Shown in pieces: positions 1 to 64,000 of a stretch of 64,000 nucleotides of DNA. The stretch covers positions 1 to 64,000 of the forward strand of contig PHFX01000148.1 in the NCBI GenBank assembly GCA_007618135.1, read 5' to 3'. Origin of the DNA: Candidatus Brocadia sp. WS118. GTDB taxonomy: Bacteria > Planctomycetota > Brocadiia > Brocadiales > Brocadiaceae. Each line of letters begins with the position of its first letter. Position 1 is the stretch's first letter. The position numbers and the translations under genes were made by a program. A model generated the notes under the pieces. That model saw only the letters and a program-made list of their open reading frames with translations, had not been told where the DNA came from and did not search any database.

Positions 1-1556
1 AGACGTTCGCATCGAAGAATATCCTCTTCGAGTACCGGGTCAGTAACGCGAGCCGACTCAATTGCAATATTACCCAGGAAGCCAATGCCGAACGATCCAG
101 CGGATGGTGAGTAGCTAACGTGGCCATCCATCGACACCGCTCCATCCTCGATTACAAGCTTGGCGAACTGGTTAACATAGGGTTGAAAAGGCCGGAGCGC
201 CACTTTGGAGAGTTGCATGTCTAACTCAGACGCAAGAGAGTCGAATGCTACCTTCCCGGCAACGCGAATTGTTCCTGTCTGATTTAAACCTGCCTGCAAT
301 TCAATATGCGCAGTGCCGGGAGTGCCGATTTGAACATCTTTAAGCTTCATGTTAACCGGCGATACTTCAAGATGCGCAGAAGGTTTTGTGCTACGGTCTT
401 CCATATGAAATGCGTAATCTGCTATCTCAATCTTACCGATCGTGACGTGCCAGGTATCAGATTTTTCTTGTTCCTGAGATTGTGCCTGCTCTGAACCTTC
501 GACCTGTTTTGGCTTGAACATCGTCAGCAGGCTGATACTACCATCCTCATTCCTTATAACGTTGATTTTAGATGAATCACTTTGAATACTGGCAACGGTT
601 AATTGTCTCTTTTCGTAATCAATGTCTGCGCCACTCATAGTAAGACTCGGCAGACTAATAACTTCTTCCTTATCATCCTTCTGCACAACCGTAAGGGACC
701 GAACGTTTATATTTCCACTTTGCACCAGAATGCGCGGCTTTTCACCGGTGCCATCGAATTCGTAATTTCCGCTTATATCCAATTCACCACCCGCTATCTC
801 GAAATTAAGCTGCTCCTGCAGATACGACCACAGGCTTCTTAGTTTAATTCCGGAAAGCTCCAAACTGCCTTTTGAGTACCGTGGAGACACACTGATATTG
901 CCACGATATTTCAGCGCTTCACCCTGGTCTGTGGTAGCTTCGAACTCATACAGGCCTTCGCGATTGGGTTGGGTCGTAAAATTCTTCAGTGAAAAGCTCA
1001 CGGCATTTATCTGCGCCTTGAAAGGAGTTGTCCGGCTATGATCTTCAAAGATAGTTTGACCACGGTCAACAATAAGATGTTGAATCAGAAGCGGAACCAT
1101 GGTTCCTTGTTGCACCGTGCTTTTTTCTTTGTTAACTACCAGAATGTCCTGAAAATTGAATGTTTTATCCTTCAGTATTTTGACGCACACATAGGGAGCT
1201 GTCATGTGAAGCCGGGCAAAGGTGTATGTCCGGCGAAACAGAGAGCTCACCTGGAAATTTACGTAGAGCTCATCAAAACCAATGAATCGATTGCCATCCG
1301 GTTCATGCATCTCAAACTTTCGCATGGTAGTTGACAATGCAAATGGATTTACCTGCAGTTTGCCGAGTTCGACGTGTCTTCCCGTCCGATCTGTAAGTGT
1401 TCTTATCAACCGGGGCTTAATTAACGGCGGCAATAGCAAAAAGCCTATTCCTGCATAAAGGGCAACCAAAATGCAGCCAATGGCCGTTATACGAGCCGGC
1501 CATGACCACGAAGCATAGGTGCGACCGATACGAAAGAAGGACTTGACATGAAACAC
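1..1556 (-). CDS. DUF748 / AsmA-like envelope protein, C-terminus cut off by the window edge
   Basis: The minus-strand frame is open from a GTG at 1556 to the left edge (about 518 codons); the stop lies outside the window. GTG is chosen because AGGAG sits 7 nt upstream, while the nearby ATG at 1549 is in another frame. The N-terminus has a cytoplasmic basic stretch and one membrane helix (about residues 25-45, rich in AIGCILVALYAGIGFLLL), then the segment FDELYVNFQVSSLFRR. That arrangement is typical of DUF748 proteins, which resemble AsmA/TamB-type inner-membrane-anchored periplasmic proteins. The partial end reads ESARVTDPVLEEDILRCERL, also typical of the repeats in this family. AsmA-like proteins are linked to lipid transport and outer-membrane assembly; a specific role here is unknown. 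The gene is divergent from the aldehyde dehydrogenase gene. Confidence 0.82.
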   Translation of the reverse strand, partial: MFHVKSFFRIGRTYASWSWPARITAIGCILVALYAGIGFLLLPPLIKPRLIRTLTDRTGRHVELGKLQVNPFALSTTMRKFEMHEPDGNRFIGFDELYVNFQVSSLFRRTYTFARLHMTAPYVCVKILKDKTFNFQDILVVNKEKSTVQQGTMVPLLIQHLIVDRGQTIFEDHSRTTPFKAQINAVSFSLKNFTTQPNREGLYEFEATTDQGEALKYRGNISVSPRYSKGSLELSGIKLRSLWSYLQEQLNFEIAGGELDISGNYEFDGTGEKPRILVQSGNINVRSLTVVQKDDKEEVISLPSLTMSGADIDYEKRQLTVASIQSDSSKINVIRNEDGSISLLTMFKPKQVEGSEQAQSQEQEKSDTWHVTIGKIEIADYAFHMEDRSTKPSAHLEVSPVNMKLKDVQIGTPGTAHIELQAGLNQTGTIRVAGKVAFDSLASELDMQLSKVALRPFQPYVNQFAKLVIEDGAVSMDGHVSYSPSAGSFGIGFLGNIAIESARVTDPVLEEDILRCER

Positions 1557-1735
1557 GAATTTTCTCCTTATATATTTTGTAATTGTTTCATATTACTCTT
1601 TTTCATTCATATATCAACACATATTTTCATCGGTTATTAGGAAGTAATAAAAGCTTTACTAAATATTTTTCGATACTGAAAGTCGTTTTCAGGATACAAG
1701 AAATACCAGTATTTAGAAATAAGAGTATAAAAATC

Positions 1736-1777
1736 TTGTTTAAAAACCCTAAAAATAAGTATACTTTGAAATATAAT
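1736..1777 (+). promoter_or_regulatory. Possible sigma70-type promoter for the aldehyde dehydrogenase gene
   Basis: In the AT-rich divergent region, TTGTTT (1736-1741) is followed after 18 nt by TATACT (1760-1765); a second -10-like TATAAT lies at 1772-1777. The -35 is poor and the region is AT-rich, so this is only a candidate. Confidence 0.3.
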
Positions 1778-1825
1778 ACCTAAAGAATGAAATTACGAAA
1801 TGGTTTTATGGGAGGGATACAGATC

Positions 1826-3310
1826 ATGGAAGGGAAAAATTATATCAATGGGATATTCGAAGAGGGTTCTTCCGGTGACCAGTTTGAGAGCAGGAATCCT
1901 GCTAACACTGATGAGGTATTGGGAACATTTCCGCTCTCTGCAGGAAAAGATGTGGATAATGCTGTCAGCGCAGCAAAAGTCGCCTATAAGGGATGGAGAT
2001 GTTTGTCGCGTATTAAACGCGGTGAGTATCTGGATGAATTTACCCAGCTCTTAAAAAAAGACCGTGAGGAAATATCCCGGCTGGTTACGAAAGAGTGTGG
2101 GAAGGGGATCGTAGAGGGCAGGGCAGACGTAACGGAAGGTATCCACATGTGCCAGTATGTATTTGGCACGGTGAGGATGCCTCACGGTGATGTGATTGAT
2201 TCGGAGATTCCGGAAAAAGACGCATTTTTGCGCAGGAAACCAAAGGGGGTTATTGCGGCAATTACGCCCTGGAATTTTCCTTTTGCCATCCCCCTGTGGC
2301 TCATCTGTCCTTCAGTCGTGGAAGGGAATACCGTTATTCTCAAGCCTTCCAGAGAAACTGCGTGTACAGCGAATAAGATTGCCGAATATGCACATAAGGC
2401 AGGGTTTCCTCCGGGTGTTATTAACGTGGTACATGGAGGATGCGGCGATTTACTGGTGAAACATCCAGATGTTCACGTTGTGTTGTTTGTTGGTTCGAAT
2501 GATGTGGGTACAGGGATAAAGCAGATTGTTGTCGGATTTCACGACAAGATGTGCGCCTGTGAAATGGGAGGGAAAAATGCCATAATCATTCTTGATGATG
2601 CCAACCTGGATATTGCGGTGAATGCTGCCATTATCAGCGCATTTAAGACATCGGGGCAGAGATGTACCTCTGCAAGCAGGCTTATAGTGCATGAAAAAGT
2701 GTTAAATGCTCTTGAGAAGAAGTTTATAGAACTTACGAAAAGAATAAAGATTGGCAATCCTTTGGATGAAACCGTATTTATGGGGCCGGTGATTAATCAG
2801 GCGGCAGCGGAAAAGATTGCACGATACAATGATTTGGCACGAAAAGAAGGGGCAGAGGTGCTGTGCGATGGGGGGATTCTTGATAGTGAGCCGTATAAAA
2901 AGGGGTACTTCATGTCTCCCTTTGTGTATCGTATGCAAAATAATCCGAGGAGCCGGGTACTCCGTGAGGAGGTGTTCGGGCCACATGTTGCAATAATTCC
3001 TGTAAAAAATCTTGACGAGGCTATCGAGGTGCATAATGACACCGATTATGGACTTTCCTGCTCAGTAATTACTGAGGATTATAGGAAGGCAAAGAAGATA
3101 CGTGATGAATGTGAATATGGCCTTGGCTATGTAAACCTGCCAACGATTGGGGCCGAGGTGCATTTACCATTCGGTGGAGTAAAAAAGAGCGGAACCGGCT
3201 TGCCATCGGCAAGTACGCTGATCGATGTAGTTACGCACCGTACGGCATGGACGATGAATTATGCAAAGGAAATCAAGATGGCTCAGGGATTGACCGTAAA
3301 GTTATCGTAG
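1826..3310 (+). CDS. NAD(P)-dependent aldehyde dehydrogenase (ALDH superfamily)
   Basis: A 494-residue enzyme of normal ALDH length that oxidises an aldehyde to the acid with NAD(P)+. Visible family motifs: the Asn of ITPWNFPF, the cofactor-binding Lys of ILKPSRETA, the general-base Glu of CEMGGKN and the nucleophilic Cys of GQRCTSASR. The C-terminal LPFGGVKKSGTG is also standard. Start ATG 1826 is preferred over the ATG at 1787 because GGAGGG (1811-1816) lies 9 nt upstream. The Rossmann loop reads FVGSNDVGTG instead of the common FTGSxxVGR, a small deviation. Substrate cannot be told from sequence; the gene stands alone, with a terminator-like hairpin about 100 bp downstream. Confidence 0.9.
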   Translation: MEGKNYINGIFEEGSSGDQFESRNPANTDEVLGTFPLSAGKDVDNAVSAAKVAYKGWRCLSRIKRGEYLDEFTQLLKKDREEISRLVTKECGKGIVEGRADVTEGIHMCQYVFGTVRMPHGDVIDSEIPEKDAFLRRKPKGVIAAITPWNFPFAIPLWLICPSVVEGNTVILKPSRETACTANKIAEYAHKAGFPPGVINVVHGGCGDLLVKHPDVHVVLFVGSNDVGTGIKQIVVGFHDKMCACEMGGKNAIIILDDANLDIAVNAAIISAFKTSGQRCTSASRLIVHEKVLNALEKKFIELTKRIKIGNPLDETVFMGPVINQAAAEKIARYNDLARKEGAEVLCDGGILDSEPYKKGYFMSPFVYRMQNNPRSRVLREEVFGPHVAIIPVKNLDEAIEVHNDTDYGLSCSVITEDYRKAKKIRDECEYGLGYVNLPTIGAEVHLPFGGVKKSGTGLPSASTLIDVVTHRTAWTMNYAKEIKMAQGLTVKLS

Positions 3311-3406
3311 ACTCTGATAGCAACTGATGCCTATAAATTCCAAAAAAAGTCAGGCTTTTTCATCTCAAAAGAAAAGGCGTATTTTATCAATGCCGAGGTT
3401 CATCCG

Positions 3407-3443
3407 GTCTGAACACTGAATGATATCTTCAGACTATTTTTTC
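3407..3443 (+). terminator. Rho-independent terminator candidate after the aldehyde dehydrogenase gene
   Basis: GTCTGAA (3407-3413) pairs with TTCAGAC (3428-3434) across a 14-nt loop, followed directly by TATTTTTTC. It lies between the ALDH gene and the next plus-strand gene. The stem is short and not very GC-rich. Confidence 0.5.
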
Positions 3444-3507
3444 ATTTTGCATCGTGGCTGGATAAACGTATTTGCCCTGGTACCAAACCGTTATTACATG
3501 ATTGCCT

Positions 3508-4074
3508 ATGCCCTTATCCGTTAACTATAGCGGTGTAAAAAAAATCTCGCGGGAATGGCGATGGGGGATCGTTATTATGTACACTGCGGCAATCTATGCC
3601 TTTTTGCCTTTTGGGCCAGCGTTTTGGAGATATGTATTAGGTCATTGGGGAAGCGAGTTGAATTATTTAGGCGTATTTCTTGCATGCCTGGTAGGGATTT
3701 ATTTTTTGGTCTATTTACTATTCCAAAAACAGGAGAAAAACATTCCTGTCTATATCGCCTATTTTTTTATATCCCTGGCGTGTCTGGCATTGCTGAAATA
3801 TATGTGTGTATGTGGAGCAGAAAGGTTTCACTTGCTTATGTATGGAGTGTTAAGCTGCATGGTGTTTTGGTCGTTAAAACTTGATATAAAAAGCAAACGA
3901 ATATATCTCTACACGACCCTTTTGGTGTTTTTGTTGGGTGCAATTGATGAGCTTATTCAGGGTATTCTACCAATGCGGGTTTTTGATGTAAGAGACATCT
4001 TTATGAACTGGCTTTCCAGCGGTATGGGTGAATTGTTTATTGCGTTTGTATTAAGGCCAAATGTAACCGTTTAG
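3508..4074 (+). CDS. VanZ-like family membrane protein
   Basis: About 188 residues with four to five hydrophobic segments (for example IVIMYTAAIYAFL, YLGVFLACLVGIYFLVYLL, YLYTTLLVFLLGAIDEL). The C-terminal part has the conserved VanZ pattern: DELIQ, then LPMRVFDVRD, then N followed by SSGMGELF. VanZ proteins confer teicoplanin tolerance in some Gram-positives, but most homologues are of unknown function, so a resistance role should not be assumed. No clear Shine-Dalgarno precedes ATG 3508; a TTG at 3502 or an ATG at 3577 with GGGGG upstream are alternatives. A sulfatase-fold gene follows 40 bp downstream on the same strand. Confidence 0.72.
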   Translation: MPLSVNYSGVKKISREWRWGIVIMYTAAIYAFLPFGPAFWRYVLGHWGSELNYLGVFLACLVGIYFLVYLLFQKQEKNIPVYIAYFFISLACLALLKYMCVCGAERFHLLMYGVLSCMVFWSLKLDIKSKRIYLYTTLLVFLLGAIDELIQGILPMRVFDVRDIFMNWLSSGMGELFIAFVLRPNVTV

Positions 4075-4114
4075 CCTATCGGGATAGCAGGCCAATAAAT
4101 ATGGAAAATAGCAC

Positions 4115-5470
4115 ATGGTAAAAGGGTGTGTGGTTGTACATCGTTCCATAATCACGGTAGTATGCTGCATGCTGCTGCTCTTTTCTTTAAAAAATAAATC
4201 TGAATCTGCTCACGATCTCCCGAATATACTCCTTTTGACAATCGATGCCTGTCGTCCTGACCATTTTGGTTGCTACGGGTATACCCACAATACTACTCCA
4301 CATATTGATAAACTTGCAAAGGAAGGAGTACTCTTTACTCACGCTTTTAGTCAGTCGGCGTGGACTACCCCCGGTATCTTGTCGATATTTACCTCTCTTT
4401 ATCCTCCTGTTCATGATGTAGATGCAAAGGATAAGACCCTGAGAAATGGTATATTGACCTTGCCCATGGTTTTAAAAAGAAGTGGATACAGAGTGCCTGT
4501 GTTACCAAGATTTGTAGATATTCCTAATTACTGGCATCTGTGTTTTGATATGGTTGACCATGAGCAATTTCAAGATGAAGAAGGGGAAGATTTGCTGAAA
4601 TTGTTGGAATCCTATAAAAGGGAAAGGTTTTTTATTTGGTACCACTATCATGGACTCCATTTACCATATAATCCTCCCAGTCCTTACGATAAAATATTTC
4701 AGGAAAATAGGGAAAATAACACATCAGGAGAATCCGAGACGGTTTCAACAATAAAAAAGAAGAGTGTCATTAAATATGGTTCCGTAAATTTTAATGACGG
4801 AGATAAAAAGACCATAACTGCACTTTATGACGGGCAATTACGGCAATTGGATGACTATGTAGGGCGACTTATAGGAGAGATGAGGGCGTTTGGCATAGTG
4901 GAGAATACCTTACTTATTGTGACTTCAGATCACGGAGAAGAATTGTTTGAACATGGTTTTATTGGACACGCATCCACATCATTGAAAGCAAAATTATATG
5001 ATGAAATCATTCGTATACCGTTGATAATCTGGTATCCCAGAAAACTAAAACCCAGGGTTGTAGCGGAAATGGTTCGTCAAATCGATATTATGCCAACAAT
5101 TCTTGATTTACTTGATCTGCATATTCCTGAAGGATTGCAAGGGAATTCTTTGCTTCCGCTCATGAGAGATAAAGCATTCGATACATCACGATCAGTACCT
5201 GAATGTTTTAGACAGAGAGCAGTTTTTTGTGAAACGATTCTCGGAGGGTATCAAAGTACGAAAGAGATGGAGAAAATTAGACTCAGATGCGTAAGAACAG
5301 AAAGATGGAAATTAATTTATACGTCAGGATTAAATGGGGATGCCTATGAATTATATGATCTAAGGAAAGACCCTAAGGAAATAAACAACATCGTGGACGA
5401 ACATCCTGATATGGTGAAAGAGTTAAAAAAAGACCTCTTTCAGTGGATTACACAAACAACTCCAAAATGA
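4115..5470 (+). CDS. Secreted sulfatase-fold (alkaline phosphatase superfamily) protein with Thr at the nucleophile site
   Basis: A 451-residue protein with an N-terminal hydrophobic segment (residues about 11-25), probably a signal peptide or anchor. The metal-binding start LLTIDACRPDHFGCYG and the later SDHGEELFEHG and GHAS segments are those of the sulfatase/phosphoesterase fold. In ordinary type I sulfatases the formylglycine site is C/S-x-P-x-R; here the aligned stretch SAWTTPGILSIFTS has Thr84 at that place and Ile88 instead of the Arg. It is therefore unlikely to be matured to a formylglycine sulfatase, and more probably a phosphotransferase, phosphodiesterase or alkoxide-type hydrolase. 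Start ATG 4115; a GTG at 4130 with AAAGGG upstream is an alternative. Confidence 0.75.
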   Translation: MVKGCVVVHRSIITVVCCMLLLFSLKNKSESAHDLPNILLLTIDACRPDHFGCYGYTHNTTPHIDKLAKEGVLFTHAFSQSAWTTPGILSIFTSLYPPVHDVDAKDKTLRNGILTLPMVLKRSGYRVPVLPRFVDIPNYWHLCFDMVDHEQFQDEEGEDLLKLLESYKRERFFIWYHYHGLHLPYNPPSPYDKIFQENRENNTSGESETVSTIKKKSVIKYGSVNFNDGDKKTITALYDGQLRQLDDYVGRLIGEMRAFGIVENTLLIVTSDHGEELFEHGFIGHASTSLKAKLYDEIIRIPLIIWYPRKLKPRVVAEMVRQIDIMPTILDLLDLHIPEGLQGNSLLPLMRDKAFDTSRSVPECFRQRAVFCETILGGYQSTKEMEKIRLRCVRTERWKLIYTSGLNGDAYELYDLRKDPKEINNIVDEHPDMVKELKKDLFQWITQTTPK

Positions 5471-5563
5471 ACTTCATCGCAAAGAAGGAGGATATGAGCA
5501 TATAAAGTACTGAACAGAAAAAACAGCATATTTGCATAGAGAGTAAAGATTACAGGTTGTATC

Positions 5564-6268
5564 TCACATTTCACCCCGATAATAATTGGTCTCTAACTGC
5601 CTTGCTTTCGGAAATTCCAAGAATTCTTGTTTATATGTTCTCTGCTTTTCAAACATGAAAAATATTCCCCATGCCATGGTCGGAAAGAGAACGGCCAAAG
5701 ATTTTGCAACGGCAGGCGGGAAAGGATAAAAATTGCTTCCGCCAAAAGCTTTTAGTTTATAGCCGCCGGGGAAACAACTCTCAAGAAATTCTACCATATC
5801 TTCCCTGGTAAATCCTCTTATATGAGCTGATGCGGTTTTTATAGAACTCGGTTGTTTACCAAGTACCAGTAATATTCTATTGTGCAGCGATGCCAGGTTT
5901 GGCACACCAACAATAACTTTACCGCCAATCCGTAAAACTCTCGTAACTTCATGGAATATCCAGAATATCTCTTTTGAATGCTCCAGAACTTGGTTGGCGA
6001 TAATGATATCTACTGAAGCATCACAAAAAGGAAAGGTATCTCTCTCAATATTGATAGAATGAACAGTAACATTTTTTTGTGTTAATTTGTATACGTTTGC
6101 TGGAGAGACTTCAATTGCATGAAGGACAGAATTTTGATTGATCATGCTTGCAATCATTAAATCGTCTCCGCATCCAGCTCCAATATCAAGAACTGTTTGA
6201 TATTGACCGACTGATGCCAGAAAATTTTTAATGAGGTGTCGGCCATAGTTTAATAAACGGTCAATCAT
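5564..6268 (-). CDS. Class I SAM-dependent methyltransferase
   Basis: A 234-residue protein with the SAM-binding motif I VLDIGAGCGDD near residues 26-36, an acidic strand end (LHAIEVSP), and the motif IIIANQVLEHSKEIF followed by EVTRVLRIGGKVIVGVP, as in the Methyltransf_11/UbiE-type group. The substrate is not indicated; such genes often modify lipids, quinones or glycans. The start at 6268 is supported by AGGAAAG a few nt upstream. It is convergent with the sulfatase-fold gene, and the next minus-strand gene (6375-6827) lies about 100 bp upstream. Confidence 0.8.
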   Translation of the reverse strand: MIDRLLNYGRHLIKNFLASVGQYQTVLDIGAGCGDDLMIASMINQNSVLHAIEVSPANVYKLTQKNVTVHSINIERDTFPFCDASVDIIIANQVLEHSKEIFWIFHEVTRVLRIGGKVIVGVPNLASLHNRILLVLGKQPSSIKTASAHIRGFTREDMVEFLESCFPGGYKLKAFGGSNFYPFPPAVAKSLAVLFPTMAWGIFFMFEKQRTYKQEFLEFPKARQLETNYYRGEM

Positions 6269-6374
6269 AGACTTTCCTGTTGTTATTTTGCCGATGTAGT
6301 TTCAACCGAAAAAATATCAACAATAGGTTGTTGAATTACCTGAGGAAATATTTGTTGAATACCACAAAACATTT

Positions 6375-6827
6375 TTATTTCCTAACCGTAACCCTTACAA
6401 TTTGTTTTGCCCCGTTTTTCTTGTAGTATAGGATTTCTACTTTCAAATCGCTGACAAAAGCAGCCAAGAGGGTATCAAACATTGCCTTACTCGTTCCGTG
6501 ACCGTAGGAGTCAGAAAATACCAAACTAAATCCATATATATCGCTGTCATCCTTGAGTTTGACCAGAATTTCGGCATTGAGATACTCCTCAGTACCAGGA
6601 CGGCCATACCCTATGCCAGTCGCCTGGCTTGTTAAATATTCAATCCTGCTAAAAGATGTTTTTAATATATCCTCAGTATCAGGGCGGTGATCTATGTCAA
6701 TCGATGAACTGGGTGCGTACTGAATGTTTTTGATTGAGGTTCTTGCACTATCAGCATGAGTATTTTCAGCCTCTGGCCAAATGATTACGAGTAAAGACAA
6801 TGCGATAATAAAAAACTGTTTTAACAT
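6375..6827 (-). CDS. Secreted protein of unknown function
   Basis: A 150-residue protein with a clear signal peptide (MLKQFFIIALSLLVIIWPEA, cleavage probably near NTHA-DSA). The mature part is polar and contains GYGRPGTEEYLNAEILVKLKD and a C-terminal strand ending in IVRVTVRK. I recognise no domain. GAGAGAGG lies about 8 nt before the start. It begins 15 bp after the stop of the Lon-like gene (6843-7769), so the two are probably co-transcribed. Confidence 0.6.
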   Translation of the reverse strand: MLKQFFIIALSLLVIIWPEAENTHADSARTSIKNIQYAPSSSIDIDHRPDTEDILKTSFSRIEYLTSQATGIGYGRPGTEEYLNAEILVKLKDDSDIYGFSLVFSDSYGHGTSKAMFDTLLAAFVSDLKVEILYYKKNGAKQIVRVTVRK

Positions 6828-6842
6828 TTATGCATCCTCTCT

Positions 6843-7769
6843 CTATGTAAAAGTATTCTTTTTTAGTACAATATCTACCGCTTGTTCGAAGTTATCAACC
6901 TCAATTATTCTAACATAGTTAGGGATAAAAATGCTTATTGAAGAGCCCTTGGCAATGATGATTTCGTTTATGAAATGTAATTCCCTTAAAACGACTTCTA
7001 TTTTACCATCAAGAGATTCTGAAGGAATCGTTCTTCCTTCTTCATTTAATCTGCCAGTTACTGCAATATTTTCAGGGATAGGTTGCTTCATAAGCAGGGC
7101 ATAATAACAGAGGGTTGCCGGAAGTCCCGCGTTTTGTAAGTTGCGGCCGGAAACTATCTTTGTCACGCCTTCTTCAAAACGGTATTTTATATGAGTTATT
7201 ATGGGTAGGGTTATATTATGGATGTGCTTAGATTGAATAAATTGGTTTACCAGCATATTGCTGGGTAAAGAAATATTTTCAGGTAATATAGCTGTGGTAT
7301 CTTGTAATGAAGTTGCATCTTCTAGGAATTCACACCTCAGACAGGTAGAAAAACTTATCATGGAATTGTAGGTAAGAAGTGTCCTAACCTCACCTATTTT
7401 TGGTTTAGGTTTATATGACGGATTCGCAAGCTTATCATCAAGGAGGATATCCAGGAGGCTGTCTTCCCAAATCCTCCTTTCAGGTAACGGTGCCTCGTTG
7501 ATGTAACTCGTGATACGATCCCTGAGTTCCGTCCGTTTTTCAGGATTTAGATAGCCGGGGATTTTATTGAGGGCATATTGGATTACAGTTAATATGTCTG
7601 ATATGGTTGTACCACTTAAACCAAAATCATCCTTTTCCAATTCAGAACATACAAATTCATTGGGACAAATCTTGCAGTATTCGAGCCCCTTATCACATTT
7701 TTGGAGAATATCGTCTAGGTACTTTATGTAGTTCCCAATTTCCAGATGTTGCTTTGGGCTGAAGTTCAT
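6843..7769 (-). CDS. Cys-rich protein with a degenerate Lon-protease-like C-terminal domain
   Basis: 308 residues. The N-terminal part has a possible metal-binding set C25-x6-C32-x2-C35-x5-C41, and a second pair C143-x2-C146. From about residue 195 the sequence follows the Lon proteolytic domain: the helix AGLPATLCYYALL, the strand IAVTGRLNEEGRTIP, LDGKIEVV, a IIIAKGS-like strand and a final VDNFEQAVDIVL helix. Lon uses a Ser-Lys dyad. Lys256 (LDGK) sits at the catalytic Lys, but the Ser of the usual GPSAG is Asn213 (LQNAG), so proteolysis is unlikely. No ATPase domain is present. The assignment is by eye and should be tested by structure prediction. Probably co-transcribed with the secreted protein at 6375-6827. 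Confidence 0.6.
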   Translation of the reverse strand: MNFSPKQHLEIGNYIKYLDDILQKCDKGLEYCKICPNEFVCSELEKDDFGLSGTTISDILTVIQYALNKIPGYLNPEKRTELRDRITSYINEAPLPERRIWEDSLLDILLDDKLANPSYKPKPKIGEVRTLLTYNSMISFSTCLRCEFLEDATSLQDTTAILPENISLPSNMLVNQFIQSKHIHNITLPIITHIKYRFEEGVTKIVSGRNLQNAGLPATLCYYALLMKQPIPENIAVTGRLNEEGRTIPSESLDGKIEVVLRELHFINEIIIAKGSSISIFIPNYVRIIEVDNFEQAVDIVLKKNTFT

Positions 7770-7878
7770 AGGAATTTTCTAAATTACTCAAGTAAAAGGC
7801 CGATAATATTATTGTTTTTACCAATAAGTGAGGAAGTTAAAATTGTCATACATGTCTCAATTTTAGGGTAAAAATTTA

Positions 7879-8085
7879 ATGAAGAATAGAAAAATTGTAA
7901 AATCAGAAGACAATTACCAAATAAATAATTTTACCAAAAAAGAATGCGAAGTATTAAATAACCGATATTTTGAATTTCAAGTGCTTTGTGCTTTAAGAAA
8001 AAACTTAAGAAACGTTGTAGAATTGGCTCAGCAAGATAGCATATTATATGCTCGCAATACTATTTATGCCCGTAAAGGGATGTAG
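7879..8085 (+). CDS. Small hypothetical protein, doubtful
   Basis: A 68-codon frame starting with MKNRKIVKSEDN, with AGGGT about 10 nt upstream. The composition (Lys/Asn-rich, few low-complexity stretches) is compatible with a real gene, but there is no recognisable domain. It lies in a gene-poor stretch (7770-8325) between the Lon-like gene and a cluster of small Cys-containing genes, where nothing else convincing was found. Confidence 0.28.
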   Translation: MKNRKIVKSEDNYQINNFTKKECEVLNNRYFEFQVLCALRKNLRNVVELAQQDSILYARNTIYARKGM

Positions 8086-8325
8086 TTTGCTTCGTTAATT
8101 CAACGGCCTTTTCAGAGAAATAATCTGCAGGCAATTTCGCTATGAGCAACTCATCTGTTATGAGTCGGCATATTGATGCGTATATCCTAGACTTCGGAAA
8201 TGGGTTTCAAGAATTTAAAAATTGGATAAAATATATGAATTATAGCCTGTTTCTGGAACATACTCATTCAAATGAATATTACAGAAGCAAACAATTATAT
8301 ATTAATCAGAAGGAGCTGAGCTGTC

Positions 8326-8487
8326 ATGAAAAAACACTTTAAGGGTGATTGCACGCATTGTAATGAATATCCCCATGAGTGTGATGAATGTTGCAGTGAG
8401 GTAAAGGCATCGGTAAATTTGAAATCCCGCTATCGTAATAAAAAGCGCGATTTTAAAAATGATAACGCAATAGTATACAACAATTAA
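8326..8487 (+). CDS. Small Cys-rich protein, 53 residues
   Basis: ATG 8326 to TAA 8487 encodes 53 residues and has an AAGGAG Shine-Dalgarno (8310-8315) 10 nt upstream, better than most genes nearby. The N-terminal half holds five Cys in the order C-x2-C-x6-C-x2-C-C (DCTHCNEYPHECDECC), which could bind a metal; the C-terminal half is basic (SRYRNKKRD) and may bind nucleic acid. I do not recognise the family. A further small zinc-ribbon protein is encoded 175 bp downstream on the same strand. Confidence 0.5.
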   Translation: MKKHFKGDCTHCNEYPHECDECCSEVKASVNLKSRYRNKKRDFKNDNAIVYNN

Positions 8488-8662
8488 ATTGTTGTGTGCA
8501 AGGGTAATCCCAACATATAGAAAGACCCTCTGATGCCACGTATGGAGCAGGGCGTATCACCCTCATTGTTTATTTAGTGAATATCAACTTACTCATAAGT
8601 TATCATAAAGTGTGGTAAGAATCTTAATAACTATGCATCCCGTGAAGAAAGGAATACAGTAT

Positions 8663-8908
8663 ATGGTTATTAACGAAAATACTATACAGAATGAGTTTGT
8701 CTGTCCTCATTGTAAGGGTTATGCGTTTATATTTATTGGCCTACAAAAACAAAAGGGGTTATTCGAAAATCATGAATTGTGGTGCTGCAAGAGTTGCCAT
8801 AGCACCTTTGCAAGAGAAACGATAGATGTAAAAAATTCAATGGAAAATGAGACTTTTAATAAACGAGCATTTCAGTATTACTGCAAAAGCAGATTTGCTA
8901 ACGGATGA
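8663..8908 (+). CDS. Small zinc-ribbon protein
   Basis: 81 residues starting MVINENTIQNEF; the ATG at 8663 is chosen because AAAGGA lies about 9 nt upstream. Two CxxC knuckles (CPHC near residue 14 and CKSC near residue 45, after WC) flank a short beta-rich stretch, the layout of a zinc ribbon. Function unknown; a nucleic-acid or protein-binding role is possible. The stop TGA overlaps the ATG of the downstream hydrolase (ATGA, 8905-8908), so the two genes are translationally coupled. Confidence 0.6.
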   Translation: MVINENTIQNEFVCPHCKGYAFIFIGLQKQKGLFENHELWCCKSCHSTFARETIDVKNSMENETFNKRAFQYYCKSRFANG

Positions 8909-9543
8909 AATTACCCAATATAATCTTTGAAACACTGCCGGTAGGACCCCTTGCAGTAAACTGTTATATCATCGGCTCCAAAAAGGACCATAATGCAGTT
9001 GTCATTGATGCTGGTGGAGACCATGAAGAAATCCTGAAAACTCTAAAGAAACACAACCTCATCCTGCAATTCATACTAAACACTCATGCCCATTTTGATC
9101 ACGTAGGCGGAGTAAGACCTTTGCAAGATCTGACTAAGGCAAAGTTTCTTCTCCATCGGGAAGACTGTGTCCTTCTTGATTATCTCAATGACCAAACAGA
9201 GGCCTTTGGATTACCGGCTATTCCCATACCAAAGGTGGACAAACCGCTTGTTGATAATGAGGTGATACTGATCGGAAATGAGACTATACGAGTTATACAC
9301 ACACCTGGCCATTCTCCTGGCAGCATCTGCTTTCTCATCGATAATGTCGTGTTTACGGGGGATACTCTCTTTGCCGGTTCAATTGGAAGAACTGATCTTT
9401 ATGGAGGTTCTTATCATGAGTTGATAAGCTCAATAAAAATCCGTTTATTTACCCTGGAAGACCATTTCATTGTTTATCCAGGACATGGTACATTTACAAC
9501 GATTGGCGAGGAAAAACGGCATAATCCATTTTTTTATGATTAA
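8905..9543 (+). CDS. Metallo-beta-lactamase-fold hydrolase (glyoxalase II-like)
   Basis: 212 residues of the MBL fold, complete. The metal-binding signature reads NTHAHFDHVGG (HxHxDH), followed by HTPGHSPGS (third metal His), FTGDTLFAGSIGRTD (bridging Asp) and a final VYPGHGTFTTIGEE. This set and the length match the small hydroxyacylglutathione-hydrolase-like (YcbL/GloB-type) group, which hydrolyses thioesters. Substrate in vivo is not established. It is translationally coupled to the upstream zinc-ribbon gene. Confidence 0.85.
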   Translation: MKLPNIIFETLPVGPLAVNCYIIGSKKDHNAVVIDAGGDHEEILKTLKKHNLILQFILNTHAHFDHVGGVRPLQDLTKAKFLLHREDCVLLDYLNDQTEAFGLPAIPIPKVDKPLVDNEVILIGNETIRVIHTPGHSPGSICFLIDNVVFTGDTLFAGSIGRTDLYGGSYHELISSIKIRLFTLEDHFIVYPGHGTFTTIGEEKRHNPFFYD

Positions 9544-9725
9544 GAAAACAGTATCTTCATTTCTGTAATCGAGAATTTCACGAATTGGTCTACCCCATAA
9601 ATTCCTTCCTGAATCTACGTACCTGTTCTTGAAAAGTCTTAAGGCAGAAAATACGGTTGATTTATCAGTAACATCAAGTTACGAAGAGTTCTGGCCGGTT
9701 TGATTACCTTTTTATTGTTTTCTTT

Positions 9726-9949
9726 TTCAAAGACGTAAGAAATAGTTTTGCAAGTTACCCGGTAATGGCGGGTATTGACCCTACTACCGTAAAAGAGCTT
9801 ATGGGACACAAAGATTTTTCGATGACCCTGCGGTATTCTCACCTTGTACCAAAACCAAGGTTAAGGCGGTAGATGTATTGGATAATGTCATGACAGCAAA
9901 ACCAACTGTACAAACACGATACAATTTGAGAGAGGCGACCAATGGTTAA
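9726..9949 (+). pseudogene. Remnant of a tyrosine recombinase (phage-type integrase), C-terminal end only
   Basis: In one frame (9726-9872) the DNA reads FKDVRNSFAS, then MAGIDPTTVKELMGHKD and MTLRYSHL: the catalytic core end of tyrosine recombinases, where GHK and RYSH carry active-site residues and the nucleophilic Tyr lies. A stop is met at 9870-9872. Homology continues in another frame from 9863 (KAVDVLDNVM) to the stop at 9947-9949, so a frameshift has occurred. No N-terminal part is present upstream; 9544-9725 contains nothing recognisable. The fragment ends 23 bp from the 3' end of tRNA-Pro, a common integration target for such enzymes. Confidence 0.8.
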
Positions 9950-9972
9950 TGTCCTGAAACCCTTAATTTTAG

Positions 9973-10050
9973 TGGTCGGGGTGGCGGGATTTGAACCCAC
10001 GACCTCTTGAACCCCATTCAAGCGCGCTAGCCAAGCTGCGCTACACCCCG
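9973..10050 (-). tRNA. tRNA-Pro (anticodon GGG), CCA encoded
   Basis: The minus strand folds into a full cloverleaf: acceptor CGGGGTG with CACCCCG, D arm starting TAGCGCAGC, anticodon stem CTTGA/TCAAG with loop ATGGGGT (anticodon GGG) and T arm with GGTTCAAATCC. CCA is encoded (9973-9975 on the complement). The C1-G72 acceptor pair is as usual for tRNA-Pro. An integrase remnant abuts its 3' end. Confidence 0.95.
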
Positions 10051-10110
10051 ACAAATTTCTTATTATAGTATCTTTTGGCCCATTATCAACTTAAATCTCG
10101 TTGAAATATT

Positions 10111-10139
10111 TTGACATTGACTTTATTATCTAATATAAT
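10111..10139 (+). promoter_or_regulatory. Perfect-consensus sigma70 promoter of ftsH
   Basis: TTGACA (10111-10116), 17-nt spacer, TATAAT (10134-10139). It lies about 75 bp upstream of the ftsH ATG with nothing else between. Confidence 0.85.
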
Positions 10140-10212
10140 TCAATTTAATTTCTTTTAAAAACTTGCCCTGGCTAATTCATGGGTAATACTCTATAATTTT
10201 TAATTAAACTGC

Positions 10213-12135
10213 ATGGACAAAAAAAATAAAACCAGGAAATCACGATTTTCCTTCGGATATATCTTCTTATTTCTTGCCATTATGTATGTGGCACAAATGT
10301 TTTTATCCCCAAAGGCTGAAGAAATCTCATACAGTCAGTTCAGGTTGTATCTGAAGAATGGTTATATATCAGATTGTACCATAGGGAATAATTTTATTCG
10401 TGGCCATTACAAAAAATTATCCATTGAGGGTGACAAAGAAGAAAAAATTGCATTTGTTACCGTGCCGGTACAGGACGCCGAATTGGTTAATGAGCTTGAA
10501 TTACAAAAGGTCAGATTTAAAGGTGCAGTCGAAAACAATTTCTTGAAAAACATTCTGATGTGGTGGGTTTTTCCTTTTGGCATTATGGCACTCGGGTGGT
10601 TCTTCCTCTTTAAAAAAGTTGGTGGGATGGGTTCGCCATTTATGTCATTCGGAAAGGCGAAAATAAAGTTATATTCGGATAATGGATCGCAGAAGACTAC
10701 TTTCGTTGATGTTGCAGGATGTGACGAAGCGAAAGAAGAATTAAAGGAAATTATCGATTTCCTTTCGTATCCGGAACGATTTCAAAAACTGGGAGGTAAA
10801 ATTCCCAAAGGGGTGTTACTGATTGGTCCGCCAGGAACGGGAAAGACGCTTCTTGCCAAAGCCGTTGCGGGAGAAGCTGGGGTGCCATTCTTCTCGATTA
10901 GCGGTTCTGACTTTGTCGAAATGTTTGTTGGAATGGGCGCTGCCAGGGTGCGTGATATGTTTGAGCAGGCAAAGGCAAAGGCCCCATGCATTATTTTCAT
11001 TGATGAGATCGACAGTGTTGGCCGTCAACGTGGCACAGGGCTTGGCGGCGGCCATGACGAGCGAGAACAAACCCTTAACCAACTTCTGGCTGAGATGGAT
11101 GGCTTTAATGCACAGAAAGGAGTTATCATTATTGCTGCGACTAACCGGCCCGACGTGTTGGATAATGCACTGCTGCGACCCGGACGCTTTGATCGTCAAG
11201 TAACCGTTGACAGGCCTGATTTAATTGGTCGTGAGGCTGTTTTATCAGTTCATGCCAAGAATGTAAAAATAGATTCTGATGTCAGTTTAAAAGTAATCGC
11301 AAAACGCACGGCAGGCTTTTCAGGGGCTGACCTGGCAAATGTGATCAACGAAGCGGCACTCCTCGCTGCACGGCATAATAAGAGTTCTGTTGGCATGGAA
11401 GAACTAGAGTCCTCCATAGACAGGGTACTTGCTGGCCCTGAGAGAAAGAGCAGGATTATGAGTGACAGTGAAAAGAACACGGTCGCGCTTCACGAGGCAG
11501 GGCATACCTTAATTGCCGCATTACTTCCCAATACGGATCCGGTACATAAAGTTTCTATCATCCCAAGGGGGGCTGCGGCACTGGGTTATACCATGCAATT
11601 GCCTTTGGAAGATAAATACTTAACTACTGAGCCTGAGATCCTCGATACCCTTTGTGTACTTCTGGGAGGTCGTGCTGCAGAAGAACTGATACTCGGGCGA
11701 ATATCAACAGGCGCTCAAAATGATCTTGAAAAAGCTTCAAAACTGGCTCGGAATTATGTATGCCGGTTTGGAATGAGCAGAAAATTAGGACCTCAGACTT
11801 TTGGCAGACAATCGGGAAATATCTTCCTCGGACACGACCTGGTACAAGAAAAGGAATACAGCGAAAAAACGGCAATTGTTATTGATGAAGAGGTTACCAG
11901 TATTATCATGGGAAGCTATGATCGGGTTAAGAAATTGCTGAATGACAATAGGGATAAATTAGATCTTCTGGCAAAGAATTTAGAAGAGGAAGAAGTCCTG
12001 GATGGAGAACAGGTCCTTGAATTGTTGCAGATAGAAAAGAAGCACCACCGAACCGGCAAAGAAACTGAAATCGCCCCTATAGAACAGCCGCAACAAAACC
12101 TGCAATACCTGCAGAAAGATTGCGGTAAGACGTAA
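10213..12135 (+). CDS. ftsH: ATP-dependent zinc metalloprotease FtsH
   Basis: 640 residues, normal length. It is a membrane-anchored AAA+ hexamer that degrades membrane and regulatory proteins. Two transmembrane segments (residues about 14-31 and 112-133) flank a periplasmic domain. The AAA+ module shows Walker A GPPGTGKT (205-212), Walker B IIFIDEID (260-267) and the second region of homology with NRPD and RPGRFDR. The protease has the zinc motif HEAGH (427-431) and later [12 protein letters not shown]. It is monocistronic, driven by a consensus promoter, and convergent with yebC only 11 bp away. No good Shine-Dalgarno precedes the ATG. Confidence 0.96.
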
Positions 12136-12146
12136 TGGTGCTCAAT

Positions 12147-12902
12147 TTATTTCGTGGTTTGCATCTCTTCTAAAAGGGTTCGGGGCAGATTGAAATTAGA
12201 ATAGACGTTTTGTACATCGTCATGATCCTCAAGCGCATCCATAATTCCCAGGACTTTTCGGCCCGTCGTTTCGTCTAAATCAATATTGCTCTTTGGTAGC
12301 CAGCTTACCTCAGATGTTTCGACTTTTATATTTTTGCTTTCAATGGCCTTCTTTACCATATCTACATTTGCTTGCGGACATATAACTTGAAAGACATCTC
12401 CGACTTTTTGTAAATCCTCGGCGCCCGCGTCAAGAACTAACATCATAAACTCATCTTCATTGAATTGGGTATCGTTTACGATGATCAGTCCTTTTTTTTC
12501 GAACATCCAGGACACACAGCCAGATTCTCCCATATTCCCGTCAAAACGCTCAAATATCTTTCTGATTTCAGGCGCAGTCCTGTTTTTGTTGTCTGTCAAG
12601 ATCTCGACCATTAATGCTATGCCGTGAGGCCCGTATCCTTCGTACATGCACTCAAACAATTCTGCCCCTCCGCCAACACCTGTACCTTTCTGGATGGCGC
12701 GTTCAATATTTTCTTTTGGCATATTAACTGAGCGGGCTTTGCTTATAGCAAGCTGCAATTTGGGATTCATATCAGGGTCGGCACCACCCCGCCTGACAGC
12801 AACAGTAATCATGCGGGCCACTTTGGAAAACACCTTACCCTTCTTTGCGTCAGCGGCACCTTTTTTATGCTTTATACTAGCCCAATGCGAGTGTCCTGCC
12901 AA
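12147..12902 (-). CDS. yebC: YebC/PmpR family regulator (TACO1-like)
   Basis: 251 residues, the usual length. The N-terminus MAGHSHWASIKHKKGAADAKKG and the segment KARSVNMPKENIERAI are signatures of the YebC/TACO1 family, which acts as a DNA-binding regulator in some bacteria and as a translation factor relieving ribosome stalling at proline stretches in others. The start is a TTG at 12902 with TAGGA about 6 nt upstream. It lies 39 bp downstream of the TPR lipoprotein gene, at the end of the nusA-infB gene series. Confidence 0.93.
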   Translation of the reverse strand: MAGHSHWASIKHKKGAADAKKGKVFSKVARMITVAVRRGGADPDMNPKLQLAISKARSVNMPKENIERAIQKGTGVGGGAELFECMYEGYGPHGIALMVEILTDNKNRTAPEIRKIFERFDGNMGESGCVSWMFEKKGLIIVNDTQFNEDEFMMLVLDAGAEDLQKVGDVFQVICPQANVDMVKKAIESKNIKVETSEVSWLPKSNIDLDETTGRKVLGIMDALEDHDDVQNVYSNFNLPRTLLEEMQTTK

Positions 12903-12941
12903 TTTTTCCTATCACTCCTAAACATTCTCTTTTAGAAAAAA

Positions 12942-14522
12942 TTACGGTTGAACAATAGTTTCAACCTCCATACGTTGTTTCATGACCCTAGTGCCTTTTG
13001 TTTCCACAGATATTAACTTTTTTATTTTTTCTAATTTTGCTTCAATATGCGCTTTTTTTGTTTCATTATTGATTATCTGATTGTATAAAGCATGTGCTTT
13101 TTTCCATACTGTAACAGCTTTATCCCAATGTCCTAAACTATAATATACCTCTCCCATGTGGTCATAAATATCAGGTTCTTCCATATGTTGAACAGCTTCT
13201 GATAAATTCTTAAGGGCAGTAACAAGATAATCGGTTCTTCCTTCCATGTGTGCCTTTTTATAATATGCCCAACCGAGACTATCAAGATATGCCCCATTTT
13301 TGGGTTGAGCTTTTAATGCCTTGTTGATAAGCTGTATCGCTTCATCTAAATTCTTGTTATTCTCAGCAAATAAGTAGCCTAAAAAGTTATTTGCCTCGTG
13401 AAAATCAGGATCAAGCTTTAAGGTCATTCGCAATTCTTCTTCAGTCCTGTCAAATTTTTGATCTTCGTAATAAAGATTAGCCAGCAGAAAGTGAGCATCT
13501 CGCATTGTTTCTTTATCCAAAGGAATTAACTTCATATTCTCAATGACGGAAATAGCCTCATCAATCTTATGCTGATTTTTATAAATCTGGCATAAAAGGA
13601 AGTATTCTTTCGTATTTTTGGTGCCGGCATCTATATTCTTTTTCAGAATTTCCTGGGTTTTTCTCAATTCCTCATTTTTTCCCGATTCATTTTTTGTTTT
13701 TTCGTATATTTCCGATAAGGCAAGGTGCATCGCCCAGTTTTCTGGTTCTTTTTCTAAAAAAGCTATTCCCTCTTTAATGGCATTATCATAGTCCTTGAGT
13801 ATATCGTAGCAAAGGGTGAGATAAAAACTGGTAAAACTTAATTTCGGATCTGCCTTTTTTGCTTTCAGGAAATATTCCAGGGCTTTTTTTATATCATTTT
13901 TTTCAAAATATTTTTGACCAATCTCATAATAGATCTTCACGGGATCACTGACAAGCTTCATATCAAACATACTCTGGTAACAGGCTATTCCGGTTTCCAT
14001 CATACCCTCATTAATATACAGATTGGCAAGCCGGTAGAGCACGTCTGCCAGGAATATGTTGTCTAGCTTTGTTGTCTTACACCGGCGGGCATGCTCGTAT
14101 TCTCCTATAGCCTCCTTGGATTTTCCAACGGTTTCATACAGAGTAGCCAGGGTATAACGCACGCTAAATTCATCGGGCATAATTTCAGTCAATTTTTTCA
14201 TGTAGTAGATCGCATTTTCGTTTTTGCCTAACTGGAAATAACATGTCGCTAAATGCTGAATAATTTTTTCGGAGGAGTGATCCCACTGGAGAGCATTTTC
14301 GAAGTTATTAACTGCATTTTCCCAATCTCTTTCCAACATGGAAAAATATCCGGCACAAAAATAGGAATATGCCTTTTCATGCATGCCCAGAAATCGCTCT
14401 CCAGTGGAAGGTACCGTCTGATTGCCATGTTGAACCGTGATATTACGACATCCCAAAAAAACCATAAGGGGAAACATTACAAAAATACCGCATATGAAAA
14501 GGCTGAATGGACAACATCTCAT
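12942..14522 (-). CDS. TPR-repeat lipoprotein
   Basis: About 526 residues. A lipoprotein signal peptide ends in the lipobox VFLGC (residues 20-24 from ATG 14522), so the protein is probably lipid-anchored in the periplasm or outer membrane. The rest is a chain of tetratricopeptide repeats (for example YFCAGYFSMLERDWENAVNNF, ATCYFQLGKNENAIYYM, FLGYLFAENNKNLDEAIQLI), about ten or more. TPRs bind proteins; similar proteins support outer-membrane or secretion assemblies, but no partner is evident. A GTG at 14558, 4 nt after the hisG stop, could be the start and would couple it to hisG; ATG 14522 gives the better signal peptide. Confidence 0.8.
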   Translation of the reverse strand: MRCCPFSLFICGIFVMFPLMVFLGCRNITVQHGNQTVPSTGERFLGMHEKAYSYFCAGYFSMLERDWENAVNNFENALQWDHSSEKIIQHLATCYFQLGKNENAIYYMKKLTEIMPDEFSVRYTLATLYETVGKSKEAIGEYEHARRCKTTKLDNIFLADVLYRLANLYINEGMMETGIACYQSMFDMKLVSDPVKIYYEIGQKYFEKNDIKKALEYFLKAKKADPKLSFTSFYLTLCYDILKDYDNAIKEGIAFLEKEPENWAMHLALSEIYEKTKNESGKNEELRKTQEILKKNIDAGTKNTKEYFLLCQIYKNQHKIDEAISVIENMKLIPLDKETMRDAHFLLANLYYEDQKFDRTEEELRMTLKLDPDFHEANNFLGYLFAENNKNLDEAIQLINKALKAQPKNGAYLDSLGWAYYKKAHMEGRTDYLVTALKNLSEAVQHMEEPDIYDHMGEVYYSLGHWDKAVTVWKKAHALYNQIINNETKKAHIEAKLEKIKKLISVETKGTRVMKQRMEVETIVQP

Positions 14523-14561
14523 ACTTCTTGGTACATCCTTAACATGTCGCACTCCCACATA

Positions 14562-15434
14562 TTAAAGAATAACTTTGTTTAACGGATACTCTATAATCCC
14601 TTCAGCTCCGGCCCTCTTTAGTTCCGGAGTAATACTTCTTGCTACCGTCTCGTCCAGCACAGTTTCTACTGCATAACCCGCTCCTTCAGATAGGGGAGAA
14701 ACGGTGGGTTTTCTCAAGGCAGGTAATTTTGCAAGCACTTGTTCCAGGGATCCGGACGGGACATTCATCTTTAATCCGACTTTTACCCGGGCAATTATCG
14801 CTCCCTCAAAAAGCATTGCGAGATTCTCTATTTTTGTGCGTTTCCATTCGTCTTTCCATGCCTGATGGTTGGCAATAAACTGAGTTGAAGATTCCATAAC
14901 CGTCTCAATAATGCGGAGTTTATTTGCCTTTAAACTGCTGCCTGTTTCAGTAAGTTCGACGATCGCATCGACTAAATCAGGAGCTTTTGCTTCAGTCGCG
15001 CCGTGAGAAAACTCAATATCAGCAACTACTCCGCGTTCTGCAAGATATTGCCGGGTTACGTTTACCAGCTCTGTTGCAATTTTTTTGTTCTGCAAATCGC
15101 CTATAGAGCGTATGGCTGAGTATTCAGGTACCGCCAAAACCCATCGTACTTTTGTTAACTGTTGCTTTGCGTATACCAGACTTACCACGACCCGTATGTC
15201 TGAGCCGGCTTCTTTTACCCAATCCGCGCCAGTAAGACCGGCATCAATAATCCCTTTTTCAACGTACCTGGACATATCCTGCGGCCTGATCAATCGTACT
15301 GAAATTTCGTCGTCATCAATCGTGGGGTAATAAGACCGGGGGCTTATATGGACGGAATAACCCGCCTTTTTCATCATTTCGACAGTTGCTTCCTGGAGAC
15401 TTCCTTTTGGCAGACCTAAATATAATTTTTTCAT
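14562..15434 (-). CDS. hisG: ATP phosphoribosyltransferase, long (HisG-L) form
   Basis: 290 residues; catalyses the first step of histidine synthesis, joining ATP and PRPP. The N-terminus LYLGLPKGSLQEATVEMM, then DAGLTGADWV and the PRPP-binding region DAIVELTETGSSLKAN (E-T-G-S-S) are family hallmarks. The extra C-terminal domain (VGLKMNVPSGSLEQVLAKLPALRKPTVSPL) is the histidine-binding regulatory domain of the long form, so no HisZ partner is needed. The start overlaps the rbfA stop by 4 nt (ATGA), an unusual place for a his gene: inside a translation-factor operon and away from other his genes in this window. Confidence 0.93.
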   Translation of the reverse strand: MKKLYLGLPKGSLQEATVEMMKKAGYSVHISPRSYYPTIDDDEISVRLIRPQDMSRYVEKGIIDAGLTGADWVKEAGSDIRVVVSLVYAKQQLTKVRWVLAVPEYSAIRSIGDLQNKKIATELVNVTRQYLAERGVVADIEFSHGATEAKAPDLVDAIVELTETGSSLKANKLRIIETVMESSTQFIANHQAWKDEWKRTKIENLAMLFEGAIIARVKVGLKMNVPSGSLEQVLAKLPALRKPTVSPLSEGAGYAVETVLDETVARSITPELKRAGAEGIIEYPLNKVIL

Positions 15435-15808
15435 TCTTCCAACTCGCCTTTTACGGTTATATCGCTACCTTTTATTGCATCATCAATAAGTTTTGAAATA
15501 TGCAGACTCTTTTGAACCGATTCATCCAAACAAAATGTCAAAACGGGAGTATACCTTATTTGCAACTGAGCGCCCACTTTTGCCTGAATAAATCCCTTTG
15601 CATGCTCTATTGCCCGTAAGGTTTTTTTGCGGGTACTATCATCTCCCAATATTGAAATATAAACTTTTGCTTTTTTTAAGTCATGTGCAATTTCAACATT
15701 CGTTACCGTAATAAAACTTATTCGCGGATCCTTTAATTCATATAGGATAATTTTACTCACTTCCTGTTTAACTGATTCCGCCAAACGTTCGTTTCTTCTT
15801 GACGTCAT
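15431..15808 (-). CDS. rbfA: Ribosome-binding factor A
   Basis: 125 residues. RbfA binds the 30S subunit and helps mature the 16S rRNA 5' end. Seen: RLAESVKQEVSKIIL at the N-terminus, KDPRISFITVTNVEIAHDLKKAKVYIS in the KH-like core and LQIRYTPVLTFCLDESV near the end, all typical. ATG 15808 is chosen because GGAGG lies 6-10 nt upstream; an in-frame extension to 15850 lacks such a site. It sits in the conserved order nusA-infB-ylxP-rbfA and overlaps hisG by 4 nt. Confidence 0.93.
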   Translation of the reverse strand: MTSRRNERLAESVKQEVSKIILYELKDPRISFITVTNVEIAHDLKKAKVYISILGDDSTRKKTLRAIEHAKGFIQAKVGAQLQIRYTPVLTFCLDESVQKSLHISKLIDDAIKGSDITVKGELEE

Positions 15809-15895
15809 AATAAACCTCCGTCTTTTTATGGATAAATGGAAATAATGCATTCACAAAAGGGTTGAACATGTGACTGCGTATATTGGAGGTATGGA

Positions 15896-16207
15896 TTAAA
15901 TAAATTCGAGGTGATAATCAACCAGTTCAACAGAAATAGCAACCCGGAACATATTAATTAAGCTCGACAACGTGCTCTTCAAGTACTTTTTATCATTTCC
16001 TACCATTGCAATTCCTAACCGGGCATATTGACAATGGTCTAAGGTGCCAATTTCTGAGATGGAGACATTGAAATTATTTTTAACACGGTCCTTCAGGCTT
16101 TTCACAATGCGTCGCTTGTCTTTTAACGTATGTGCACTGCGGATTACTAATCGAATATTTAAAACCCCAACTACAGCATCATCAGATTTAAGAAACTCCA
16201 GATTCAT
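15896..16207 (-). CDS. ylxP: DUF503 family protein (YlxP-like)
   Basis: 103 residues. The segments VVGVLNIRLVIRSAHTLKDKRRIVKSLKDRV and the C-terminal VELVDYHLEF are characteristic of the small DUF503/YlxP proteins, which are encoded between infB and rbfA in many bacteria, as here. A role in ribosome biogenesis is suggested by that conserved linkage, not by motifs. It follows infB after about 110 bp. Confidence 0.85.
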   Translation of the reverse strand: MNLEFLKSDDAVVGVLNIRLVIRSAHTLKDKRRIVKSLKDRVKNNFNVSISEIGTLDHCQYARLGIAMVGNDKKYLKSTLSSLINMFRVAISVELVDYHLEFI

Positions 16208-16315
16208 AGGCCACGGTAGTTACAACTCTTCATGCCTGAATTGCACAAGAGACGAATTATGAGGTAAAATATCTTTTTCACGCCATCTTACCAGCTGAGA
16301 TGAACTATGCTTTTC

Positions 16316-18544
16316 TTACACGGGTAATGACCGCGCAAACTTTTGCACCTCGTAAGCCTCCACGATATCTCCTACTTTAATATCATCATAATTAGCAATT
16401 TTCAACCCGCATTCAAATCCTGCCCTAACCTCTTTAACATCATCTTTAACAATCTTTAATGACTCCAGTTTTCCCTCATAGATAATAATAGCATCACGAA
16501 TCAGGCGAACAGATGAGTTCCTTGTGATTTTACCCGTCTTTACGTAACACCCAGCAACGTTGCCGAACTTTGAGATATTGTAAACTTGCCGTATTTCAAC
16601 CTGACCTAATACAACTTCCTTGGATTCCGGTTCCAACATACCTTCCATGGCGGCTTTTATCTCATTTGTCGCATCGTAGATAATTTTATACAGCCTGACA
16701 TCTACCCCTTTATCTTCCGCCAGAATACGTGCCTTATCCTCAGTCGTCACATAAAATCCAATTACAATTGCATCCGACGCATCCGCAAGCAACACGTCAG
16801 ATTCTGAAATACCACCGACACCACAATGCAGTATTTTTACTTTAATTTCAGGTGTGGAAAGCTCTTCTAGCGCTTTTTTCAGCACTTCGACAGAACCCTT
16901 ATAATCGGCCTTTAATATCACCTTGATTTCCTTTACTTTTCCTTCGGCAATTTTAGAATAGAGACTATCCAGAGTAACATGCTGATGTTTTGCCAAGGCG
17001 TTTTCACGGTCTTTCTTTTGTCTTTCCTGGGCAATTTCTCTTGCCTTTTGTATATCGCCAACGACATAAAATTTATCCCCGGCCTCAGGAACCGCAGAAA
17101 AATCAGAGACAGATACTGGTGTCGTTGGACCTGCCTCCTGTATTTCGTTTCCCCTGTCGGTTGTAATGAGGCGTGCCCTGCCAAAGGTTTTACCACATAA
17201 AATAATATCTCCCTGATGCAAGGTGCCGTCTTGTATTAAAACATTTGCAACAACACCCCTTCCTTCACTTAAATGAGCCTCTAATACAACACCCCGTGCC
17301 GGATTCCGTGGATTCGCCTTGAGTTCCAGAATTTCAGATTCAAGCAAAAGTCGTTCAAGTAAGGTGCTAATACCCTTCTTTGTGACGGCAGAAGTCTCAA
17401 CAAACTGTGTCTTTCCACCCCATTCCTCAGAAATTAATTCCAAATTTGCAAGCTGTTGTTTTACGCGCAATGGATTAGCGCCTGGCTTATCAATCTTATT
17501 TACGGCTACAACAATCGGCACATTGGCAGCTTTGGCATGATTTAACGCCTCCTCCGTTTGAGGCATTACCCCATCATCGGCTGCCACTACAAGCACCACC
17601 ACATCCGTAATATTTGCACCCCGCGCCCTCATGGCGGTAAAAGCTTCATGGCCTGGGGTATCGAGAAACACCACATGCTTTCCACTCGTTTCCACCTTGT
17701 ACGCGCCAATATGCTGCGTAATACCACCCACCTCACCAGCCGCCACATCTGTTTGACGAATACTATCAAGGAGTGATGTTTTTCCGTGGTCAACATGCCC
17801 CAAAAAAGTCACAATTGGTGCGCGATACACCATGTCCTCGGCTTTTGTAGAAATCTGTTCTGCAATAAAATCGCGTTCTTCCGTCATCTCCTTTTTTTTG
17901 ATTTCAATCTCCACTCCGTACTCAATGCCTAACAACTGCACAATATCCTCGGCTAATATCTGATTAATCGTCGAGCGTACATTATGCTCAAGAAGCAGCT
18001 TGGTAATAATTTCATTAGCACGGATCCCTAATTTTGAAGAAAGGTCTTTTACGGTTATGGGTGGTTCCATAACAATCCTTGTTTCTTTCTCTTTTACTGC
18101 TGGTTTCTGCAGATCTGCGACTTCCGCTTCCAGTCCTTTCCTCTTGCCCGGTACAACAGCTGGCGGCCTTTTCTTCTTCCAGAACGTTTTTGTTGGAGAT
18201 ACTTTTACCATTCGCTGCGGCTGGGGTGGACCTTTGGGAATTCTCACAATTTTTGCGGGTTGAACAAGCTTGACGCTACTACTCACCTGTACAGCCGTTT
18301 TATCTTCTTTTTTTTGTTCGGTCTCACGGGGAACGATTGTCTCTTTAACTTTCGGTTCTTCTTTAGCAGGAGCTACTTTAGGAATTGGCTTGAATGATTG
18401 TCTTATCATTTCTGCTTGCTCAGGAATCAAAGTATTTGCATGGTGAGTGATGTGAGACAACCCTTTTTCATGACACTTATCAATCAAAAGATTGCTCTTC
18501 ACCCCCAGCTCTTTTGCAAGTAAACTAATCCGGATTTTTCCCAT
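16316..18544 (-). CDS. infB: Translation initiation factor IF-2
   Basis: 742 residues. IF-2 delivers fMet-tRNA to the 30S subunit in a GTP-dependent way. The N-terminus [19 protein letters not shown] is an IF2_N domain, followed by a Lys/Pro-rich linker (about 55-150), a second IF2_N ([20 protein letters not shown]) and the G domain: [11 protein letters not shown] (G1), DTPGHEAF (G3), NKIDKPGA (G4). Two beta-barrel domains and the C-terminal fMet-tRNA-binding region complete it. ATG 18544 is chosen because AGGAG precedes it by 5 nt. It starts 29 bp after nusA. Confidence 0.96.
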
Positions 18545-18573
18545 GTAAACTCCTAATAACAAAATAGACTGTT

Positions 18574-19650
18574 CTACGCAACTTCCTCTTTTTCTCCGCC
18601 CGCTTGTATATGCGCGTCAGATTCTGTGGTTGTTGTAGCCACATTATCAGCGGGTTTTTTGTTCGATTCAGCAACTTCTGTTAATCCTTCGGTGCTGGTT
18701 TTTTGTCTCTCTTCAAATTCTGATTCCGTGATGATGTCAATATCCCAAGAAGTCAGTCGGGACGCTAAACGCACATTTTGTCCTCTTTTTCCTATTGCCA
18801 GAGAAAGTTGATCGTTTGGCACGACAATAGTCGCAACCTGATTCTCAGCAGATAAAATAATCCCGGAAACTTCAGCAGGTTTCAGCGCATTTGGTAATAA
18901 GACCTCTGGTTCGTCACTCCATCGTATTATATCGATCTTCTCACCGTTTAATTCATCAACAATATTCTTGATCCGTGAACCGCGCACCCCGACACATGCA
19001 CCAACGCAGTCGACATTCGGGTCACTTGAAGCCACGGAGATCTTGGTCCTGTGACCAGGCTCTCTGGCAAGCGCTTTAATTTCAATAGTGTTTTCTGCAA
19101 TTTCGGGTACTTCCAGTTCAAAAAGTCTTCGAACAAAATCAGGATGCGTCCTTGAAAGCAATATCCTGACCCGTGACCCTATCTTTTCCACAACGAAGAC
19201 AATAGCCCTGACACGTTCATTCATATTATAATGCTCACCATCTATCTGTTCTGATCTTTGCAAGGTGCCTTCTGTTTTGCCCAGATTGACAATGATCGCA
19301 GAACCTTCAAATCTCTGAACCGTACCGCTAACGATAGATCCCTTTCTGCTAACAAAGTCATCATATATCACATCCCGTTCAGCTTCCCGTATCTTCTGGA
19401 TGATGACTTGTTTTGCCGTTTGAGCCGTAATCCTGCCTAATTCTGAGGGATCAATGTTACGGTCGCCTTCCTTTGCCAAAATTTCTCCCGTGTTTCTGTC
19501 AATTTGAATAGAAACCATTTCATGGGATTTAAAATGCTTTCGGGCAGCAGTGGTTAAAGCCGCCTCTATGCCTTGAAACACAACATCCTTGGCAATTTCT
19601 TTATCTCTGTGCAAACTATCTACCAGGCGTAATAAACTTTCTTTGTCCAT
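18574..19650 (-). CDS. nusA: Transcription termination/antitermination factor NusA
   Basis: 358 residues, the short form without the acidic repeats found in E. coli. NusA binds RNA polymerase and nascent RNA. Seen: the N-terminal polymerase-binding domain, the S1 domain (KGSIVSGTVQRFEGSAIIVNLG), the KH1 region DPNVDCVGACVGVRGSRIKNIVDELNGEKIDII, and KH2 (IVVPNDQLSLAIGKRGQNVRLASRL). The last 40 residues are acidic/polar. It heads the operon nusA-infB-ylxP-rbfA-hisG; rimP is not directly upstream. Its ~210-nt leader carries a terminator-like hairpin, suggesting attenuation. Confidence 0.96.
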   Translation of the reverse strand: MDKESLLRLVDSLHRDKEIAKDVVFQGIEAALTTAARKHFKSHEMVSIQIDRNTGEILAKEGDRNIDPSELGRITAQTAKQVIIQKIREAERDVIYDDFVSRKGSIVSGTVQRFEGSAIIVNLGKTEGTLQRSEQIDGEHYNMNERVRAIVFVVEKIGSRVRILLSRTHPDFVRRLFELEVPEIAENTIEIKALAREPGHRTKISVASSDPNVDCVGACVGVRGSRIKNIVDELNGEKIDIIRWSDEPEVLLPNALKPAEVSGIILSAENQVATIVVPNDQLSLAIGKRGQNVRLASRLTSWDIDIITESEFEERQKTSTEGLTEVAESNKKPADNVATTTTESDAHIQAGGEKEEVA

Positions 19651-19717
19651 ACATCCCTTTTTTTATCAATTCAGCCAATCCAACGCAGGCTGAAATGTTC
19701 TTTAAGAAAATATTACC

Positions 19718-19752
19718 ATCCCTAAAATAAAAAAGTGGGTCACCCCACTTTT
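19718..19752 (-). promoter_or_regulatory. Terminator-like hairpin in the nusA leader (possible attenuator)
   Basis: On the minus strand AAAAGTGGG (19752-19744) pairs with CCCACTTTT (19739-19731) around a 4-nt loop, and is followed at once by a T-rich tract (TTTATTTTA) towards nusA. No minus-strand gene lies upstream within 10 kb that would need ending here, and a promoter is seen about 110 bp further upstream. The plus strand has no equivalent U-tract after the stem. Confidence 0.6.
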
Positions 19753-19865
19753 GCAATCAAAACTCAATAATCCGGTCTGTAACAAGTACGGAGTATTCAC
19801 AACGGATAACACATGTAACTTATCCCAATAACTTAAATTCGGTTAATACTATCTATACTGTTTAA

Positions 19866-19894
19866 AATTTAACAAAAAAAACTATTATTGTCAA
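19866..19894 (-). promoter_or_regulatory. Sigma70-type promoter upstream of nusA
   Basis: On the minus strand TTGACA (19894-19889), 17-nt spacer, TAAATT (19871-19866). A transcript from here would have about 210 nt of leader, including the hairpin at 19731-19752. The -10 is imperfect. Confidence 0.55.
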
Positions 19895-20015
19895 GTTGTT
19901 TTTATTGCAAGGATAATTATCTCAAATTACCAAAAGAACTGGTTTCCTCCTGAAAATCCTTTTGATATTTAAAATTTATTTTGTTAATATCTCAGTGCAA
20001 GGAAACAAAATAAAT

Positions 20016-20579
20016 ATGGTACTCCTTATCGATAATTACGACTCCTTCACTTATAATCTTGTACAACAAATCGGCGCATTTGGTGCAGAGATGGAAGTCT
20101 TTAGAAATGATAAGGTCAGTCTTGCTGAAATAGAGAGAAAAAATCCTGATCATATTATTATATCGCCAGGGCCTTGTACCCCTAGAGAAGCAGGCATTTC
20201 TAATGACATCATAAAACGGTTTTCCGGCAAGATACCGATTCTTGGTGTCTGTCTGGGCCATCAGTGCATAGCATATACGTATGGGGCAGATGTAGTTAGA
20301 GCGAGGAGACTTATGCATGGCAAGACATCCATGATTAAGCATGATGGTAAAACGATTTACAAAGGCCTTTCCAATCCTTTTGAGGCAACGCGGTATCATT
20401 CCCTTATTGTTAAAGAAGACACTCTTTCTGATTGCCTTGAGGTTACCGCCAGGGCAGACGATGACGAGATCATGGGTATTCGCCATAAGGCATATCCCTT
20501 AGAAGGGGTACAGTTTCATCCTGAATCCTTCTTAACCACAGAAGGTCCAAAACTTCTTAAAAATTTTTTGTCACTCTAA
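20016..20579 (+). CDS. pabA: Glutamine amidotransferase subunit of anthranilate/aminodeoxychorismate synthase
   Basis: 187 residues, the usual length for TrpG/PabA. It hydrolyses glutamine and passes ammonia to a chorismate-amination partner. The class I triad is visible: Cys in LGVCLGHQCIA, His and Glu in VQFHPESFLT; the N-terminal LLIDNYDSFTYNLVQ and SPGPCTPREAGIS are also typical. TrpG and PabA cannot be separated by sequence alone and many bacteria use one for both. The partner (TrpE or PabB) is not in the window. Start ATG 20016 has AAGGA 12 nt upstream. Confidence 0.88.
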   Translation: MVLLIDNYDSFTYNLVQQIGAFGAEMEVFRNDKVSLAEIERKNPDHIIISPGPCTPREAGISNDIIKRFSGKIPILGVCLGHQCIAYTYGADVVRARRLMHGKTSMIKHDGKTIYKGLSNPFEATRYHSLIVKEDTLSDCLEVTARADDDEIMGIRHKAYPLEGVQFHPESFLTTEGPKLLKNFLSL

Positions 20580-20601
20580 TTCATCAGGCGAAAATTTAAA
20601 T

Positions 20602-20686
20602 AGATTCTTTACTCCCGCAGAATGACATTTTCGCATTATTCTGACATTCTGAGGGAGTGAAACGACCGAAGAATCTCAACTTTGAA
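20602..20686. repeat. Palindromic intergenic repeat ending in GAAGAATCTC
   Basis: The left arm AGATTCTTTACTCCCGCAGA pairs, with a deletion, with the right arm TCTGAGGGAGTG...GAAGAATCT, giving an imperfect inverted repeat that fills most of the gap between pabA and pyrF. A related half-sequence (GAGATTCTTCGCTTCTCTCAGACTGACAATG-like) occurs before ruvC at about 25879-25913. It is probably a dispersed small repeat. Confidence 0.6.
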
Positions 20687-20712
20687 ATTCCTAAATTTTA
20701 AGGGAAACAAAC

Positions 20713-21672
20713 TTGGCTGTAGACTCTGACTGCAAAGAAAATTTTGCCGACCAGCTTATCACAGCCATCCGTGAAAAAAATAGCTGTGCGGTAGTAGGTT
20801 TAGATCCCCATTTCAAACTCATCCCCGAAACCATTAAGCAGAAGCTCTCCGGTTCGCAAAAACAGGTACTTGAATATGCCTCCCGGGTTATTCTGGAATT
20901 TAATACACAGGTTATAGACCTTATCGCACCGCATGTGGGTATCGTCAAACCTCAGATTGCATTTTATGAACTTTATGGCTGGTGGGGTGTCTGGGCATAT
21001 ACAGAAACCATTCGGTACGCCAAGCAAAAGGGGTTGATCGTAATTGGCGATGTGAAAAGGAGTGATGTGCCTAGGACTGCTGAGGCATACGCCGATGCCC
21101 ATATTGGAAAGGTGAACATAGACGATGTTGTTGAAGCTCCGTTTGGCGCAGATGCCTTAACCGTTAATCCGTACCTGGGGACTGACAGTATGCGTCCCTT
21201 TATTCAGACGGCACAAAAGTATAAAAAAGGGATATTTGTCCTTGTAAAAACATCAAATCCAGACTCCGGAGAATTTCAGGACCTTAGGTGCGGAGAGAAA
21301 AAACTCCATGAAATTGTAGCTGAAAAGACACACGCATGGGGCAGAGATTTCGTTGGCAAACAGGGATACAGTGCCGTTGGAGCCGTAGTCGGTGCTACCT
21401 TTTCACACGAGATATCGATCTTGCGAAAAATTATGCCCACAGCTTATTTTCTTGTACCAGGTTACGGCGCCCAGGGCGCTACAGCAAAAGATATCGAATG
21501 TTGTTTCAATCCAGACGGCTTGGGGGCAATTATCAATGCCTCCCGCTCTATTCTTTATGCACATGCCGTATCTCCCTGGAAGGAAAAATACGGCATGAGT
21601 TCATGGAAAAACGCCACCCATGAGGCGATAATAAAGATGAATGATGAAATACAAAATATTCTCGACTCGTAA
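20713..21672 (+). CDS. pyrF: Orotidine 5'-phosphate decarboxylase, type 2
   Basis: 319 residues, the longer type-2 form. It makes UMP from OMP, the last step of pyrimidine synthesis. Seen: CAVVGLDPHFKLIP at the N-terminus, the catalytic stretch VIGDVKRSDVPRTAEAYA (D-x-K-x-x-D), APFGADALTVNPYLG, and FLVPGYGAQGATAKD with the Arg-containing INASRSILYA at the phosphate site. The start is a TTG at 20713 with AAGGGA about 9 nt before it. Another pyrimidine gene pair (pyrDK) lies 2 kb downstream on the opposite strand. Confidence 0.93.
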   Translation: MAVDSDCKENFADQLITAIREKNSCAVVGLDPHFKLIPETIKQKLSGSQKQVLEYASRVILEFNTQVIDLIAPHVGIVKPQIAFYELYGWWGVWAYTETIRYAKQKGLIVIGDVKRSDVPRTAEAYADAHIGKVNIDDVVEAPFGADALTVNPYLGTDSMRPFIQTAQKYKKGIFVLVKTSNPDSGEFQDLRCGEKKLHEIVAEKTHAWGRDFVGKQGYSAVGAVVGATFSHEISILRKIMPTAYFLVPGYGAQGATAKDIECCFNPDGLGAIINASRSILYAHAVSPWKEKYGMSSWKNATHEAIIKMNDEIQNILDS

Positions 21673-21857
21673 TCATTGAAACATAAATTATCGCCAAGTA
21701 GCACGGATGAGAATTTCTCTTCGCACCATTTTCTAACAGCGAGCTATGAGAAATTATGTAATGTTTTAGCATTTCATTTTAAAGAATGAAATAGACAAAC
21801 TTGTTTATGTGTGCCTATAGTATCTTCCAAAGATAATTTTGACATTTTTAGCAAAAT

Positions 21858-21925
21858 TTAACCCTAACAGGGTTAACTCATAAATTTCGTGCTTCGCCTG
21901 CCTGTCGGGCAGACAGGGATTTTGT
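21858..21925. repeat. Two short hairpin sequences in the pyrF downstream region
   Basis: TTAACCCT (21858-21865) pairs with AGGGTTAA (21869-21876) around a 3-nt loop; just after it CCTGCCTGTCGGGCAGACAGG is partly self-complementary. Neither is followed by a U-tract. The rest of 21673-21951 holds no recognisable gene or promoter. Confidence 0.4.
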
Positions 21926-21951
21926 CTTTTCCGGCTCGTCCGGGTTAGAAT

Positions 21952-23616
21952 ATGGATAAATCGAAAAAAATCGTTATCATCGGCCTGGACGGTGCCACAT
22001 GGGATGTCATTCATCCCCTGATGCTAAAAGGGAAATTGCCCACATTCCAATATCTCGTGAAACACGGGAGTTATGGAAATTTAAACAGTACCATCCCTCC
22101 CCTCAGTGCGCCGGCATGGACGTCGGCCTTTACTGGTGTAAATCCAGGTAAACATAACATATTCGACTTTTTCACCATCCGTGACGATACCTACGAGCTG
22201 AGAAATGTTACCTCCAACGACAGAAAGATACCGGCCATCTGGAATATACTCGACTCCTGTGGCATGACATCAGGCATCTTTCATGTGCCCATGACGTATC
22301 CGCCCGAAGCAACTCATGGCTTCATGGTTGCTGGTCTGGGAACCCCTGATACAAACTCGAATTTCATATATCCTATGGCTCTTAAAGAAGAATTACAAAA
22401 GTATTTGGATAGCTTGCAATTCAGCATTGATGTGGGAACAATTATGGGTGGGAAGGAAGACTCCTTTCTTGATGAACTCTATAAAGTCACCGATATGCAG
22501 GAAAAGGCGATCCATTATCTCTCCAACAAATACCAACCCGATCTCCTTATGGCAGTGTTTGATGAACTAGACCGAGTCCAGCACTTTTTCTGGCGTCATA
22601 TGGAAACAGGCCATCCGCTTCACGACCTTAAAAAATCTCAAAAATACAAAGGCGCCATTGAAAATTACTACCAACATCTCGATGTCGTTATTCAACGATT
22701 TTTGGACACTATTTCAGACGATACCACCGTCATGATCGTTTCTGATCATGGGTTTGGTGGCCTTTATAAGGATTTTTACATCAACACCTATTTCCTTGAC
22801 GCAGGTATCTTACGGTTAAAACCAAAACCACCACTATCTATTAATACCGATCTCCTGAGGACTATAAAAACCACCCTGAAAAAAGTAACGTATAGAATGG
22901 GCATCGGACGATGGGTTGATCGCATGATACCCGATTGGCTGAGACTTAAGTCGCTTACTCCAACCATTGATACCGGGCTGGGAAACGTTGATTGGTCACA
23001 AACGAAGGCGTATTTCTGCTCTCTGTCTGGACAGAATGTCTGGGTGAATCTCAAGGATCGTCAACCTGAGGGTATTATTAGGAAAGGAAAGGAATACGAA
23101 GCCCTTAGAGACCAGTTAATGGAAGCGTTATATGCGGTAAAAGACCCAGAAACATCTCAAAAGATCATCCGAAAGGTCTATAAACAGGAAGAGATTTACA
23201 CTGGAGACTGGGCATCAAACGCCCCTGACCTGATTATTGACATGGCAGATGGTTATGTTATGCAAGTCGGCTTTTCACCAAACATGCTCATGCCCGCTAC
23301 ACAATACAAACTCTGTCGTTCCGGATGCCATAGACAACAGGGTATTTTCATTGCTATGGGAAAAGACATTAAGAAAAATTACCGAGTGCAAGATGTTGAG
23401 ATCATCGATATCGTTCCCACCATTCTTTACCTATTTAACAAACAGATCCCCGCGTATATTGATGGCAAGATATTGACTAATATCGTAAATAAAGAGTTAA
23501 GAGGAGTTGAATACCAGGCTCTCCAGGTAAATAGAACCGGCACTACCCGCGAAGTTTCCCCGGAGGAAGAAGCCAAGGTCATGGAACGGCTCAAGGGATT
23601 GGGGTATATGGGATAA
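21952..23616 (+). CDS. Alkaline-phosphatase-superfamily phosphodiesterase/nucleotide pyrophosphatase-like protein
   Basis: 554 residues without an obvious signal peptide. The N-terminus IVIIGLDGATWDVIHPL holds the first metal Asp (Asp13) and PPLSAPAWTSAFTGVNPGKHNIFDF the nucleophile, Thr57 in the PAWTS segment; VSDHGFGG and a GCHRQQGIF segment supply further metal ligands. This pattern matches the type I phosphodiesterase family found in many planctomycetes and other bacteria, with unknown natural substrates. It is distinct from the sulfatase-fold protein at 4115-5470. It ends with KVMERLKGLGYMG, a tail typical of this group. Confidence 0.8.
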   Translation: MDKSKKIVIIGLDGATWDVIHPLMLKGKLPTFQYLVKHGSYGNLNSTIPPLSAPAWTSAFTGVNPGKHNIFDFFTIRDDTYELRNVTSNDRKIPAIWNILDSCGMTSGIFHVPMTYPPEATHGFMVAGLGTPDTNSNFIYPMALKEELQKYLDSLQFSIDVGTIMGGKEDSFLDELYKVTDMQEKAIHYLSNKYQPDLLMAVFDELDRVQHFFWRHMETGHPLHDLKKSQKYKGAIENYYQHLDVVIQRFLDTISDDTTVMIVSDHGFGGLYKDFYINTYFLDAGILRLKPKPPLSINTDLLRTIKTTLKKVTYRMGIGRWVDRMIPDWLRLKSLTPTIDTGLGNVDWSQTKAYFCSLSGQNVWVNLKDRQPEGIIRKGKEYEALRDQLMEALYAVKDPETSQKIIRKVYKQEEIYTGDWASNAPDLIIDMADGYVMQVGFSPNMLMPATQYKLCRSGCHRQQGIFIAMGKDIKKNYRVQDVEIIDIVPTILYLFNKQIPAYIDGKILTNIVNKELRGVEYQALQVNRTGTTREVSPEEEAKVMERLKGLGYMG

Positions 23617-23627
23617 TAAGATGGATT

Positions 23628-23652
23628 GTAACAATTTAGCTCTTTGAAAAAA
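23628..23652. repeat. Half-copy of the MITE-like terminal repeat
   Basis: TGTAACAATTTAG followed by CTCTTTGAAAAAA resembles the left end of the palindromic element at 38415-38563 (GTAACAATTTAGTTTTTGAAA). No matching right end is found before pyrK. The rest of 23653-23808 is unremarkable. Confidence 0.5.
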
Positions 23653-23808
23653 TCATACCTTTGAAATTGATACGAGCAAAACAGTAGCCCGGGTGATTTA
23701 TTCCCCGCACAAGAATAGCTTTGCACAAATCTTCTATTTTTTTGATGAATCTTTAAACTCATCCCTAGAAAATTCTGCGTATTCTTGCTGTAAACACAGA
23801 AATGATAT

Positions 23809-24582
23809 TTAAGAACTATGAATATTAACCCTTTCTCCGGTTTTCAAAATGTGTATTCTGCCGAAATCCTCCATTGTGCTTAATTCTGCTGTAGTAAATA
23901 CCGGTCCGTCAATACATACCCGCTGGCCGCTGCAGTCGCATTGACCGCACACACCAAAACCACATTTCATGTACCGATCCAGAGATACTTCGCAATCGAT
24001 CCCATGATTTTTACAGAGTTCAACCACCTTATACATCATCCTCTCCGGACCACAGGTATAGACTTTGTCAAAGGTTTGTGTTTTGAGCAATTCCTTTAAT
24101 AAATCAATGGTTGTCCCTTTAAAACCTATGCTGCCATCATCGGTGCATAACTTCATCTCAGGAAACCGTTTTTGGTAGATTATTTCTGAAGCGGTTCTTG
24201 CCCCTTGAATGATAGTTGCGTCGCGTAATCTGTCCACAACGGTTGCCAGAGATGCCATACCAATCCCACCACCAACAATACATGGATTTGAGCCGCTTTG
24301 AAAATCAAAACCCCTCCCATAGGGACCACGTATCCCAATGAGATCGCCGACTCTTTTTTTATGAAGGGCTTGAGTAAATTCCCCCCTCTTTAAAACAGAG
24401 ATACCCACAATATCCTTTTGAATATATGAAATGGTAAAGGGTTTTTCATCGAGAGTGGGAATCCAGACCATAACAAACTGTCCTGGAACAAATTGGAGAT
24501 TACCTTTAAAAAAAAACGTTTTTACACCAGGGGACTCCTCTAAAATGTCACAAATTTTTACCATCGTGGGCTGTTCAATCAT
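23809..24582 (-). CDS. pyrK: Dihydroorotate dehydrogenase B electron-transfer subunit
   Basis: 257 residues. PyrK carries FAD and a [2Fe-2S] cluster and passes electrons from PyrD to NAD+. Seen: the flavin-binding VPGQFVMVW and KPFTISY, the NAD-binding VGGGIGMASLATV and YTCGPERMM, and the C-terminal cluster motif with Cys in KCGFGVCGQCDCSGQRVC. The ATG overlaps the end of pyrD by 8 nt, so the two are co-translated, as expected for the class 1B enzyme. Confidence 0.94.
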   Translation of the reverse strand: MIEQPTMVKICDILEESPGVKTFFFKGNLQFVPGQFVMVWIPTLDEKPFTISYIQKDIVGISVLKRGEFTQALHKKRVGDLIGIRGPYGRGFDFQSGSNPCIVGGGIGMASLATVVDRLRDATIIQGARTASEIIYQKRFPEMKLCTDDGSIGFKGTTIDLLKELLKTQTFDKVYTCGPERMMYKVVELCKNHGIDCEVSLDRYMKCGFGVCGQCDCSGQRVCIDGPVFTTAELSTMEDFGRIHILKTGERVNIHSS

Positions 24583-25495
24583 GGGCGATACCTACTATGT
24601 CATGAATGTTGTTAAAGCCGTTCTCTTGCATCCACTGAGTCATTTCATCGCACACCTTTTTAAAAACATCGATACCGCGATAATAAACACCAGTCCCTAT
24701 TCCAACAGCAGACGCACCCGCCATCATCATCTCAATGGCATGCCGTCCGGTAGAGATTCCCCCCACTCCAATAATAGGAATTTTTATAGCCTTGTACAAA
24801 TCATACACGCATCGCACTGCAATCGGTCTCAGAGCATCGCCAGTTACCCCCCCCACCTTGAAACTTAAGATAGGCTTTTGGGCATCTATATTGATGATCA
24901 TACCGGGGCCCATGGAATTTACGGCTGTAATGGCATTAGCGCCGGCATCCTCTGCGGCCTTTGCAATCGTACAGATTTCTGGAATGTTGGGAGATAGTTT
25001 CACAAATATGGGCAATTTAGTAACTTTTCTTACCTCGGAAGTTATGGCAAACGTGGCATCAGGAGTCCCTTGCCCGGCGAGAAGCCCGAATCCCGGGGTA
25101 TGAGGGCATGAAAGGGGTATCTCAATGGCTGAAAATTTTGCTCCGGAAAGGCCTTCGACAACCCGGGCAAAATCCTCTTTCCGGGTGCCGATGACACTTG
25201 CAATCACTGGGGCATTTACATCCCGGATGTTAGAAAACTCCCTGACGGCAGCATCTACGCCGGGATTTGAATAACCCACTGCGTTCAGCATCCCCGCCTC
25301 AAAGGTGATAACCGTAGGGTTTTTGTGGCCTTCCCGGGATTCTGTGCTAATGGATTTAATCGTCACAGCACCGGCGCCATGATCGACAACCCTCTTGAGT
25401 AGTGCCTTGGTCGTGCCCAATATCCCGGACGCCAGGATCGTGGGATTGGCTAATGGGATATTACACAAATTAACAGACAGGGTTACGTTTGACAT
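24575..25495 (-). CDS. pyrD: Dihydroorotate dehydrogenase, class 1B catalytic subunit
   Basis: 306 residues, FMN-dependent; oxidises dihydroorotate to orotate. Seen: LANPTILASGILGTTKALLKR, TIKSISTESREGHKNP, the catalytic Cys region EIPLSCPHTPGFGLLAGQ and IGVGGISTGRHAIEMMMAGASAVGIGTG at the FMN phosphate site. Cys rather than Ser as catalytic base and the adjacent pyrK define class 1B. It is the first gene of a two-gene unit transcribed away from a palindromic MITE-like element. Confidence 0.95.
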   Translation of the reverse strand: MSNVTLSVNLCNIPLANPTILASGILGTTKALLKRVVDHGAGAVTIKSISTESREGHKNPTVITFEAGMLNAVGYSNPGVDAAVREFSNIRDVNAPVIASVIGTRKEDFARVVEGLSGAKFSAIEIPLSCPHTPGFGLLAGQGTPDATFAITSEVRKVTKLPIFVKLSPNIPEICTIAKAAEDAGANAITAVNSMGPGMIINIDAQKPILSFKVGGVTGDALRPIAVRCVYDLYKAIKIPIIGVGGISTGRHAIEMMMAGASAVGIGTGVYYRGIDVFKKVCDEMTQWMQENGFNNIHDIVGIAHD

Positions 25496-25510
25496 AGGGG
25501 ATTACGGAAA

Positions 25511-25639
25511 CTATAGTAAGCGCATAAAGAAAGTTGTCATTGCGAGGGCGCTAGCCCGAAGCAATTTTAATAGTGGGATTGCTTCGCTGTCGCTCGCAAT
25601 GACCAGCACATGTCAACTTATTTAATACGTTTACTATAG
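25511..25639. mobile_element. 129-bp palindromic MITE-like element
   Basis: The outer ends CTATAGTAAGCGCATAAAGA (25511 on) and the complement of the right end CTATAGTAAACGTATTAAAT match closely, and the inner arms GTCATTGCGAGGGCGC and GCTTCGCTGTCGCTCGCAATGAC are again complementary (25536-25603). The whole can fold into one long hairpin. It has no coding capacity and lies between pyrD and ruvC, so it is probably a non-autonomous element moved by a transposase not present in this window. Confidence 0.7.
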
Positions 25640-25731
25640 AGAATAAAATTTATTCGTATCAAAAATAAACGATTCTATTATATAGGCAAAAATGAAAAAT
25701 CAAAGGGTAAAAATTGTAAGGAGATTTACTA

Positions 25732-25759
25732 TTGACATTTAAAAAAACTCATATACTAT
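25732..25759 (+). promoter_or_regulatory. Sigma70-type promoter of ruvC
   Basis: TTGACA (25732-25737), 16-nt spacer, TACTAT (25754-25759). The transcript would carry about 165 nt of leader that includes a dispersed repeat ending just at the ruvC ribosome-binding site. Confidence 0.6.
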
Positions 25760-25871
25760 TTTCCAAAAGGCCTGCATGAAGAAACCATATTCCCGAATCT
25801 GTCGGGCATTAGCTTCTAGAATACATCTAGAAACAATAAAATACTTTTGAAACATCCATGAGCAAGAGGTG

Positions 25872-25918
25872 CGGGTCTCGCCAAGCGAGATTCTTCGCTT
25901 CTCTCAGACTGACAATGA
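25872..25918. repeat. Dispersed repeat fragment in the ruvC leader
   Basis: GAGATTCTTCGCTTCTCTCA followed by GACTGACAATGAAGG resembles the complement of the repeat at 20602-20686. A short stem TCTCGCC/GGCGAGA-like (CTCGCCAAGCGAG) lies at its start. The ruvC Shine-Dalgarno (AAGGAGG) overlaps its 3' edge. Confidence 0.45.
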
Positions 25919-25933
25919 AGGAGGTGCTTTCTG

Positions 25934-26407
25934 GTGAAAATTCTTGGAATTGACCCGGGTACGCAAGTCGCAGGTTTTGGTGTAATAGAGAAGAGTGGCT
26001 CAAAAATAAGAACCATCGAATATGGATCTATAAAAGCTAATAAAAACCAAACCTTTGCCCAGCGACTCCATACCATCCATGCCAAAATTATGGATGTCAT
26101 ATCAAAACACCAGCCTGATGAGATAGCCATCGAAGAGGCCTTTTACAGTAAAAATATCAAGTCGGCTATACGGATCGGCGAAGGAAGGGGAATTGTCTTC
26201 TTATGCGCAGCGATGGCAAATATTCCTATTACTGAGTACGCTGCCACCGTTATCAAAAAGGCGGTTGTGGGAAATGGCAACGCCCAGAAGGAGCAGGTAC
26301 AGGAAATGGTAAAGATTATCCTCAATCTGCCTGAAATTCCGGAGCCAAAAGATGCCTCAGATGCCCTTGCGATTGCAATTTGCCACAGCCATAATCTCAG
26401 ATACTAA
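25934..26407 (+). CDS. ruvC: Holliday junction endonuclease RuvC
   Basis: 157 residues. RuvC dimers cleave Holliday junctions in recombination repair. The four acidic catalytic residues are visible: Asp7 in GIDPGT, Glu67 in IAIEEAFYSKN, Asp140 and Asp143 in KDASDALAIAI. GTG 25934 is the start, with AAGGAGG about 9 nt upstream. ruvA and ruvB are not adjacent; the gene is convergent with the MurC-type gene 24 bp away. Confidence 0.95.
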   Translation: MKILGIDPGTQVAGFGVIEKSGSKIRTIEYGSIKANKNQTFAQRLHTIHAKIMDVISKHQPDEIAIEEAFYSKNIKSAIRIGEGRGIVFLCAAMANIPITEYAATVIKKAVVGNGNAQKEQVQEMVKIILNLPEIPEPKDASDALAIAICHSHNLRY

Positions 26408-26431
26408 CCGGTAGTATTCGTGAGGAATTAT

Positions 26432-27829
26432 TCATTTTGCGTTTTGCAGTGCATGCAGAATTTTTTTGGAAAACTCAGTGAGTGTGTTATCGCGTGCCCC
26501 CATAATGAGGATACAGTCGCCTGCCACGGCATGGTATTTAATTGCAGGTATAATATCATCTCTGTTTTCAATGAAAAAGGCATTTTTACCGCATTTATTT
26601 ACCCGCGTAATAATATCGGCAGAAGAGATGTTCCTCCGGGTGGTGCCACCAGCATAGAATATTTCAGGCATAAAGAGAATGTCCCGGGGAGAAAGTACGC
26701 TTATAAAGGCATGGATAAGTTCCTCTTTCATGAAGTTCGTGGGGCCAAAGCCGTGTGGCTGAAAGATAGCAATCAACCGGTTGCAACCCAGTTTTGTCGC
26801 GGTTATCGCTGCAACAATCTTATCAGGATTATGGGCATAGTCATCTATTACCGTTATTCCATGAACTTCCCCAATAATATCCATCCGGCGTTGGACGCCC
26901 TTGAATTGTCTAAGCGCTGCGGATGTCGTGTCGTCTGTGACCTTAAGCCTTCTCGCCACGGCAATCGCTGCAAGTGCATTTGACACATTATACCTACCCG
27001 GCAGGTTGATTTGAAAAGGATGTCCATCTACGGTGAAACTGGATTGAAAAGATTTATGAACGATATTTTTTGCGATGATAGCAGCAGGGTTACAGAGTCC
27101 ATAAGTAACAATGTCCTTATGGGTAAAATCGGTCTTTTTTAGATAGGGGCAATCGGCATTGACAATGAGGGTGTCTCTGGTATTGTGTGCAAGGACAAGA
27201 AACATCCTGGAGATTTCTTCGATCGTTTTGTGATCTTTCGAGACATTCGTGATTACGGAAATACACGGGGTATAGGAAATAATGCTGCCGTCACTCTCGT
27301 CAGCCTCAATAGAAATAATAGTCGACGTGCCTGCTTTTGCATTACCTAAAAAGGAATGATGCACATAATTTTTGATGCAACCACCCACGATAATCGTAGG
27401 AGACATGCCGGCGAAGTCAAGGATATAACCCACCATGCAGCTTACGGTAGTCTTTCCATTTGTTCCACCGATAGCTATTCCTTGCATAGGATTAAACATT
27501 TCGGCCAGGAGGGCGGCACGCTTCAGAATTGTCTTGTTCAAGAGACGCGCCTTTTTAATGTCCGGGTTGTCTTCCTCGATCGCCGTGGAGACAATGACAA
27601 AGTCTGTATTTTCGTCAATACCGGAACCATTCTGAAGGTGGAGTGATATACCCTGGTCTGCAAGTTTAAAAAAGACATCGGTGGTAATATGTTTGTCAAA
27701 ATTTCTATCCGATCCACTCACACGGTGGCCTTGCTCCCTGAGCACCTGGGCGATGGCGCTCATCCCGATACCGCCTACTCCGATAAAATGATATGAACAT
27801 TTCTTTACATCGTCATAAATTTTCATCAT
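26432..27829 (-). CDS. murC: UDP-N-acetylmuramate-L-alanine ligase (MurC) or close Mur-ligase relative
   Basis: 465 residues with the three Mur domains: the N-terminal Rossmann part YHFIGVGGIGMSAIAQVLREQG, the central ATPase and ADESDGS segment, and the C-terminal domain with VIDDYAHNPDKIVAAI. In MurC the P-loop is normally G-T-H-G-K-T-T; here it reads GGTNGKTTVS, Asn in place of His. Also ITNVSKDHKT replaces the usual ITNIDADH. These changes make the substrate less certain: MurC is most likely, but an Mpl-like or other L-alanine ligase is possible. No other mur gene is nearby. Confidence 0.8.
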   Translation of the reverse strand: MMKIYDDVKKCSYHFIGVGGIGMSAIAQVLREQGHRVSGSDRNFDKHITTDVFFKLADQGISLHLQNGSGIDENTDFVIVSTAIEEDNPDIKKARLLNKTILKRAALLAEMFNPMQGIAIGGTNGKTTVSCMVGYILDFAGMSPTIIVGGCIKNYVHHSFLGNAKAGTSTIISIEADESDGSIISYTPCISVITNVSKDHKTIEEISRMFLVLAHNTRDTLIVNADCPYLKKTDFTHKDIVTYGLCNPAAIIAKNIVHKSFQSSFTVDGHPFQINLPGRYNVSNALAAIAVARRLKVTDDTTSAALRQFKGVQRRMDIIGEVHGITVIDDYAHNPDKIVAAITATKLGCNRLIAIFQPHGFGPTNFMKEELIHAFISVLSPRDILFMPEIFYAGGTTRRNISSADIITRVNKCGKNAFFIENRDDIIPAIKYHAVAGDCILIMGARDNTLTEFSKKILHALQNAK

Positions 27830-28000
27830 ATCGGTTAACCACCTTAAACTATGGGGTGATTGAGGGGTATCGAGGGTACAGCAAAAATGCCCTGAGTGTG
27901 GGTTGTGATATTCAATGTATTCTTGCCTGGTTCATAAGCGATATGACTATACAGAATGAAGTTTTACTTGTCAAAATATTTCTCTATTTGTTATTCATTC

Positions 28001-28029
28001 TTGACAAGTCTTACGAATCATTCTAGAAT
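28001..28029 (+). promoter_or_regulatory. Sigma70-type promoter of the speDE unit
   Basis: TTGACA (28001-28006), 17-nt spacer, TAGAAT (28024-28029), about 75 bp upstream of the speD GTG. The rest of 27830-28000 shows no gene. Confidence 0.75.
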
Positions 28030-28105
28030 CTGGCGTTTCTTTAATTCGTTATTTTTAAACGTGGTATTTAATCATGGTGCAAAATGACAGGGGCTCGATA
28101 ACGTC

Positions 28106-28528
28106 GTGGATACCTTAGGCAGACATCTTATTCTTGAGGCATGGGGATGCTGTAAGGAGATCATTGACAGTGTTGATGCTGTAAAGAGTATTCTGGTTAA
28201 GGCTACAGAATCTACAAATGCAACTTTGGTGGATGTTGTATGCCATCGATTTAGCCCTTACGGCGTTACGGGTGTGGCTATTCTTGCAGAATCACATATT
28301 TCAGTTCATACCTGGCCCGAACATGGATACGCCGCTGTGGATGTCTTCATATGTGGCAATACCGTTAATCCGCAGAATGCTGCTTCTTTTATCGCACAGG
28401 CATTTTATGCACAGGAAACCTCCCTTATGGAGCTGGAAAGAGGAAATTTCTTATCGAAAAACATACGAAATGGTAGGCCGACGAAAGAAATGGTCTGTAT
28501 CGTGGATTCTAACGAGCGAAGCTACTGA
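28106..28528 (+). CDS. speD: S-adenosylmethionine decarboxylase proenzyme
   Basis: 140 residues of the prokaryotic SpeD type. The proenzyme cleaves itself to create a pyruvoyl group and then decarboxylates SAM to give the aminopropyl donor for spermidine. The self-cleavage site is visible as ILAESHISVHTWPEHGYAAVDVF, between Glu62 and Ser63, with the catalytic Cys in DVFICGN. The start is a GTG at 28106. speE begins 21 bp downstream, so the two form a spermidine-synthesis unit. Confidence 0.95.
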   Translation: MDTLGRHLILEAWGCCKEIIDSVDAVKSILVKATESTNATLVDVVCHRFSPYGVTGVAILAESHISVHTWPEHGYAAVDVFICGNTVNPQNAASFIAQAFYAQETSLMELERGNFLSKNIRNGRPTKEMVCIVDSNERSY

Positions 28529-28549
28529 TAAGGACATAGAGAAGTCTTT

Positions 28550-29497
28550 ATGGAAAAAGCCCAGATAAATTGGATTGATGATTATTTTAATAATTATGAA
28601 TTGCACAAACATGCCTTTAAGGATGTTGTATGCCAGGTGCAATCTGAAATTCAAAAAATCATAATTGTGGATACGTATAATTATGGACGATGTCTTATCC
28701 TTGATAACGAGTTCCAATCGGCAGAGATGGATGAATTTATTTATCACGAGGCGCTTGTGCATCCATCCCTTATTTTACATCCCGGTGCAGAGCGTGTTCT
28801 CGTTCTAGGTGGTGGTGAAGGGGCAACGCTGCGTGAAGTGCTTCGTTATAAGACAGTAAAAAAGGCTGTCATGGTTGACGTTGATAAGGAAATGATCGCT
28901 TGTTCTAAAAAATTTCTTCCTTCATTTCATGACGGCGCATTTGATGATAATCGTGTGGAGGTCGTTATCGAAGATGGGAGAAAATATGTGGAACGGGTAC
29001 AAGATCGCTTTGATGTAGTCGTTATAGATGTAAACGACCCATTGGATGGAGGGCCGTCGTACATGCTTTTTACGATGGAATTCTATCAGATCATTGCAGA
29101 AAAATTGAAGGCAGATGGAATCCTCATCGTGCAATCGGGTGCCGCATCCGTTTCTGAGAATGATGCATTTACGAGTATTTGCAACACGATTAATAAAGTC
29201 TTCTCCCATGTATTCCCCTATGTTACCTATATTCCTTCCTATGCATTGCCATGGGGTTTTTCCATGGCAACACATAATCCATCAAACCTTGATATTTCTG
29301 GCGATGAAATTGATGCAAGGATTCATTCAAGAATCACCGGCAAACTTCGTTTTTATGATAGCATTACTCACCACGCCTTGTTTAATCTGCCAAAGTATTT
29401 GCGATCGGACATTCAAAGGCAAAGACGCATAATACGGGACAAAGATCCCCTAAAAGAACACTATCCCGGCATTCCTACAGAATCCACAAACCCTTAG
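28550..29497 (+). CDS. speE: Spermidine synthase (polyamine aminopropyltransferase)
   Basis: 315 residues. SpeE transfers the aminopropyl group of decarboxylated SAM to putrescine. Seen: LDNEFQSAEMDEFIYHEALVHP, the SAM-like binding motif VLVLGGGEGATLREVLRY, MVDVDKEMI and the active-site segment VVIDVNDPLDGGPS. It follows speD at 21 bp. It is convergent with clpP; the 170 bp between (29498-29668) holds no convincing gene. Confidence 0.93.
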   Translation: MEKAQINWIDDYFNNYELHKHAFKDVVCQVQSEIQKIIIVDTYNYGRCLILDNEFQSAEMDEFIYHEALVHPSLILHPGAERVLVLGGGEGATLREVLRYKTVKKAVMVDVDKEMIACSKKFLPSFHDGAFDDNRVEVVIEDGRKYVERVQDRFDVVVIDVNDPLDGGPSYMLFTMEFYQIIAEKLKADGILIVQSGAASVSENDAFTSICNTINKVFSHVFPYVTYIPSYALPWGFSMATHNPSNLDISGDEIDARIHSRITGKLRFYDSITHHALFNLPKYLRSDIQRQRRIIRDKDPLKEHYPGIPTESTNP

Positions 29498-29668
29498 GCG
29501 GTGTGATATATTTGATAAGAACGAACTGGAGGATTTCATGGGACAGGAGATATAGAGTCTTTACCTGCTGCTGACGAGAATAGAGAGGGGCTTCAGGGAT
29601 CTCAAGAGCATGTCTTGATATGCACCTGGTCTATCATCCGGAGGAACAAAGGGCAGACGCACCTATAT

Positions 29669-30337
29669 TTATATCTTTTTATCTCTTAGCGACTCTATCA
29701 CCTCATCGACAAGTCCGTATGCCTTTGCCTCATGAGATGACATATAAAAATCACGATCAACGTCCGCTTCTACGCGTTCTAATGGTTGTCCTGTATGTTT
29801 TACAAGGATTCCATTCAAACATTTTTTCATCCGCAGTATCTCTTCGGCTTGAATACTGATGTCCGTTGCCGTACCTCTCATACCACCCCAGGGTTGATGG
29901 AGCATGATACGGGTATGCGGAAGGCCAAACCTCTTTCCCTTGGTTCCACCAGCAAGAAGGATTGCCGCCATGCTGTATGCCTGGCCAATGCAAAAGGTGG
30001 CCACATCGCATTGTACAAATTGCATGGTGTCATAAATAGCCAAACCAGAGGTAATGGATCCCCCGGGTGAATTGATATAAATATTGATATCCTGGTTTTT
30101 ATTCTCATTCTGGAGGAATAGTATCTGTGCAATTACCAGGTTTGATAACGTATCTTCGATAGCTGAACCAATAAAGATAATGCGGTCTTTGAGTAACCTC
30201 GAAAATATATCATAATGCCTCTCACCATACCCGGTTTTTTCAACAACATATGGCACAAAAAGGCTGCCATAGGAAATCTTCGATTTTTCATGAGGAAACT
30301 TACCACTTTCCAGATACGACAAATACTCTTTATACAC
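29669..30337 (-). CDS. clpP: ATP-dependent Clp protease proteolytic subunit
   Basis: 222 residues. ClpP forms the barrel-shaped peptidase that works with ClpX or ClpA. The catalytic triad is visible: Ser122 in GQAYSMAA, His147 in [10 protein letters not shown] and Asp196 in DRDFYMS. The Gln-Tyr before the Ser (AYS) differs from the common AAS but leaves the triad intact. It lies 55 bp downstream of tig, the standard tig-clpP order; clpX does not follow here. Confidence 0.95.
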
Positions 30338-30392
30338 AAAAACTCCTTTTCCACATAATGGTTACTTCTTTCTAATTGATATCATTTAACCT

Positions 30393-31676
30393 TTATTCTG
30401 CTATCTTGGCTTCTTTCAGGAGCAGGTTCATTACCTTTCCTTCACGCATGTCGTTTCGTAAATATGACAAATTTCCTTGCCGTTCCAGTTGTTTACGGAC
30501 CCGCATTGTGTCGGTATTATAAGCCCTTGCTATACTGGCTATTCGTTGTTCAACCTCGTTTTCAGTGATAAATATCTTCTCTTTTTCAGCAATATAATTC
30601 ATAATCAGCGATGCTTTTAACTCTCGCATTACCGATTCAGCCGATGCGCTTTTGATTGTTTCCGTTTGTTTTTGAATCTCTTCTAAGGGAACGCCCCGGT
30701 TTAGCAAATTCAATTGATGTTTGTATACCCTCTGATCGGTATGATAACTTAAAAAATCCTGAGGTAATTCGACTTTCGTCTGACCTAGAAGGATATCAAG
30801 TATCTGATTTCTTAAATCGTCTTCAACCCATCTCTTTTTATCTATCTCAATCCGTTTTTTCATATGAGATTTCAAATCTTCCAGTGAATTAAAACCCAAT
30901 GTTTTAGCAAAATCTTCATTCACCTCGGGAGGTACTAAACGTTTTATTTCTTTCACCGTAAGTTTCAATTTTGCTTCTGTTCCCCGGCACTCCTCTTTTA
31001 CAAAATTCTGAGAGAGTTTTATATCAATCTCACGCTTTTCACCTGACCGTGTACCCTCTAATTTTGTAGCTAAATCAGGAATTGTAGTATTGGCAACTGC
31101 AACACCATCTGCCACCAGGATTTCGATATCCTCATCTTCTAGCACGGCATTTCCACGGACTTCTATGGTGCAATCGCAAATAATTTGATCTCCTCTTTGC
31201 ACATTTCCGTCTTTAACTAACGTCAATTGTGCCTTCCGGAAGGCCGTATCCGTTAAGGCCTTCTGCAAATCGTCTTCAGTTACTTCGGCAGGCTTTTTCA
31301 TTAACGGCAAACCTTTATATTGACTGACTTCAAAGGACGGCCATACCTCTAACGTTACGTCAAACGTAAGCGGTTTTCCCATTTCCAGTGCTATTTCACC
31401 AAATTTTGGATTACCCACGGGGTTCAGTTTGTGTTCCTCAAGCGTTTTTTGGTAGCAATCACTAACTACTGATTGTTTTACCTCATCTTTAATCTGAGGA
31501 CCAAACCGTTTTTCAACCAATTTTCGTGGTGCACGTCCCTTTCTGAAACCGGGTAATTCTACCGTGTCACAAACCTCTACTGTCTTCTTTTCAAACTCAC
31601 TTTCGATCGTTTCCTTTGGTATTTCAAATTTTAAAACCTTTTTACAAGGACCAGCTTCTTCAATTGTGACATTCAT
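30393..31676 (-). CDS. tig: Trigger factor
   Basis: 428 residues. Trigger factor binds the ribosome exit tunnel and folds nascent chains, with a peptidyl-prolyl isomerase domain. Seen: the N-terminal ribosome-binding motif PGFRKGRAPRKLVEKRFG, the FKBP-like middle (GDQIICDCTIEV), and the helical C-terminal domain ending in MNLLLKEAKIAE. ATG 31676 is the start: the reading frame stays open further upstream only because it runs through the tRNA-Gly and tRNA-Leu genes. The gene follows the tRNA cluster and precedes clpP. Confidence 0.94.
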   Translation of the reverse strand: MNVTIEEAGPCKKVLKFEIPKETIESEFEKKTVEVCDTVELPGFRKGRAPRKLVEKRFGPQIKDEVKQSVVSDCYQKTLEEHKLNPVGNPKFGEIALEMGKPLTFDVTLEVWPSFEVSQYKGLPLMKKPAEVTEDDLQKALTDTAFRKAQLTLVKDGNVQRGDQIICDCTIEVRGNAVLEDEDIEILVADGVAVANTTIPDLATKLEGTRSGEKREIDIKLSQNFVKEECRGTEAKLKLTVKEIKRLVPPEVNEDFAKTLGFNSLEDLKSHMKKRIEIDKKRWVEDDLRNQILDILLGQTKVELPQDFLSYHTDQRVYKHQLNLLNRGVPLEEIQKQTETIKSASAESVMRELKASLIMNYIAEKEKIFITENEVEQRIASIARAYNTDTMRVRKQLERQGNLSYLRNDMREGKVMNLLLKEAKIAE

Positions 31677-31720
31677 AATGATATTATCCTGCAATACGTT
31701 CCCATCTAAAAATAAATAAA

Positions 31721-31795
31721 TGGAGCGGGTGATGGGGTTCGAACCCACGACATTCACGTTGGCAACGTGACGCTCTACCACTGAGCTACACCCGC
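31721..31795 (-). tRNA. tRNA-Gly (anticodon GCC), CCA encoded
   Basis: Cloverleaf on the minus strand: acceptor GCGGGTG/CACCCGC, D arm TAGCTCAGTGGTAGAGC, anticodon stem CACGT/ACGTG with loop TGCCA and anticodon GCC, T arm GGGTTCGAACCCC. CCA is encoded at 31721-31723. Last tRNA before tig. Confidence 0.96.
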
Positions 31796-31807
31796 TTCTT
31801 TTCTCTT

Positions 31808-31892
31808 TGGTGCGAGAGGGGGGAATCGAACCCCCACGCCGTAAGGCACAAGATCCTAAATCTTGCGCGTCTGCCAGTTCCGCCACCCTCGC
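31808..31892 (-). tRNA. tRNA-Leu (anticodon TAG), CCA encoded
   Basis: Class II tRNA of 85 nt: acceptor GCGAGGG/CTCTCGC with a G-T wobble, anticodon stem CAAGA/TCTTG with loop TTTAGGA (anticodon TAG), long variable arm TGCCTTACGGCG, and T arm GGGGGTTCGATTCCCCC. CCA is encoded at 31808-31810. Confidence 0.96.
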
Positions 31893-32012
31893 CCCATATG
31901 GCAATTGTCTTCACCAACCATCACCTATGGCGGAATTCCCAAACTCTCATTCATTATGTACGAGTCAATGGACAAGAGCATGCTTCTGCATCATGCATAC
32001 AAACGGTATTTA

Positions 32013-32088
32013 TGGTGCGCCCTGAAAGATTCGAACTTTCGACCCACTGATTAAGAGTCAGTTGCTCTACCAACTGAGCTAAGGGCGC
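32013..32088 (-). tRNA. tRNA-Lys (anticodon CTT), CCA encoded
   Basis: Acceptor GCGCCCT/AGGGCGC, D arm TAGCTCAGTTGGTAGAGC, anticodon stem ACTGA/TCAGT with loop CTCTTAA (anticodon CTT), T arm AAAGTTCGAATCTTT. CCA is encoded at 32013-32015. The 120 bp between this and tRNA-Leu hold no gene. Confidence 0.96.
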
Positions 32089-32132
32089 ACTTCCTGAGAA
32101 CTTGCCGAAAACCTATATCGGGTTATTTACAA

Positions 32133-32206
32133 CGCGCCCGGCAGGACTTGAACCTGCAACCGTTGGATTCGAAGTCCACCACTCTATCCAATTGAGCTAC
32201 GAGCGC
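32133..32206 (-). tRNA. tRNA-Arg (anticodon TCG), CCA not encoded
   Basis: Acceptor GCGCTCG/CGGGCGC, D arm TAGCTCAATTGGATAGAGT, anticodon stem GTGGA/TCCAA region with loop CTTCGAA (anticodon TCG), T arm GCAGGTTCAAGTCCTGC. The 3' flank reads G-TTG rather than CCA, so the 3' end must be added by CCA-adding enzyme, unlike its three neighbours. Confidence 0.94.
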
Positions 32207-32284
32207 AGAAATTGTCGCGCAATAAAAAAACGAAAGTCAGATGACACAAAAATAAGAACACCTGTAAAAATTCATAAGTTTTAA

Positions 32285-32312
32285 ATTATAATTATTTTTA
32301 TAAAAAAGTCAA
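32285..32312 (-). promoter_or_regulatory. Sigma70-type promoter of the tRNA-tig-clpP unit
   Basis: On the minus strand TTGACT (32312-32307), 16-nt spacer, TATAAT (32290-32285). Transcription would start about 70 bp before tRNA-Arg and read the four tRNAs, tig and clpP. Confidence 0.75.
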
Positions 32313-32370
32313 CTGCATTATGCCATGCAAAAACACACAAGGGTATTTTAAGTCTAAAGACGTAAGAGAA

Positions 32371-32399
32371 TTGAGAATGCAGATATAGTAAATTATAAA
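32371..32399 (+). promoter_or_regulatory. Sigma70-type promoter of sppA
   Basis: TTGAGA (32371-32376), 17-nt spacer, TATAAA (32394-32399), about 80-95 bp before the sppA start. Confidence 0.6.
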
Positions 32400-32478
32400 A
32401 CATATGGCACATCTGTAGCTCTACAAGGTAGCTGCGTCATCTGAAATCCAAAATACGCTATGTTGCCTAAGAAAATTC

Positions 32479-33483
32479 ATGTATAATTATTTCATTATGA
32501 TACGTAAATATCCTTTTCTCATTTCCGTCACCATTTTGGCTCTGAGCCTCGCCTTTACTTCGGGCTGCAGTTTCATCTCTATTTCCCTGGCGCCATCCAC
32601 CGAACCGCTCAGGGAGACGACGGTATCAGGAAGCGGAAGGGATAAGATACTTATTATCGATGTTTCCGGCATTATTTCTGAGGAGCGAAAACGGGGACTT
32701 GCAGGGCTGTCAGACGAACCGGATATGGTTGCCCGTATCAAAGAAGAGTTGAATACGGCAGCCGGGGACAAACATATGAAAGCCGTCATCCTGCGTATCA
32801 ATAGTCCGGGCGGCACCGTTACCGCCTCGGACATGATTTATCATGAAATCGAGCAGTTTAAGGAAAATACTGATATCAAGGTCATTGCGTGCATCATGGA
32901 TTTAGGGGCGTCCGGCGGTTACTACGTGGCCGTTTCTGCAGATAAGATTATCGCCCACCCCACGACAGTTACCGGCAGCATCGGCGTTATCATGCTCAAT
33001 CTCAGCGTTGAAGGACTCCTTCAAAAGATCGGTGTGAAAGATGCCTCCATCAAGACTGGTGAACACAAGGACATGGGCTCGCCATTGAAAGCAATGACAG
33101 ATGAGGAACGAAAGATATTTCAGGGCATCATGAACAATATGTACGAAAGGTTTTTGTCCGTCATTGCTGAAAACCGGAAGGAACTAACCCAGGAAAAACT
33201 GAGATCGCTTGCAGATGGCAGGATTTATACCTCTCAGCAGGCAGTGGAATATGGCCTTATTGATCAAATTGGTTATCTCGATGAGGCCATTTTACTGGCA
33301 AAGAAAGATGCAGGATTAACAAAGGCACGGGTCGTCATATATCACAGACCCGGTGCTTACAAGAATAATATTTACTCCCAGCTTAGTGGTACTGGTTTTG
33401 GCGCTATCAATCTTCTCAACATCGATCTTAGAACCTTCGTTCATTCAGGAACACCTTCGTTTATGTACCTCTGGGCGCCGTAA
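32479..33483 (+). CDS. sppA: Signal peptide peptidase SppA, 36K type, lipoprotein-like
   Basis: 334 residues. SppA degrades cleaved signal peptides at the membrane. A hydrophobic N-terminus ends in a lipobox FTSGC (Cys30), so the protein is probably lipid-anchored. The Ser-Lys dyad is visible: Ser145 in LGASGGYYVAV and Lys197 in GEHKDMGSP, with the INSPGGTV segment before. ATG 32497 (MIRKYPF) is an alternative start and gives a more typical signal peptide. A lone gene with its own promoter; the next gene, leuB, is convergent. Confidence 0.88.
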   Translation: MYNYFIMIRKYPFLISVTILALSLAFTSGCSFISISLAPSTEPLRETTVSGSGRDKILIIDVSGIISEERKRGLAGLSDEPDMVARIKEELNTAAGDKHMKAVILRINSPGGTVTASDMIYHEIEQFKENTDIKVIACIMDLGASGGYYVAVSADKIIAHPTTVTGSIGVIMLNLSVEGLLQKIGVKDASIKTGEHKDMGSPLKAMTDEERKIFQGIMNNMYERFLSVIAENRKELTQEKLRSLADGRIYTSQQAVEYGLIDQIGYLDEAILLAKKDAGLTKARVVIYHRPGAYKNNIYSQLSGTGFGAINLLNIDLRTFVHSGTPSFMYLWAP

Positions 33484-33498
33484 AATAATGAAAATATT

Positions 33499-33561
33499 AA
33501 AATGCAAAGTGTAAAATTACCGACTTTTATTTTGTATTATTCACTTTTCATTTTGCATTTT
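33499..33561. repeat. Inverted repeat between sppA and leuB
   Basis: AAAATGCAAA (33499-33508) is complementary to TTTGCATTTT (33552-33561), with further weak complementarity between. AT-rich and lying between convergent genes, it could act as a bidirectional terminator or be another dispersed repeat. Confidence 0.4.
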
Positions 33562-33598
33562 CCGCTCGTTTGAGAGAGTATTGCACTAGAATTTAATC

Positions 33599-34705
33599 TT
33601 ATGTAAAATACTCCACCACCTTATCTCCCATTCCAGAGGTCGAGATGATTTTCTCCTTCGGTGTATTTGCACTGGCAATATCACCCGTCCGATAACCATC
33701 TTCCAGTACGGACATAATAGCCTGTTCGATGGCATTCGATTCTTCACTAAGACCAAAGGCGTATTTTAACATCATGGCGCCTGATAGGATTTGGGCTAAC
33801 GGGTTGGCCTTACCTTGTCCGGCGATATCCGGCGCAGAGCCGTGGATAGGCTCAAAGAGTCCAAAGCCCGTCTCTGAGAGGCTGGCACTGGGAAGCATGC
33901 CAATGGAGCCGGTAATGGCAGATGCCAGGTCAGACAGGATATCCCCGAACATGTTTTCCGTAACAATCACATCGAATTGCTTCGGATTCGTTGCGAGTTG
34001 CATGGCGGCATTGTCCACGTACATATGATTGAGTTGTATCTGTGGATAATTTTTCTGAACGCAATCTATAACCACCTTCCGCCATAACTTTGAGCTTTCC
34101 AGGACATTTGCCTTATCAATAGATGTAAGCCTCCTATTGCGTTTCATCGCCGCTTCGCAGGCGACCTTGGTAATCCTCTGAATTTCTGGCACTGAATAGA
34201 TCATATAATCCACGGCGTAATCCCCTTGTACCGCCCCTTCCTTCAGGGTAAGGGCCTTGACCTTGTTCTTGCCGAAATAGACTCCCCCTGTCAGTTCCCG
34301 CACGATCAGGATATCCAACCCCCCTTTCAATCGTTCGGATTTTAGTGATGCAGCATCAGCCAGTGGGCCAAAGATTACTGCCGGACGCAGGTTTGCGAAG
34401 AGACCATAAATGGCCCTCAAGGGTAACAATGCCCCCCGTTCGGGAGTTAATTCCGCAGGAAGATTCTCCCATTTCGGGCCCCCTACCGCGCCAAAATAAA
34501 TGGCATCAGAACCATTACAGATCTTTTTCGTTTCATCGGGCAATGGATGACCGTGCTTATCATAAGCGCCCCCCCCTACCAATGCCTCTTTATATTCAAA
34601 GGTATGATCAAATTTCTTTGCAACGGTATCCAATACCTTTAATCCTTCCTTCATGATTTCCGGTCCAATCCCATCACCGGCCAGCACCGCAATGAATTTT
34701 TTCAT
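33599..34705 (-). CDS. leuB: 3-isopropylmalate dehydrogenase
   Basis: 368 residues. LeuB oxidises and decarboxylates 3-isopropylmalate in leucine synthesis. Seen: FIAVLAGDGIGPEIMKEGLKVL, FGAVGGPKW, LRPAVIF, the substrate-binding REL-TGGVYFG region, and the metal-binding MFGDILSDLASAITGSIGMLPSASL, all standard. It stands alone; leuA, leuC and leuD are not in this window. It is divergent from the glycosyltransferase gene. Confidence 0.94.
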   Translation of the reverse strand: MKKFIAVLAGDGIGPEIMKEGLKVLDTVAKKFDHTFEYKEALVGGGAYDKHGHPLPDETKKICNGSDAIYFGAVGGPKWENLPAELTPERGALLPLRAIYGLFANLRPAVIFGPLADAASLKSERLKGGLDILIVRELTGGVYFGKNKVKALTLKEGAVQGDYAVDYMIYSVPEIQRITKVACEAAMKRNRRLTSIDKANVLESSKLWRKVVIDCVQKNYPQIQLNHMYVDNAAMQLATNPKQFDVIVTENMFGDILSDLASAITGSIGMLPSASLSETGFGLFEPIHGSAPDIAGQGKANPLAQILSGAMMLKYAFGLSEESNAIEQAIMSVLEDGYRTGDIASANTPKEKIISTSGMGDKVVEYFT

Positions 34706-34882
34706 GTATCTGTCTCCGTATAATCCATAATTATTTTAAAATTTGTTTGATTATACACCCCTCATGCAGACAAATAAAATAGAAAATTGCCCCCTTTTAT
34801 TTATTATTGACTCACCATACAAAATGGCTAAAATTACCCATGAATTCGATGAAGGAATTATACAATCGCAAAATTACCAGAC

Positions 34883-34942
34883 AGGTAGGACAAGCGTCTC
34901 GCTTGTTCTTATCATGCCAGACGGGGGACGCCTGACCTACCT
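34883..34942. repeat. Palindromic intergenic repeat between leuB and a glycosyltransferase gene
   Basis: AGGTAGG (34883-34889) pairs with CCTACCT (34936-34942); inside, GGACAAGCG and CGCTTGTTC form a second stem around TCT. The rest of 34706-34976 shows no gene. Confidence 0.55.
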
Positions 34943-34976
34943 TTGATGTTTTTCTCTGTGCCTTTGTGGTTTCGAG

Positions 34977-35714
34977 GTGTTAAAAAGGCACCGAAGGTCT
35001 AATATTGATACTGTGTTATCGTGTACCATGCAGGTTGCTTCATTGAAGATATCCGTAATTATTCCCACCCTGAACGAGGAATCCCACCTTGAAAAAACAC
35101 TGCAGAGCATTACAAAACAAGAAGGCGATTATGAATTCTTTGTGGTAGACGGAGGCAGCAGCGACAATACGGTTACGATAGCAAAACGGTATACCGCGGT
35201 GATAACCAGCCAGCGTGGCCGGGCGATTCAGATGAACACGTGCGCAAAGGCATGCAGTGGTGATATTCTATTATTCTTACATGCTGATACCATTTTACCC
35301 GATAACGCCTTCCGGGAAATACGTAAACGGATGAAAGATGATGCGGTAGCAGGTGGTTCATTTTATATTGCATTTGACACAGATACCTTTATACTAAGAG
35401 GCGTTTCATTTATAACGAGATTTAATTTCAGGCTCTTCCATTTTGGTGATCAGGGTATTTTTGTGCGACGAAACGTCTTTCAAACACTTCACGGATACAA
35501 AGAAATACCCATCATGGAAGACTATGATTTTTATAAGAGGCTCGGTAGGCATGGCAAGGTTATCCTTCTACGAATGCCGGTGATTTCTTCTGCGAGACGA
35601 TTCGTCAGGAAGGGTGTAATACGACAGTTGTTGATTAATAAGCTTGTGGTTCTTGCCTATTGGGCTGGTGTAAATATACATACTATGAAACGTTTTTATG
35701 ACGACATGAGGTAA
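34977..35714 (+). CDS. Family 2 glycosyltransferase, TIGR04283-type
   Basis: About 228-245 residues depending on start. The GT2 fold is clear: ISVIIPTLNEESHLEKTL, FFVVDGGSSDNTVTIAK, and LLFLHADTILPDNAF with the D-x-D-like metal site. The segments QMNTCAKACSGDI and FHFGDQGIFVRRNVF are typical of the TIGR04283 group, whose products are unknown but often encoded with alpha/beta hydrolase or glycosyl genes. GTG 34977 and ATG 35028 are both possible starts; neither has a clear Shine-Dalgarno. surE begins 5 bp after the stop. Confidence 0.85.
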   Translation: MLKRHRRSNIDTVLSCTMQVASLKISVIIPTLNEESHLEKTLQSITKQEGDYEFFVVDGGSSDNTVTIAKRYTAVITSQRGRAIQMNTCAKACSGDILLFLHADTILPDNAFREIRKRMKDDAVAGGSFYIAFDTDTFILRGVSFITRFNFRLFHFGDQGIFVRRNVFQTLHGYKEIPIMEDYDFYKRLGRHGKVILLRMPVISSARRFVRKGVIRQLLINKLVVLAYWAGVNIHTMKRFYDDMR

Positions 35715-35719
35715 AAACA

Positions 35720-36490
35720 ATGCAGATATTGCTGACAAACGATGATGGCATCTATGCACCGGGGATTGCTGCCTTAAAGCATAACATTCAAGACCTGGGG
35801 CAAGTTACCGTAGTTGCGCCTGATGTAGAACAGAGTGGCGTGGGACACTCCATTACCTTCAGTCACCCACTGCGCATCAGAGAGGCATACCTGGATAATA
35901 ACTTTATTGGTTATAGTGTAAACGGTTCTCCGGCAGATTGCGTAAAACTGGCCATTTATCAGGTTGTGAAACATAAACCGGATGTAGTCATCTCAGGCAT
36001 CAATATGGGTTCCAATGTGGGTATCCATATCCTGTATTCCGGAACGGTAGCTGCCGCGGTTGAGGCGGCTATTATGGGATTTCCCTCCATTGCCGTTTCA
36101 TTCGAGATCTCTGGCCAATATGCTGATATCCACAACGCGGCAAAGGTCGCAAGGAGCGTCATAGAACGCATTCTAACGTATAAGTTGCCTGCAGGATCGT
36201 TGCTCAATGTAAATATTCCCTCAATTCCCCCTGATCAGATCAAAGGCATAAAAGTAACACGGCAATTTGCCCATGATTTTAAAGAAAACTTTGAGAAACG
36301 CATAGACCCTAGCGGAAAGGCATATTATTGGTTATTAGGCACCGATAAGACCCTCCATCGTGAGGAAGATACGGATATTCATGCCGTCAACGAAGGTTAT
36401 ATCTCCATTACCCCCCTCCGTTACGACCTGACCGATAGCAGTCTCTATAAAAAGATTGAGGGATGGGACTGGAGAGGTATCGTATCGTAA
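35720..36490 (+). CDS. surE: 5'/3'-nucleotidase SurE
   Basis: 256 residues. SurE is a metal-dependent nucleoside monophosphate phosphatase and survival protein. Seen: the N-terminal ILLTNDDGIYAPG, which provides metal ligands Asp8/Asp9-type, GSPADCVKLAIY, VISGINMGSNVGIHILYSGTVAAAVEAA, all diagnostic. It lies 5 bp after the glycosyltransferase stop and is probably co-transcribed with it. Confidence 0.94.
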   Translation: MQILLTNDDGIYAPGIAALKHNIQDLGQVTVVAPDVEQSGVGHSITFSHPLRIREAYLDNNFIGYSVNGSPADCVKLAIYQVVKHKPDVVISGINMGSNVGIHILYSGTVAAAVEAAIMGFPSIAVSFEISGQYADIHNAAKVARSVIERILTYKLPAGSLLNVNIPSIPPDQIKGIKVTRQFAHDFKENFEKRIDPSGKAYYWLLGTDKTLHREEDTDIHAVNEGYISITPLRYDLTDSSLYKKIEGWDWRGIVS

Positions 36491-36574
36491 GTATCGAGAA
36501 AAATGGCATACCTTGTAAATCTTAAAACTTGGGGTTTTGATTACTCCATTTTTATTCCGAACGATGAAAACACT

Positions 36575-37792
36575 TTACGATTGACTCTTTTCGGATAAGC
36601 ATAGACAAATAAGCTTTCTAAAAATAATATATCCCCCAATGGCCCCTACATAAAACCAAAAACCTCCTAATCGGGATGTAATACTTCCGCATACAATAGC
36701 AAATATAATTGAGATGAAATCAAAAACAGGATGTAACGGCTCGATAACCTGCAAGTGCCTGAGTGAATTTAACCAGGGAGTCTTTTCATACGCACTGATA
36801 GGTTTTGTCTGTGAAGACGCCTTTTGTCTTGAATCAGTTAACGTTTGATATGAACATATATCAATGCAGTGATAACATTTAATGCACTCACGGTTAATCA
36901 CTTTGCCATTATAGTGATAAATTTCCCGGCTTACATCAATACCCTGGGGACAATTATTGGAACACGCCCTGCAACCTGTGCAATTCGATATCCGGGTTAT
37001 TTTCTTCTGCCAGGGACTTAAATTCATGAATGGTACCAGCAGTACCGCATACGGACACATGATTCTACAAAATGCCCCCTGACCATAAAAATAGTTGAAA
37101 ACAAACGTCATGACAAATACAATAAAAATTCCCGCTGCAAAAGGAATGATAAAGTCAAGTATGGTTAAACCATGTGTAGCAAGTTGCATATTAACAGGTG
37201 CATTTGCCGAAAAAAGAAGGTTATTATTGCCCGGCAAATCTGTTAGGGGAGTGGGCGCTTGTAAATTAAAATAGAAGTAATATTCACGGCGAATCCAATA
37301 AATGATAACGGGTAGCAGGAGGATAAAAAAAACAATGCCCCGAAATAGCCAGCGAAAGCTGGTATTGAAGAGGAGATTATTTTCCCGTAGCTTTCGATAC
37401 CCGGAAATCTTCAATTTTCGCATCACCCAATCCGAAAACTCTATGGCACCGCGCAGATGACAGGCCCAACCGCAGAAAGCCCTTCCATACAACAGGACAG
37501 ATAATATGATAAGGATAACCATTATTGCCGCAGCATTGATGTGACCTGCCAGGAGTGATGGTACGCCCATCATTGCCGTCTTACCCCATATTTTTACCCC
37601 GAATACATACCAGAGCAAAAGGTGGAACAGGATATACAGGTGAACTCCAATGAGAGACAGGATTCTACGACCTTGAAATTGTACTCTATGCATAGGAGCC
37701 TGGTCCTTCTGTATGAATGTGGTTATAGTCTTACAATTTTCAGAAAATAATCCTTTCTGATTTTTAAACACAAAGAGCAAGATTGGTGCCAC
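36575..37792 (-). CDS. Polyferredoxin-type membrane protein (NapH/NosR/CcoG-like)
   Basis: 405 residues. Several membrane helices (VHLYILFHLLLWYVFGV, AAAIMVILIILSVLLYG, FAAGIFIVFVMTFVFNYF) bracket the conserved GRAFCGWACHLRG and GQGAFCRIMCPYAVLL motifs of the NapH/NosR/RdxA group. Two [4Fe-4S] sites follow: CTGCRACSNNCPQGIDV and CIKCYHCIDICSY. Such proteins pass quinol electrons to periplasmic or membrane oxidoreductases. No reductase partner gene is adjacent, so the acceptor is unknown. Start GTG or ATG near 37792 is uncertain. Confidence 0.82.
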   Translation of the reverse strand: MAPILLFVFKNQKGLFSENCKTITTFIQKDQAPMHRVQFQGRRILSLIGVHLYILFHLLLWYVFGVKIWGKTAMMGVPSLLAGHINAAAIMVILIILSVLLYGRAFCGWACHLRGAIEFSDWVMRKLKISGYRKLRENNLLFNTSFRWLFRGIVFFILLLPVIIYWIRREYYFYFNLQAPTPLTDLPGNNNLLFSANAPVNMQLATHGLTILDFIIPFAAGIFIVFVMTFVFNYFYGQGAFCRIMCPYAVLLVPFMNLSPWQKKITRISNCTGCRACSNNCPQGIDVSREIYHYNGKVINRECIKCYHCIDICSYQTLTDSRQKASSQTKPISAYEKTPWLNSLRHLQVIEPLHPVFDFISIIFAIVCGSITSRLGGFWFYVGAIGGYIIFRKLICLCLSEKSQS

Positions 37793-38414
37793 GGGGGTAG
37801 CTGGCTATCAAGCCTTGATTTTCCAAGGGTTTCATGGTTGCACTATCTTAATGTGCAACAACTTTATCGCACATCATTACAGCAACTATTTAAATAACTG
37901 CTTTAAATATCAAGAGATAAGCACTGCGGTCAGGATATCGCACCCTCATGCGATTATTTTTGATTCCATCAGCAATGATCTTCATACGCTTGAATGCCGA
38001 ATGAAAAGGAGGAAGGCGCGAAAGGATTGCTTTGTTGATACAGGAAAGGCGCCATTCACTATGGGGCTGGTAATCACGTGTTTGCGTGTTTAGTGAGTGT
38101 CCCCTCATTTGTCGCAAGGTGCGATGCACCATTGGAGCATTGCACCGCGATTAATTCTTTGGCTACTGCCCTGCAAGAATTAATACTTGGACGCTTGAAG
38201 ATATCAAAGACGAAATGTCTATGCTTTTTGGAATTGTCGTAATCCTGCAGCACCAAATCGGTACGAATCTGTGATTCTGATACCGCTGGTTTTTGCAGTG
38301 ATCTACAGATCATTGAAGCGGTACATCTCTCGTCCGTCATGATTGAGGAGGAAAAAGGACGAATGGTATGAATAAAGGAGAACTGCGACCAACAGTTGTG
38401 TCAACACGTATTTT
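37793..38414. other. Gene-poor, possibly decayed intergenic region
   Basis: About 620 bp without a convincing gene on either strand. Short open frames break repeatedly; an in-frame stretch TLEDIKDEMSMLFGIVV near 38190-38270 ends in a stop and could be a remnant. A small inverted pair GGTGCGATGCACC / GGTGCAATGCTCC-like lies at about 38115-38150. A good Shine-Dalgarno (GAGGAGG) near 38343 leads only to a very short frame. Confidence 0.4.
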
Positions 38415-38563
38415 GTAACAATTTAGTTTTTGAAAAAGTAGGGGCGAAGCATTTGCTATAATCGGCATACATGCGTTCATACCAAAACCAACAAATGCTT
38501 CGCCCCTACACAGCGCGATAAATATCGTTATTATTGGAATATTTCAAAAAACTAAATTGTTAC
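38415..38563. mobile_element. 149-bp palindromic MITE-like element
   Basis: The ends GTAACAATTTAGTTTTTGAAA and TTTCAAAAAACTAAATTGTTAC are complementary, and inner arms TAGGGGCGAAGCATTTG (38439-38455) and CAAATGCTTCGCCCCTAC (38492-38509) are again complementary. The element can fold into a near-perfect hairpin with an extra 32-bp insertion on the right arm. No coding capacity. A half-copy of the end sequence lies at 23628-23652. Confidence 0.7.
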
Positions 38564-38668
38564 CATTTCTCCAGGTTTTTCATTTTATTTGTCACAATCC
38601 CCTTGGATTTGGCCGTCTGACGGGAGCTAGTGTCATTTTCTGCACAACCCCTGTGCATCATAATACCC

Positions 38669-39058
38669 TTAGTAGCCACCATTACCGCCGTTATCGCTCG
38701 TTTCTTTTTTCATTTGAAAATCGATTACTTCATTCTCCCCTTCTGCAAGTTCGATTTTCTCTTTTGCGCTCTTAAAGTCTTGTTTTTGCACCTTCAAGGT
38801 ATAATTGCCGGCGCTTAAATCTGAAAATAGATATTTGCCGTCATTATCCGTGGTGGTTTTATCCTTGAAATTCAGATCCTTGCTTTTTAAGGAAACTCTT
38901 GCTCGGTTAACTGGCTTGCCTGATTTTTTCACCGTTACGGTACCGCCAACACTACCATTCGGTGTGGGGGTAGGCGTTTGGGCATTGGTACTGTTATACA
39001 AAGAGAAACAACTTATTGCTATAAAAAGGCACGTAGTTACTACAATTGTCCTATACAT
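38669..39058 (-). CDS. Secreted protein with a carboxypeptidase-regulatory-like (Ig-like beta) domain
   Basis: 129 residues: signal peptide (MYRTIVVTTCLFIAISC, cleavage near NAQT), a short Thr-Pro linker TPTPTP, then one CarboxypepD_reg-type domain with GTVTVKKSGKPVNRARVSL, TDNDGKYLFSDLSAGNYTL and VQKQDF. Such domains are beta-sandwich modules often found in surface or exported proteins. Strong AGGAGGGGG Shine-Dalgarno and a promoter (39118-39146) support it as a separate gene. It has a Gly/Asn-rich end, NGGNGGY. Confidence 0.78.
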   Translation of the reverse strand: MYRTIVVTTCLFIAISCFSLYNSTNAQTPTPTPNGSVGGTVTVKKSGKPVNRARVSLKSKDLNFKDKTTTDNDGKYLFSDLSAGNYTLKVQKQDFKSAKEKIELAEGENEVIDFQMKKETSDNGGNGGY

Positions 39059-39117
39059 TTCACCCCCTCCTATGAAAAGTCCTGTTAAAAAGTATCAGTT
39101 ACTTTTAATTATTTTTA

Positions 39118-39146
39118 ATTATACTGAAATTTTGTAATATAACCAA
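39118..39146 (-). promoter_or_regulatory. Promoter of the small secreted beta-domain protein
   Basis: On the minus strand TTGGTT (39146-39141), 17-nt spacer, TATAAT (39123-39118). The leader is about 50 nt with AGGAGGGGG near its end. The remainder of 39059-39305 shows no gene. Confidence 0.55.
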
Positions 39147-39305
39147 TTCATTCTCGATTTTTTCAGACAAGATCACATAAACCATTGCATGGCATACTGT
39201 ATTTATTGTAATTGTGCCTTATTTTATTAGCCTGAATCAGAGTTATAAAGACAGGACGGAGGAGAAGAGGTGAGATAATTTTGTATCTGAAATACCAGAC
39301 GGTAG

Positions 39306-42300
39306 CTATGATACCTTTTTGAGATTTTGCTGTGCTTCCTGATAATTAGCCTCTAGTGATAATGCCCTTTCAAAGCACATTCTGGCATCGATGCGGTTAT
39401 TTATTTTGAAATATAATACCCCTAAATTATTATATACCGTGGCGTCCTTGTTATTTAATTCGGATGCTTTTTTCAGTGCAGCAATGGCATCATCTGTTTG
39501 ATGGATGTCTTCATATACCAGAGCAAGACTGGAATAAGCAGGAAAGAAGACGGGATTAACCTTTAACGCCTTTTTGTATGCATCAACGGCTTCAACTGTT
39601 TTTCCACTCATTTGAAATGCACGTCCCATTCCGTATAAGGCACGTTCGTCAATGGGATTTGTGGTGAGTATTTTCGCATAAAACGCAAGGGCGTCAGGTA
39701 TGTTTCCCGAATCCAATGCCTCTTGACCCTGAGTTAGTAGGGAAGCGTTCTGATCAACTAAACTCTTATGCAGTTCAAGCAACTCTTCATAATTGACATC
39801 AGGCCATTTTTCTCTGAATCGTGACTCATTAACTGACAAACTATCCCGATAGTCAATTTTGTTTGCAAGAAAGGTTTTGCTTCCGTAATGATGGATAAAG
39901 ACACTCTCATCCACCATGATGGCGTAGCCCTTCCCACGTACCTTCAGACATAAGTCATCATCTTCGTAATTTCCCGTACCAAAGGATTCATCAAGCCCGC
40001 CAATCTCATCATACAGCGCTTTTCTTATCAATACTGCGAAACCGGCAATGCGGTTTCGGGGGGTTAACCGCCCGTGATATGTTTTTCTCACCCGTTGTGA
40101 AAAATCATGAAATCCATTTTCATCGGTATAGGGAACCGCTCTTACCATCTGCCTGCCACTGATAGAGTTTGTTATGGGTCCTACCATGCCGATTTTGTCA
40201 TCCCTTTCAAGACTTTCCACAAGGCCATCCAACCACCCGTCCGAAACCAGCACGTCATTATTCAGGAGCATAACGAACTCGCCTCCGGCCATGGCTGCCC
40301 CCTGATTATTCCCGGCTGCAAAGCCCCTGTTTTCATGGTTTTCAATAAGTTTATAGTTTGAATGTTCTTTAGTCAGATTACGCAGGTATTCAACGGTACC
40401 GTCTGACGAGGCATTATCCACAAAGATAATTTCATGCCGATATCCTGTGTGATTCCGGATTGAGCTGACACACATTTTCGTGTAGGCAATGGCGTTGTAG
40501 GTAAGGATAATGATAGAGACAAGTTTTTGAGGCTTGACAATCAACGATCCGGTAGCCATCGCATGGGGCATGTGATAACACTGCATTTTATGATTTTCCG
40601 TAATTACCGTCGAGCCGTCCTTCTTTATGATAATGTCAGGTTTCATTTTGTCTATCCACTTGCTATGCAATCGTGCAATATTTTCTGATACTTTTGAAAA
40701 ACGTTCCGGGCCGCTTTTTGATTCATGATGGATCAAAACACTTTCTGGTTGATAAACCAGATTCCATCCCTTCTCCTGAAGCTTAAAGCACAGGTCGACG
40801 TCTTCGTATCCGTTCCAATAGTTTTCATCAAACCCCCCTACTTCATGAAATGAGGATTTTCGCATTAATAAACATGCGGCGGTTAATGCCTGATACTGGC
40901 GCAACTGGTTCGCTTCAGCAACATCACCGGGTTGTCCATAATAAATATGCCTGGCAACCAGAGGATCTGGCAATTTTTGATCATCGATGATTACGACTCC
41001 GGCGTGCTGAATGGTTCCGTCCGGAAACAAGAGTTTACCGCCCACGGCACCTATTGAATAATCCTGATTAAGAATATTCAAGAGCGGTTCCAACCACCCT
41101 TTCTTCGGTTCGGTATCATTGTTTAAAAAAAGGAGGTAATTTGTGGAAGCCAACGCTGCCCCCTGATTACACGCCTTCGAAAATCCAAGATTCTTTTCAT
41201 TCATAAGAATTTTAACATTGTCTTTTAAACCCTTCAGAAAATCCCCGGTGCCGTCTGTTGAGGCATTGTTGACAATAATAAGTTCGTATAATGCTTGTGG
41301 TGTATTTTTGGATAAAGCCTCACAGCATTTCTTTGTGTATTCAACTTTGTTAAAAACGGGTATGATGATAGAAACCTTTTGAAGATGCTGAATCCATGCA
41401 GTTTGCAAATCTAAAATACGTTGTTTATCGCTTGCATATTCTCTGTATTTTTCGAATATAATGTTCATTGTTCTTAAAAAATCTGCCTGTTTTTCACTTG
41501 ACATGCTGGTGCTATCTGTCCTCCATGCATACTCACAGGTGATCTTTTTTATATGGGCGAAATGGTATTTCCTGGACATGCGGATCCATAAATCCCAATC
41601 CTCATGTGTGGTGAGTGATTCATCAAAGAGGCCGATTTCATCAAGACACGATTTTTTGTGCATAATACAGAGAACCGGGAAGAGATTTTGTGCCAGGATA
41701 ACATCGGCATCGAAATCAAAGGAATACGGAATATCTTTTTGCTTTACTACATACCTTCCATCTTCTTTTTCCTGACATACGCGGTATGCATCGGTATAGG
41801 CTACTTTATCATCGCTCGTTTCCAGATACGTTACCAGGGTTTCTATATGATTCCGGTAAAAGAGATCATCATCATCGAGGTAGGCAATATATTCGCCTGA
41901 TGCATGCTTGATGCCGGTATTTCGCGCTGCTGCAAGTCCTTTGTTCTTATCGTGAATGAGATAGATAACAGATAACCGCTCCCGAAAGGCGTCAACCACA
42001 GATGACACATCCTCTCCTGCATCGTTCACCACAACGGCTTCGACATGTTTGTAAGTCTGTGATGCAATACTTTCCAGGGTATTTTTCAGGGTATCAGGCC
42101 TGTTATGCGTTGGCACAATAACAGAAACAAGAGGTGTGGTTCTTAACGTATCCGTACCACCTTGAGCTAATAATTGTTTTGCCTCTGAAAGGGATTCCTG
42201 GTTATAAATGTTTGGGTGATTAATAACAATTTGAGCCATTAATTCACGATGATGCTCGAGTGCCCTGGTATACATACTCCTCTCTTTCACCCGGTAAAGA

Positions 42301-43934
42301 AACAACGGTTCAGGAATTCTCTTTCCGTAATGCCCTTTTTCTCCGCAGGATATCCAGAAATCCCAGTCCTCATAACCCCACGTCATGTTGCTATTATAAC
42401 CCCCTGCAGCCTCCCAGGTTTTACGCCGGTACAGTGAGCAATAACTGAGATGATTTTGCAGGCATAATTGTTTAAAATCGTATTCTTGTGCGCACACAAT
42501 TCGTTCCGCACCGCCAAAATGCTTTACATCGGTATAGGCAATTGCGATCTCCGGATGAAATTCTAACAACGAAACGGTCTTTTGCAGCATTTCCGGATGT
42601 ATTATATCATCCGCATCGAGCGGAAGGATATATTCTCCTCTTGCTGCTTTGATTCCCGCGTTTCGAGCAGATGACAATCCCTGGTTCACTTGCTGAATAA
42701 ATCGGATTTGATTGTCCGGATATTTCTGAATTAACGATTCTGCAACTTGACTGGTGTTGTCGGCGCTGCCATCATTTACAATAATGCACTCCCAGTTCTT
42801 ATAGTTTTGATTAACCACACTTTCAACTGCTTCGGGCAGGAAGTTCGCCTGGTTATAACAGGGAATTATTACCGAGACCCGTGGCTCGGAAGCTTGCATT
42901 GCATGTGTCTGCTCCGCATCATTATTTTGATTCAAAATACTTTTTCCGGCCATGTTTGTGTTCATCTGCTTTGAATGTATATAATTAAATATCTTTTCAA
43001 AACGATGTTGCCAGGTATGTTCAGCTATGGTTCGCCTGTATCCGTTATTTGCTATCTCATTTCTTTCATCTTCATGATTAAGGTAGTATTTAGCCTTCTC
43101 TGCTAATTCATCCACTGAATTGAATATTACGATCTCTTTGCCATCATCATAGTACTCAGTTAAATTATCAGCATTACTGGATAATTGAAAGCCCCTTGTT
43201 CCAGGAATTTCAAAATTTCTTCCCTTAATCTGCTGCCCAATTAACGTGGACGAATTCGATAAATTGAGATTAATTTTACTTCTGGAAAATAATCTTACCA
43301 TTTGATGAAATGGAATGCGTGGCCGGTTTTCCCATCCAAAGCCAAAAACCTCTAACTTGAGTCCATTTTGAAGTAACGTTGACAAGACTTCTACCCGATT
43401 GCCATGAGGTTGTCCTACGAAACAAATGTCCAAATCCTTTGGGATATCATAAGGGACATACAATTCATGATTACACGCCCACTGAGTCTTTATGACTTTA
43501 TAGGATATTCCCATATTTTTATATTTTGGAAGGGCGTCATTCGCCGTTGTACAGACAATATCAAAATGGGGCGCAACTACAGAGCTATACTTTTCAAACC
43601 TCCAGTGATCGTCACAAAACCAATGAATGGTTGTCGTACCCAACAATGATATTTGTTTAAATACCTCGTAGCGTGGATCACGGTTAAAATCAAATAGCAC
43701 GGCAAACAGATACGCCGGTCTTTCTCTCTTAGCAAGTTCATATAACTTTTGCGTCATTAGATCTGGACCAAGATTCAACCCCTCCTCCATAAAATCGAAG
43801 TGAACAAAATCCCAATCGTGCTTTTCGCAATAGCTTTTGAGTGGGTAGTAAAAATTCCGGTGCTCAAACGAAAAGCCCCTTGCTTTATCACCGTAATCAT
43901 ATTTCATCCCAAGATATAATAACTTCGTTTTCAT
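39306..43934 (-). CDS. Giant multidomain glycosyltransferase: CgeB/GT1-like + four GT2 domains + TPR
   Basis: 1542 residues. N-terminal part (about 1-325) resembles CgeB-like/glycosyl_trans_1_2 proteins (DICFVGQPHGNRVEVL, IPGTRGFQLSS, ANNGYRRTIAEHTWQHRF). Four GT2 domains follow, each opening with a Rossmann strand: VSVIIPCYNQANF, VSVIVPTHNRPDTL, VSIIIPVFNKVEY and VSIIILTYNAIAY; the third and fourth have VNNASTDGT and VDNASSDGT with N-N-D metal sites. A TPR region (about 1415-1542) ends the protein. This architecture is seen in surface-polysaccharide and flagellin-glycosylation loci. It overlaps the upstream gene by 4 nt and probably assembles a repeating glycan. Exact specificities cannot be inferred. 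Confidence 0.85.
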   Translation of the reverse strand: MKTKLLYLGMKYDYGDKARGFSFEHRNFYYPLKSYCEKHDWDFVHFDFMEEGLNLGPDLMTQKLYELAKRERPAYLFAVLFDFNRDPRYEVFKQISLLGTTTIHWFCDDHWRFEKYSSVVAPHFDIVCTTANDALPKYKNMGISYKVIKTQWACNHELYVPYDIPKDLDICFVGQPHGNRVEVLSTLLQNGLKLEVFGFGWENRPRIPFHQMVRLFSRSKINLNLSNSSTLIGQQIKGRNFEIPGTRGFQLSSNADNLTEYYDDGKEIVIFNSVDELAEKAKYYLNHEDERNEIANNGYRRTIAEHTWQHRFEKIFNYIHSKQMNTNMAGKSILNQNNDAEQTHAMQASEPRVSVIIPCYNQANFLPEAVESVVNQNYKNWECIIVNDGSADNTSQVAESLIQKYPDNQIRFIQQVNQGLSSARNAGIKAARGEYILPLDADDIIHPEMLQKTVSLLEFHPEIAIAYTDVKHFGGAERIVCAQEYDFKQLCLQNHLSYCSLYRRKTWEAAGGYNSNMTWGYEDWDFWISCGEKGHYGKRIPEPLFLYRVKERSMYTRALEHHRELMAQIVINHPNIYNQESLSEAKQLLAQGGTDTLRTTPLVSVIVPTHNRPDTLKNTLESIASQTYKHVEAVVVNDAGEDVSSVVDAFRERLSVIYLIHDKNKGLAAARNTGIKHASGEYIAYLDDDDLFYRNHIETLVTYLETSDDKVAYTDAYRVCQEKEDGRYVVKQKDIPYSFDFDADVILAQNLFPVLCIMHKKSCLDEIGLFDESLTTHEDWDLWIRMSRKYHFAHIKKITCEYAWRTDSTSMSSEKQADFLRTMNIIFEKYREYASDKQRILDLQTAWIQHLQKVSIIIPVFNKVEYTKKCCEALSKNTPQALYELIIVNNASTDGTGDFLKGLKDNVKILMNEKNLGFSKACNQGAALASTNYLLFLNNDTEPKKGWLEPLLNILNQDYSIGAVGGKLLFPDGTIQHAGVVIIDDQKLPDPLVARHIYYGQPGDVAEANQLRQYQALTAACLLMRKSSFHEVGGFDENYWNGYEDVDLCFKLQEKGWNLVYQPESVLIHHESKSGPERFSKVSENIARLHSKWIDKMKPDIIIKKDGSTVITENHKMQCYHMPHAMATGSLIVKPQKLVSIIILTYNAIAYTKMCVSSIRNHTGYRHEIIFVDNASSDGTVEYLRNLTKEHSNYKLIENHENRGFAAGNNQGAAMAGGEFVMLLNNDVLVSDGWLDGLVESLERDDKIGMVGPITNSISGRQMVRAVPYTDENGFHDFSQRVRKTYHGRLTPRNRIAGFAVLIRKALYDEIGGLDESFGTGNYEDDDLCLKVRGKGYAIMVDESVFIHHYGSKTFLANKIDYRDSLSVNESRFREKWPDVNYEELLELHKSLVDQNASLLTQGQEALDSGNIPDALAFYAKILTTNPIDERALYGMGRAFQMSGKTVEAVDAYKKALKVNPVFFPAYSSLALVYEDIHQTDDAIAALKKASELNNKDATVYNNLGVLYFKINNRIDARMCFERALSLEANYQEAQQNLKKVS

Positions 43935-46900
43935 GACCTACTCGTTAATTGTTGATACATTTCAAGCAGCATGGAATTGTCATGGTTTAACTCCAACGCA
44001 TCTTCTGTGTACATTCTCGCATTTATAAATTTACCATGATTCATCAGTGAGCGTGCCGCTTCGATATAAAGACTTACATTTTGTGTATCGCTTTCAATCA
44101 ATTTTTGAACAGCATCTATATCCCTGACCTTTATTGCTTCTACGTGATAACCAACGGTAAATTGGTCAATAAAGTGGTTTTTTTCGAGCGCAAAAAGATA
44201 TCGTGGTATCCATTCACCAAATAGATATTTGATAAACTCAACGTTATTTCCGTGCAGGTGCTGATGTTTTGGCAATGTCCATACCATACGTGCACATTCC
44301 TGAGCCAGCAGTTTGAAAAATCCTCCGTTTGGTGAGATCTCAGATACATACAAACTAAATTTACTGCAAAAATGTTTATACCATTCCGGTGTATACCCGC
44401 CATAATAGTGATACGGTAGTTGATGCAGTCCTGATCCAAGCGGTGCGGTCAAAAACAGTCTGCCTCCGGGCTTCAGTATGCGGGATATCTCCCGGAGCGC
44501 TTCGATTGGTTCCGGGGTATGTTCCAAAACTTCAGTGCAGATGATTACGTCAAAGGAGTTGTCCATTACCGGTATAGCGCAGATATCCGACTCGTAATCA
44601 ATTTTGCCGTATTCCGCTGTTCCACCGAGCTTCTCACCCAGATATCGTTTGAAATCATGAGTTTTGTAATCACAATGCGCAAACAGCGCACGGTAAGGAC
44701 ATGTTCCCGCCCCGATATCCAAAACACGGGAACCAGCAGGAACGGTCAATGCCTTCATACGAACCCAGCTGTCACGCTCTCTCTGGTTAAAGTCGTGTAT
44801 TTCCTGAATTGGTTGTTCTGTCCCGGGCTGTTGGAAGATATGAGCGATCTGTTCTAACTGGGAACCACAATACGAAGGCTGCCATGTTGATGTCGTTTCG
44901 AGTTTATCAGATAAAAGAGAACGAAGCTGTTGCTTCCATACTTCAAAGGTTGGCTGCTCAGTAGGTGCAACGGTGCTTTCCCACAACATTTCTTCAGCGG
45001 CCTTTACCTGCACTGCCAAAGAGACGTTTTGTGATTTTACCGCAATCACGGTAACGTTTGATAAAAAAGGTTCGTGTGGCCAGGACGTTGACTGTGTCTG
45101 GACAACTCTAAATCCAAGATTGTTCAAAGTGTGTTCAAATCGTTCAGGAAACCAGTGGTCAACATGATATGCCCAGCGTGATGACTGATCGCCGGCAATG
45201 TGGCGGACAACTCCCATTTTTGTCTTCCAGGAATATTCACCCAGCAATGTTTTGGCGCTTCCGATGAGATCGGGTGTCTCAATATGGAGTTTTCCGTCAA
45301 TCTTTAGCCAGTGGTGCCATTTGATAAGCAGGGCAAGCGCAGTCACTCTGTTGAAATGTTCGAACACGTGATGCAAGCGAATTTCATCGACACTTTCAGC
45401 CGGGAAATTCAGCTTTATGATGTCAGCATATAAATCCGCTTTCACTTCCATTACGTTGTGCTGAGAGGGGGGGAAATCGATATTGACATAATCGATCAAA
45501 TACTGTTCTCCACAGCCGAGGTGGAGACGAAGCGGTTTATTACCCTCCCAGATAGCATTAGAGCAAAGGTATACCAAGCTGTCTTTATACAATAAATGGG
45601 TATCATGGTTAACCGGAGAATTTTTCGGAACATTATCAACCTGGCGTTCTCGATGAACGGGCAGAGTTGAAGTTTGTGTTTTATCATTCCCAGTCGCCTG
45701 AGACAAGGGTTGGCTTGTACCTGTGGTAAGGTTTTCCTTCCTTTCTTTATCTATGGCCATAGCGAGTTCGCTAAGCAACTGTCCGGTGTGTCTGATAAGA
45801 TCCGGTGTTTGTGATTCACCGATGCGGTTATAAAACAGGATCGATTTATGAATTAATTCTATTCGCTGCTTTAAAAGCTCAAATAATTGAGGAAGAAGCC
45901 GGTTAATCAGCGGTTCGTCAGCAGTATTTTCGGCAATTTTCCAATATCTTTCGTCATCAGCTGCTAGATGAGGCATTGACGTGTTAAATAACTCACACAT
46001 CTTGTTGCATATTTGTTTGTCCTGCTCAGTTTTAACGGTGTCATTTTGTACCCAATTGAAAAGGTTGCAAGAGTGCACAATAAATCCCCGCAAGCTAGCA
46101 CACCGGGCGTAGGATTTTTGTAACCGGGAAAGATGAGATGTCTCGATTTCCTCGAAGACTTTTTGTAAAAAAAAGAACTGATGTCTGACATAATATATCC
46201 AGATTAATAACGGTTTATCTAATCCCGGCATTCCTATATTTGGGTCAGGGTCGACGTAGCGATGTTTATCACGGTAATAGAATAAATGCTCGTCGAGACA
46301 ATAGCACTGGTATCCGTGCAAAAAAAATTTCGTTATGAAAAGATTGTCAACGTTTGCCCGCAATTGATCAAAGGCCTCAAACGGCAGCATACGCCGGAAA
46401 CTGTCAGTCCTGTAGACTCCAAATGCGATTGGAAGAATATTGCGTTTCTGAATATACGTAACGAAGTTAGCAAATGGTGAGACTTTATTGCTATAATAAT
46501 CCTTTTGAGCCAAAATCGGTCGGTTTGGTTTGCCAAAAATATCGATATAATATCCGTTCGAATACACCATCGCAATATCAGGTTGTTGCTCCAGGACGCA
46601 AACCGTTTTTTCAATGTAGCGTGGATCCCACAGATCATCATCATTTGCGCCCATGTAGTACTTGCCGCGCATAAATTGCGCCAGGTGATTTACTCCATCT
46701 TCAGGGAATCTTTTCCGATCGTCAAGAATATAGTGGATGCGAGGGTCTTTTGCTGCATACTCCTTGCAAACAGTAGATGTCTCATCGGTAGACTGATTGT
46801 CTAAAATCAGCAACTCAAAATTATGAAATGTTTGGGAAAGTAAGGAATCAAGTGCACGCGGCAGGAGTCGTTGACCATTTGACCGGCTATAAGAAAAAGA

Positions 46901-48268
46901 ATTGTATACCGGCATAAGTATACTGACGAGCGGTTCGTTTAAGAGCGGCGGTTTCTCCTTGTTGTCTTTGTCCTGTGCTTCCTCTGCTGTTACGGTCGAT
47001 TCTGTAGTCGTATTTTTATCAAGATGAGAAATGCTGCCAGATTGAGAGTCTAATTTTGCAGTTTTCCCTGAATCATCCGGGCTATTCACATTCCCGCTTT
47101 CAATCCAATCGAGTAGCTGACCCACGAATTTCTCAGAGGTATGAAGACTCCTGAGTTTATTGAGCGCATTCGCTGCTATGCGCTGTCCATAACCCGGTTC
47201 ATGCCTGATTCGTTGGATGTGCGAAACCAATTGATCGGGATTATTGCTGTCATACAGCAAAATTTCCTTTCCGTCTTCATACAGCGCTTTGGTCCTGGAG
47301 CGACCCGGTATTTCCCACGAAATTACCGGACGTCCGGCAGCTATCCCCTCAACAATCCGGCCCGCTTGGATTTTGCTATACTGAGGCAGGTTGACAACCG
47401 CACACCCCCCCTGCAGCCCCTGCAACCAAAGGGCAAAGCATTGTCTGCGAATATCGCGAAGGTTGTTGATATAGTTTTCAAACATGGTTGTTGAAAACGG
47501 TCTGCCGCTCTTCAGATACTGTTCGGCAGTGTAATGCAATTGATCGAATCGTTCCGGTAAATCAGTGTCATATTCAGGTGATGCCTCCGGCCGAACAAGC
47601 ACGCCTTTTAAAGAATTCAGGTCCAGCCATTTTTTTCTGTCACCATAAAGTGCGCCATAAAATACTGCGTGATTCTTTGACACTGGCGGAGCTTGTTCGC
47701 AAATGAAACGTGCCGGAATTATACCACCACCCCACCACATTGCCGGCACAGGGCCATGAGTATTAAATTTATCCACATCAACTTCATCGGCAGCTATTAC
47801 ATGAGTTACATACGCGAGACTTTTCTCTACCGCCCTGAGTCTTTTTTGTGTGCCTTCCGGATTGCCAGCCCATTCCCGCGGATCTGTTTCCAGACTTTCA
47901 CAAAGAAAACCAACGCGAATGGGGGCTATCCCGGCAATCCAGTCAAGGAATGCTTCATCTAAATTGCTGTGAGAAATCTCAAACCAGACCTGATCGAACT
48001 GCTGAAACTCACATATTTTACGAGCATAATTCAGCCAAGACCCTGCTGCCTGTGATGGCACTTCGTGCAATGCCGGAATGGTCACATATTGAACGCCAAG
48101 AGTCTTCAGGGCTTCTTCCATCCCGATGCCTAATGGGTATGCCCAATGGCTTGCATTTGCCCATGTTTGAAACTCTAATGGGATAAATAATACCTTCACT
48201 TTGGCATGTTGTTTTACCTTGCCAGCAGCATCGTAATGATTCACTCGTTTCACTCCGGCCAAATCCAT
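43931..48268 (-). CDS. Giant glycosyltransferase-methyltransferase fusion
   Basis: 1445 residues. About 1-405: a glycosyltransferase-like region (VLFIPLEFQTWANASHW, VPAMWWGGGIIPARF, IVEGIAAGRPVISWEIPGRS). About 445-690: GT2 domain (VSILMPVYNSFSYSR, LLILDNQSTDETSTV, GANDDDLWDPRY with an acidic metal site). About 900-1075: first SAM methyltransferase (LRLHLGCGEQYLIDYVNIDF, HVFEHFN). About 1170-1330: second (VLDIGAGTCPYRALF, VIICTEVLEHTPEPIEAL, LKPGGRLFLTAPLG). A short TPR-like tail ends it. It overlaps the next gene by 4 nt (ATGA), so both giant proteins are co-expressed. Two methyltransferases suggest O- or N-methylated glycan residues. Confidence 0.82.
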   Translation of the reverse strand: MDLAGVKRVNHYDAAGKVKQHAKVKVLFIPLEFQTWANASHWAYPLGIGMEEALKTLGVQYVTIPALHEVPSQAAGSWLNYARKICEFQQFDQVWFEISHSNLDEAFLDWIAGIAPIRVGFLCESLETDPREWAGNPEGTQKRLRAVEKSLAYVTHVIAADEVDVDKFNTHGPVPAMWWGGGIIPARFICEQAPPVSKNHAVFYGALYGDRKKWLDLNSLKGVLVRPEASPEYDTDLPERFDQLHYTAEQYLKSGRPFSTTMFENYINNLRDIRRQCFALWLQGLQGGCAVVNLPQYSKIQAGRIVEGIAAGRPVISWEIPGRSRTKALYEDGKEILLYDSNNPDQLVSHIQRIRHEPGYGQRIAANALNKLRSLHTSEKFVGQLLDWIESGNVNSPDDSGKTAKLDSQSGSISHLDKNTTTESTVTAEEAQDKDNKEKPPLLNEPLVSILMPVYNSFSYSRSNGQRLLPRALDSLLSQTFHNFELLILDNQSTDETSTVCKEYAAKDPRIHYILDDRKRFPEDGVNHLAQFMRGKYYMGANDDDLWDPRYIEKTVCVLEQQPDIAMVYSNGYYIDIFGKPNRPILAQKDYYSNKVSPFANFVTYIQKRNILPIAFGVYRTDSFRRMLPFEAFDQLRANVDNLFITKFFLHGYQCYCLDEHLFYYRDKHRYVDPDPNIGMPGLDKPLLIWIYYVRHQFFFLQKVFEEIETSHLSRLQKSYARCASLRGFIVHSCNLFNWVQNDTVKTEQDKQICNKMCELFNTSMPHLAADDERYWKIAENTADEPLINRLLPQLFELLKQRIELIHKSILFYNRIGESQTPDLIRHTGQLLSELAMAIDKERKENLTTGTSQPLSQATGNDKTQTSTLPVHRERQVDNVPKNSPVNHDTHLLYKDSLVYLCSNAIWEGNKPLRLHLGCGEQYLIDYVNIDFPPSQHNVMEVKADLYADIIKLNFPAESVDEIRLHHVFEHFNRVTALALLIKWHHWLKIDGKLHIETPDLIGSAKTLLGEYSWKTKMGVVRHIAGDQSSRWAYHVDHWFPERFEHTLNNLGFRVVQTQSTSWPHEPFLSNVTVIAVKSQNVSLAVQVKAAEEMLWESTVAPTEQPTFEVWKQQLRSLLSDKLETTSTWQPSYCGSQLEQIAHIFQQPGTEQPIQEIHDFNQRERDSWVRMKALTVPAGSRVLDIGAGTCPYRALFAHCDYKTHDFKRYLGEKLGGTAEYGKIDYESDICAIPVMDNSFDVIICTEVLEHTPEPIEALREISRILKPGGRLFLTAPLGSGLHQLPYHYYGGYTPEWYKHFCSKFSLYVSEISPNGGFFKLLAQECARMVWTLPKHQHLHGNNVEFIKYLFGEWIPRYLFALEKNHFIDQFTVGYHVEAIKVRDIDAVQKLIESDTQNVSLYIEAARSLMNHGKFINARMYTEDALELNHDNSMLLEMYQQLTSRS

Positions 48269-48277
48269 CCTGGGTAT

Positions 48278-49489
48278 TCAGGAATATTTTGATAAAAAAG
48301 ACTCTATTTCCTTGATAACATAATTGCATTCTTCTTTACCCAGATCCTGATGGACTCCAATATGAATGCCATTTTTGCCGATATACTCAGCGTTTGGAAA
48401 TTCACCGTACTGGTATCCTAAAAAACCGAAACCCGGGCATTGGGTAGGCATAGAAGAAAAGAGATTCCGTGTATCAATCCCCTGTTGTTCAAGACAATTA
48501 ACCAGCTGATTTCTGTTAAATTTTACCCCTTCCTGAATAATAATGGGAAAGGCGTGAGGACCTATCCTTTCATGTGGTTCCTCTTCAATCGTGGCAAGAT
48601 AGGGTTCAAATTGCCTGAACTGGTTCATCAGATACAGGAGATTCTCTCTTCTTTTTTCCAGTATCGTATGATATTCATCCATATTTCCAAGACCTACAGC
48701 AGCTTCAAGCTCATTCATTTTTGATGAATACCCGATTCTTTCAAAAATAAATCGTATATCCTCACCATTCGCATTTGAAAACCTTTTCGTACAATATCCA
48801 GAGTTGACATTGAGCACACATTGTTCACACTTACAGGCACGGCCATGAGATCGTATGGATCTGAGCACTTCGGCAAATTCAGCGTTATTAGTTACAATAA
48901 TACCGCCTTCAATGGTGGTAATGATATGAGCAAGATACAGACTAAATGCCCCTAAATCACCTAGCGTACCGGCTTCTTTTCCTTTATAAAGCGCTCCATG
49001 TGCCTCTGCTGCATCCTCTATGACATAAAGATCATATTTTTTTGCGATAGCGGTAATTGCATCCATATCCGCGGGTTTCCCCATAAGATGAACGGGCATA
49101 ATCGCCACCGTTTTTTCTGTGATGGCCTCTTCAATTTTCTTTGGATCGATATTTAATGTGTTTCTGTCAATGTCCACAAATGATGGTGTAAATCCCGCAT
49201 GCAAAACCGCATTCCCCGTGGCGACAAAAGATAAAGCGGGGATAATAACTTCATCGCCTCTTTTGGCGCCATAGTCATGAAGAACAGATAACGCCAGGAT
49301 ATCGGCATCTGTTCCGCTACTCACGGCAATGGCCTCCTTTGCTCCAATGAGTGCAGCAAATCTTTTTTCAAGTTCACGTACATACTTGCCATTTGAAACC
49401 CTTTTGGTAGCTAATACCTCATAAATAATGTTTTTTGACCTTTCCGTTATGGAAATAGTTCCAAAGGGTATTTTCATTTTTTCAGTCAT
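48278..49489 (-). CDS. DegT-fold PLP enzyme of the E1/ColD dehydratase type (His in place of PLP Lys)
   Basis: 403 residues, DegT/DnrJ/EryC1/StrS fold. In aminotransferases of this fold the PLP Lys lies in FSFYPTKNL-TGEGG; here AFSLYLAHIITTIEGG has His188 at that place. The same change defines sugar 3-dehydratases: ColD and the E1 enzyme RfbH/DdhC (YPAHHITMGEGG). As in E1, Cys cluster residues follow (C219, C221, C224, C233, then TKRF). E1's first cluster Cys would align with Ala161 (EDAAEA), so the iron-sulfur site, if present, is altered. Likely reaction: C3 deoxygenation of a nucleotide 4-keto-6-deoxysugar. It starts directly after the stop of the nucleotidyltransferase gene (TAA-ATG). Confidence 0.8.
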   Translation of the reverse strand: MTEKMKIPFGTISITERSKNIIYEVLATKRVSNGKYVRELEKRFAALIGAKEAIAVSSGTDADILALSVLHDYGAKRGDEVIIPALSFVATGNAVLHAGFTPSFVDIDRNTLNIDPKKIEEAITEKTVAIMPVHLMGKPADMDAITAIAKKYDLYVIEDAAEAHGALYKGKEAGTLGDLGAFSLYLAHIITTIEGGIIVTNNAEFAEVLRSIRSHGRACKCEQCVLNVNSGYCTKRFSNANGEDIRFIFERIGYSSKMNELEAAVGLGNMDEYHTILEKRRENLLYLMNQFRQFEPYLATIEEEPHERIGPHAFPIIIQEGVKFNRNQLVNCLEQQGIDTRNLFSSMPTQCPGFGFLGYQYGEFPNAEYIGKNGIHIGVHQDLGKEECNYVIKEIESFLSKYS

Positions 49490-50224
49490 TTAGCGCCTCA
49501 TGGTTTGATAGGTAAAATTACGAAAGACCTTCTGAGCCAATTCGTATCTTTCTGGTACTCCAATATCAATAAGTTGCTGGTTTTCAACAAACCCATACAT
49601 ATTCCTCTGCCGAATAAGGGTTGGAAACAAGTCATATTCAAGTGAATATTTTTTTCCTGCCGGTATGAGAGAAACGACCTCTTTATCGAAAATATATATC
49701 CCTGCGTTAACGAAACCATACGCGTCGTCAAATTTTTCATGAAAACTGACAATTCGATGCGTCTCAGTTATTTTCACGATGCCACAATCGTTTGATTTGT
49801 CGGTCGGGATCAACGCAATACTTGCAAACGATTCTTTTGAGATATGAAATTCAAGAAAGTTATAGATGTTTACCTTACAAAATGAATCACCGTTCATTAC
49901 CAGAAAAACATTACTCTGAATCAGTGATTCTGCGTTTTTTATAGCCCCAGCTGTGCCCAGTGGTTCTTTTTCTTCAGAAAAGAGCAAATCTATGGGATAC
50001 TCCTTGTTTTCGTAGTATTTCCTTACGAAGTCTCCTTTATAACCCGTACACAGGATAAACCGTTTACTACCATATCTGCTCAAATACTCTACCAGTATGT
50101 CAAGAAACGGATGCTGGTTTATTTTTGCCATGGGTTTCGGACGATCATGTACGATTTTTCTCAGCCGGGTACCTAAGCCACCACAAAGAATAACCACATC
50201 AATATTTTCAGAGAGTGGATTCAT
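49490..50224 (-). CDS. Sugar-1-phosphate nucleotidyltransferase, HddC-like
   Basis: 244 residues. The nucleotide-binding signature VVILCGGLGTRLRKIVHDRPKPMAKINQHPFLD and the D-x-D-type VMNGDSFC segment mark an NTP-transferase. The adjacent GHMP kinase (HddA-like) suggests it is a D-glycero-D-manno-heptose-1-phosphate guanylyltransferase or close relative, but mannose-1-phosphate guanylyltransferase cannot be ruled out. The start overlaps the kinase stop by 4 nt and the stop abuts the ATG of the dehydratase gene, so all three are tightly co-translated. Confidence 0.8.
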   Translation of the reverse strand: MNPLSENIDVVILCGGLGTRLRKIVHDRPKPMAKINQHPFLDILVEYLSRYGSKRFILCTGYKGDFVRKYYENKEYPIDLLFSEEKEPLGTAGAIKNAESLIQSNVFLVMNGDSFCKVNIYNFLEFHISKESFASIALIPTDKSNDCGIVKITETHRIVSFHEKFDDAYGFVNAGIYIFDKEVVSLIPAGKKYSLEYDLFPTLIRQRNMYGFVENQQLIDIGVPERYELAQKVFRNFTYQTMRR

Positions 50225-51327
50225 GAAGTAATATTTAGCAGGTTTTGTGCAGGGAAAACTGATTCCTTGCGCTCCAATCTTTCTCTCGTTTTTACTACAT
50301 AAGGCATTGGAATGAATGTATTACTTTCTATCCGTTCCTTTTCCGGTTGATAAACAATAATCTGACTCCCATTGTTTTCAAAATGAAAAGGAACAAACAA
50401 GTGTCCTTTTAGTTTTTCTTTTATTTTGGACTGGTCTTCTGGTTTTGCAAAAAGGAGGACAAAACCACCACCACCCGCGCCTACCACCTTGCCTCCAATT
50501 GCACCTGCCTCTTGAGCAGATTCATAGATCATGTCGATTTGAGGGGTTGTTATCCTGTCAGAAAGCCCTTTCTTCAGATTCCACGATTCATGCAATAGTT
50601 TTCCAAACTCCGTAATGTCTCTCCTGGAGTTACTCAGTATTTCTAGAGCCTCATCAACCATTTGACGCATAATCCACAACTCGTGTCGCCGGTTGCCGGT
50701 ATTTTCAATCTGATTCTTTGCGATGTCAGAGGCATATCGGGAAAATCCGGTAAATAACAACAGCAGATGGTTTTGTAACTGATGCAATCTATCAATACTT
50801 ATAATGACAGGATTTACCTGAAATGAATTGTCTGCTCTAAAGATAATTTTATTAAACCCGCCAAAAGAGGCTAAAACCTGATCCTGGCAACCCACATTTT
50901 CGTTCAGGATGTTTTGTTCAATTTGAATGGCGTCCTGTGCTAATTGTATTTTTGTCGGCATGATCCCTTTAATGGCATAGAGGCAGTGCAATAAACCAAC
51001 GGTAAATGAAGAGCTTGATCCAAGTCCTGTCCGAGCTGGTAAATCGCCATCATGATGGATTTCTACTCCCTCATGAATATTCATAAATTGTAACGTTGCC
51101 CGGATAGAAGGATGCCGAATTTCAGCAATATCTTTTACTGCCTCTATTTTGGAATAAACAACACGGTGTTTATGTTCGAAAAAGGGTGGCAGATTCCTGC
51201 AGGTAATATAACAGTATTTGTCGATCGTTGTTGCTAATACGGCACCATCGCTTTCCTTATACCAAACGGGATAGTCTGTACCACCACCAAAAAAAGAGAT
51301 TCTAAACGGCGTTCTGCTAATTATCAT
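50221..51327 (-). CDS. GHMP-family sugar kinase, HddA-like
   Basis: 368 residues from ATG 51327, chosen because AGGAAAG lies 6 nt upstream (an ATG at 51387 lacks this). It opens with RTPFRISFFGGGTDYPVWY, the galactokinase-signature region typical of HddA (D-glycero-D-manno-heptose-7-phosphate kinase) and related GDP-sugar kinases. The ATP loop LPARTGLGSSSSF and the C-terminal VVGAGGGGFVLLF complete the GHMP motifs. It phosphorylates a sugar at C1 to feed the downstream nucleotidyltransferase. Exact substrate inferred from pairing with the HddC-like gene. Confidence 0.8.
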   Translation of the reverse strand: MIISRTPFRISFFGGGTDYPVWYKESDGAVLATTIDKYCYITCRNLPPFFEHKHRVVYSKIEAVKDIAEIRHPSIRATLQFMNIHEGVEIHHDGDLPARTGLGSSSSFTVGLLHCLYAIKGIMPTKIQLAQDAIQIEQNILNENVGCQDQVLASFGGFNKIIFRADNSFQVNPVIISIDRLHQLQNHLLLLFTGFSRYASDIAKNQIENTGNRRHELWIMRQMVDEALEILSNSRRDITEFGKLLHESWNLKKGLSDRITTPQIDMIYESAQEAGAIGGKVVGAGGGGFVLLFAKPEDQSKIKEKLKGHLFVPFHFENNGSQIIVYQPEKERIESNTFIPMPYVVKTRERLERKESVFPAQNLLNITS

Positions 51328-51395
51328 GAAATTCTTTCCTGTATTTAATGACTTCCCTGTCGGTCGTTCTATGAAATATTCATACAACGCCTGTT

Positions 51396-52868
51396 TTAAT
51401 TTTCGAGCAGCTTTCTTTTGAGCCTTATCTTTGTCATTTCATGAATGTGGGCATTAATTTTACTCCCGAACTTTGCCCCGATCATATTCAAGTAATCCGT
51501 GTTATCAAAGTATGTATGGAAGGCGTTATCTCTGAATTTTAGCACTTCTCTTGCACTTACATATCGTGTTGGCAACGGTAACATGTCGAAAGAATGTTGT
51601 GAAAATCCGCCCCATGCTTCAGGAAGTTTCCAATCATTTTGCAAGGCAATCTCATAAAGTTTCGAGCCTGGATATGCCATGGCACAATAAAAGTTAGCCC
51701 ATTCCGTATTTAACTCCATTGCCATGTCAAGGGTTTCTTGCATGGTATCATGCGTATCGTCAGGTAGTCCAAACAGGTAATTTGCTCCTACCCTAATGTC
51801 TGCTAATTGAATCCGACGAACAACGTCGGTTATGTCCTTTCGTTTTAACTGCTTATTAGCGCCATCCCTTACTGCCGCGCTTGCAGATTCGATACCCAAA
51901 CCAAGCCAATTGATACCGGCCTTTTTCATTTTATGAAGATTTTCATACTTGATGGTATCAACCCTGGCATATGCCCAGAGGTTTAAACCGTATCCTTTTT
52001 GAATAATCAAATCAACAATTGCCATATAGTGCTTTTCGTTTAGAATAAATAATTCATCAACAATTTTGATGTTTTTGATTCCGTATTTGTCTGTTAATAA
52101 TCCAATCTCCTCAACCACGAACTCCGGACTCCGGTATCGTATCCCGGATTTTCCAAAAGGGGCGTTGATACAACAGAAAATACAGGAATACGGACAACCA
52201 AGGCTCGTATATATTGCACCATAAGGCATTCTCTTATCTATATCATCAAAGCAGTGCCAGTTATGGGCCCTGTATCTCGTCATCGGTAATAAGTCCCATG
52301 CTGCTACGGGCAAACCTTCGTCCATATCCTGAATTAACGGAGCCGGTGGATTCCTTTTTATTTTTCCACGGTCGCAATACCAGAGCCCAGGTACAAGGGA
52401 ATAATCGTTTTTGCTCTGCCTCAGTGTCTCAATTAAACTCTTCAGGGTAAGAGGTCCTTCTCCTACGATAACAAAATCTACATCTTCATCCTCAATGGTT
52501 CTGCTCGGTAAGGCAGACGGATGAAGCCCTCCGATAGCAACCTTTACAGAGATTTTTGTTTTGATCGCGGTACAAATCTTCCCTGCAATTGTCATATTTT
52601 GCGTTGATGCCGAAGGATGTGAACCATACACAATAACCGCTGCAAGCAAAGGGTCTATTTCAAGGACTTTTAAGGCAGTTTCATCAGGCAATAAATTTTC
52701 AGCATTTGCATCAATAATGTGCACAGCAAAACCTTTGTTTCTGAGATAAGCGGCAATGACTGTTATCCAAAAGGGCGGCTCAATTGCCGTGAGTTCTTTT
52801 CCCAGTTCCTGATAAACCTGCTTTCTGTCTCCGGGATTTATTAATACCAAGTCGGTTTTTCCCCGCAT
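51396..52868 (-). CDS. B12-binding-domain radical SAM protein
   Basis: 490 residues. An N-terminal cobalamin-binding-like Rossmann domain (LVLINPGD, WITVIAAYLRNKGF, GGLHPSALPS, VDFVIVGEGP) precedes a radical SAM core with the cluster motif TSLGCPYSCIFC (Cys225, 229, 232). Such enzymes (class B) often methylate unreactive carbons or phosphorus. In this sugar locus a C-methylation or other radical step is plausible but unproven. Intact SAM-core residues downstream (GLGIESA) are seen. It lies 20 bp after the HAD gene and about 70 bp before the kinase gene. Confidence 0.82.
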   Translation of the reverse strand: MRGKTDLVLINPGDRKQVYQELGKELTAIEPPFWITVIAAYLRNKGFAVHIIDANAENLLPDETALKVLEIDPLLAAVIVYGSHPSASTQNMTIAGKICTAIKTKISVKVAIGGLHPSALPSRTIEDEDVDFVIVGEGPLTLKSLIETLRQSKNDYSLVPGLWYCDRGKIKRNPPAPLIQDMDEGLPVAAWDLLPMTRYRAHNWHCFDDIDKRMPYGAIYTSLGCPYSCIFCCINAPFGKSGIRYRSPEFVVEEIGLLTDKYGIKNIKIVDELFILNEKHYMAIVDLIIQKGYGLNLWAYARVDTIKYENLHKMKKAGINWLGLGIESASAAVRDGANKQLKRKDITDVVRRIQLADIRVGANYLFGLPDDTHDTMQETLDMAMELNTEWANFYCAMAYPGSKLYEIALQNDWKLPEAWGGFSQHSFDMLPLPTRYVSAREVLKFRDNAFHTYFDNTDYLNMIGAKFGSKINAHIHEMTKIRLKRKLLEN

Positions 52869-52888
52869 TGCCGCAACACCTTTCTAGT

Positions 52889-53533
52889 TTACAGCACTTG
52901 TTTGAGATCGGTAAACGTATCAATTATCATGTCGGCTTTTTGTAAATACCTTCTTTTTAGCGTGGAACAAATTGCGATGCAGTACATACCAGCACTTTTT
53001 GCTGATGCTATTCCTACAGGGGCGTTTTCAATCACCACACATTCCGAAGGGATCACAGATAACGACTTTGCAGCACGCAAATACGGCTCAGGGTGTGGTT
53101 TGCAATGATTCACATTATCACCGGTAATTATCACATCCATCTGTCTCAAAAATTTGTCACCTGCTATTTTTAAAAGTCTGGTATAATTTGCACCCGATAC
53201 CAAACCTGTAAAATAACCTCTTCTCTTAAATTCCGGAATAAGTGTCTTGACACCGTCGTAAAAACGAAACCTATGATTTTCGAGATAATATGTTTCCTTC
53301 CGATTAACGATCTCAGTGATTGTTTGTGAATCAAAGCCATTTCTTGCAGAAAAATACTTAGCAACGCCCTCAGTATTCATGCCTTCAAGCAGAAAATACT
53401 CGTTTTTATCGATGCTGATACGGTGTTTTGAAAAGGCGTGTTTCCATGCCACATAGTTGTCATCCATGGTTTCACCGATTACTCCATCAAAATCAAAAAA
53501 TATTGCTTTGAACTGCTTCATGGCAATTTTCAT
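52889..53533 (-). CDS. HAD-superfamily phosphatase/phosphoglucomutase-like hydrolase
   Basis: 214 residues. HAD motif I is AIFFDFDGVIGET (nucleophile Asp), motif II is near GLVSGAN, motif III Lys in NHCKPHPEPYL and motif IV VIENAPVGIASAKSAG. The closest style is the beta-phosphoglucomutase/phosphatase-like subgroup (IA) rather than GmhB, so it may dephosphorylate a sugar phosphate in the same pathway. It lies 19 bp downstream of the UxaA-type gene. Confidence 0.8.
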   Translation of the reverse strand: MKIAMKQFKAIFFDFDGVIGETMDDNYVAWKHAFSKHRISIDKNEYFLLEGMNTEGVAKYFSARNGFDSQTITEIVNRKETYYLENHRFRFYDGVKTLIPEFKRRGYFTGLVSGANYTRLLKIAGDKFLRQMDVIITGDNVNHCKPHPEPYLRAAKSLSVIPSECVVIENAPVGIASAKSAGMYCIAICSTLKRRYLQKADMIIDTFTDLKQVL

Positions 53534-53552
53534 TTATGCAGGGATAAAAAAT

Positions 53553-55148
53553 CTACAAAGACAATTTTCCCGCAGTCCAGATTTGAAATGAACGTTTTTC
53601 CCATATTTCAGACCGGGATTTTTTGCCGGAAGCGACTTCTATGACTAGGGTAAGAAGTTGTTCACTTAATTGGTCGAGTGAAATATTATTGTCCAGGAGG
53701 ACACCGGCATTAAAATCAATATCTTCGTGCATTCTCTGAAAGATCTCGGTTCTTGATGACAGCTTTATTACGGGAGTTATTGCATTACCTTCGGTTGTCC
53801 CCATGCCGGTAGAAAAAAGAATTATATTTGCTCCGGATGCGACAATGCCTGTCATCGATTCAAGATCATTCCCCGGTCCATTCATTATTGACAGTCCTTG
53901 TTTTTTAACACGCTCGGCATAATCTACAAAATCAACAATTTCTGTGCTGCCGCCTTTTAAAATGGCCCCCAGACTTTTTAAGGTCAAATTTACCAGTCCT
54001 CCTTCTTTGTTGCCGGGGACAAAGTTTCCATCCATAGCCACATTGAGTCTTTCAGCCAAGGTCTTATAGTAATTCATTCCTTTGATAAATTTTCTGGCAA
54101 CGTGTTCAGACACCATTCTCTTCATCAAGCTGCTCTCAGCACCTATCATCTCGGGAGTTTCCGAAAGAATTGCAGAACCGCCACCATAAATTATTTTATC
54201 AACCGTTAACCCGATAAGTGGATTGGCTGTGATACCGGAAAATGAATCAGATGCTCCGCATTCAGTGCCAGCTACAAGATATTTTAGTGATACCTCTTCA
54301 CGTTCTGTCGTATTGACTTCTTTCAGTCTGGCAAGAATGATATTTTTTCCAGTTTCCAAAGTATTACGTGTGCCTCCCGCCTTCTGGATTGATAGATAAT
54401 CAATTGGCTTTTTACATGCAGACAATTCATGAAAATATTCAGATACAACTTTGTAATTTGTTTTTTCGCAGCCCAGATCAACAACCAGTGCACCGCCAAC
54501 ATTTGGGTGGTCTATAGTATTTTTCAATGTTCTCATCACCCTGTCTATGATCTCACCGTCGTTACAACCACATCCCTCGGTGTGAACTGCAGCTACAATT
54601 CCATCGACGTTCTTGTACTTCTTCCGTAGGGTTTCACTGTTATCCATGGCATACGCAATCTTAAATGCACTGTCGCCTGCGCACAGTGAGGTTGGCACTA
54701 CCAGGTAATAATTTCGCGTTCCTACCCGCCCGTCTCTTCTTTTGTATCCCCAGAAAGTATTCCCACATTGTTTATAATGTCTCCTTCTTTGATTTTGGAG
54801 ATAATAAGTAGCCGCACCTGCTATAGAGATGAGTGCTTCAGAATCGTTGCTCTTATAAATTTCGGTATTGCAACTATCGATGACCTGACCTCTTTTTATT
54901 CCTCTGGACAATCCGAATGCATATCCGTACTGGAAAACAAATTCCCCTTTTTTTACATCCATGAGAGAAAATCGGTGGCCTTTGGTAATTGCTTGTCCTA
55001 CTTTTACCATTGTTCCATTAATTTTTATTACCGTATTCTTTTGAATATCATTCTTTGCAATAGCAACATTGTCATGCTCCGACATACGGAGGGCAATGTT
55101 ATTGAAGGAAATTTCTTGTATTTTCTGACTATCTTTTCTTCGGTTCAT
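53553..55148 (-). CDS. UxaA/GarD-family sugar-acid dehydratase
   Basis: 531 residues. A small SAF domain (about 15-95: VAIAKNDIQKNTVIKI, GHRFSLMDVKKGE) precedes a GarD/UxaA core with GYKRRDGRVGTRNYY and HTEGCGCNDGEIIDRVMRTL, as in altronate and galactarate dehydratases; these use an iron site and remove water from a sugar acid. The last ~100 residues carry VNLTLKSLGAILKGGSTE and FSTGMGTTEGNAITPVIKL. A catabolic altronate dehydratase in a polysaccharide operon is unexpected; it may dehydrate an acidic sugar intermediate. It overlaps the upstream fusion gene by 4 nt. Confidence 0.8.
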   Translation of the reverse strand: MNRRKDSQKIQEISFNNIALRMSEHDNVAIAKNDIQKNTVIKINGTMVKVGQAITKGHRFSLMDVKKGEFVFQYGYAFGLSRGIKRGQVIDSCNTEIYKSNDSEALISIAGAATYYLQNQRRRHYKQCGNTFWGYKRRDGRVGTRNYYLVVPTSLCAGDSAFKIAYAMDNSETLRKKYKNVDGIVAAVHTEGCGCNDGEIIDRVMRTLKNTIDHPNVGGALVVDLGCEKTNYKVVSEYFHELSACKKPIDYLSIQKAGGTRNTLETGKNIILARLKEVNTTEREEVSLKYLVAGTECGASDSFSGITANPLIGLTVDKIIYGGGSAILSETPEMIGAESSLMKRMVSEHVARKFIKGMNYYKTLAERLNVAMDGNFVPGNKEGGLVNLTLKSLGAILKGGSTEIVDFVDYAERVKKQGLSIMNGPGNDLESMTGIVASGANIILFSTGMGTTEGNAITPVIKLSSRTEIFQRMHEDIDFNAGVLLDNNISLDQLSEQLLTLVIEVASGKKSRSEIWEKRSFQIWTAGKLSL

Positions 55149-56875
55149 TTTATATCTTTAGATGTTGATTTCAGCAGGATGGTCTTTTCAGAAATATTTA
55201 AGCCTTTTGCATTTTTTAAAATATCCGCTTTTTGGGTATTGCCTTCGGATAAAAGCGCAGTATTGCTGGCATCGAATAGAACGCCCTTGCAGGATGTATA
55301 GAGTTCTCCTCCACGAACCTTAAAATTTCTCTTAAACTCATCACTATCTGGAAACAGTTCAAAGGTAACGCTAAATCTGCTATTATGATGATGATATGTT
55401 TTATATGGCGAGGATTCTTCATAATGGAAATAATTGAATTCATTTAAGTTTTCGGTTTCCATTTCTGTTACTCCCTCATATCCGATTGTTTCTCGTCCAT
55501 ATCGGTCCTCCAGTCTGATGAGATCAACCTTGTTTGGTGGAGTTTCTATTTCCAACAAAAATACTCCATCGTCAGAAAGAGTTTTTGTAGAATGAAATAC
55601 CCCCTTTTCAATAATGATGGCGTCTCCTCCTCTGAGATACCGTCTTTGCAAGAAGGTATTGCTCATAGCGTTCCCGGATAAAAGAATTAACGACGTCTTC
55701 TTCAGCGAATGGCAATGCATAGAAGTTGAATATCCTTTTTTTATGTAAAGCAACCACACCGCAACAACCTTATTTTCAAATACCAAAAACTCATATCCCC
55801 ATGGCTTTACCACTACTCTGCCTTTGTAGGTATTTGGCTGCACGTTCGCATATACGTTCCCGTTGTTATTGCTTATCGTCTTAAGGGCCACGGTATCCTT
55901 TTCGCATACATTTGTTTGGCATATTTGAGAAGTTCGTATTTCCTTTTTATCAATTTCATCCAAAAATGCCTTATACGTAATTTCTACACCGTCTCTTAAT
56001 AGTGTGCTGTGCTTCCAGCCGAGTTCGTTCATTCTCGATACGTCAAGTAATTTTTTTATAACACCATCCGGTTTTCTTTTATCGAAGGTAATCTTTCCTT
56101 TATATCCTACGATTTCCTGCACTATTTCGGCTAATGTTAAAATCGTACAGCAACTACCGGTACCGATATTGAATACATCACTATCTGAATATGCACTTGT
56201 TAAAAACATGCAAGCATCAGCGACATCGTCAACAAAAAGAAAATCACGCGCTGGAAGACCAGTCCCCCAGAGGGTAACTTCTTCGGAATGTTGAACCTTT
56301 GCCGTATGAAACTTACTGATGAGCGAAGGTAATACCTGCGCATTCAGGACATCGTAATGCTGTTTTGGGCCGTAAATATTAGGTGGAATAAGAACGATGA
56401 AATCCGTTCCATATTGCCTGTTGTATGATTCGCACATTTTTATTCCGGCAATTTTAGCAAGCGCAAATGGTTCACAGGTTGTTTCCAATACGCCAGTTAA
56501 TAGATAATCCTCTTTTGCCGGTTGGGGACAATGTACCGGGTAAACGTCTCCACATGCCAAAAAGATCATCTTCTTCACTTCACTTAAGAAGGCGCAGTGA
56601 ATGACGTTTGTCTGAATCATGATATTCTCATAAATAAATTCCGCACGGTACGTGGTATTCGCAAATATTCCACCTACTTTTGCTGCGGCAAAAAATATAT
56701 AGTCGGGCCTTTCTCTGTCAAAAAAGGATTTTACAGCAGCCTGATTGGTTAAATCTAATTCCGACCGATTTCTGGTCAATATATTGGTATAATTATCCTT
56801 TATCAATCGACGGACAATGGCTGAACCAATCAAACCGTTATGCCCTGCTACAAATATTTTATCGTTCTTATTCAT
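55145..56875 (-). CDS. GDP-L-fucose-synthase-like protein with lost catalytic residues, fused to a cupin
   Basis: 576 residues. About 1-310 is an SDR of the GDP-fucose-synthase type (IFVAGHNGLIGSAIVRRL, FFAAAKVGGI, EPFALAKIAGIKMCES). The catalytic Tyr of YxxxK is Phe137, while Lys141 stays; the Ser and Cys of the usual GSSCIYP are changed (LACGDVYP). The ordinary epimerase-reductase chemistry is therefore unlikely. About 335-470 is a cupin (KPWGYEFLVF, SMHCHSLKKTSLILLSGNA, GVFHSTK). The C-terminus (about 480-576) has no assigned domain. It could be a binding or non-redox sugar enzyme. It lies 20 bp downstream of the DJ-1/PfpI gene. Confidence 0.8.
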   Translation of the reverse strand: MNKNDKIFVAGHNGLIGSAIVRRLIKDNYTNILTRNRSELDLTNQAAVKSFFDRERPDYIFFAAAKVGGIFANTTYRAEFIYENIMIQTNVIHCAFLSEVKKMIFLACGDVYPVHCPQPAKEDYLLTGVLETTCEPFALAKIAGIKMCESYNRQYGTDFIVLIPPNIYGPKQHYDVLNAQVLPSLISKFHTAKVQHSEEVTLWGTGLPARDFLFVDDVADACMFLTSAYSDSDVFNIGTGSCCTILTLAEIVQEIVGYKGKITFDKRKPDGVIKKLLDVSRMNELGWKHSTLLRDGVEITYKAFLDEIDKKEIRTSQICQTNVCEKDTVALKTISNNNGNVYANVQPNTYKGRVVVKPWGYEFLVFENKVVAVWLLYIKKGYSTSMHCHSLKKTSLILLSGNAMSNTFLQRRYLRGGDAIIIEKGVFHSTKTLSDDGVFLLEIETPPNKVDLIRLEDRYGRETIGYEGVTEMETENLNEFNYFHYEESSPYKTYHHHNSRFSVTFELFPDSDEFKRNFKVRGGELYTSCKGVLFDASNTALLSEGNTQKADILKNAKGLNISEKTILLKSTSKDIK

Positions 56876-56895
56876 CCTGCTCTTCGTGCCGCTCT

Positions 56896-57405
56896 TTAGA
56901 GATTAAATTGCCTGAGTGTCTCTCTCATCCAATCACCGTTATATTTATAGTGCGGCGATGTTACAATATTCCCGTCCACAACAACAGGGGCATCAATATA
57001 CACAGCGCCGGCATTTTCGATATCGTCTTTTATCCCGATATATCCTGAAATACGTTTCCCTTTTACAATCTTGGCTGAAATCAAAATCCATGGACCGTGA
57101 CAGACTGCTGAAACAATTTTATTTTTGCTATACATTGCCCTGATGAATTCCAGCACTTCTCTTATTTGTCTGACTCTGTCAGGGGCTTCATGTCCTCCCG
57201 GTAAAACCACCAGATCATAATCAGGCTCTTTCAATTCTGTTATATCCACAGTTGGTTTAGCTGGCACGCCGTATTTACCCTTTACCATTTCCTTGCCTTT
57301 TACTGCAACGTCTACATGAAAACCAGCTTCTTGCAGCCGATAAAACGGGTAAATAAACTCCTCATCTTGAAAGTTCGGACCCGTAATGATTACCGATCTT
57401 CTCAT
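56896..57405 (-). CDS. DJ-1/PfpI-family protein
   Basis: 169 residues from ATG 57405, chosen for AAGGAG 9 nt upstream; an in-frame ATG at 57432 lacks one. The fold's nucleophile elbow is VSAVCHGPWIL (Cys, then His), and DYDLVVLPGGHEAPDRVR and GDWMRETLRQF are typical of PfpI/YhbO-like proteins. These act as glyoxalases, deglycases or proteases in different studies, so function is uncertain. It is within the sugar operon, 13 bp after the radical SAM gene. Confidence 0.82.
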   Translation of the reverse strand: MRRSVIITGPNFQDEEFIYPFYRLQEAGFHVDVAVKGKEMVKGKYGVPAKPTVDITELKEPDYDLVVLPGGHEAPDRVRQIREVLEFIRAMYSKNKIVSAVCHGPWILISAKIVKGKRISGYIGIKDDIENAGAVYIDAPVVVDGNIVTSPHYKYNGDWMRETLRQFNL

Positions 57406-57445
57406 GAACAAATCTCCTTCACCTTTTCTCATCAGGCCTGGCTGA

Positions 57446-59242
57446 TTATAAATATCTGCACAAATTTAAGACCTCGAACCTCTTTTGCCAATACGTTGAA
57501 TTGTCCAGGTATGTTTTTGCCTGTACTTTTCGTTCTTGTGATTCTTTGCTCTTCCCTAATCTTTGTTCCAAAATCCCCAGAAATAACGTCGAGAGTGGGT
57601 TTTCCGGAACACGATCACAGATGTCTCTTAACATTTTTTGTAACATGTGTAACTTAATTACCCGATCCTCCGTGAGGATCCTTTCGTAATTTACCTTGTA
57701 ATCAACGAGAAACCATACGTCTTTCAGTTGTTCATCCGAGGGAATCATATGGGGATCTGCCTCTAAAAGGTTTTTAAATTCCTTTGCCTCTATTTTTTCA
57801 TTTTTTTCCCGCAACCTTTGACCACCCGTAGATCCAATAAAAAATTTGTCTTGAAACCCCTTTTGTCTGACGGTATCACTATCACTCAGTGACTTATGTA
57901 TTTCCGTTGATGGAAACAAGGTAAGAATCTGTATGGGATACCAGTCAAGCTGTAATTCCAATGCAAGATTGACGGTGTCCAAAACCTGTCCAATCGTTTC
58001 ATCAGTGAAGCCAACCATCAGAAAGCCCTTTGTAAATATCCCCGGATATTGCTTCAAAATTGCTGCAGCTCTTCGATAGTCACGTAAGTCACTGGGTTTG
58101 CGAATCGAATCTAAAATTTTCTGATTTCCTGATTCGATTCCTAAATGCAACCCTATACATCCAGATTTATAGGCAGCGTCAACAATTTCCGGAGTTATTG
58201 ATGCTGCAATAACTCCATTCGACGCATCCCAGGAAATATTCATATTTCTTTTCACAATTGCATGAAATAATTCAAGTGCACGTCTTCTGTTATAAAGGAG
58301 GTCATCATCCAACCACATAAAATGGGTTATATTATATTTTTCTTTTAGACATTCCATTTCATCGACAATTACTTGTACCTTACGTGATCTGATCCCTTTA
58401 CCGCAGAAAGCGTTTACACTACAATAAGTGCAGCTTCCCCGACATCCCCTGTTTGATAAAATTGCAGATGCGCATACCTTGTCGTCTAATAGCCAATGGT
58501 ATGCACCTATTTTCCCCAGGGTATGATATTCTCCTATGGGCAATGAACCATAGTCAGGAACAGCATCAATATCATATTCCCGCAATTGCTTGTCGATAGA
58601 AAAATATCCGCTTCTCAGTTTTGTTGCAATTTGCCTTAATGCATCAGCGGTCGTTTTCTTGTTAATAAAGTCAATTATTGTAACGAAACTGGTATCTCCT
58701 TCGTACAGAGAGATAAAATCAATCGATCGGCACTCTGTTAACACGGTTTTTGCAGCCGTTGTCGAATGCACCCCTCCAGCAATCACAGGCAGGTTTTTAT
58801 GAACCTTTTTAATAAACTCTGCAATCTTATACATTTGCGGGGCAGTCATTGAAAACATACACGTAATTCCAATAAGATCAGGTTTGAAGACCTCTATCCG
58901 CTCCTTCAATTTACTTTGCCACACGTCGTAATGAAAAGATCTCCTTGCTGAATGGAAAGAAGCCAAAACCTCGTAGTTTAGGTCAATAATCTCTGAAACG
59001 TAGCCATTTTCATGTAACCTTTTATTTATGATACCAAGTCCGTACGGTGGGAATGCCGGATACCTTTTTTGCCGTGCCACCTCAACATCAAAATATTCTT
59101 CCGGAACCTGGGGCGGAGACACCAATAAGATGCGATTACAGAGATGAACCATAGTGGTAATTTTATCTGAAATTACTTCTCTTGTAGCATCCTGTATTTC
59201 CAGGAGGTCATGTCGTTTTATAGGAAGAGCAACACTGCACAT
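57446..59242 (-). CDS. B12-binding-domain radical SAM protein
   Basis: 598 residues. An N-terminal cobalamin-like domain (ILLVSPPQVP, LHENGYVSEIIDLN, VIAGGVHSTTAAKTV, LYEGDTSF) precedes the radical SAM motif SNRGCRGSCTYC (Cys267, 271, 274) and a core with FMWLDDDLLYN and HLGIESGNQKI. The final ~150 residues lack a known domain. It resembles methyltransferase-type class B enzymes. It is the first gene of the tightly packed block that continues to 39306. The next upstream gene (E1beta-like) is 114 bp away with no clear terminator between. Confidence 0.82.
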   Translation of the reverse strand: MCSVALPIKRHDLLEIQDATREVISDKITTMVHLCNRILLVSPPQVPEEYFDVEVARQKRYPAFPPYGLGIINKRLHENGYVSEIIDLNYEVLASFHSARRSFHYDVWQSKLKERIEVFKPDLIGITCMFSMTAPQMYKIAEFIKKVHKNLPVIAGGVHSTTAAKTVLTECRSIDFISLYEGDTSFVTIIDFINKKTTADALRQIATKLRSGYFSIDKQLREYDIDAVPDYGSLPIGEYHTLGKIGAYHWLLDDKVCASAILSNRGCRGSCTYCSVNAFCGKGIRSRKVQVIVDEMECLKEKYNITHFMWLDDDLLYNRRRALELFHAIVKRNMNISWDASNGVIAASITPEIVDAAYKSGCIGLHLGIESGNQKILDSIRKPSDLRDYRRAAAILKQYPGIFTKGFLMVGFTDETIGQVLDTVNLALELQLDWYPIQILTLFPSTEIHKSLSDSDTVRQKGFQDKFFIGSTGGQRLREKNEKIEAKEFKNLLEADPHMIPSDEQLKDVWFLVDYKVNYERILTEDRVIKLHMLQKMLRDICDRVPENPLSTLFLGILEQRLGKSKESQERKVQAKTYLDNSTYWQKRFEVLNLCRYL

Positions 59243-59356
59243 TTTCAGCCCTGTTTTGTAATTATTTACCTTGAATTATTTAAAATTAAAGGTATTTCAG
59301 CTATCGCTTTTTGCAGAAAGCAAAAATAATTATTTTATTGCACTCGTTTACTGCAA

Positions 59357-60256
59357 TTATTCGTTCAGCAACATCTTCACTGTCTCATAAATCCTTGCAG
59401 CATCTGGCGCTTTATTCTGCAAGGGAGGGCACAAACACTTCGATCTGTCATACAATCCTAGTGCTTTAACCTTGCACCCGGTAGCCTGATTTAATTCATA
59501 TGCAAGAGACTGTGAGGCGCCCGCTATTTCATAACCGGGATCTATCACAACACCTTTTTTACTCTGAAGAAGAGGTTCTGTCAGACGCTCAGTAACAACA
59601 AATGGTTTGAGCCACAAAAGGTGAACAAGATTGCATTTGATTCCTTCTGCTTCGAGCGTTTCTGCTGCCTTATGTAACTCAAATCGTACCGATGATATCG
59701 CATAAAGTGTTATATCCGCATTGTCCACGATTCGGTCGTTTAATTCCTGAGTGTTTCCGTAGCTTGCACGATGTTCGCTCACGATCATGGGATCATCGTT
59801 TGCCAAGAAATTCTCCCAAATTTCTTCATACTCTCCTGGAGTCATGGGTGAACATATCCGGAAACCAGGAAAATGCATAAAAATACTGTGTAAAATGCCG
59901 GAATGAACAGGACCTAATCCATCGGCGCCAATTGCCCTTACAAAGACAGGGGCACTTTTGTCATGCAATTCCTTTGTCTTTGCAGCATAAAAAATGAGCG
60001 GACTTCCGTTTAGAATAAGAAAGTCCTGAAACCTGATAACAAATATAGGTCTTCTTCCAACCAATGCAGCGCCTACAGCGATACCAGCGCCTGCTACGTC
60101 TGTCATGGGAAGTTCGACTATTCCCGGACAGTCTGGAACGGTATTATTCACCCAGCCAACGGCAGTGATCGATTCTCCTAAAAGCAGGCCATGATTTTTA
60201 GTTAAATGATTTCTTGTTACCTCTTTGATAGTTTCTGCAACGGTTTTTAGTCCCAT
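59357..60256 (-). CDS. ThDP-dependent enzyme, E1beta/transketolase-C-terminal-like subunit
   Basis: 299 residues, equivalent to the pyruvate dehydrogenase E1 beta or transketolase C-terminal half. Seen: the cofactor-activating Glu region VELPMTDVAGAGIAVGAALVGRRPIFVIRFQDF, the pyrimidine-binding GPVHSGILHSIFMHFPG, and a C-terminal SQSLAYEL region. It overlaps the alpha gene by 10 nt, so the two form a heteromeric enzyme. No E2 or E3 genes are near, so it is unlikely to be an oxidative dehydrogenase complex; a transketolase-type C2 transfer onto a sugar is plausible. Confidence 0.85.
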   Translation of the reverse strand: MGLKTVAETIKEVTRNHLTKNHGLLLGESITAVGWVNNTVPDCPGIVELPMTDVAGAGIAVGAALVGRRPIFVIRFQDFLILNGSPLIFYAAKTKELHDKSAPVFVRAIGADGLGPVHSGILHSIFMHFPGFRICSPMTPGEYEEIWENFLANDDPMIVSEHRASYGNTQELNDRIVDNADITLYAISSVRFELHKAAETLEAEGIKCNLVHLLWLKPFVVTERLTEPLLQSKKGVVIDPGYEIAGASQSLAYELNQATGCKVKALGLYDRSKCLCPPLQNKAPDAARIYETVKMLLNE

Positions 60257-61122
60257 AATTCCTTCATTTGGTCTTGAGTTTCTTTTTCTATCTGACAGAT
60301 TTCTTTTGCAAGCCCTCTTTTATTACATTCATCTTTTACCAGGCTAAATCTGTCCCATTCAGGTTTCCCGTCAGTGCCTGTCCCCATGTGCCAGTTTTCC
60401 CTGCATGTATAAATATTCATAAAAGCCGGAAGATTTTTTTTAAACTCCTGTACCTTTCTATATATTGTCCAGGGATCATCGGTAATGTCGACTGCCGGCA
60501 TTCCAAGCGCTTGTGCCACATTGGTCATACTCCATGATCGCCTCACATCAACCTTTGTCAGGATTGATAAATTATTATCCTCACAGACAAATAATACGGG
60601 CAGTTTCTGTGACACAGCAAATCCCATCGCAGCAAATACATAATCTTCCTCCGTTGCTCCATCACCAAAAAAAGATACCGCAGGTTTTCCACTTCCAAGT
60701 GCAGCCCCAACGGCAAGCGGCACATTTTCTCCGATTAAACCGTGATGTCCATACATAGTAATATTATTTTCATGACATTGAATACAGTTTGAACCTGCCC
60801 TTCCACCACTCGTTCCACCCGGTAATCCAAATAATTCATCTTTCAGCCTTCCTGTATCTCCTCCAAAGGATAAATAAGTTGCATGACATCTGTGCTGCGC
60901 AAATATCATAAATTCGGGAATTACCAATGACATTGCTGCTGCAATTGATTCCTGACCTGATGAAAGATATATTGGGTATGTAATAGCTCCGTTTTTAACG
61001 GCTTCAATTAATCCCTTTTCAAAATATCTGACACGACACATACGACGGAATATCTCTAGCGAGATATCCTGGTTAATAGTATTTGAAAGGCCTGGTATTA
61101 TACCAAACGTTGACGACCTCAT
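60247..61122 (-). CDS. ThDP-dependent enzyme, E1alpha/transketolase-N-terminal-like subunit
   Basis: About 291 residues from ATG 61122, preceded by GGAGAGG; a GTG at 61134 is an alternative. The ThDP motif is visible as FFGDGATEEDYVFAAMGF...CEDNN (GDG...NN). Upstream YLSSGQESIAAAM and HRCHATYLSFGGD resemble E1 alpha subunits. It is the partner of the beta gene at 59357. In a sugar-nucleotide locus this pair resembles two-component ThDP enzymes reported to add a two-carbon branch to deoxysugars (recalled: AviB1/AviB2 of avilamycin). Substrate unproven. Confidence 0.85.
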   Translation of the reverse strand: MRSSTFGIIPGLSNTINQDISLEIFRRMCRVRYFEKGLIEAVKNGAITYPIYLSSGQESIAAAMSLVIPEFMIFAQHRCHATYLSFGGDTGRLKDELFGLPGGTSGGRAGSNCIQCHENNITMYGHHGLIGENVPLAVGAALGSGKPAVSFFGDGATEEDYVFAAMGFAVSQKLPVLFVCEDNNLSILTKVDVRRSWSMTNVAQALGMPAVDITDDPWTIYRKVQEFKKNLPAFMNIYTCRENWHMGTGTDGKPEWDRFSLVKDECNKRGLAKEICQIEKETQDQMKELWD

Positions 61123-61246
61123 CCGCCTCTCCACGAATTTTTATTCTTTGAGGAGCACCTGTAATATTTAATCATCCTTCCATCAATTCAAGTATGGTTT
61201 TCAAGCGATGTTTTACCATGTCAAGCCAGGTAAGGAATAAAAGCCC

Positions 61247-62185
61247 CTATACATTGCTATATCTGCTATTGGTAATTATCTTATATCCTTTAATAAGTTC
61301 TTTTATTCCGGCTTCAAGCGAATACTGAGGTTGGAAGCCGGTTTTTTCTATCTTTTTATTGGAAACGATGTAGTCTCTTTTATCAGGGTCTTCACCTACT
61401 GGTGACTCTAAACAAACGAAGTCAGGAATACATTCTTTTATTTTTGCACACAGTTCAAGCTTTGAAAGATTTGCACTTGACAGCCCTACATTATAGGGTT
61501 CATTTTTCATGGTCTCAAAGTTGTTTATCGCGTGAATAAACGCCCCTGCCACATCACGAATATGGATATAATTTCGTTTAAAATGACCTTCAAATATCAC
61601 AACAAAGCGATCTTTAACTGCCCTGTAGGTAAAATCATTCACCAGTAAATCTATTCGCATCCTTGGAGACATGCCAAATACGGTAGCCAACCGAAAACTG
61701 ATAGAGTTTCCCCGGTCAAGCACAATCTTTTCCGCCTCTGCCTTCACCTTTCCATACAAAGAAATTGGTTTCAAGGGTGTTTCCTCAGTGCAATACACCC
61801 CTTTTTGCCCTATGCCATAACCACTATTCGTTGTGGGTATAATTATTCTTTGTTCCCTGGATGCAAGTTTAACTATGGAAAGTGCCCCATCTCTTATCGT
61901 TGTTACCGTCCCTATCTTGTCCCTGCTGCAAAGCGGAGCACCTACTAATGCAGCCAACGGTATAATATAATCGTGTTTTTGCAAAAGAGGTTGTAGGATA
62001 CTTTCATCTCTTGCATCACCTCTGAAAACATCAAAATGTTCATATGCACAGCATTCGAGCAATGAATTTTGTCCAAACATAAAGTTATCCAATACGGTTA
62101 CTTTATGCCCCAATTTTAATAATTCTGGGACCAGAATTGAACCTATGTACCCTGCACCTCCCGTAACCAATATTTTATGCCCCAT
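61247..62185 (-). CDS. NAD-dependent nucleotide-sugar epimerase/dehydratase (extended SDR)
   Basis: 312 residues. The cofactor motif is ILVTGGAGYIGSILVP, and the active site has SGYGIG with the catalytic YxxxK in ISLYGKVKAEAEKIV. FRLATVFGMSPRMRIDLLVNDF and RNYIHIRDVAGAFIHAI are typical of UDP- or GDP-sugar epimerases. Unlike the Fcl-like fusion at 55145-56875 it keeps Ser, Tyr and Lys. It may make the 4-keto or epimerised sugar nucleotide used further down. It lies 112 bp before the E1alpha gene. Confidence 0.85.
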   Translation of the reverse strand: MGHKILVTGGAGYIGSILVPELLKLGHKVTVLDNFMFGQNSLLECCAYEHFDVFRGDARDESILQPLLQKHDYIIPLAALVGAPLCSRDKIGTVTTIRDGALSIVKLASREQRIIIPTTNSGYGIGQKGVYCTEETPLKPISLYGKVKAEAEKIVLDRGNSISFRLATVFGMSPRMRIDLLVNDFTYRAVKDRFVVIFEGHFKRNYIHIRDVAGAFIHAINNFETMKNEPYNVGLSSANLSKLELCAKIKECIPDFVCLESPVGEDPDKRDYIVSNKKIEKTGFQPQYSLEAGIKELIKGYKIITNSRYSNV

Positions 62186-62492
62186 TAGACAGATTCTCCT
62201 TGTTTTTTCCTTAAAATAATAGGTTTGTCAAGTGACAATATTTCAGAACAATCACAATACTAAATACTTGTAAAAGTGGCTGGAGAAGCGTAAACATAAA
62301 TGATGAAAACTATTGTTTGTGAAAGGAGAAAACATTTTTCAGTAGGCTGAGTTAAAGCGAAAATACTGAAATACCAGCAAAAAAAAGGAAAATGAGTCGA
62401 TTGATAGGTTTCTTTTATGTAAACCAGGGCGACACAAACGTATTCATCCATCTGATAAATTTCAGATGAAAAAGAACCAATGATAAAGGTCG
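62186..62492. other. Intergenic region with a small hairpin, no gene
   Basis: About 300 bp between the SDR and TPR genes. CATCTGA (about 62451-62457) pairs with TCAGATG (about 62463-62469) near the TPR stop, but no U-tract follows on either strand, so it is not a clear terminator. A 63-codon minus-strand frame (62260-62451) lacks a Shine-Dalgarno and domain and is probably spurious. A TTGACA box near 62234-62229 lacks a good -10. Confidence 0.4.
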
Positions 62493-63617
62493 CTAGTCGA
62501 TCAGAAGGCTGATCCTTTTTTGTACGTGTGACGATTGGGGTAGTCTTGACAGTTCATCTGTTATGTCCTGCTGTTGAGGTTGTATGGCTATTGATTTTTC
62601 CCATATAGCACGCGCCTTACTTGGATTTTTAGTCGTCTTATAACAATGCCCCAGCAAATTGTAAAGTGATACTACATCGTCATCACCTGTATGAGTGTTT
62701 TCAGACCACAGAGAGTTTATCGTATCAGATGCCTCTTTGGTTTTGGTATATTCTTCCAGAATATAAATCGCGTTCTCATATTTTTCTTGTCTATAATAAA
62801 GACGCCCAAGATTGTAAAACGCCCCTATGTCCATACTATTTAGTTTAACGGACATTAAAAAGAAGGTTTCTGCCTGCTTATCCATGCCTGTTTCTACACA
62901 ACATTCACCAAGCAGGTTGTAGGCCTCGGCATTATTTTTATCCTTGAGTAATGCCTCTCTCAGATAATGCATTGCCCTGGTATACTTCTTTTGCATTTTA
63001 TAAATAATTCCGAGGAGAAGAGTTACTTCAGGAAGAGACGAATCATTCGTGTATGTATACAGTAGTATATTCCTGGCCTTTGTATAGTCGTCTTTTTTAA
63101 TCAAGAGTTTACAAAGATTTATAGCCGATGGTATGTGTTCCGGCTTTAAACGATAGGACTCTGAAAAGAAAGATTCGGCTTCTTTTTCCATATTGCTGTG
63201 GATACAGCATATGCCCATAAGGTAATATGTTTCGTAATCGTCAGGATTAGCCAAGACAACTTCTTTCAGATAGGGAAGCGCCGTGCTGTATTCCTCACGT
63301 TCCATATACAGGTAAGCAAGATTATAATGGACTTCGGTCAACGAGAAATCGATCTGTAACGCCTTTTTAAAATTATCAATCGCCTCTGCGTATTTTTTAT
63401 TTCTGATATAAAAGATACCCAAATGATTGTACCCTTGAGCGTAACTGGGATTCATCTCGACAGCAGCCTTTAAATAGGGATACGCCTCATTCCAGTTTCC
63501 TTTTTCTATAGAGTTATTTGCAAGGGTGAAGTTAGTTTCAAAAGCATCGTGATTATTTATGATGTCCTGATTGCTTGTGTCTGGTTTAAACGGTGAATTT
63601 TCATTAATATTTAACAT
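62493..63617 (-). CDS. TPR-repeat protein
   Basis: 374 residues with about eight or nine tetratricopeptide repeats (for example AYPYLKAAVEMNPSYAQGYN, HLGIFYIRNKKYAEAIDNF, LLGIIYKMQKKYTRAMHYL, NLGRLYYRQEKYENAIYIL) and no signal peptide. TPRs of this kind scaffold protein complexes and occur beside O-GlcNAc-type and GT2 glycosyltransferases. It starts 30 bp after the csrA stop and the two are probably co-transcribed. Confidence 0.8.
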   Translation of the reverse strand: MLNINENSPFKPDTSNQDIINNHDAFETNFTLANNSIEKGNWNEAYPYLKAAVEMNPSYAQGYNHLGIFYIRNKKYAEAIDNFKKALQIDFSLTEVHYNLAYLYMEREEYSTALPYLKEVVLANPDDYETYYLMGICCIHSNMEKEAESFFSESYRLKPEHIPSAINLCKLLIKKDDYTKARNILLYTYTNDSSLPEVTLLLGIIYKMQKKYTRAMHYLREALLKDKNNAEAYNLLGECCVETGMDKQAETFFLMSVKLNSMDIGAFYNLGRLYYRQEKYENAIYILEEYTKTKEASDTINSLWSENTHTGDDDVVSLYNLLGHCYKTTKNPSKARAIWEKSIAIQPQQQDITDELSRLPQSSHVQKRISLLID

Positions 63618-63647
63618 GACTATTTTCCTTTTTTTATTGAAATTATT

Positions 63648-63920
63648 TCATGAAGAATGTGCATCTTTGTCACTCTTATCTGCTTTTATTTCACTCTTTT
63701 TCAAATTTTGAGCTGCTTTCATGATTGCGTCTTTAGAAACTTTTGATGCCTTCATATTTTCTTCCTGAATCTTTTCATAAATCTCTTCTCGGTGGACTAT
63801 AACTTGCTTTGGCGCAGTAATTCCAAGTTTGACCTGTTTACCCTGACAGTCTACAACAGTAATTTTTATTTTATCACCAATAGTAATACTTTCACCTAAC
63901 TTCCGTGTTAGTATTAACAC
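63648..63920 (-). CDS. csrA: Carbon storage regulator CsrA, extended form
   Basis: 90 residues, longer than the common 60-75. CsrA is a dimeric RNA-binding translational regulator that targets GGA in hairpin loops near start sites. The conserved core is complete: [52 protein letters not shown] (RNA-binding Arg in HREE). An additional basic/acidic C-terminal tail (about residues 60-90, [11 protein letters not shown]...SDKDAHSS) is present. The start is a GTG at 63920 with AAAGGAAA just upstream. It leads into the TPR gene and the glycan locus; a flagellar or fliW gene is not in the window. Confidence 0.92.
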
Positions 63921-64000
63921 GATATTTCCTTTCTAAAAAATGATACCCTACGCTCTAAGAAGCGGGTGATGTAAACTGTAATAGTCTTCAGTCAATACAA

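Follow-up and report, generated by a model that had tools for sequence, protein, structure and literature searches.

In the E1 component (alpha2beta2) of the pyruvate dehydrogenase (PDH) and branched-chain complexes, Glu-beta59, which triggers activation of thiamine diphosphate (ThDP), has been called invariant, and His-beta128, which is assigned to lipoate acetylation, has been described as conserved in all known E1s (PMC2663715). Two-subunit E1-like ThDP pairs without an E2 are also found in sugar clusters, i.e., AviB1/AviB2 of avilamycin and Pau11/Pau12 of paulomycin; C2 transfer to a 4-keto sugar has been proposed for these pairs, whereas the reaction of YerE in yersiniose A biosynthesis is known (PMC4425429, PMC4753412). 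YerE acts on a 3-deoxy-4-keto NDP-sugar, which is formed with the help of a PMP-type dehydrase, and adds C2 to its C4 ketone. In the GDP-heptose pathway of C. jejuni, Cj1427 oxidises GDP-heptose at C4, which together with a C3-dehydratase (PMC10440746) leads to GDP-3-deoxy-4-keto-heptose in vitro (PMC10680097). Rif15a/b and split transketolases (6yaj) are further two-subunit ThDP enzymes without an E2.

We analyzed a 64,000-nt stretch of DNA from Candidatus Brocadia sp. WS118 (the window). A first-pass annotation of this sequence had described an E1alpha/E1beta gene pair with GDG...NN in E1alpha and a 10-nt overlap, and the motif and ORF coordinates confirmed all three points (Table 1). Exactly 10 nt, ATGGGACTAA, are common to the E1alpha and E1beta ORFs. 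The ATG of E1alpha is preceded by GGAGAGG, and the mechanically called ORF opens at GTG 61134. E1alpha matched Pfam E1_dh with 68 bits, and E1beta matched Transket_pyr with 49 bits and Transketolase_C with 34 bits, all above the gathering scores. In the NCBIfam PDH equivalog models, the pair reached only 107 of 394 and 75 of 321 bits, far below the cut-offs, and the C-terminus of E1alpha was shorter than that of PDH E1alpha. AlphaFold models of both subunits showed the E1 fold (pLDDT 90 and 91); the best structural matches were PDH E1beta 1w85_B for E1beta (TM 0.86) and PDH E1alpha 1ni4_A for E1alpha (TM 0.84), and DXS and split transketolase ranked behind PDH E1. The pair is therefore like PDH and branched-chain E1 in fold, domain order and the GDG...NN motif; however, it differs from them in carrying Asp for Glu-beta59, in the loss of His-beta128 in most members and in the lack of an E2. 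The pair is a real, new subfamily of a known kind of enzyme in a known kind of locus.

Table 1. Genes of the E1alpha/E1beta pair and its surroundings, with positions in the window.
Feature	Position	Strand	Remarks
SDR of Cj1427 type, candidate GDP-heptose 4-dehydrogenase	61247..62185	minus	382 bits, full length, to 6vo6_A
E1alpha-like ThDP subunit	60247..61122	minus	291 aa from ATG 61122; ThDP/Mg motif GDGATEE...EDNN
E1beta-like ThDP subunit	59357..60256	minus	299 aa; Asp53 for activating Glu; overlap with E1alpha
B12-binding radical SAM protein 1 (rSAM1)	57446..59242	minus	CxxxCxxC present
DJ-1/PfpI family protein	56896..57432	minus	Cys111 invariant; neighbour of Asp-type pair
GDP-fucose-synthase-like reductase fused to cupin (type II phosphomannose isomerase-like)	55145..56875	minus	
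Galactarate/altronate dehydratase (UxaA-like), accessory	53553..55148	minus	Broken in sibling G004
HAD phosphatase (beta-PGM subfamily)	52889..53533	minus	
B12-binding radical SAM protein 2 (rSAM2)	51396..52868	minus	Homologues in 52/80 viral loci
GHMP kinase, HddA (heptose-7-phosphate kinase) nearest	50221..51387	minus	140 bits, below equivalog cut-off of 600
Nucleotidyltransferase, HddC (heptose-1-P guanylyltransferase) nearest	49490..50224	minus	163 bits, below cut-off of 300
DegT-fold protein, His for PLP lysine (SLYLAHIITT), candidate NDP-sugar 3-dehydrase (RfbH/ColD type)	48278..49489	minus	
Glycosyltransferase and methyltransferase multidomain protein	43931..48268	minus	
Multi-GT2 glycosyltransferase with TPR	39306..43934	minus	

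The same annotation had assumed that E1beta contains the Glu region; this was wrong, as Asp53 (PMTDVAG) aligned with Glu-beta59 of Geobacillus stearothermophilus E1beta (3duf/1w85; Glu60 of the chain when the initial Met is counted), with the preceding Pro in register. Asp occupied this position in all 84 family members, which comprise 5 bacterial loci of 4 lineages and 79 uncultivated viral contigs, and Glu in 111/111 of the other E1beta sequences or pairs. In our first survey of 115 concatenated pairs, 111 carried Glu and four carried Asp, i.e., those of the sibling genome G004, a Deltaproteobacteria MAG (L097), Geomonas limicola (L098) and a Ca. Sungbacteria MAG (L099). The His-beta128 position retained His in only four of the 84 members (the window, the sibling, L097 and L098) and was Ala or Ser in the remaining 80, while the E1alpha motif GD...(E/D)DN was kept across the family. 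Glyoxylate carboligases, which have Val, are cited as the family departing from the activating Glu (PMC3534367), and the residue in the present family is Asp rather than such a Val. We place the pair in a branch of its own among the E1-type ThDP enzymes, one that probably works without an E2 and has Asp where the activating Glu would be. To our knowledge, which is not exhaustive here, no other ThDP family has Asp at this position.

The absence of an E2 from the neighbourhood had been noted in the first-pass annotation, which held that clustering with true PDH E1, and an E2/E3 pair without an E1 of its own elsewhere in the genome, would speak against its reading. We searched the genome (5.04 Mb in 299 contigs, 96% complete; about 4% may be missing) and found a single E2 gene, which lies on contig C14 and follows directly on an E1alpha/E1beta pair of its own. 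No lipoyl or E2 gene was present in the operon of the Asp-type pair. In this assembly the pair therefore has no free E2, and service as PDH E1 to an orphan E2 was ruled out. The other weak E1_dh match of the genome, on C221, proved to be a true split transketolase pair (L096:9136-11202), which lies in another sugar locus, one with radical SAM genes.

The lineage of the pair was assessed with a tree of the 115 pairs. The Asp pairs shared a single long branch with full support. It lay outside the Glu pairs as a whole, apart from PDH, from the Glu-type pairs that occur without an E2 in glycan loci and from Pau11/Pau12, the AviB homologues; because the branch is long, its exact attachment point is uncertain. 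Pau11/Pau12 were represented by the pair of Streptomyces sp. ISL-100 (L176), which is of paulomycin type by gene order only, with the E1 pair located by EF-G and an EmrB-type transporter (compared with PMC4425429). This pair was placed inside the Glu sugar-locus group and retained Glu, and a constraint grouping it with the Asp clade gave a p-AU of 0.016. The suggested AviB-type placement was thus not borne out, and membership in the AviB/Pau lineage was ruled out; separation from PDH held, and E1 was nearer than transketolase. The Asp-type pair resembles AviB1/AviB2 and Pau11/Pau12 as a two-subunit pair in a sugar cluster without E2, but the Pau-type pair, as assigned by gene order, keeps Glu, belongs to a separate clade and lacks the DJ-1, cupin and heptose genes that accompany the Asp-type pair.

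An IMG/VR scan with the five bacterial E1beta sequences yielded 80 kept loci (83 confirmed) at 35–51% identity, which collapsed to 61, 55 and 28 sequences at 95, 90 and 75% identity, respectively. The viral members clustered in a single clade, whose sister was the Sungbacteria pair, and the window, L097 and L098 formed the other group. E1alpha adjoined E1beta in nearly all viral loci, the two genes mostly overlapping by a short stretch of about 27 nt, and no E2 match was found in the viral cassettes carrying the pair. T4 core genes, i.e., those for UvsW, UvsY, tail tube, major head protein, late sigma factor and gp46/gp47, lay at most 12 genes away in 22/80 loci, and further contigs carried a head maturation protease or a RecE-like exonuclease. 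Across these loci (L183-L262), the Asp-type E1 pair forms part of a conserved sugar cassette, together with genes for DJ-1, cupin, kinase and radical SAM proteins, and the cassette often lies between UvsW and gp55/gp47 of T4-like phages. Two families without a Pfam match, represented by L211:11790-12695 (about 301 aa) and L260:5711-6124 (about 137 aa), recur in 30 and 38 viral loci. Named phages gave only four distant matches to the pair and plasmids only distant ones, PHROGs held no family for it, and BFVD contained no convincing E1beta fold. We found no relevant report of such a pair in phages or flagellin islands in the open-access literature searched.

The gene company of the pair was conserved. 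Among the 80 viral loci, DJ-1/PfpI was present in 77, cupin in 75, SDRs in 72, DegT in 70 and rSAM2 in 52; a homologue of the window SDR was present in 42. The kinase was an HddA-like GHMP protein in 30 loci and an HldE-like PfkB protein in 36, and both never occurred together. After dereplication to 28 loci, 11 had GHMP, 12 had PfkB and none had both (hypergeometric p = 2e-4, which overstates independence because the kinase type follows the E1 tree). The kinase swap, with at least two switches on that tree, is therefore less independent evidence than the p-value suggests. The nearest NCBIfam models of the kinases and transferases were HddA, HddC and RfaE domains I/II, all below cut-off; for either kinase type, the closest curated family was one of heptose kinases.

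In the window operon, the genes downstream of rSAM1 are separated by gaps of mostly 0–20 nt or overlap by 4 nt. The best solved relatives of its DegT-fold protein were CDP-4-keto-6-deoxyglucose-3-dehydrases (3bcx, 3bb8), and the protein also matched ColD. As His replaces the catalytic PLP lysine, a role as aminotransferase was ruled out and the protein was taken as a candidate 3-dehydrase; 68/73 of the viral DegT genes likewise encode His. Two bacterial loci count against the carboligase reading given below: in the part of the Sungbacteria locus that was read, the DegT is of the Lys type and a His-type copy is lacking, and no DegT was found within 10 kb in L098. The DegT copy of the window has a CxCx2Cx8C motif, which is not found in the viral copies. 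The free cupin of the Sungbacteria locus matches PF01050. The structure 6vo6_A, which the window SDR matched, is Cj1427 of C. jejuni.

Candidate homologues of HddA, HddC, Cj1427 and the C3-dehydratase, i.e., the enzymes of activation, C4-oxidation and C3-deoxygenation in the C. jejuni GDP-heptose pathway, occur in one operon, the first two below the equivalog cut-offs, the SDR with 382 bits and the dehydrase with His. With the Cj1427-like SDR, the His-type 3-dehydrase and these activation homologues, the operon encodes candidates for everything needed to make a 4-keto-3-deoxy-heptose, and the sugar is probably a heptose rather than a deoxyhexose. The putative kinase, transferase and dehydrase assignments rest on scores below equivalog cut-offs. 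The published C. jejuni scheme differs in having no ThDP pair, DJ-1 or radical SAM protein.

The locus had been called a sugar locus in the first-pass annotation, which was correct; it is more precisely a flagellar glycosylation island. In the sibling genome, the same operon comes after flgN, flgK, flgL, fliW, csrA and a TPR gene. At the same flagellar place, three congeners (G009, G010 and G011) hold a different, Glu-type E1 pair with GHMP, His-type DegT and nucleotidyltransferase genes, indicating that the flagellar locus swaps sugar modules. GDP-mannose-dehydratase-like and other SDR genes accompany the Glu-type pair at this position in the congeners (L079, L081 and L083). In a Nitrospirales genome (L113), too, genes for a CsrA homologue and the flagellum are closely followed by a Glu-type pair with nucleotidyltransferase and GHMP genes, and E2-less Glu-type pairs of the congeners' clade occur in many phyla with GHMP/HddA-like, nucleotidyltransferase and His-type DegT genes. 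The Sungbacteria MAG has both types, its Glu pair directly before a GHMP kinase gene. As these Glu-type pairs sit with the same genes, the sugar context is common to two E1 lineages. The two Sungbacteria pairs lie within about 7 kb (L099:10001-17151), suggesting that each serves a C-C bond step or a sugar of its own. In another genome (L090; G062:C10), a Glu-type pair lies with HddA/HddC-like genes and a close rSAM2 homologue (537 bits), and an acetolactate-synthase-like ThDP protein is encoded a few genes away.

We postulated that the pair is an E2-independent ThDP carboligase whose acceptor is an NDP-3-deoxy-4-keto-heptose, the 4-keto group of which would receive a two-carbon unit, and we give this reading a probability of roughly 0.47. 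In role, though not in lineage, it would be like YerE and AviB. We infer the substrate of each enzyme, the order of steps, the branching reaction, its donor and the flagellin target as follows. Heptose 7-phosphate would be converted to NDP-heptose by the HddA-like kinase, the HAD phosphatase and the HddC-like transferase; the Cj1427-like SDR would oxidise C4, and the His-type DegT protein would take off the C3 hydroxyl. The ThDP pair would then attack the C4 ketone with a ThDP-bound two-carbon unit, either an acetyl group with pyruvate as the donor or a glycolyl group donated by a ketose phosphate, yielding a C4-branched higher-carbon sugar. The fucose-synthase-like reductase and B12 radical-SAM chemistry (perhaps methylation) would provide further steps, and the glycosyltransferases of the island would place the sugar on flagellin. 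A reaction of the YerE/AviB kind is the simplest proposal because a C4 ketone would be available, a 3-dehydrase is a companion and an acyl acceptor is lacking. YerE itself is a single-chain flavoprotein of the acetolactate-synthase type, whereas the Asp-type pair is an E1 heteromer. The earlier suggestion that the pair attaches a two-carbon group to a keto-sugar therefore fits its context, i.e., no free E2, the Cj1427-like SDR, the His-type 3-dehydrase and the company in about 80 viral loci; the likeness to AviB and the Glu region no longer count as evidence for it.

The main alternative is that the pair builds the sugar skeleton as a transketolase would, passing a C2 unit to an aldose or aldose phosphate; the resulting higher ketose phosphate would be isomerised by the phosphomannose isomerase-like cupin and activated by the HddA/HldE-type kinase, the HAD phosphatase and the transferase, in a logic like that of the lincosamide octose. 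Such a role would agree with the nearly constant contiguity of the genes for the E1 pair, cupin, HAD and DJ-1 proteins, with the likeness of the cupin to type II phosphomannose isomerase, and with a substitution in E1alpha, where the Tyr that precedes the invariant Arg in the human protein (AYRAH) is replaced by His in all 84 family members. Rif15 is, in addition, a precedent for the use of ketose donors by a two-subunit ThDP enzyme (PMC6002545). However, split transketolase is more distant from the pair than E1 in both sequence and fold, a transketolase and GmhA are already encoded elsewhere in the genome, and the constant 3-dehydrase would be left unexplained. We therefore consider this alternative unlikely.

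Less probable still is that the pair acts as a non-oxidative 2-oxo-acid decarboxylase or acyl donor, with the DJ-1/PfpI protein as the acceptor of the aldehyde or acyl group or as the downstream enzyme. DJ-1/PfpI neighbours the pair in 77/80 viral and 5/5 bacterial loci, with Cys111 invariant in 82/82; this partner fits neither the YerE scheme nor the transketolase-like route. The E1 fold of the pair and the UxaA-like gene, whose product would form a 2-keto-3-deoxy acid in the window and L097, also agree with this reading. On the other hand, we know of no DJ-1 protein that serves as an acyl carrier, and the UxaA-like gene is absent from the viral cassettes and broken in the sibling, so that UxaA was ruled out as a core step. 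The sibling copy (L077:15971-17020) is probably decayed, as it is split over three frames and is about 100 residues shorter than the window copy.

The substitution of Asp for Glu in all members could also mean that the pair is catalytically dead or regulatory, having lost its activating residue; this appears very improbable, because bacterial and viral members alike keep the ThDP/Mg motif GD...(E/D)DN and dozens of polar residues without change, and glyoxylate carboligases are active although they have Val instead of this Glu (PMC3534367). The exchange is also a reservation about the carboligase reading, as it may alter the chemistry of the pair. Finally, despite its clear E1 homology, we can hardly credit the pair as an ordinary E1 of a 2-oxo-acid dehydrogenase complex working in trans with the C14 E2, as that E2 has its own E1, the pair forms a separate clade far below the PDH equivalog cut-offs, the His of the lipoate step is lost in 80/84 members, and the viral cassettes gave no E2 match.

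The carboligase reading extends, tentatively and against the odds as we judge them, to a ThDP family common to flagellar glycosylation islands and T4-like phages, which would activate its cofactor through Asp and make a C4-branched sugar from NDP-heptose; the phages would then encode every step towards a branched higher-carbon sugar that has not yet been described. The viral distribution of the subfamily is unexpected, and its conserved catalytic substitution is unusual. Genes of such pairs annotated as "pyruvate dehydrogenase E1", and neighbouring genes annotated as "DegT aminotransferase", are probably misnamed. Hardly any ThDP enzymes lack the activating Glu, and a natural variant with a conserved Asp, present in bacteria and in many viral contigs, offers a new test of ThDP activation. 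In addition, the cassette points to an undescribed heptose-derived sugar of phages and flagellated bacteria, the chemistry of which is directly testable from the gene company.
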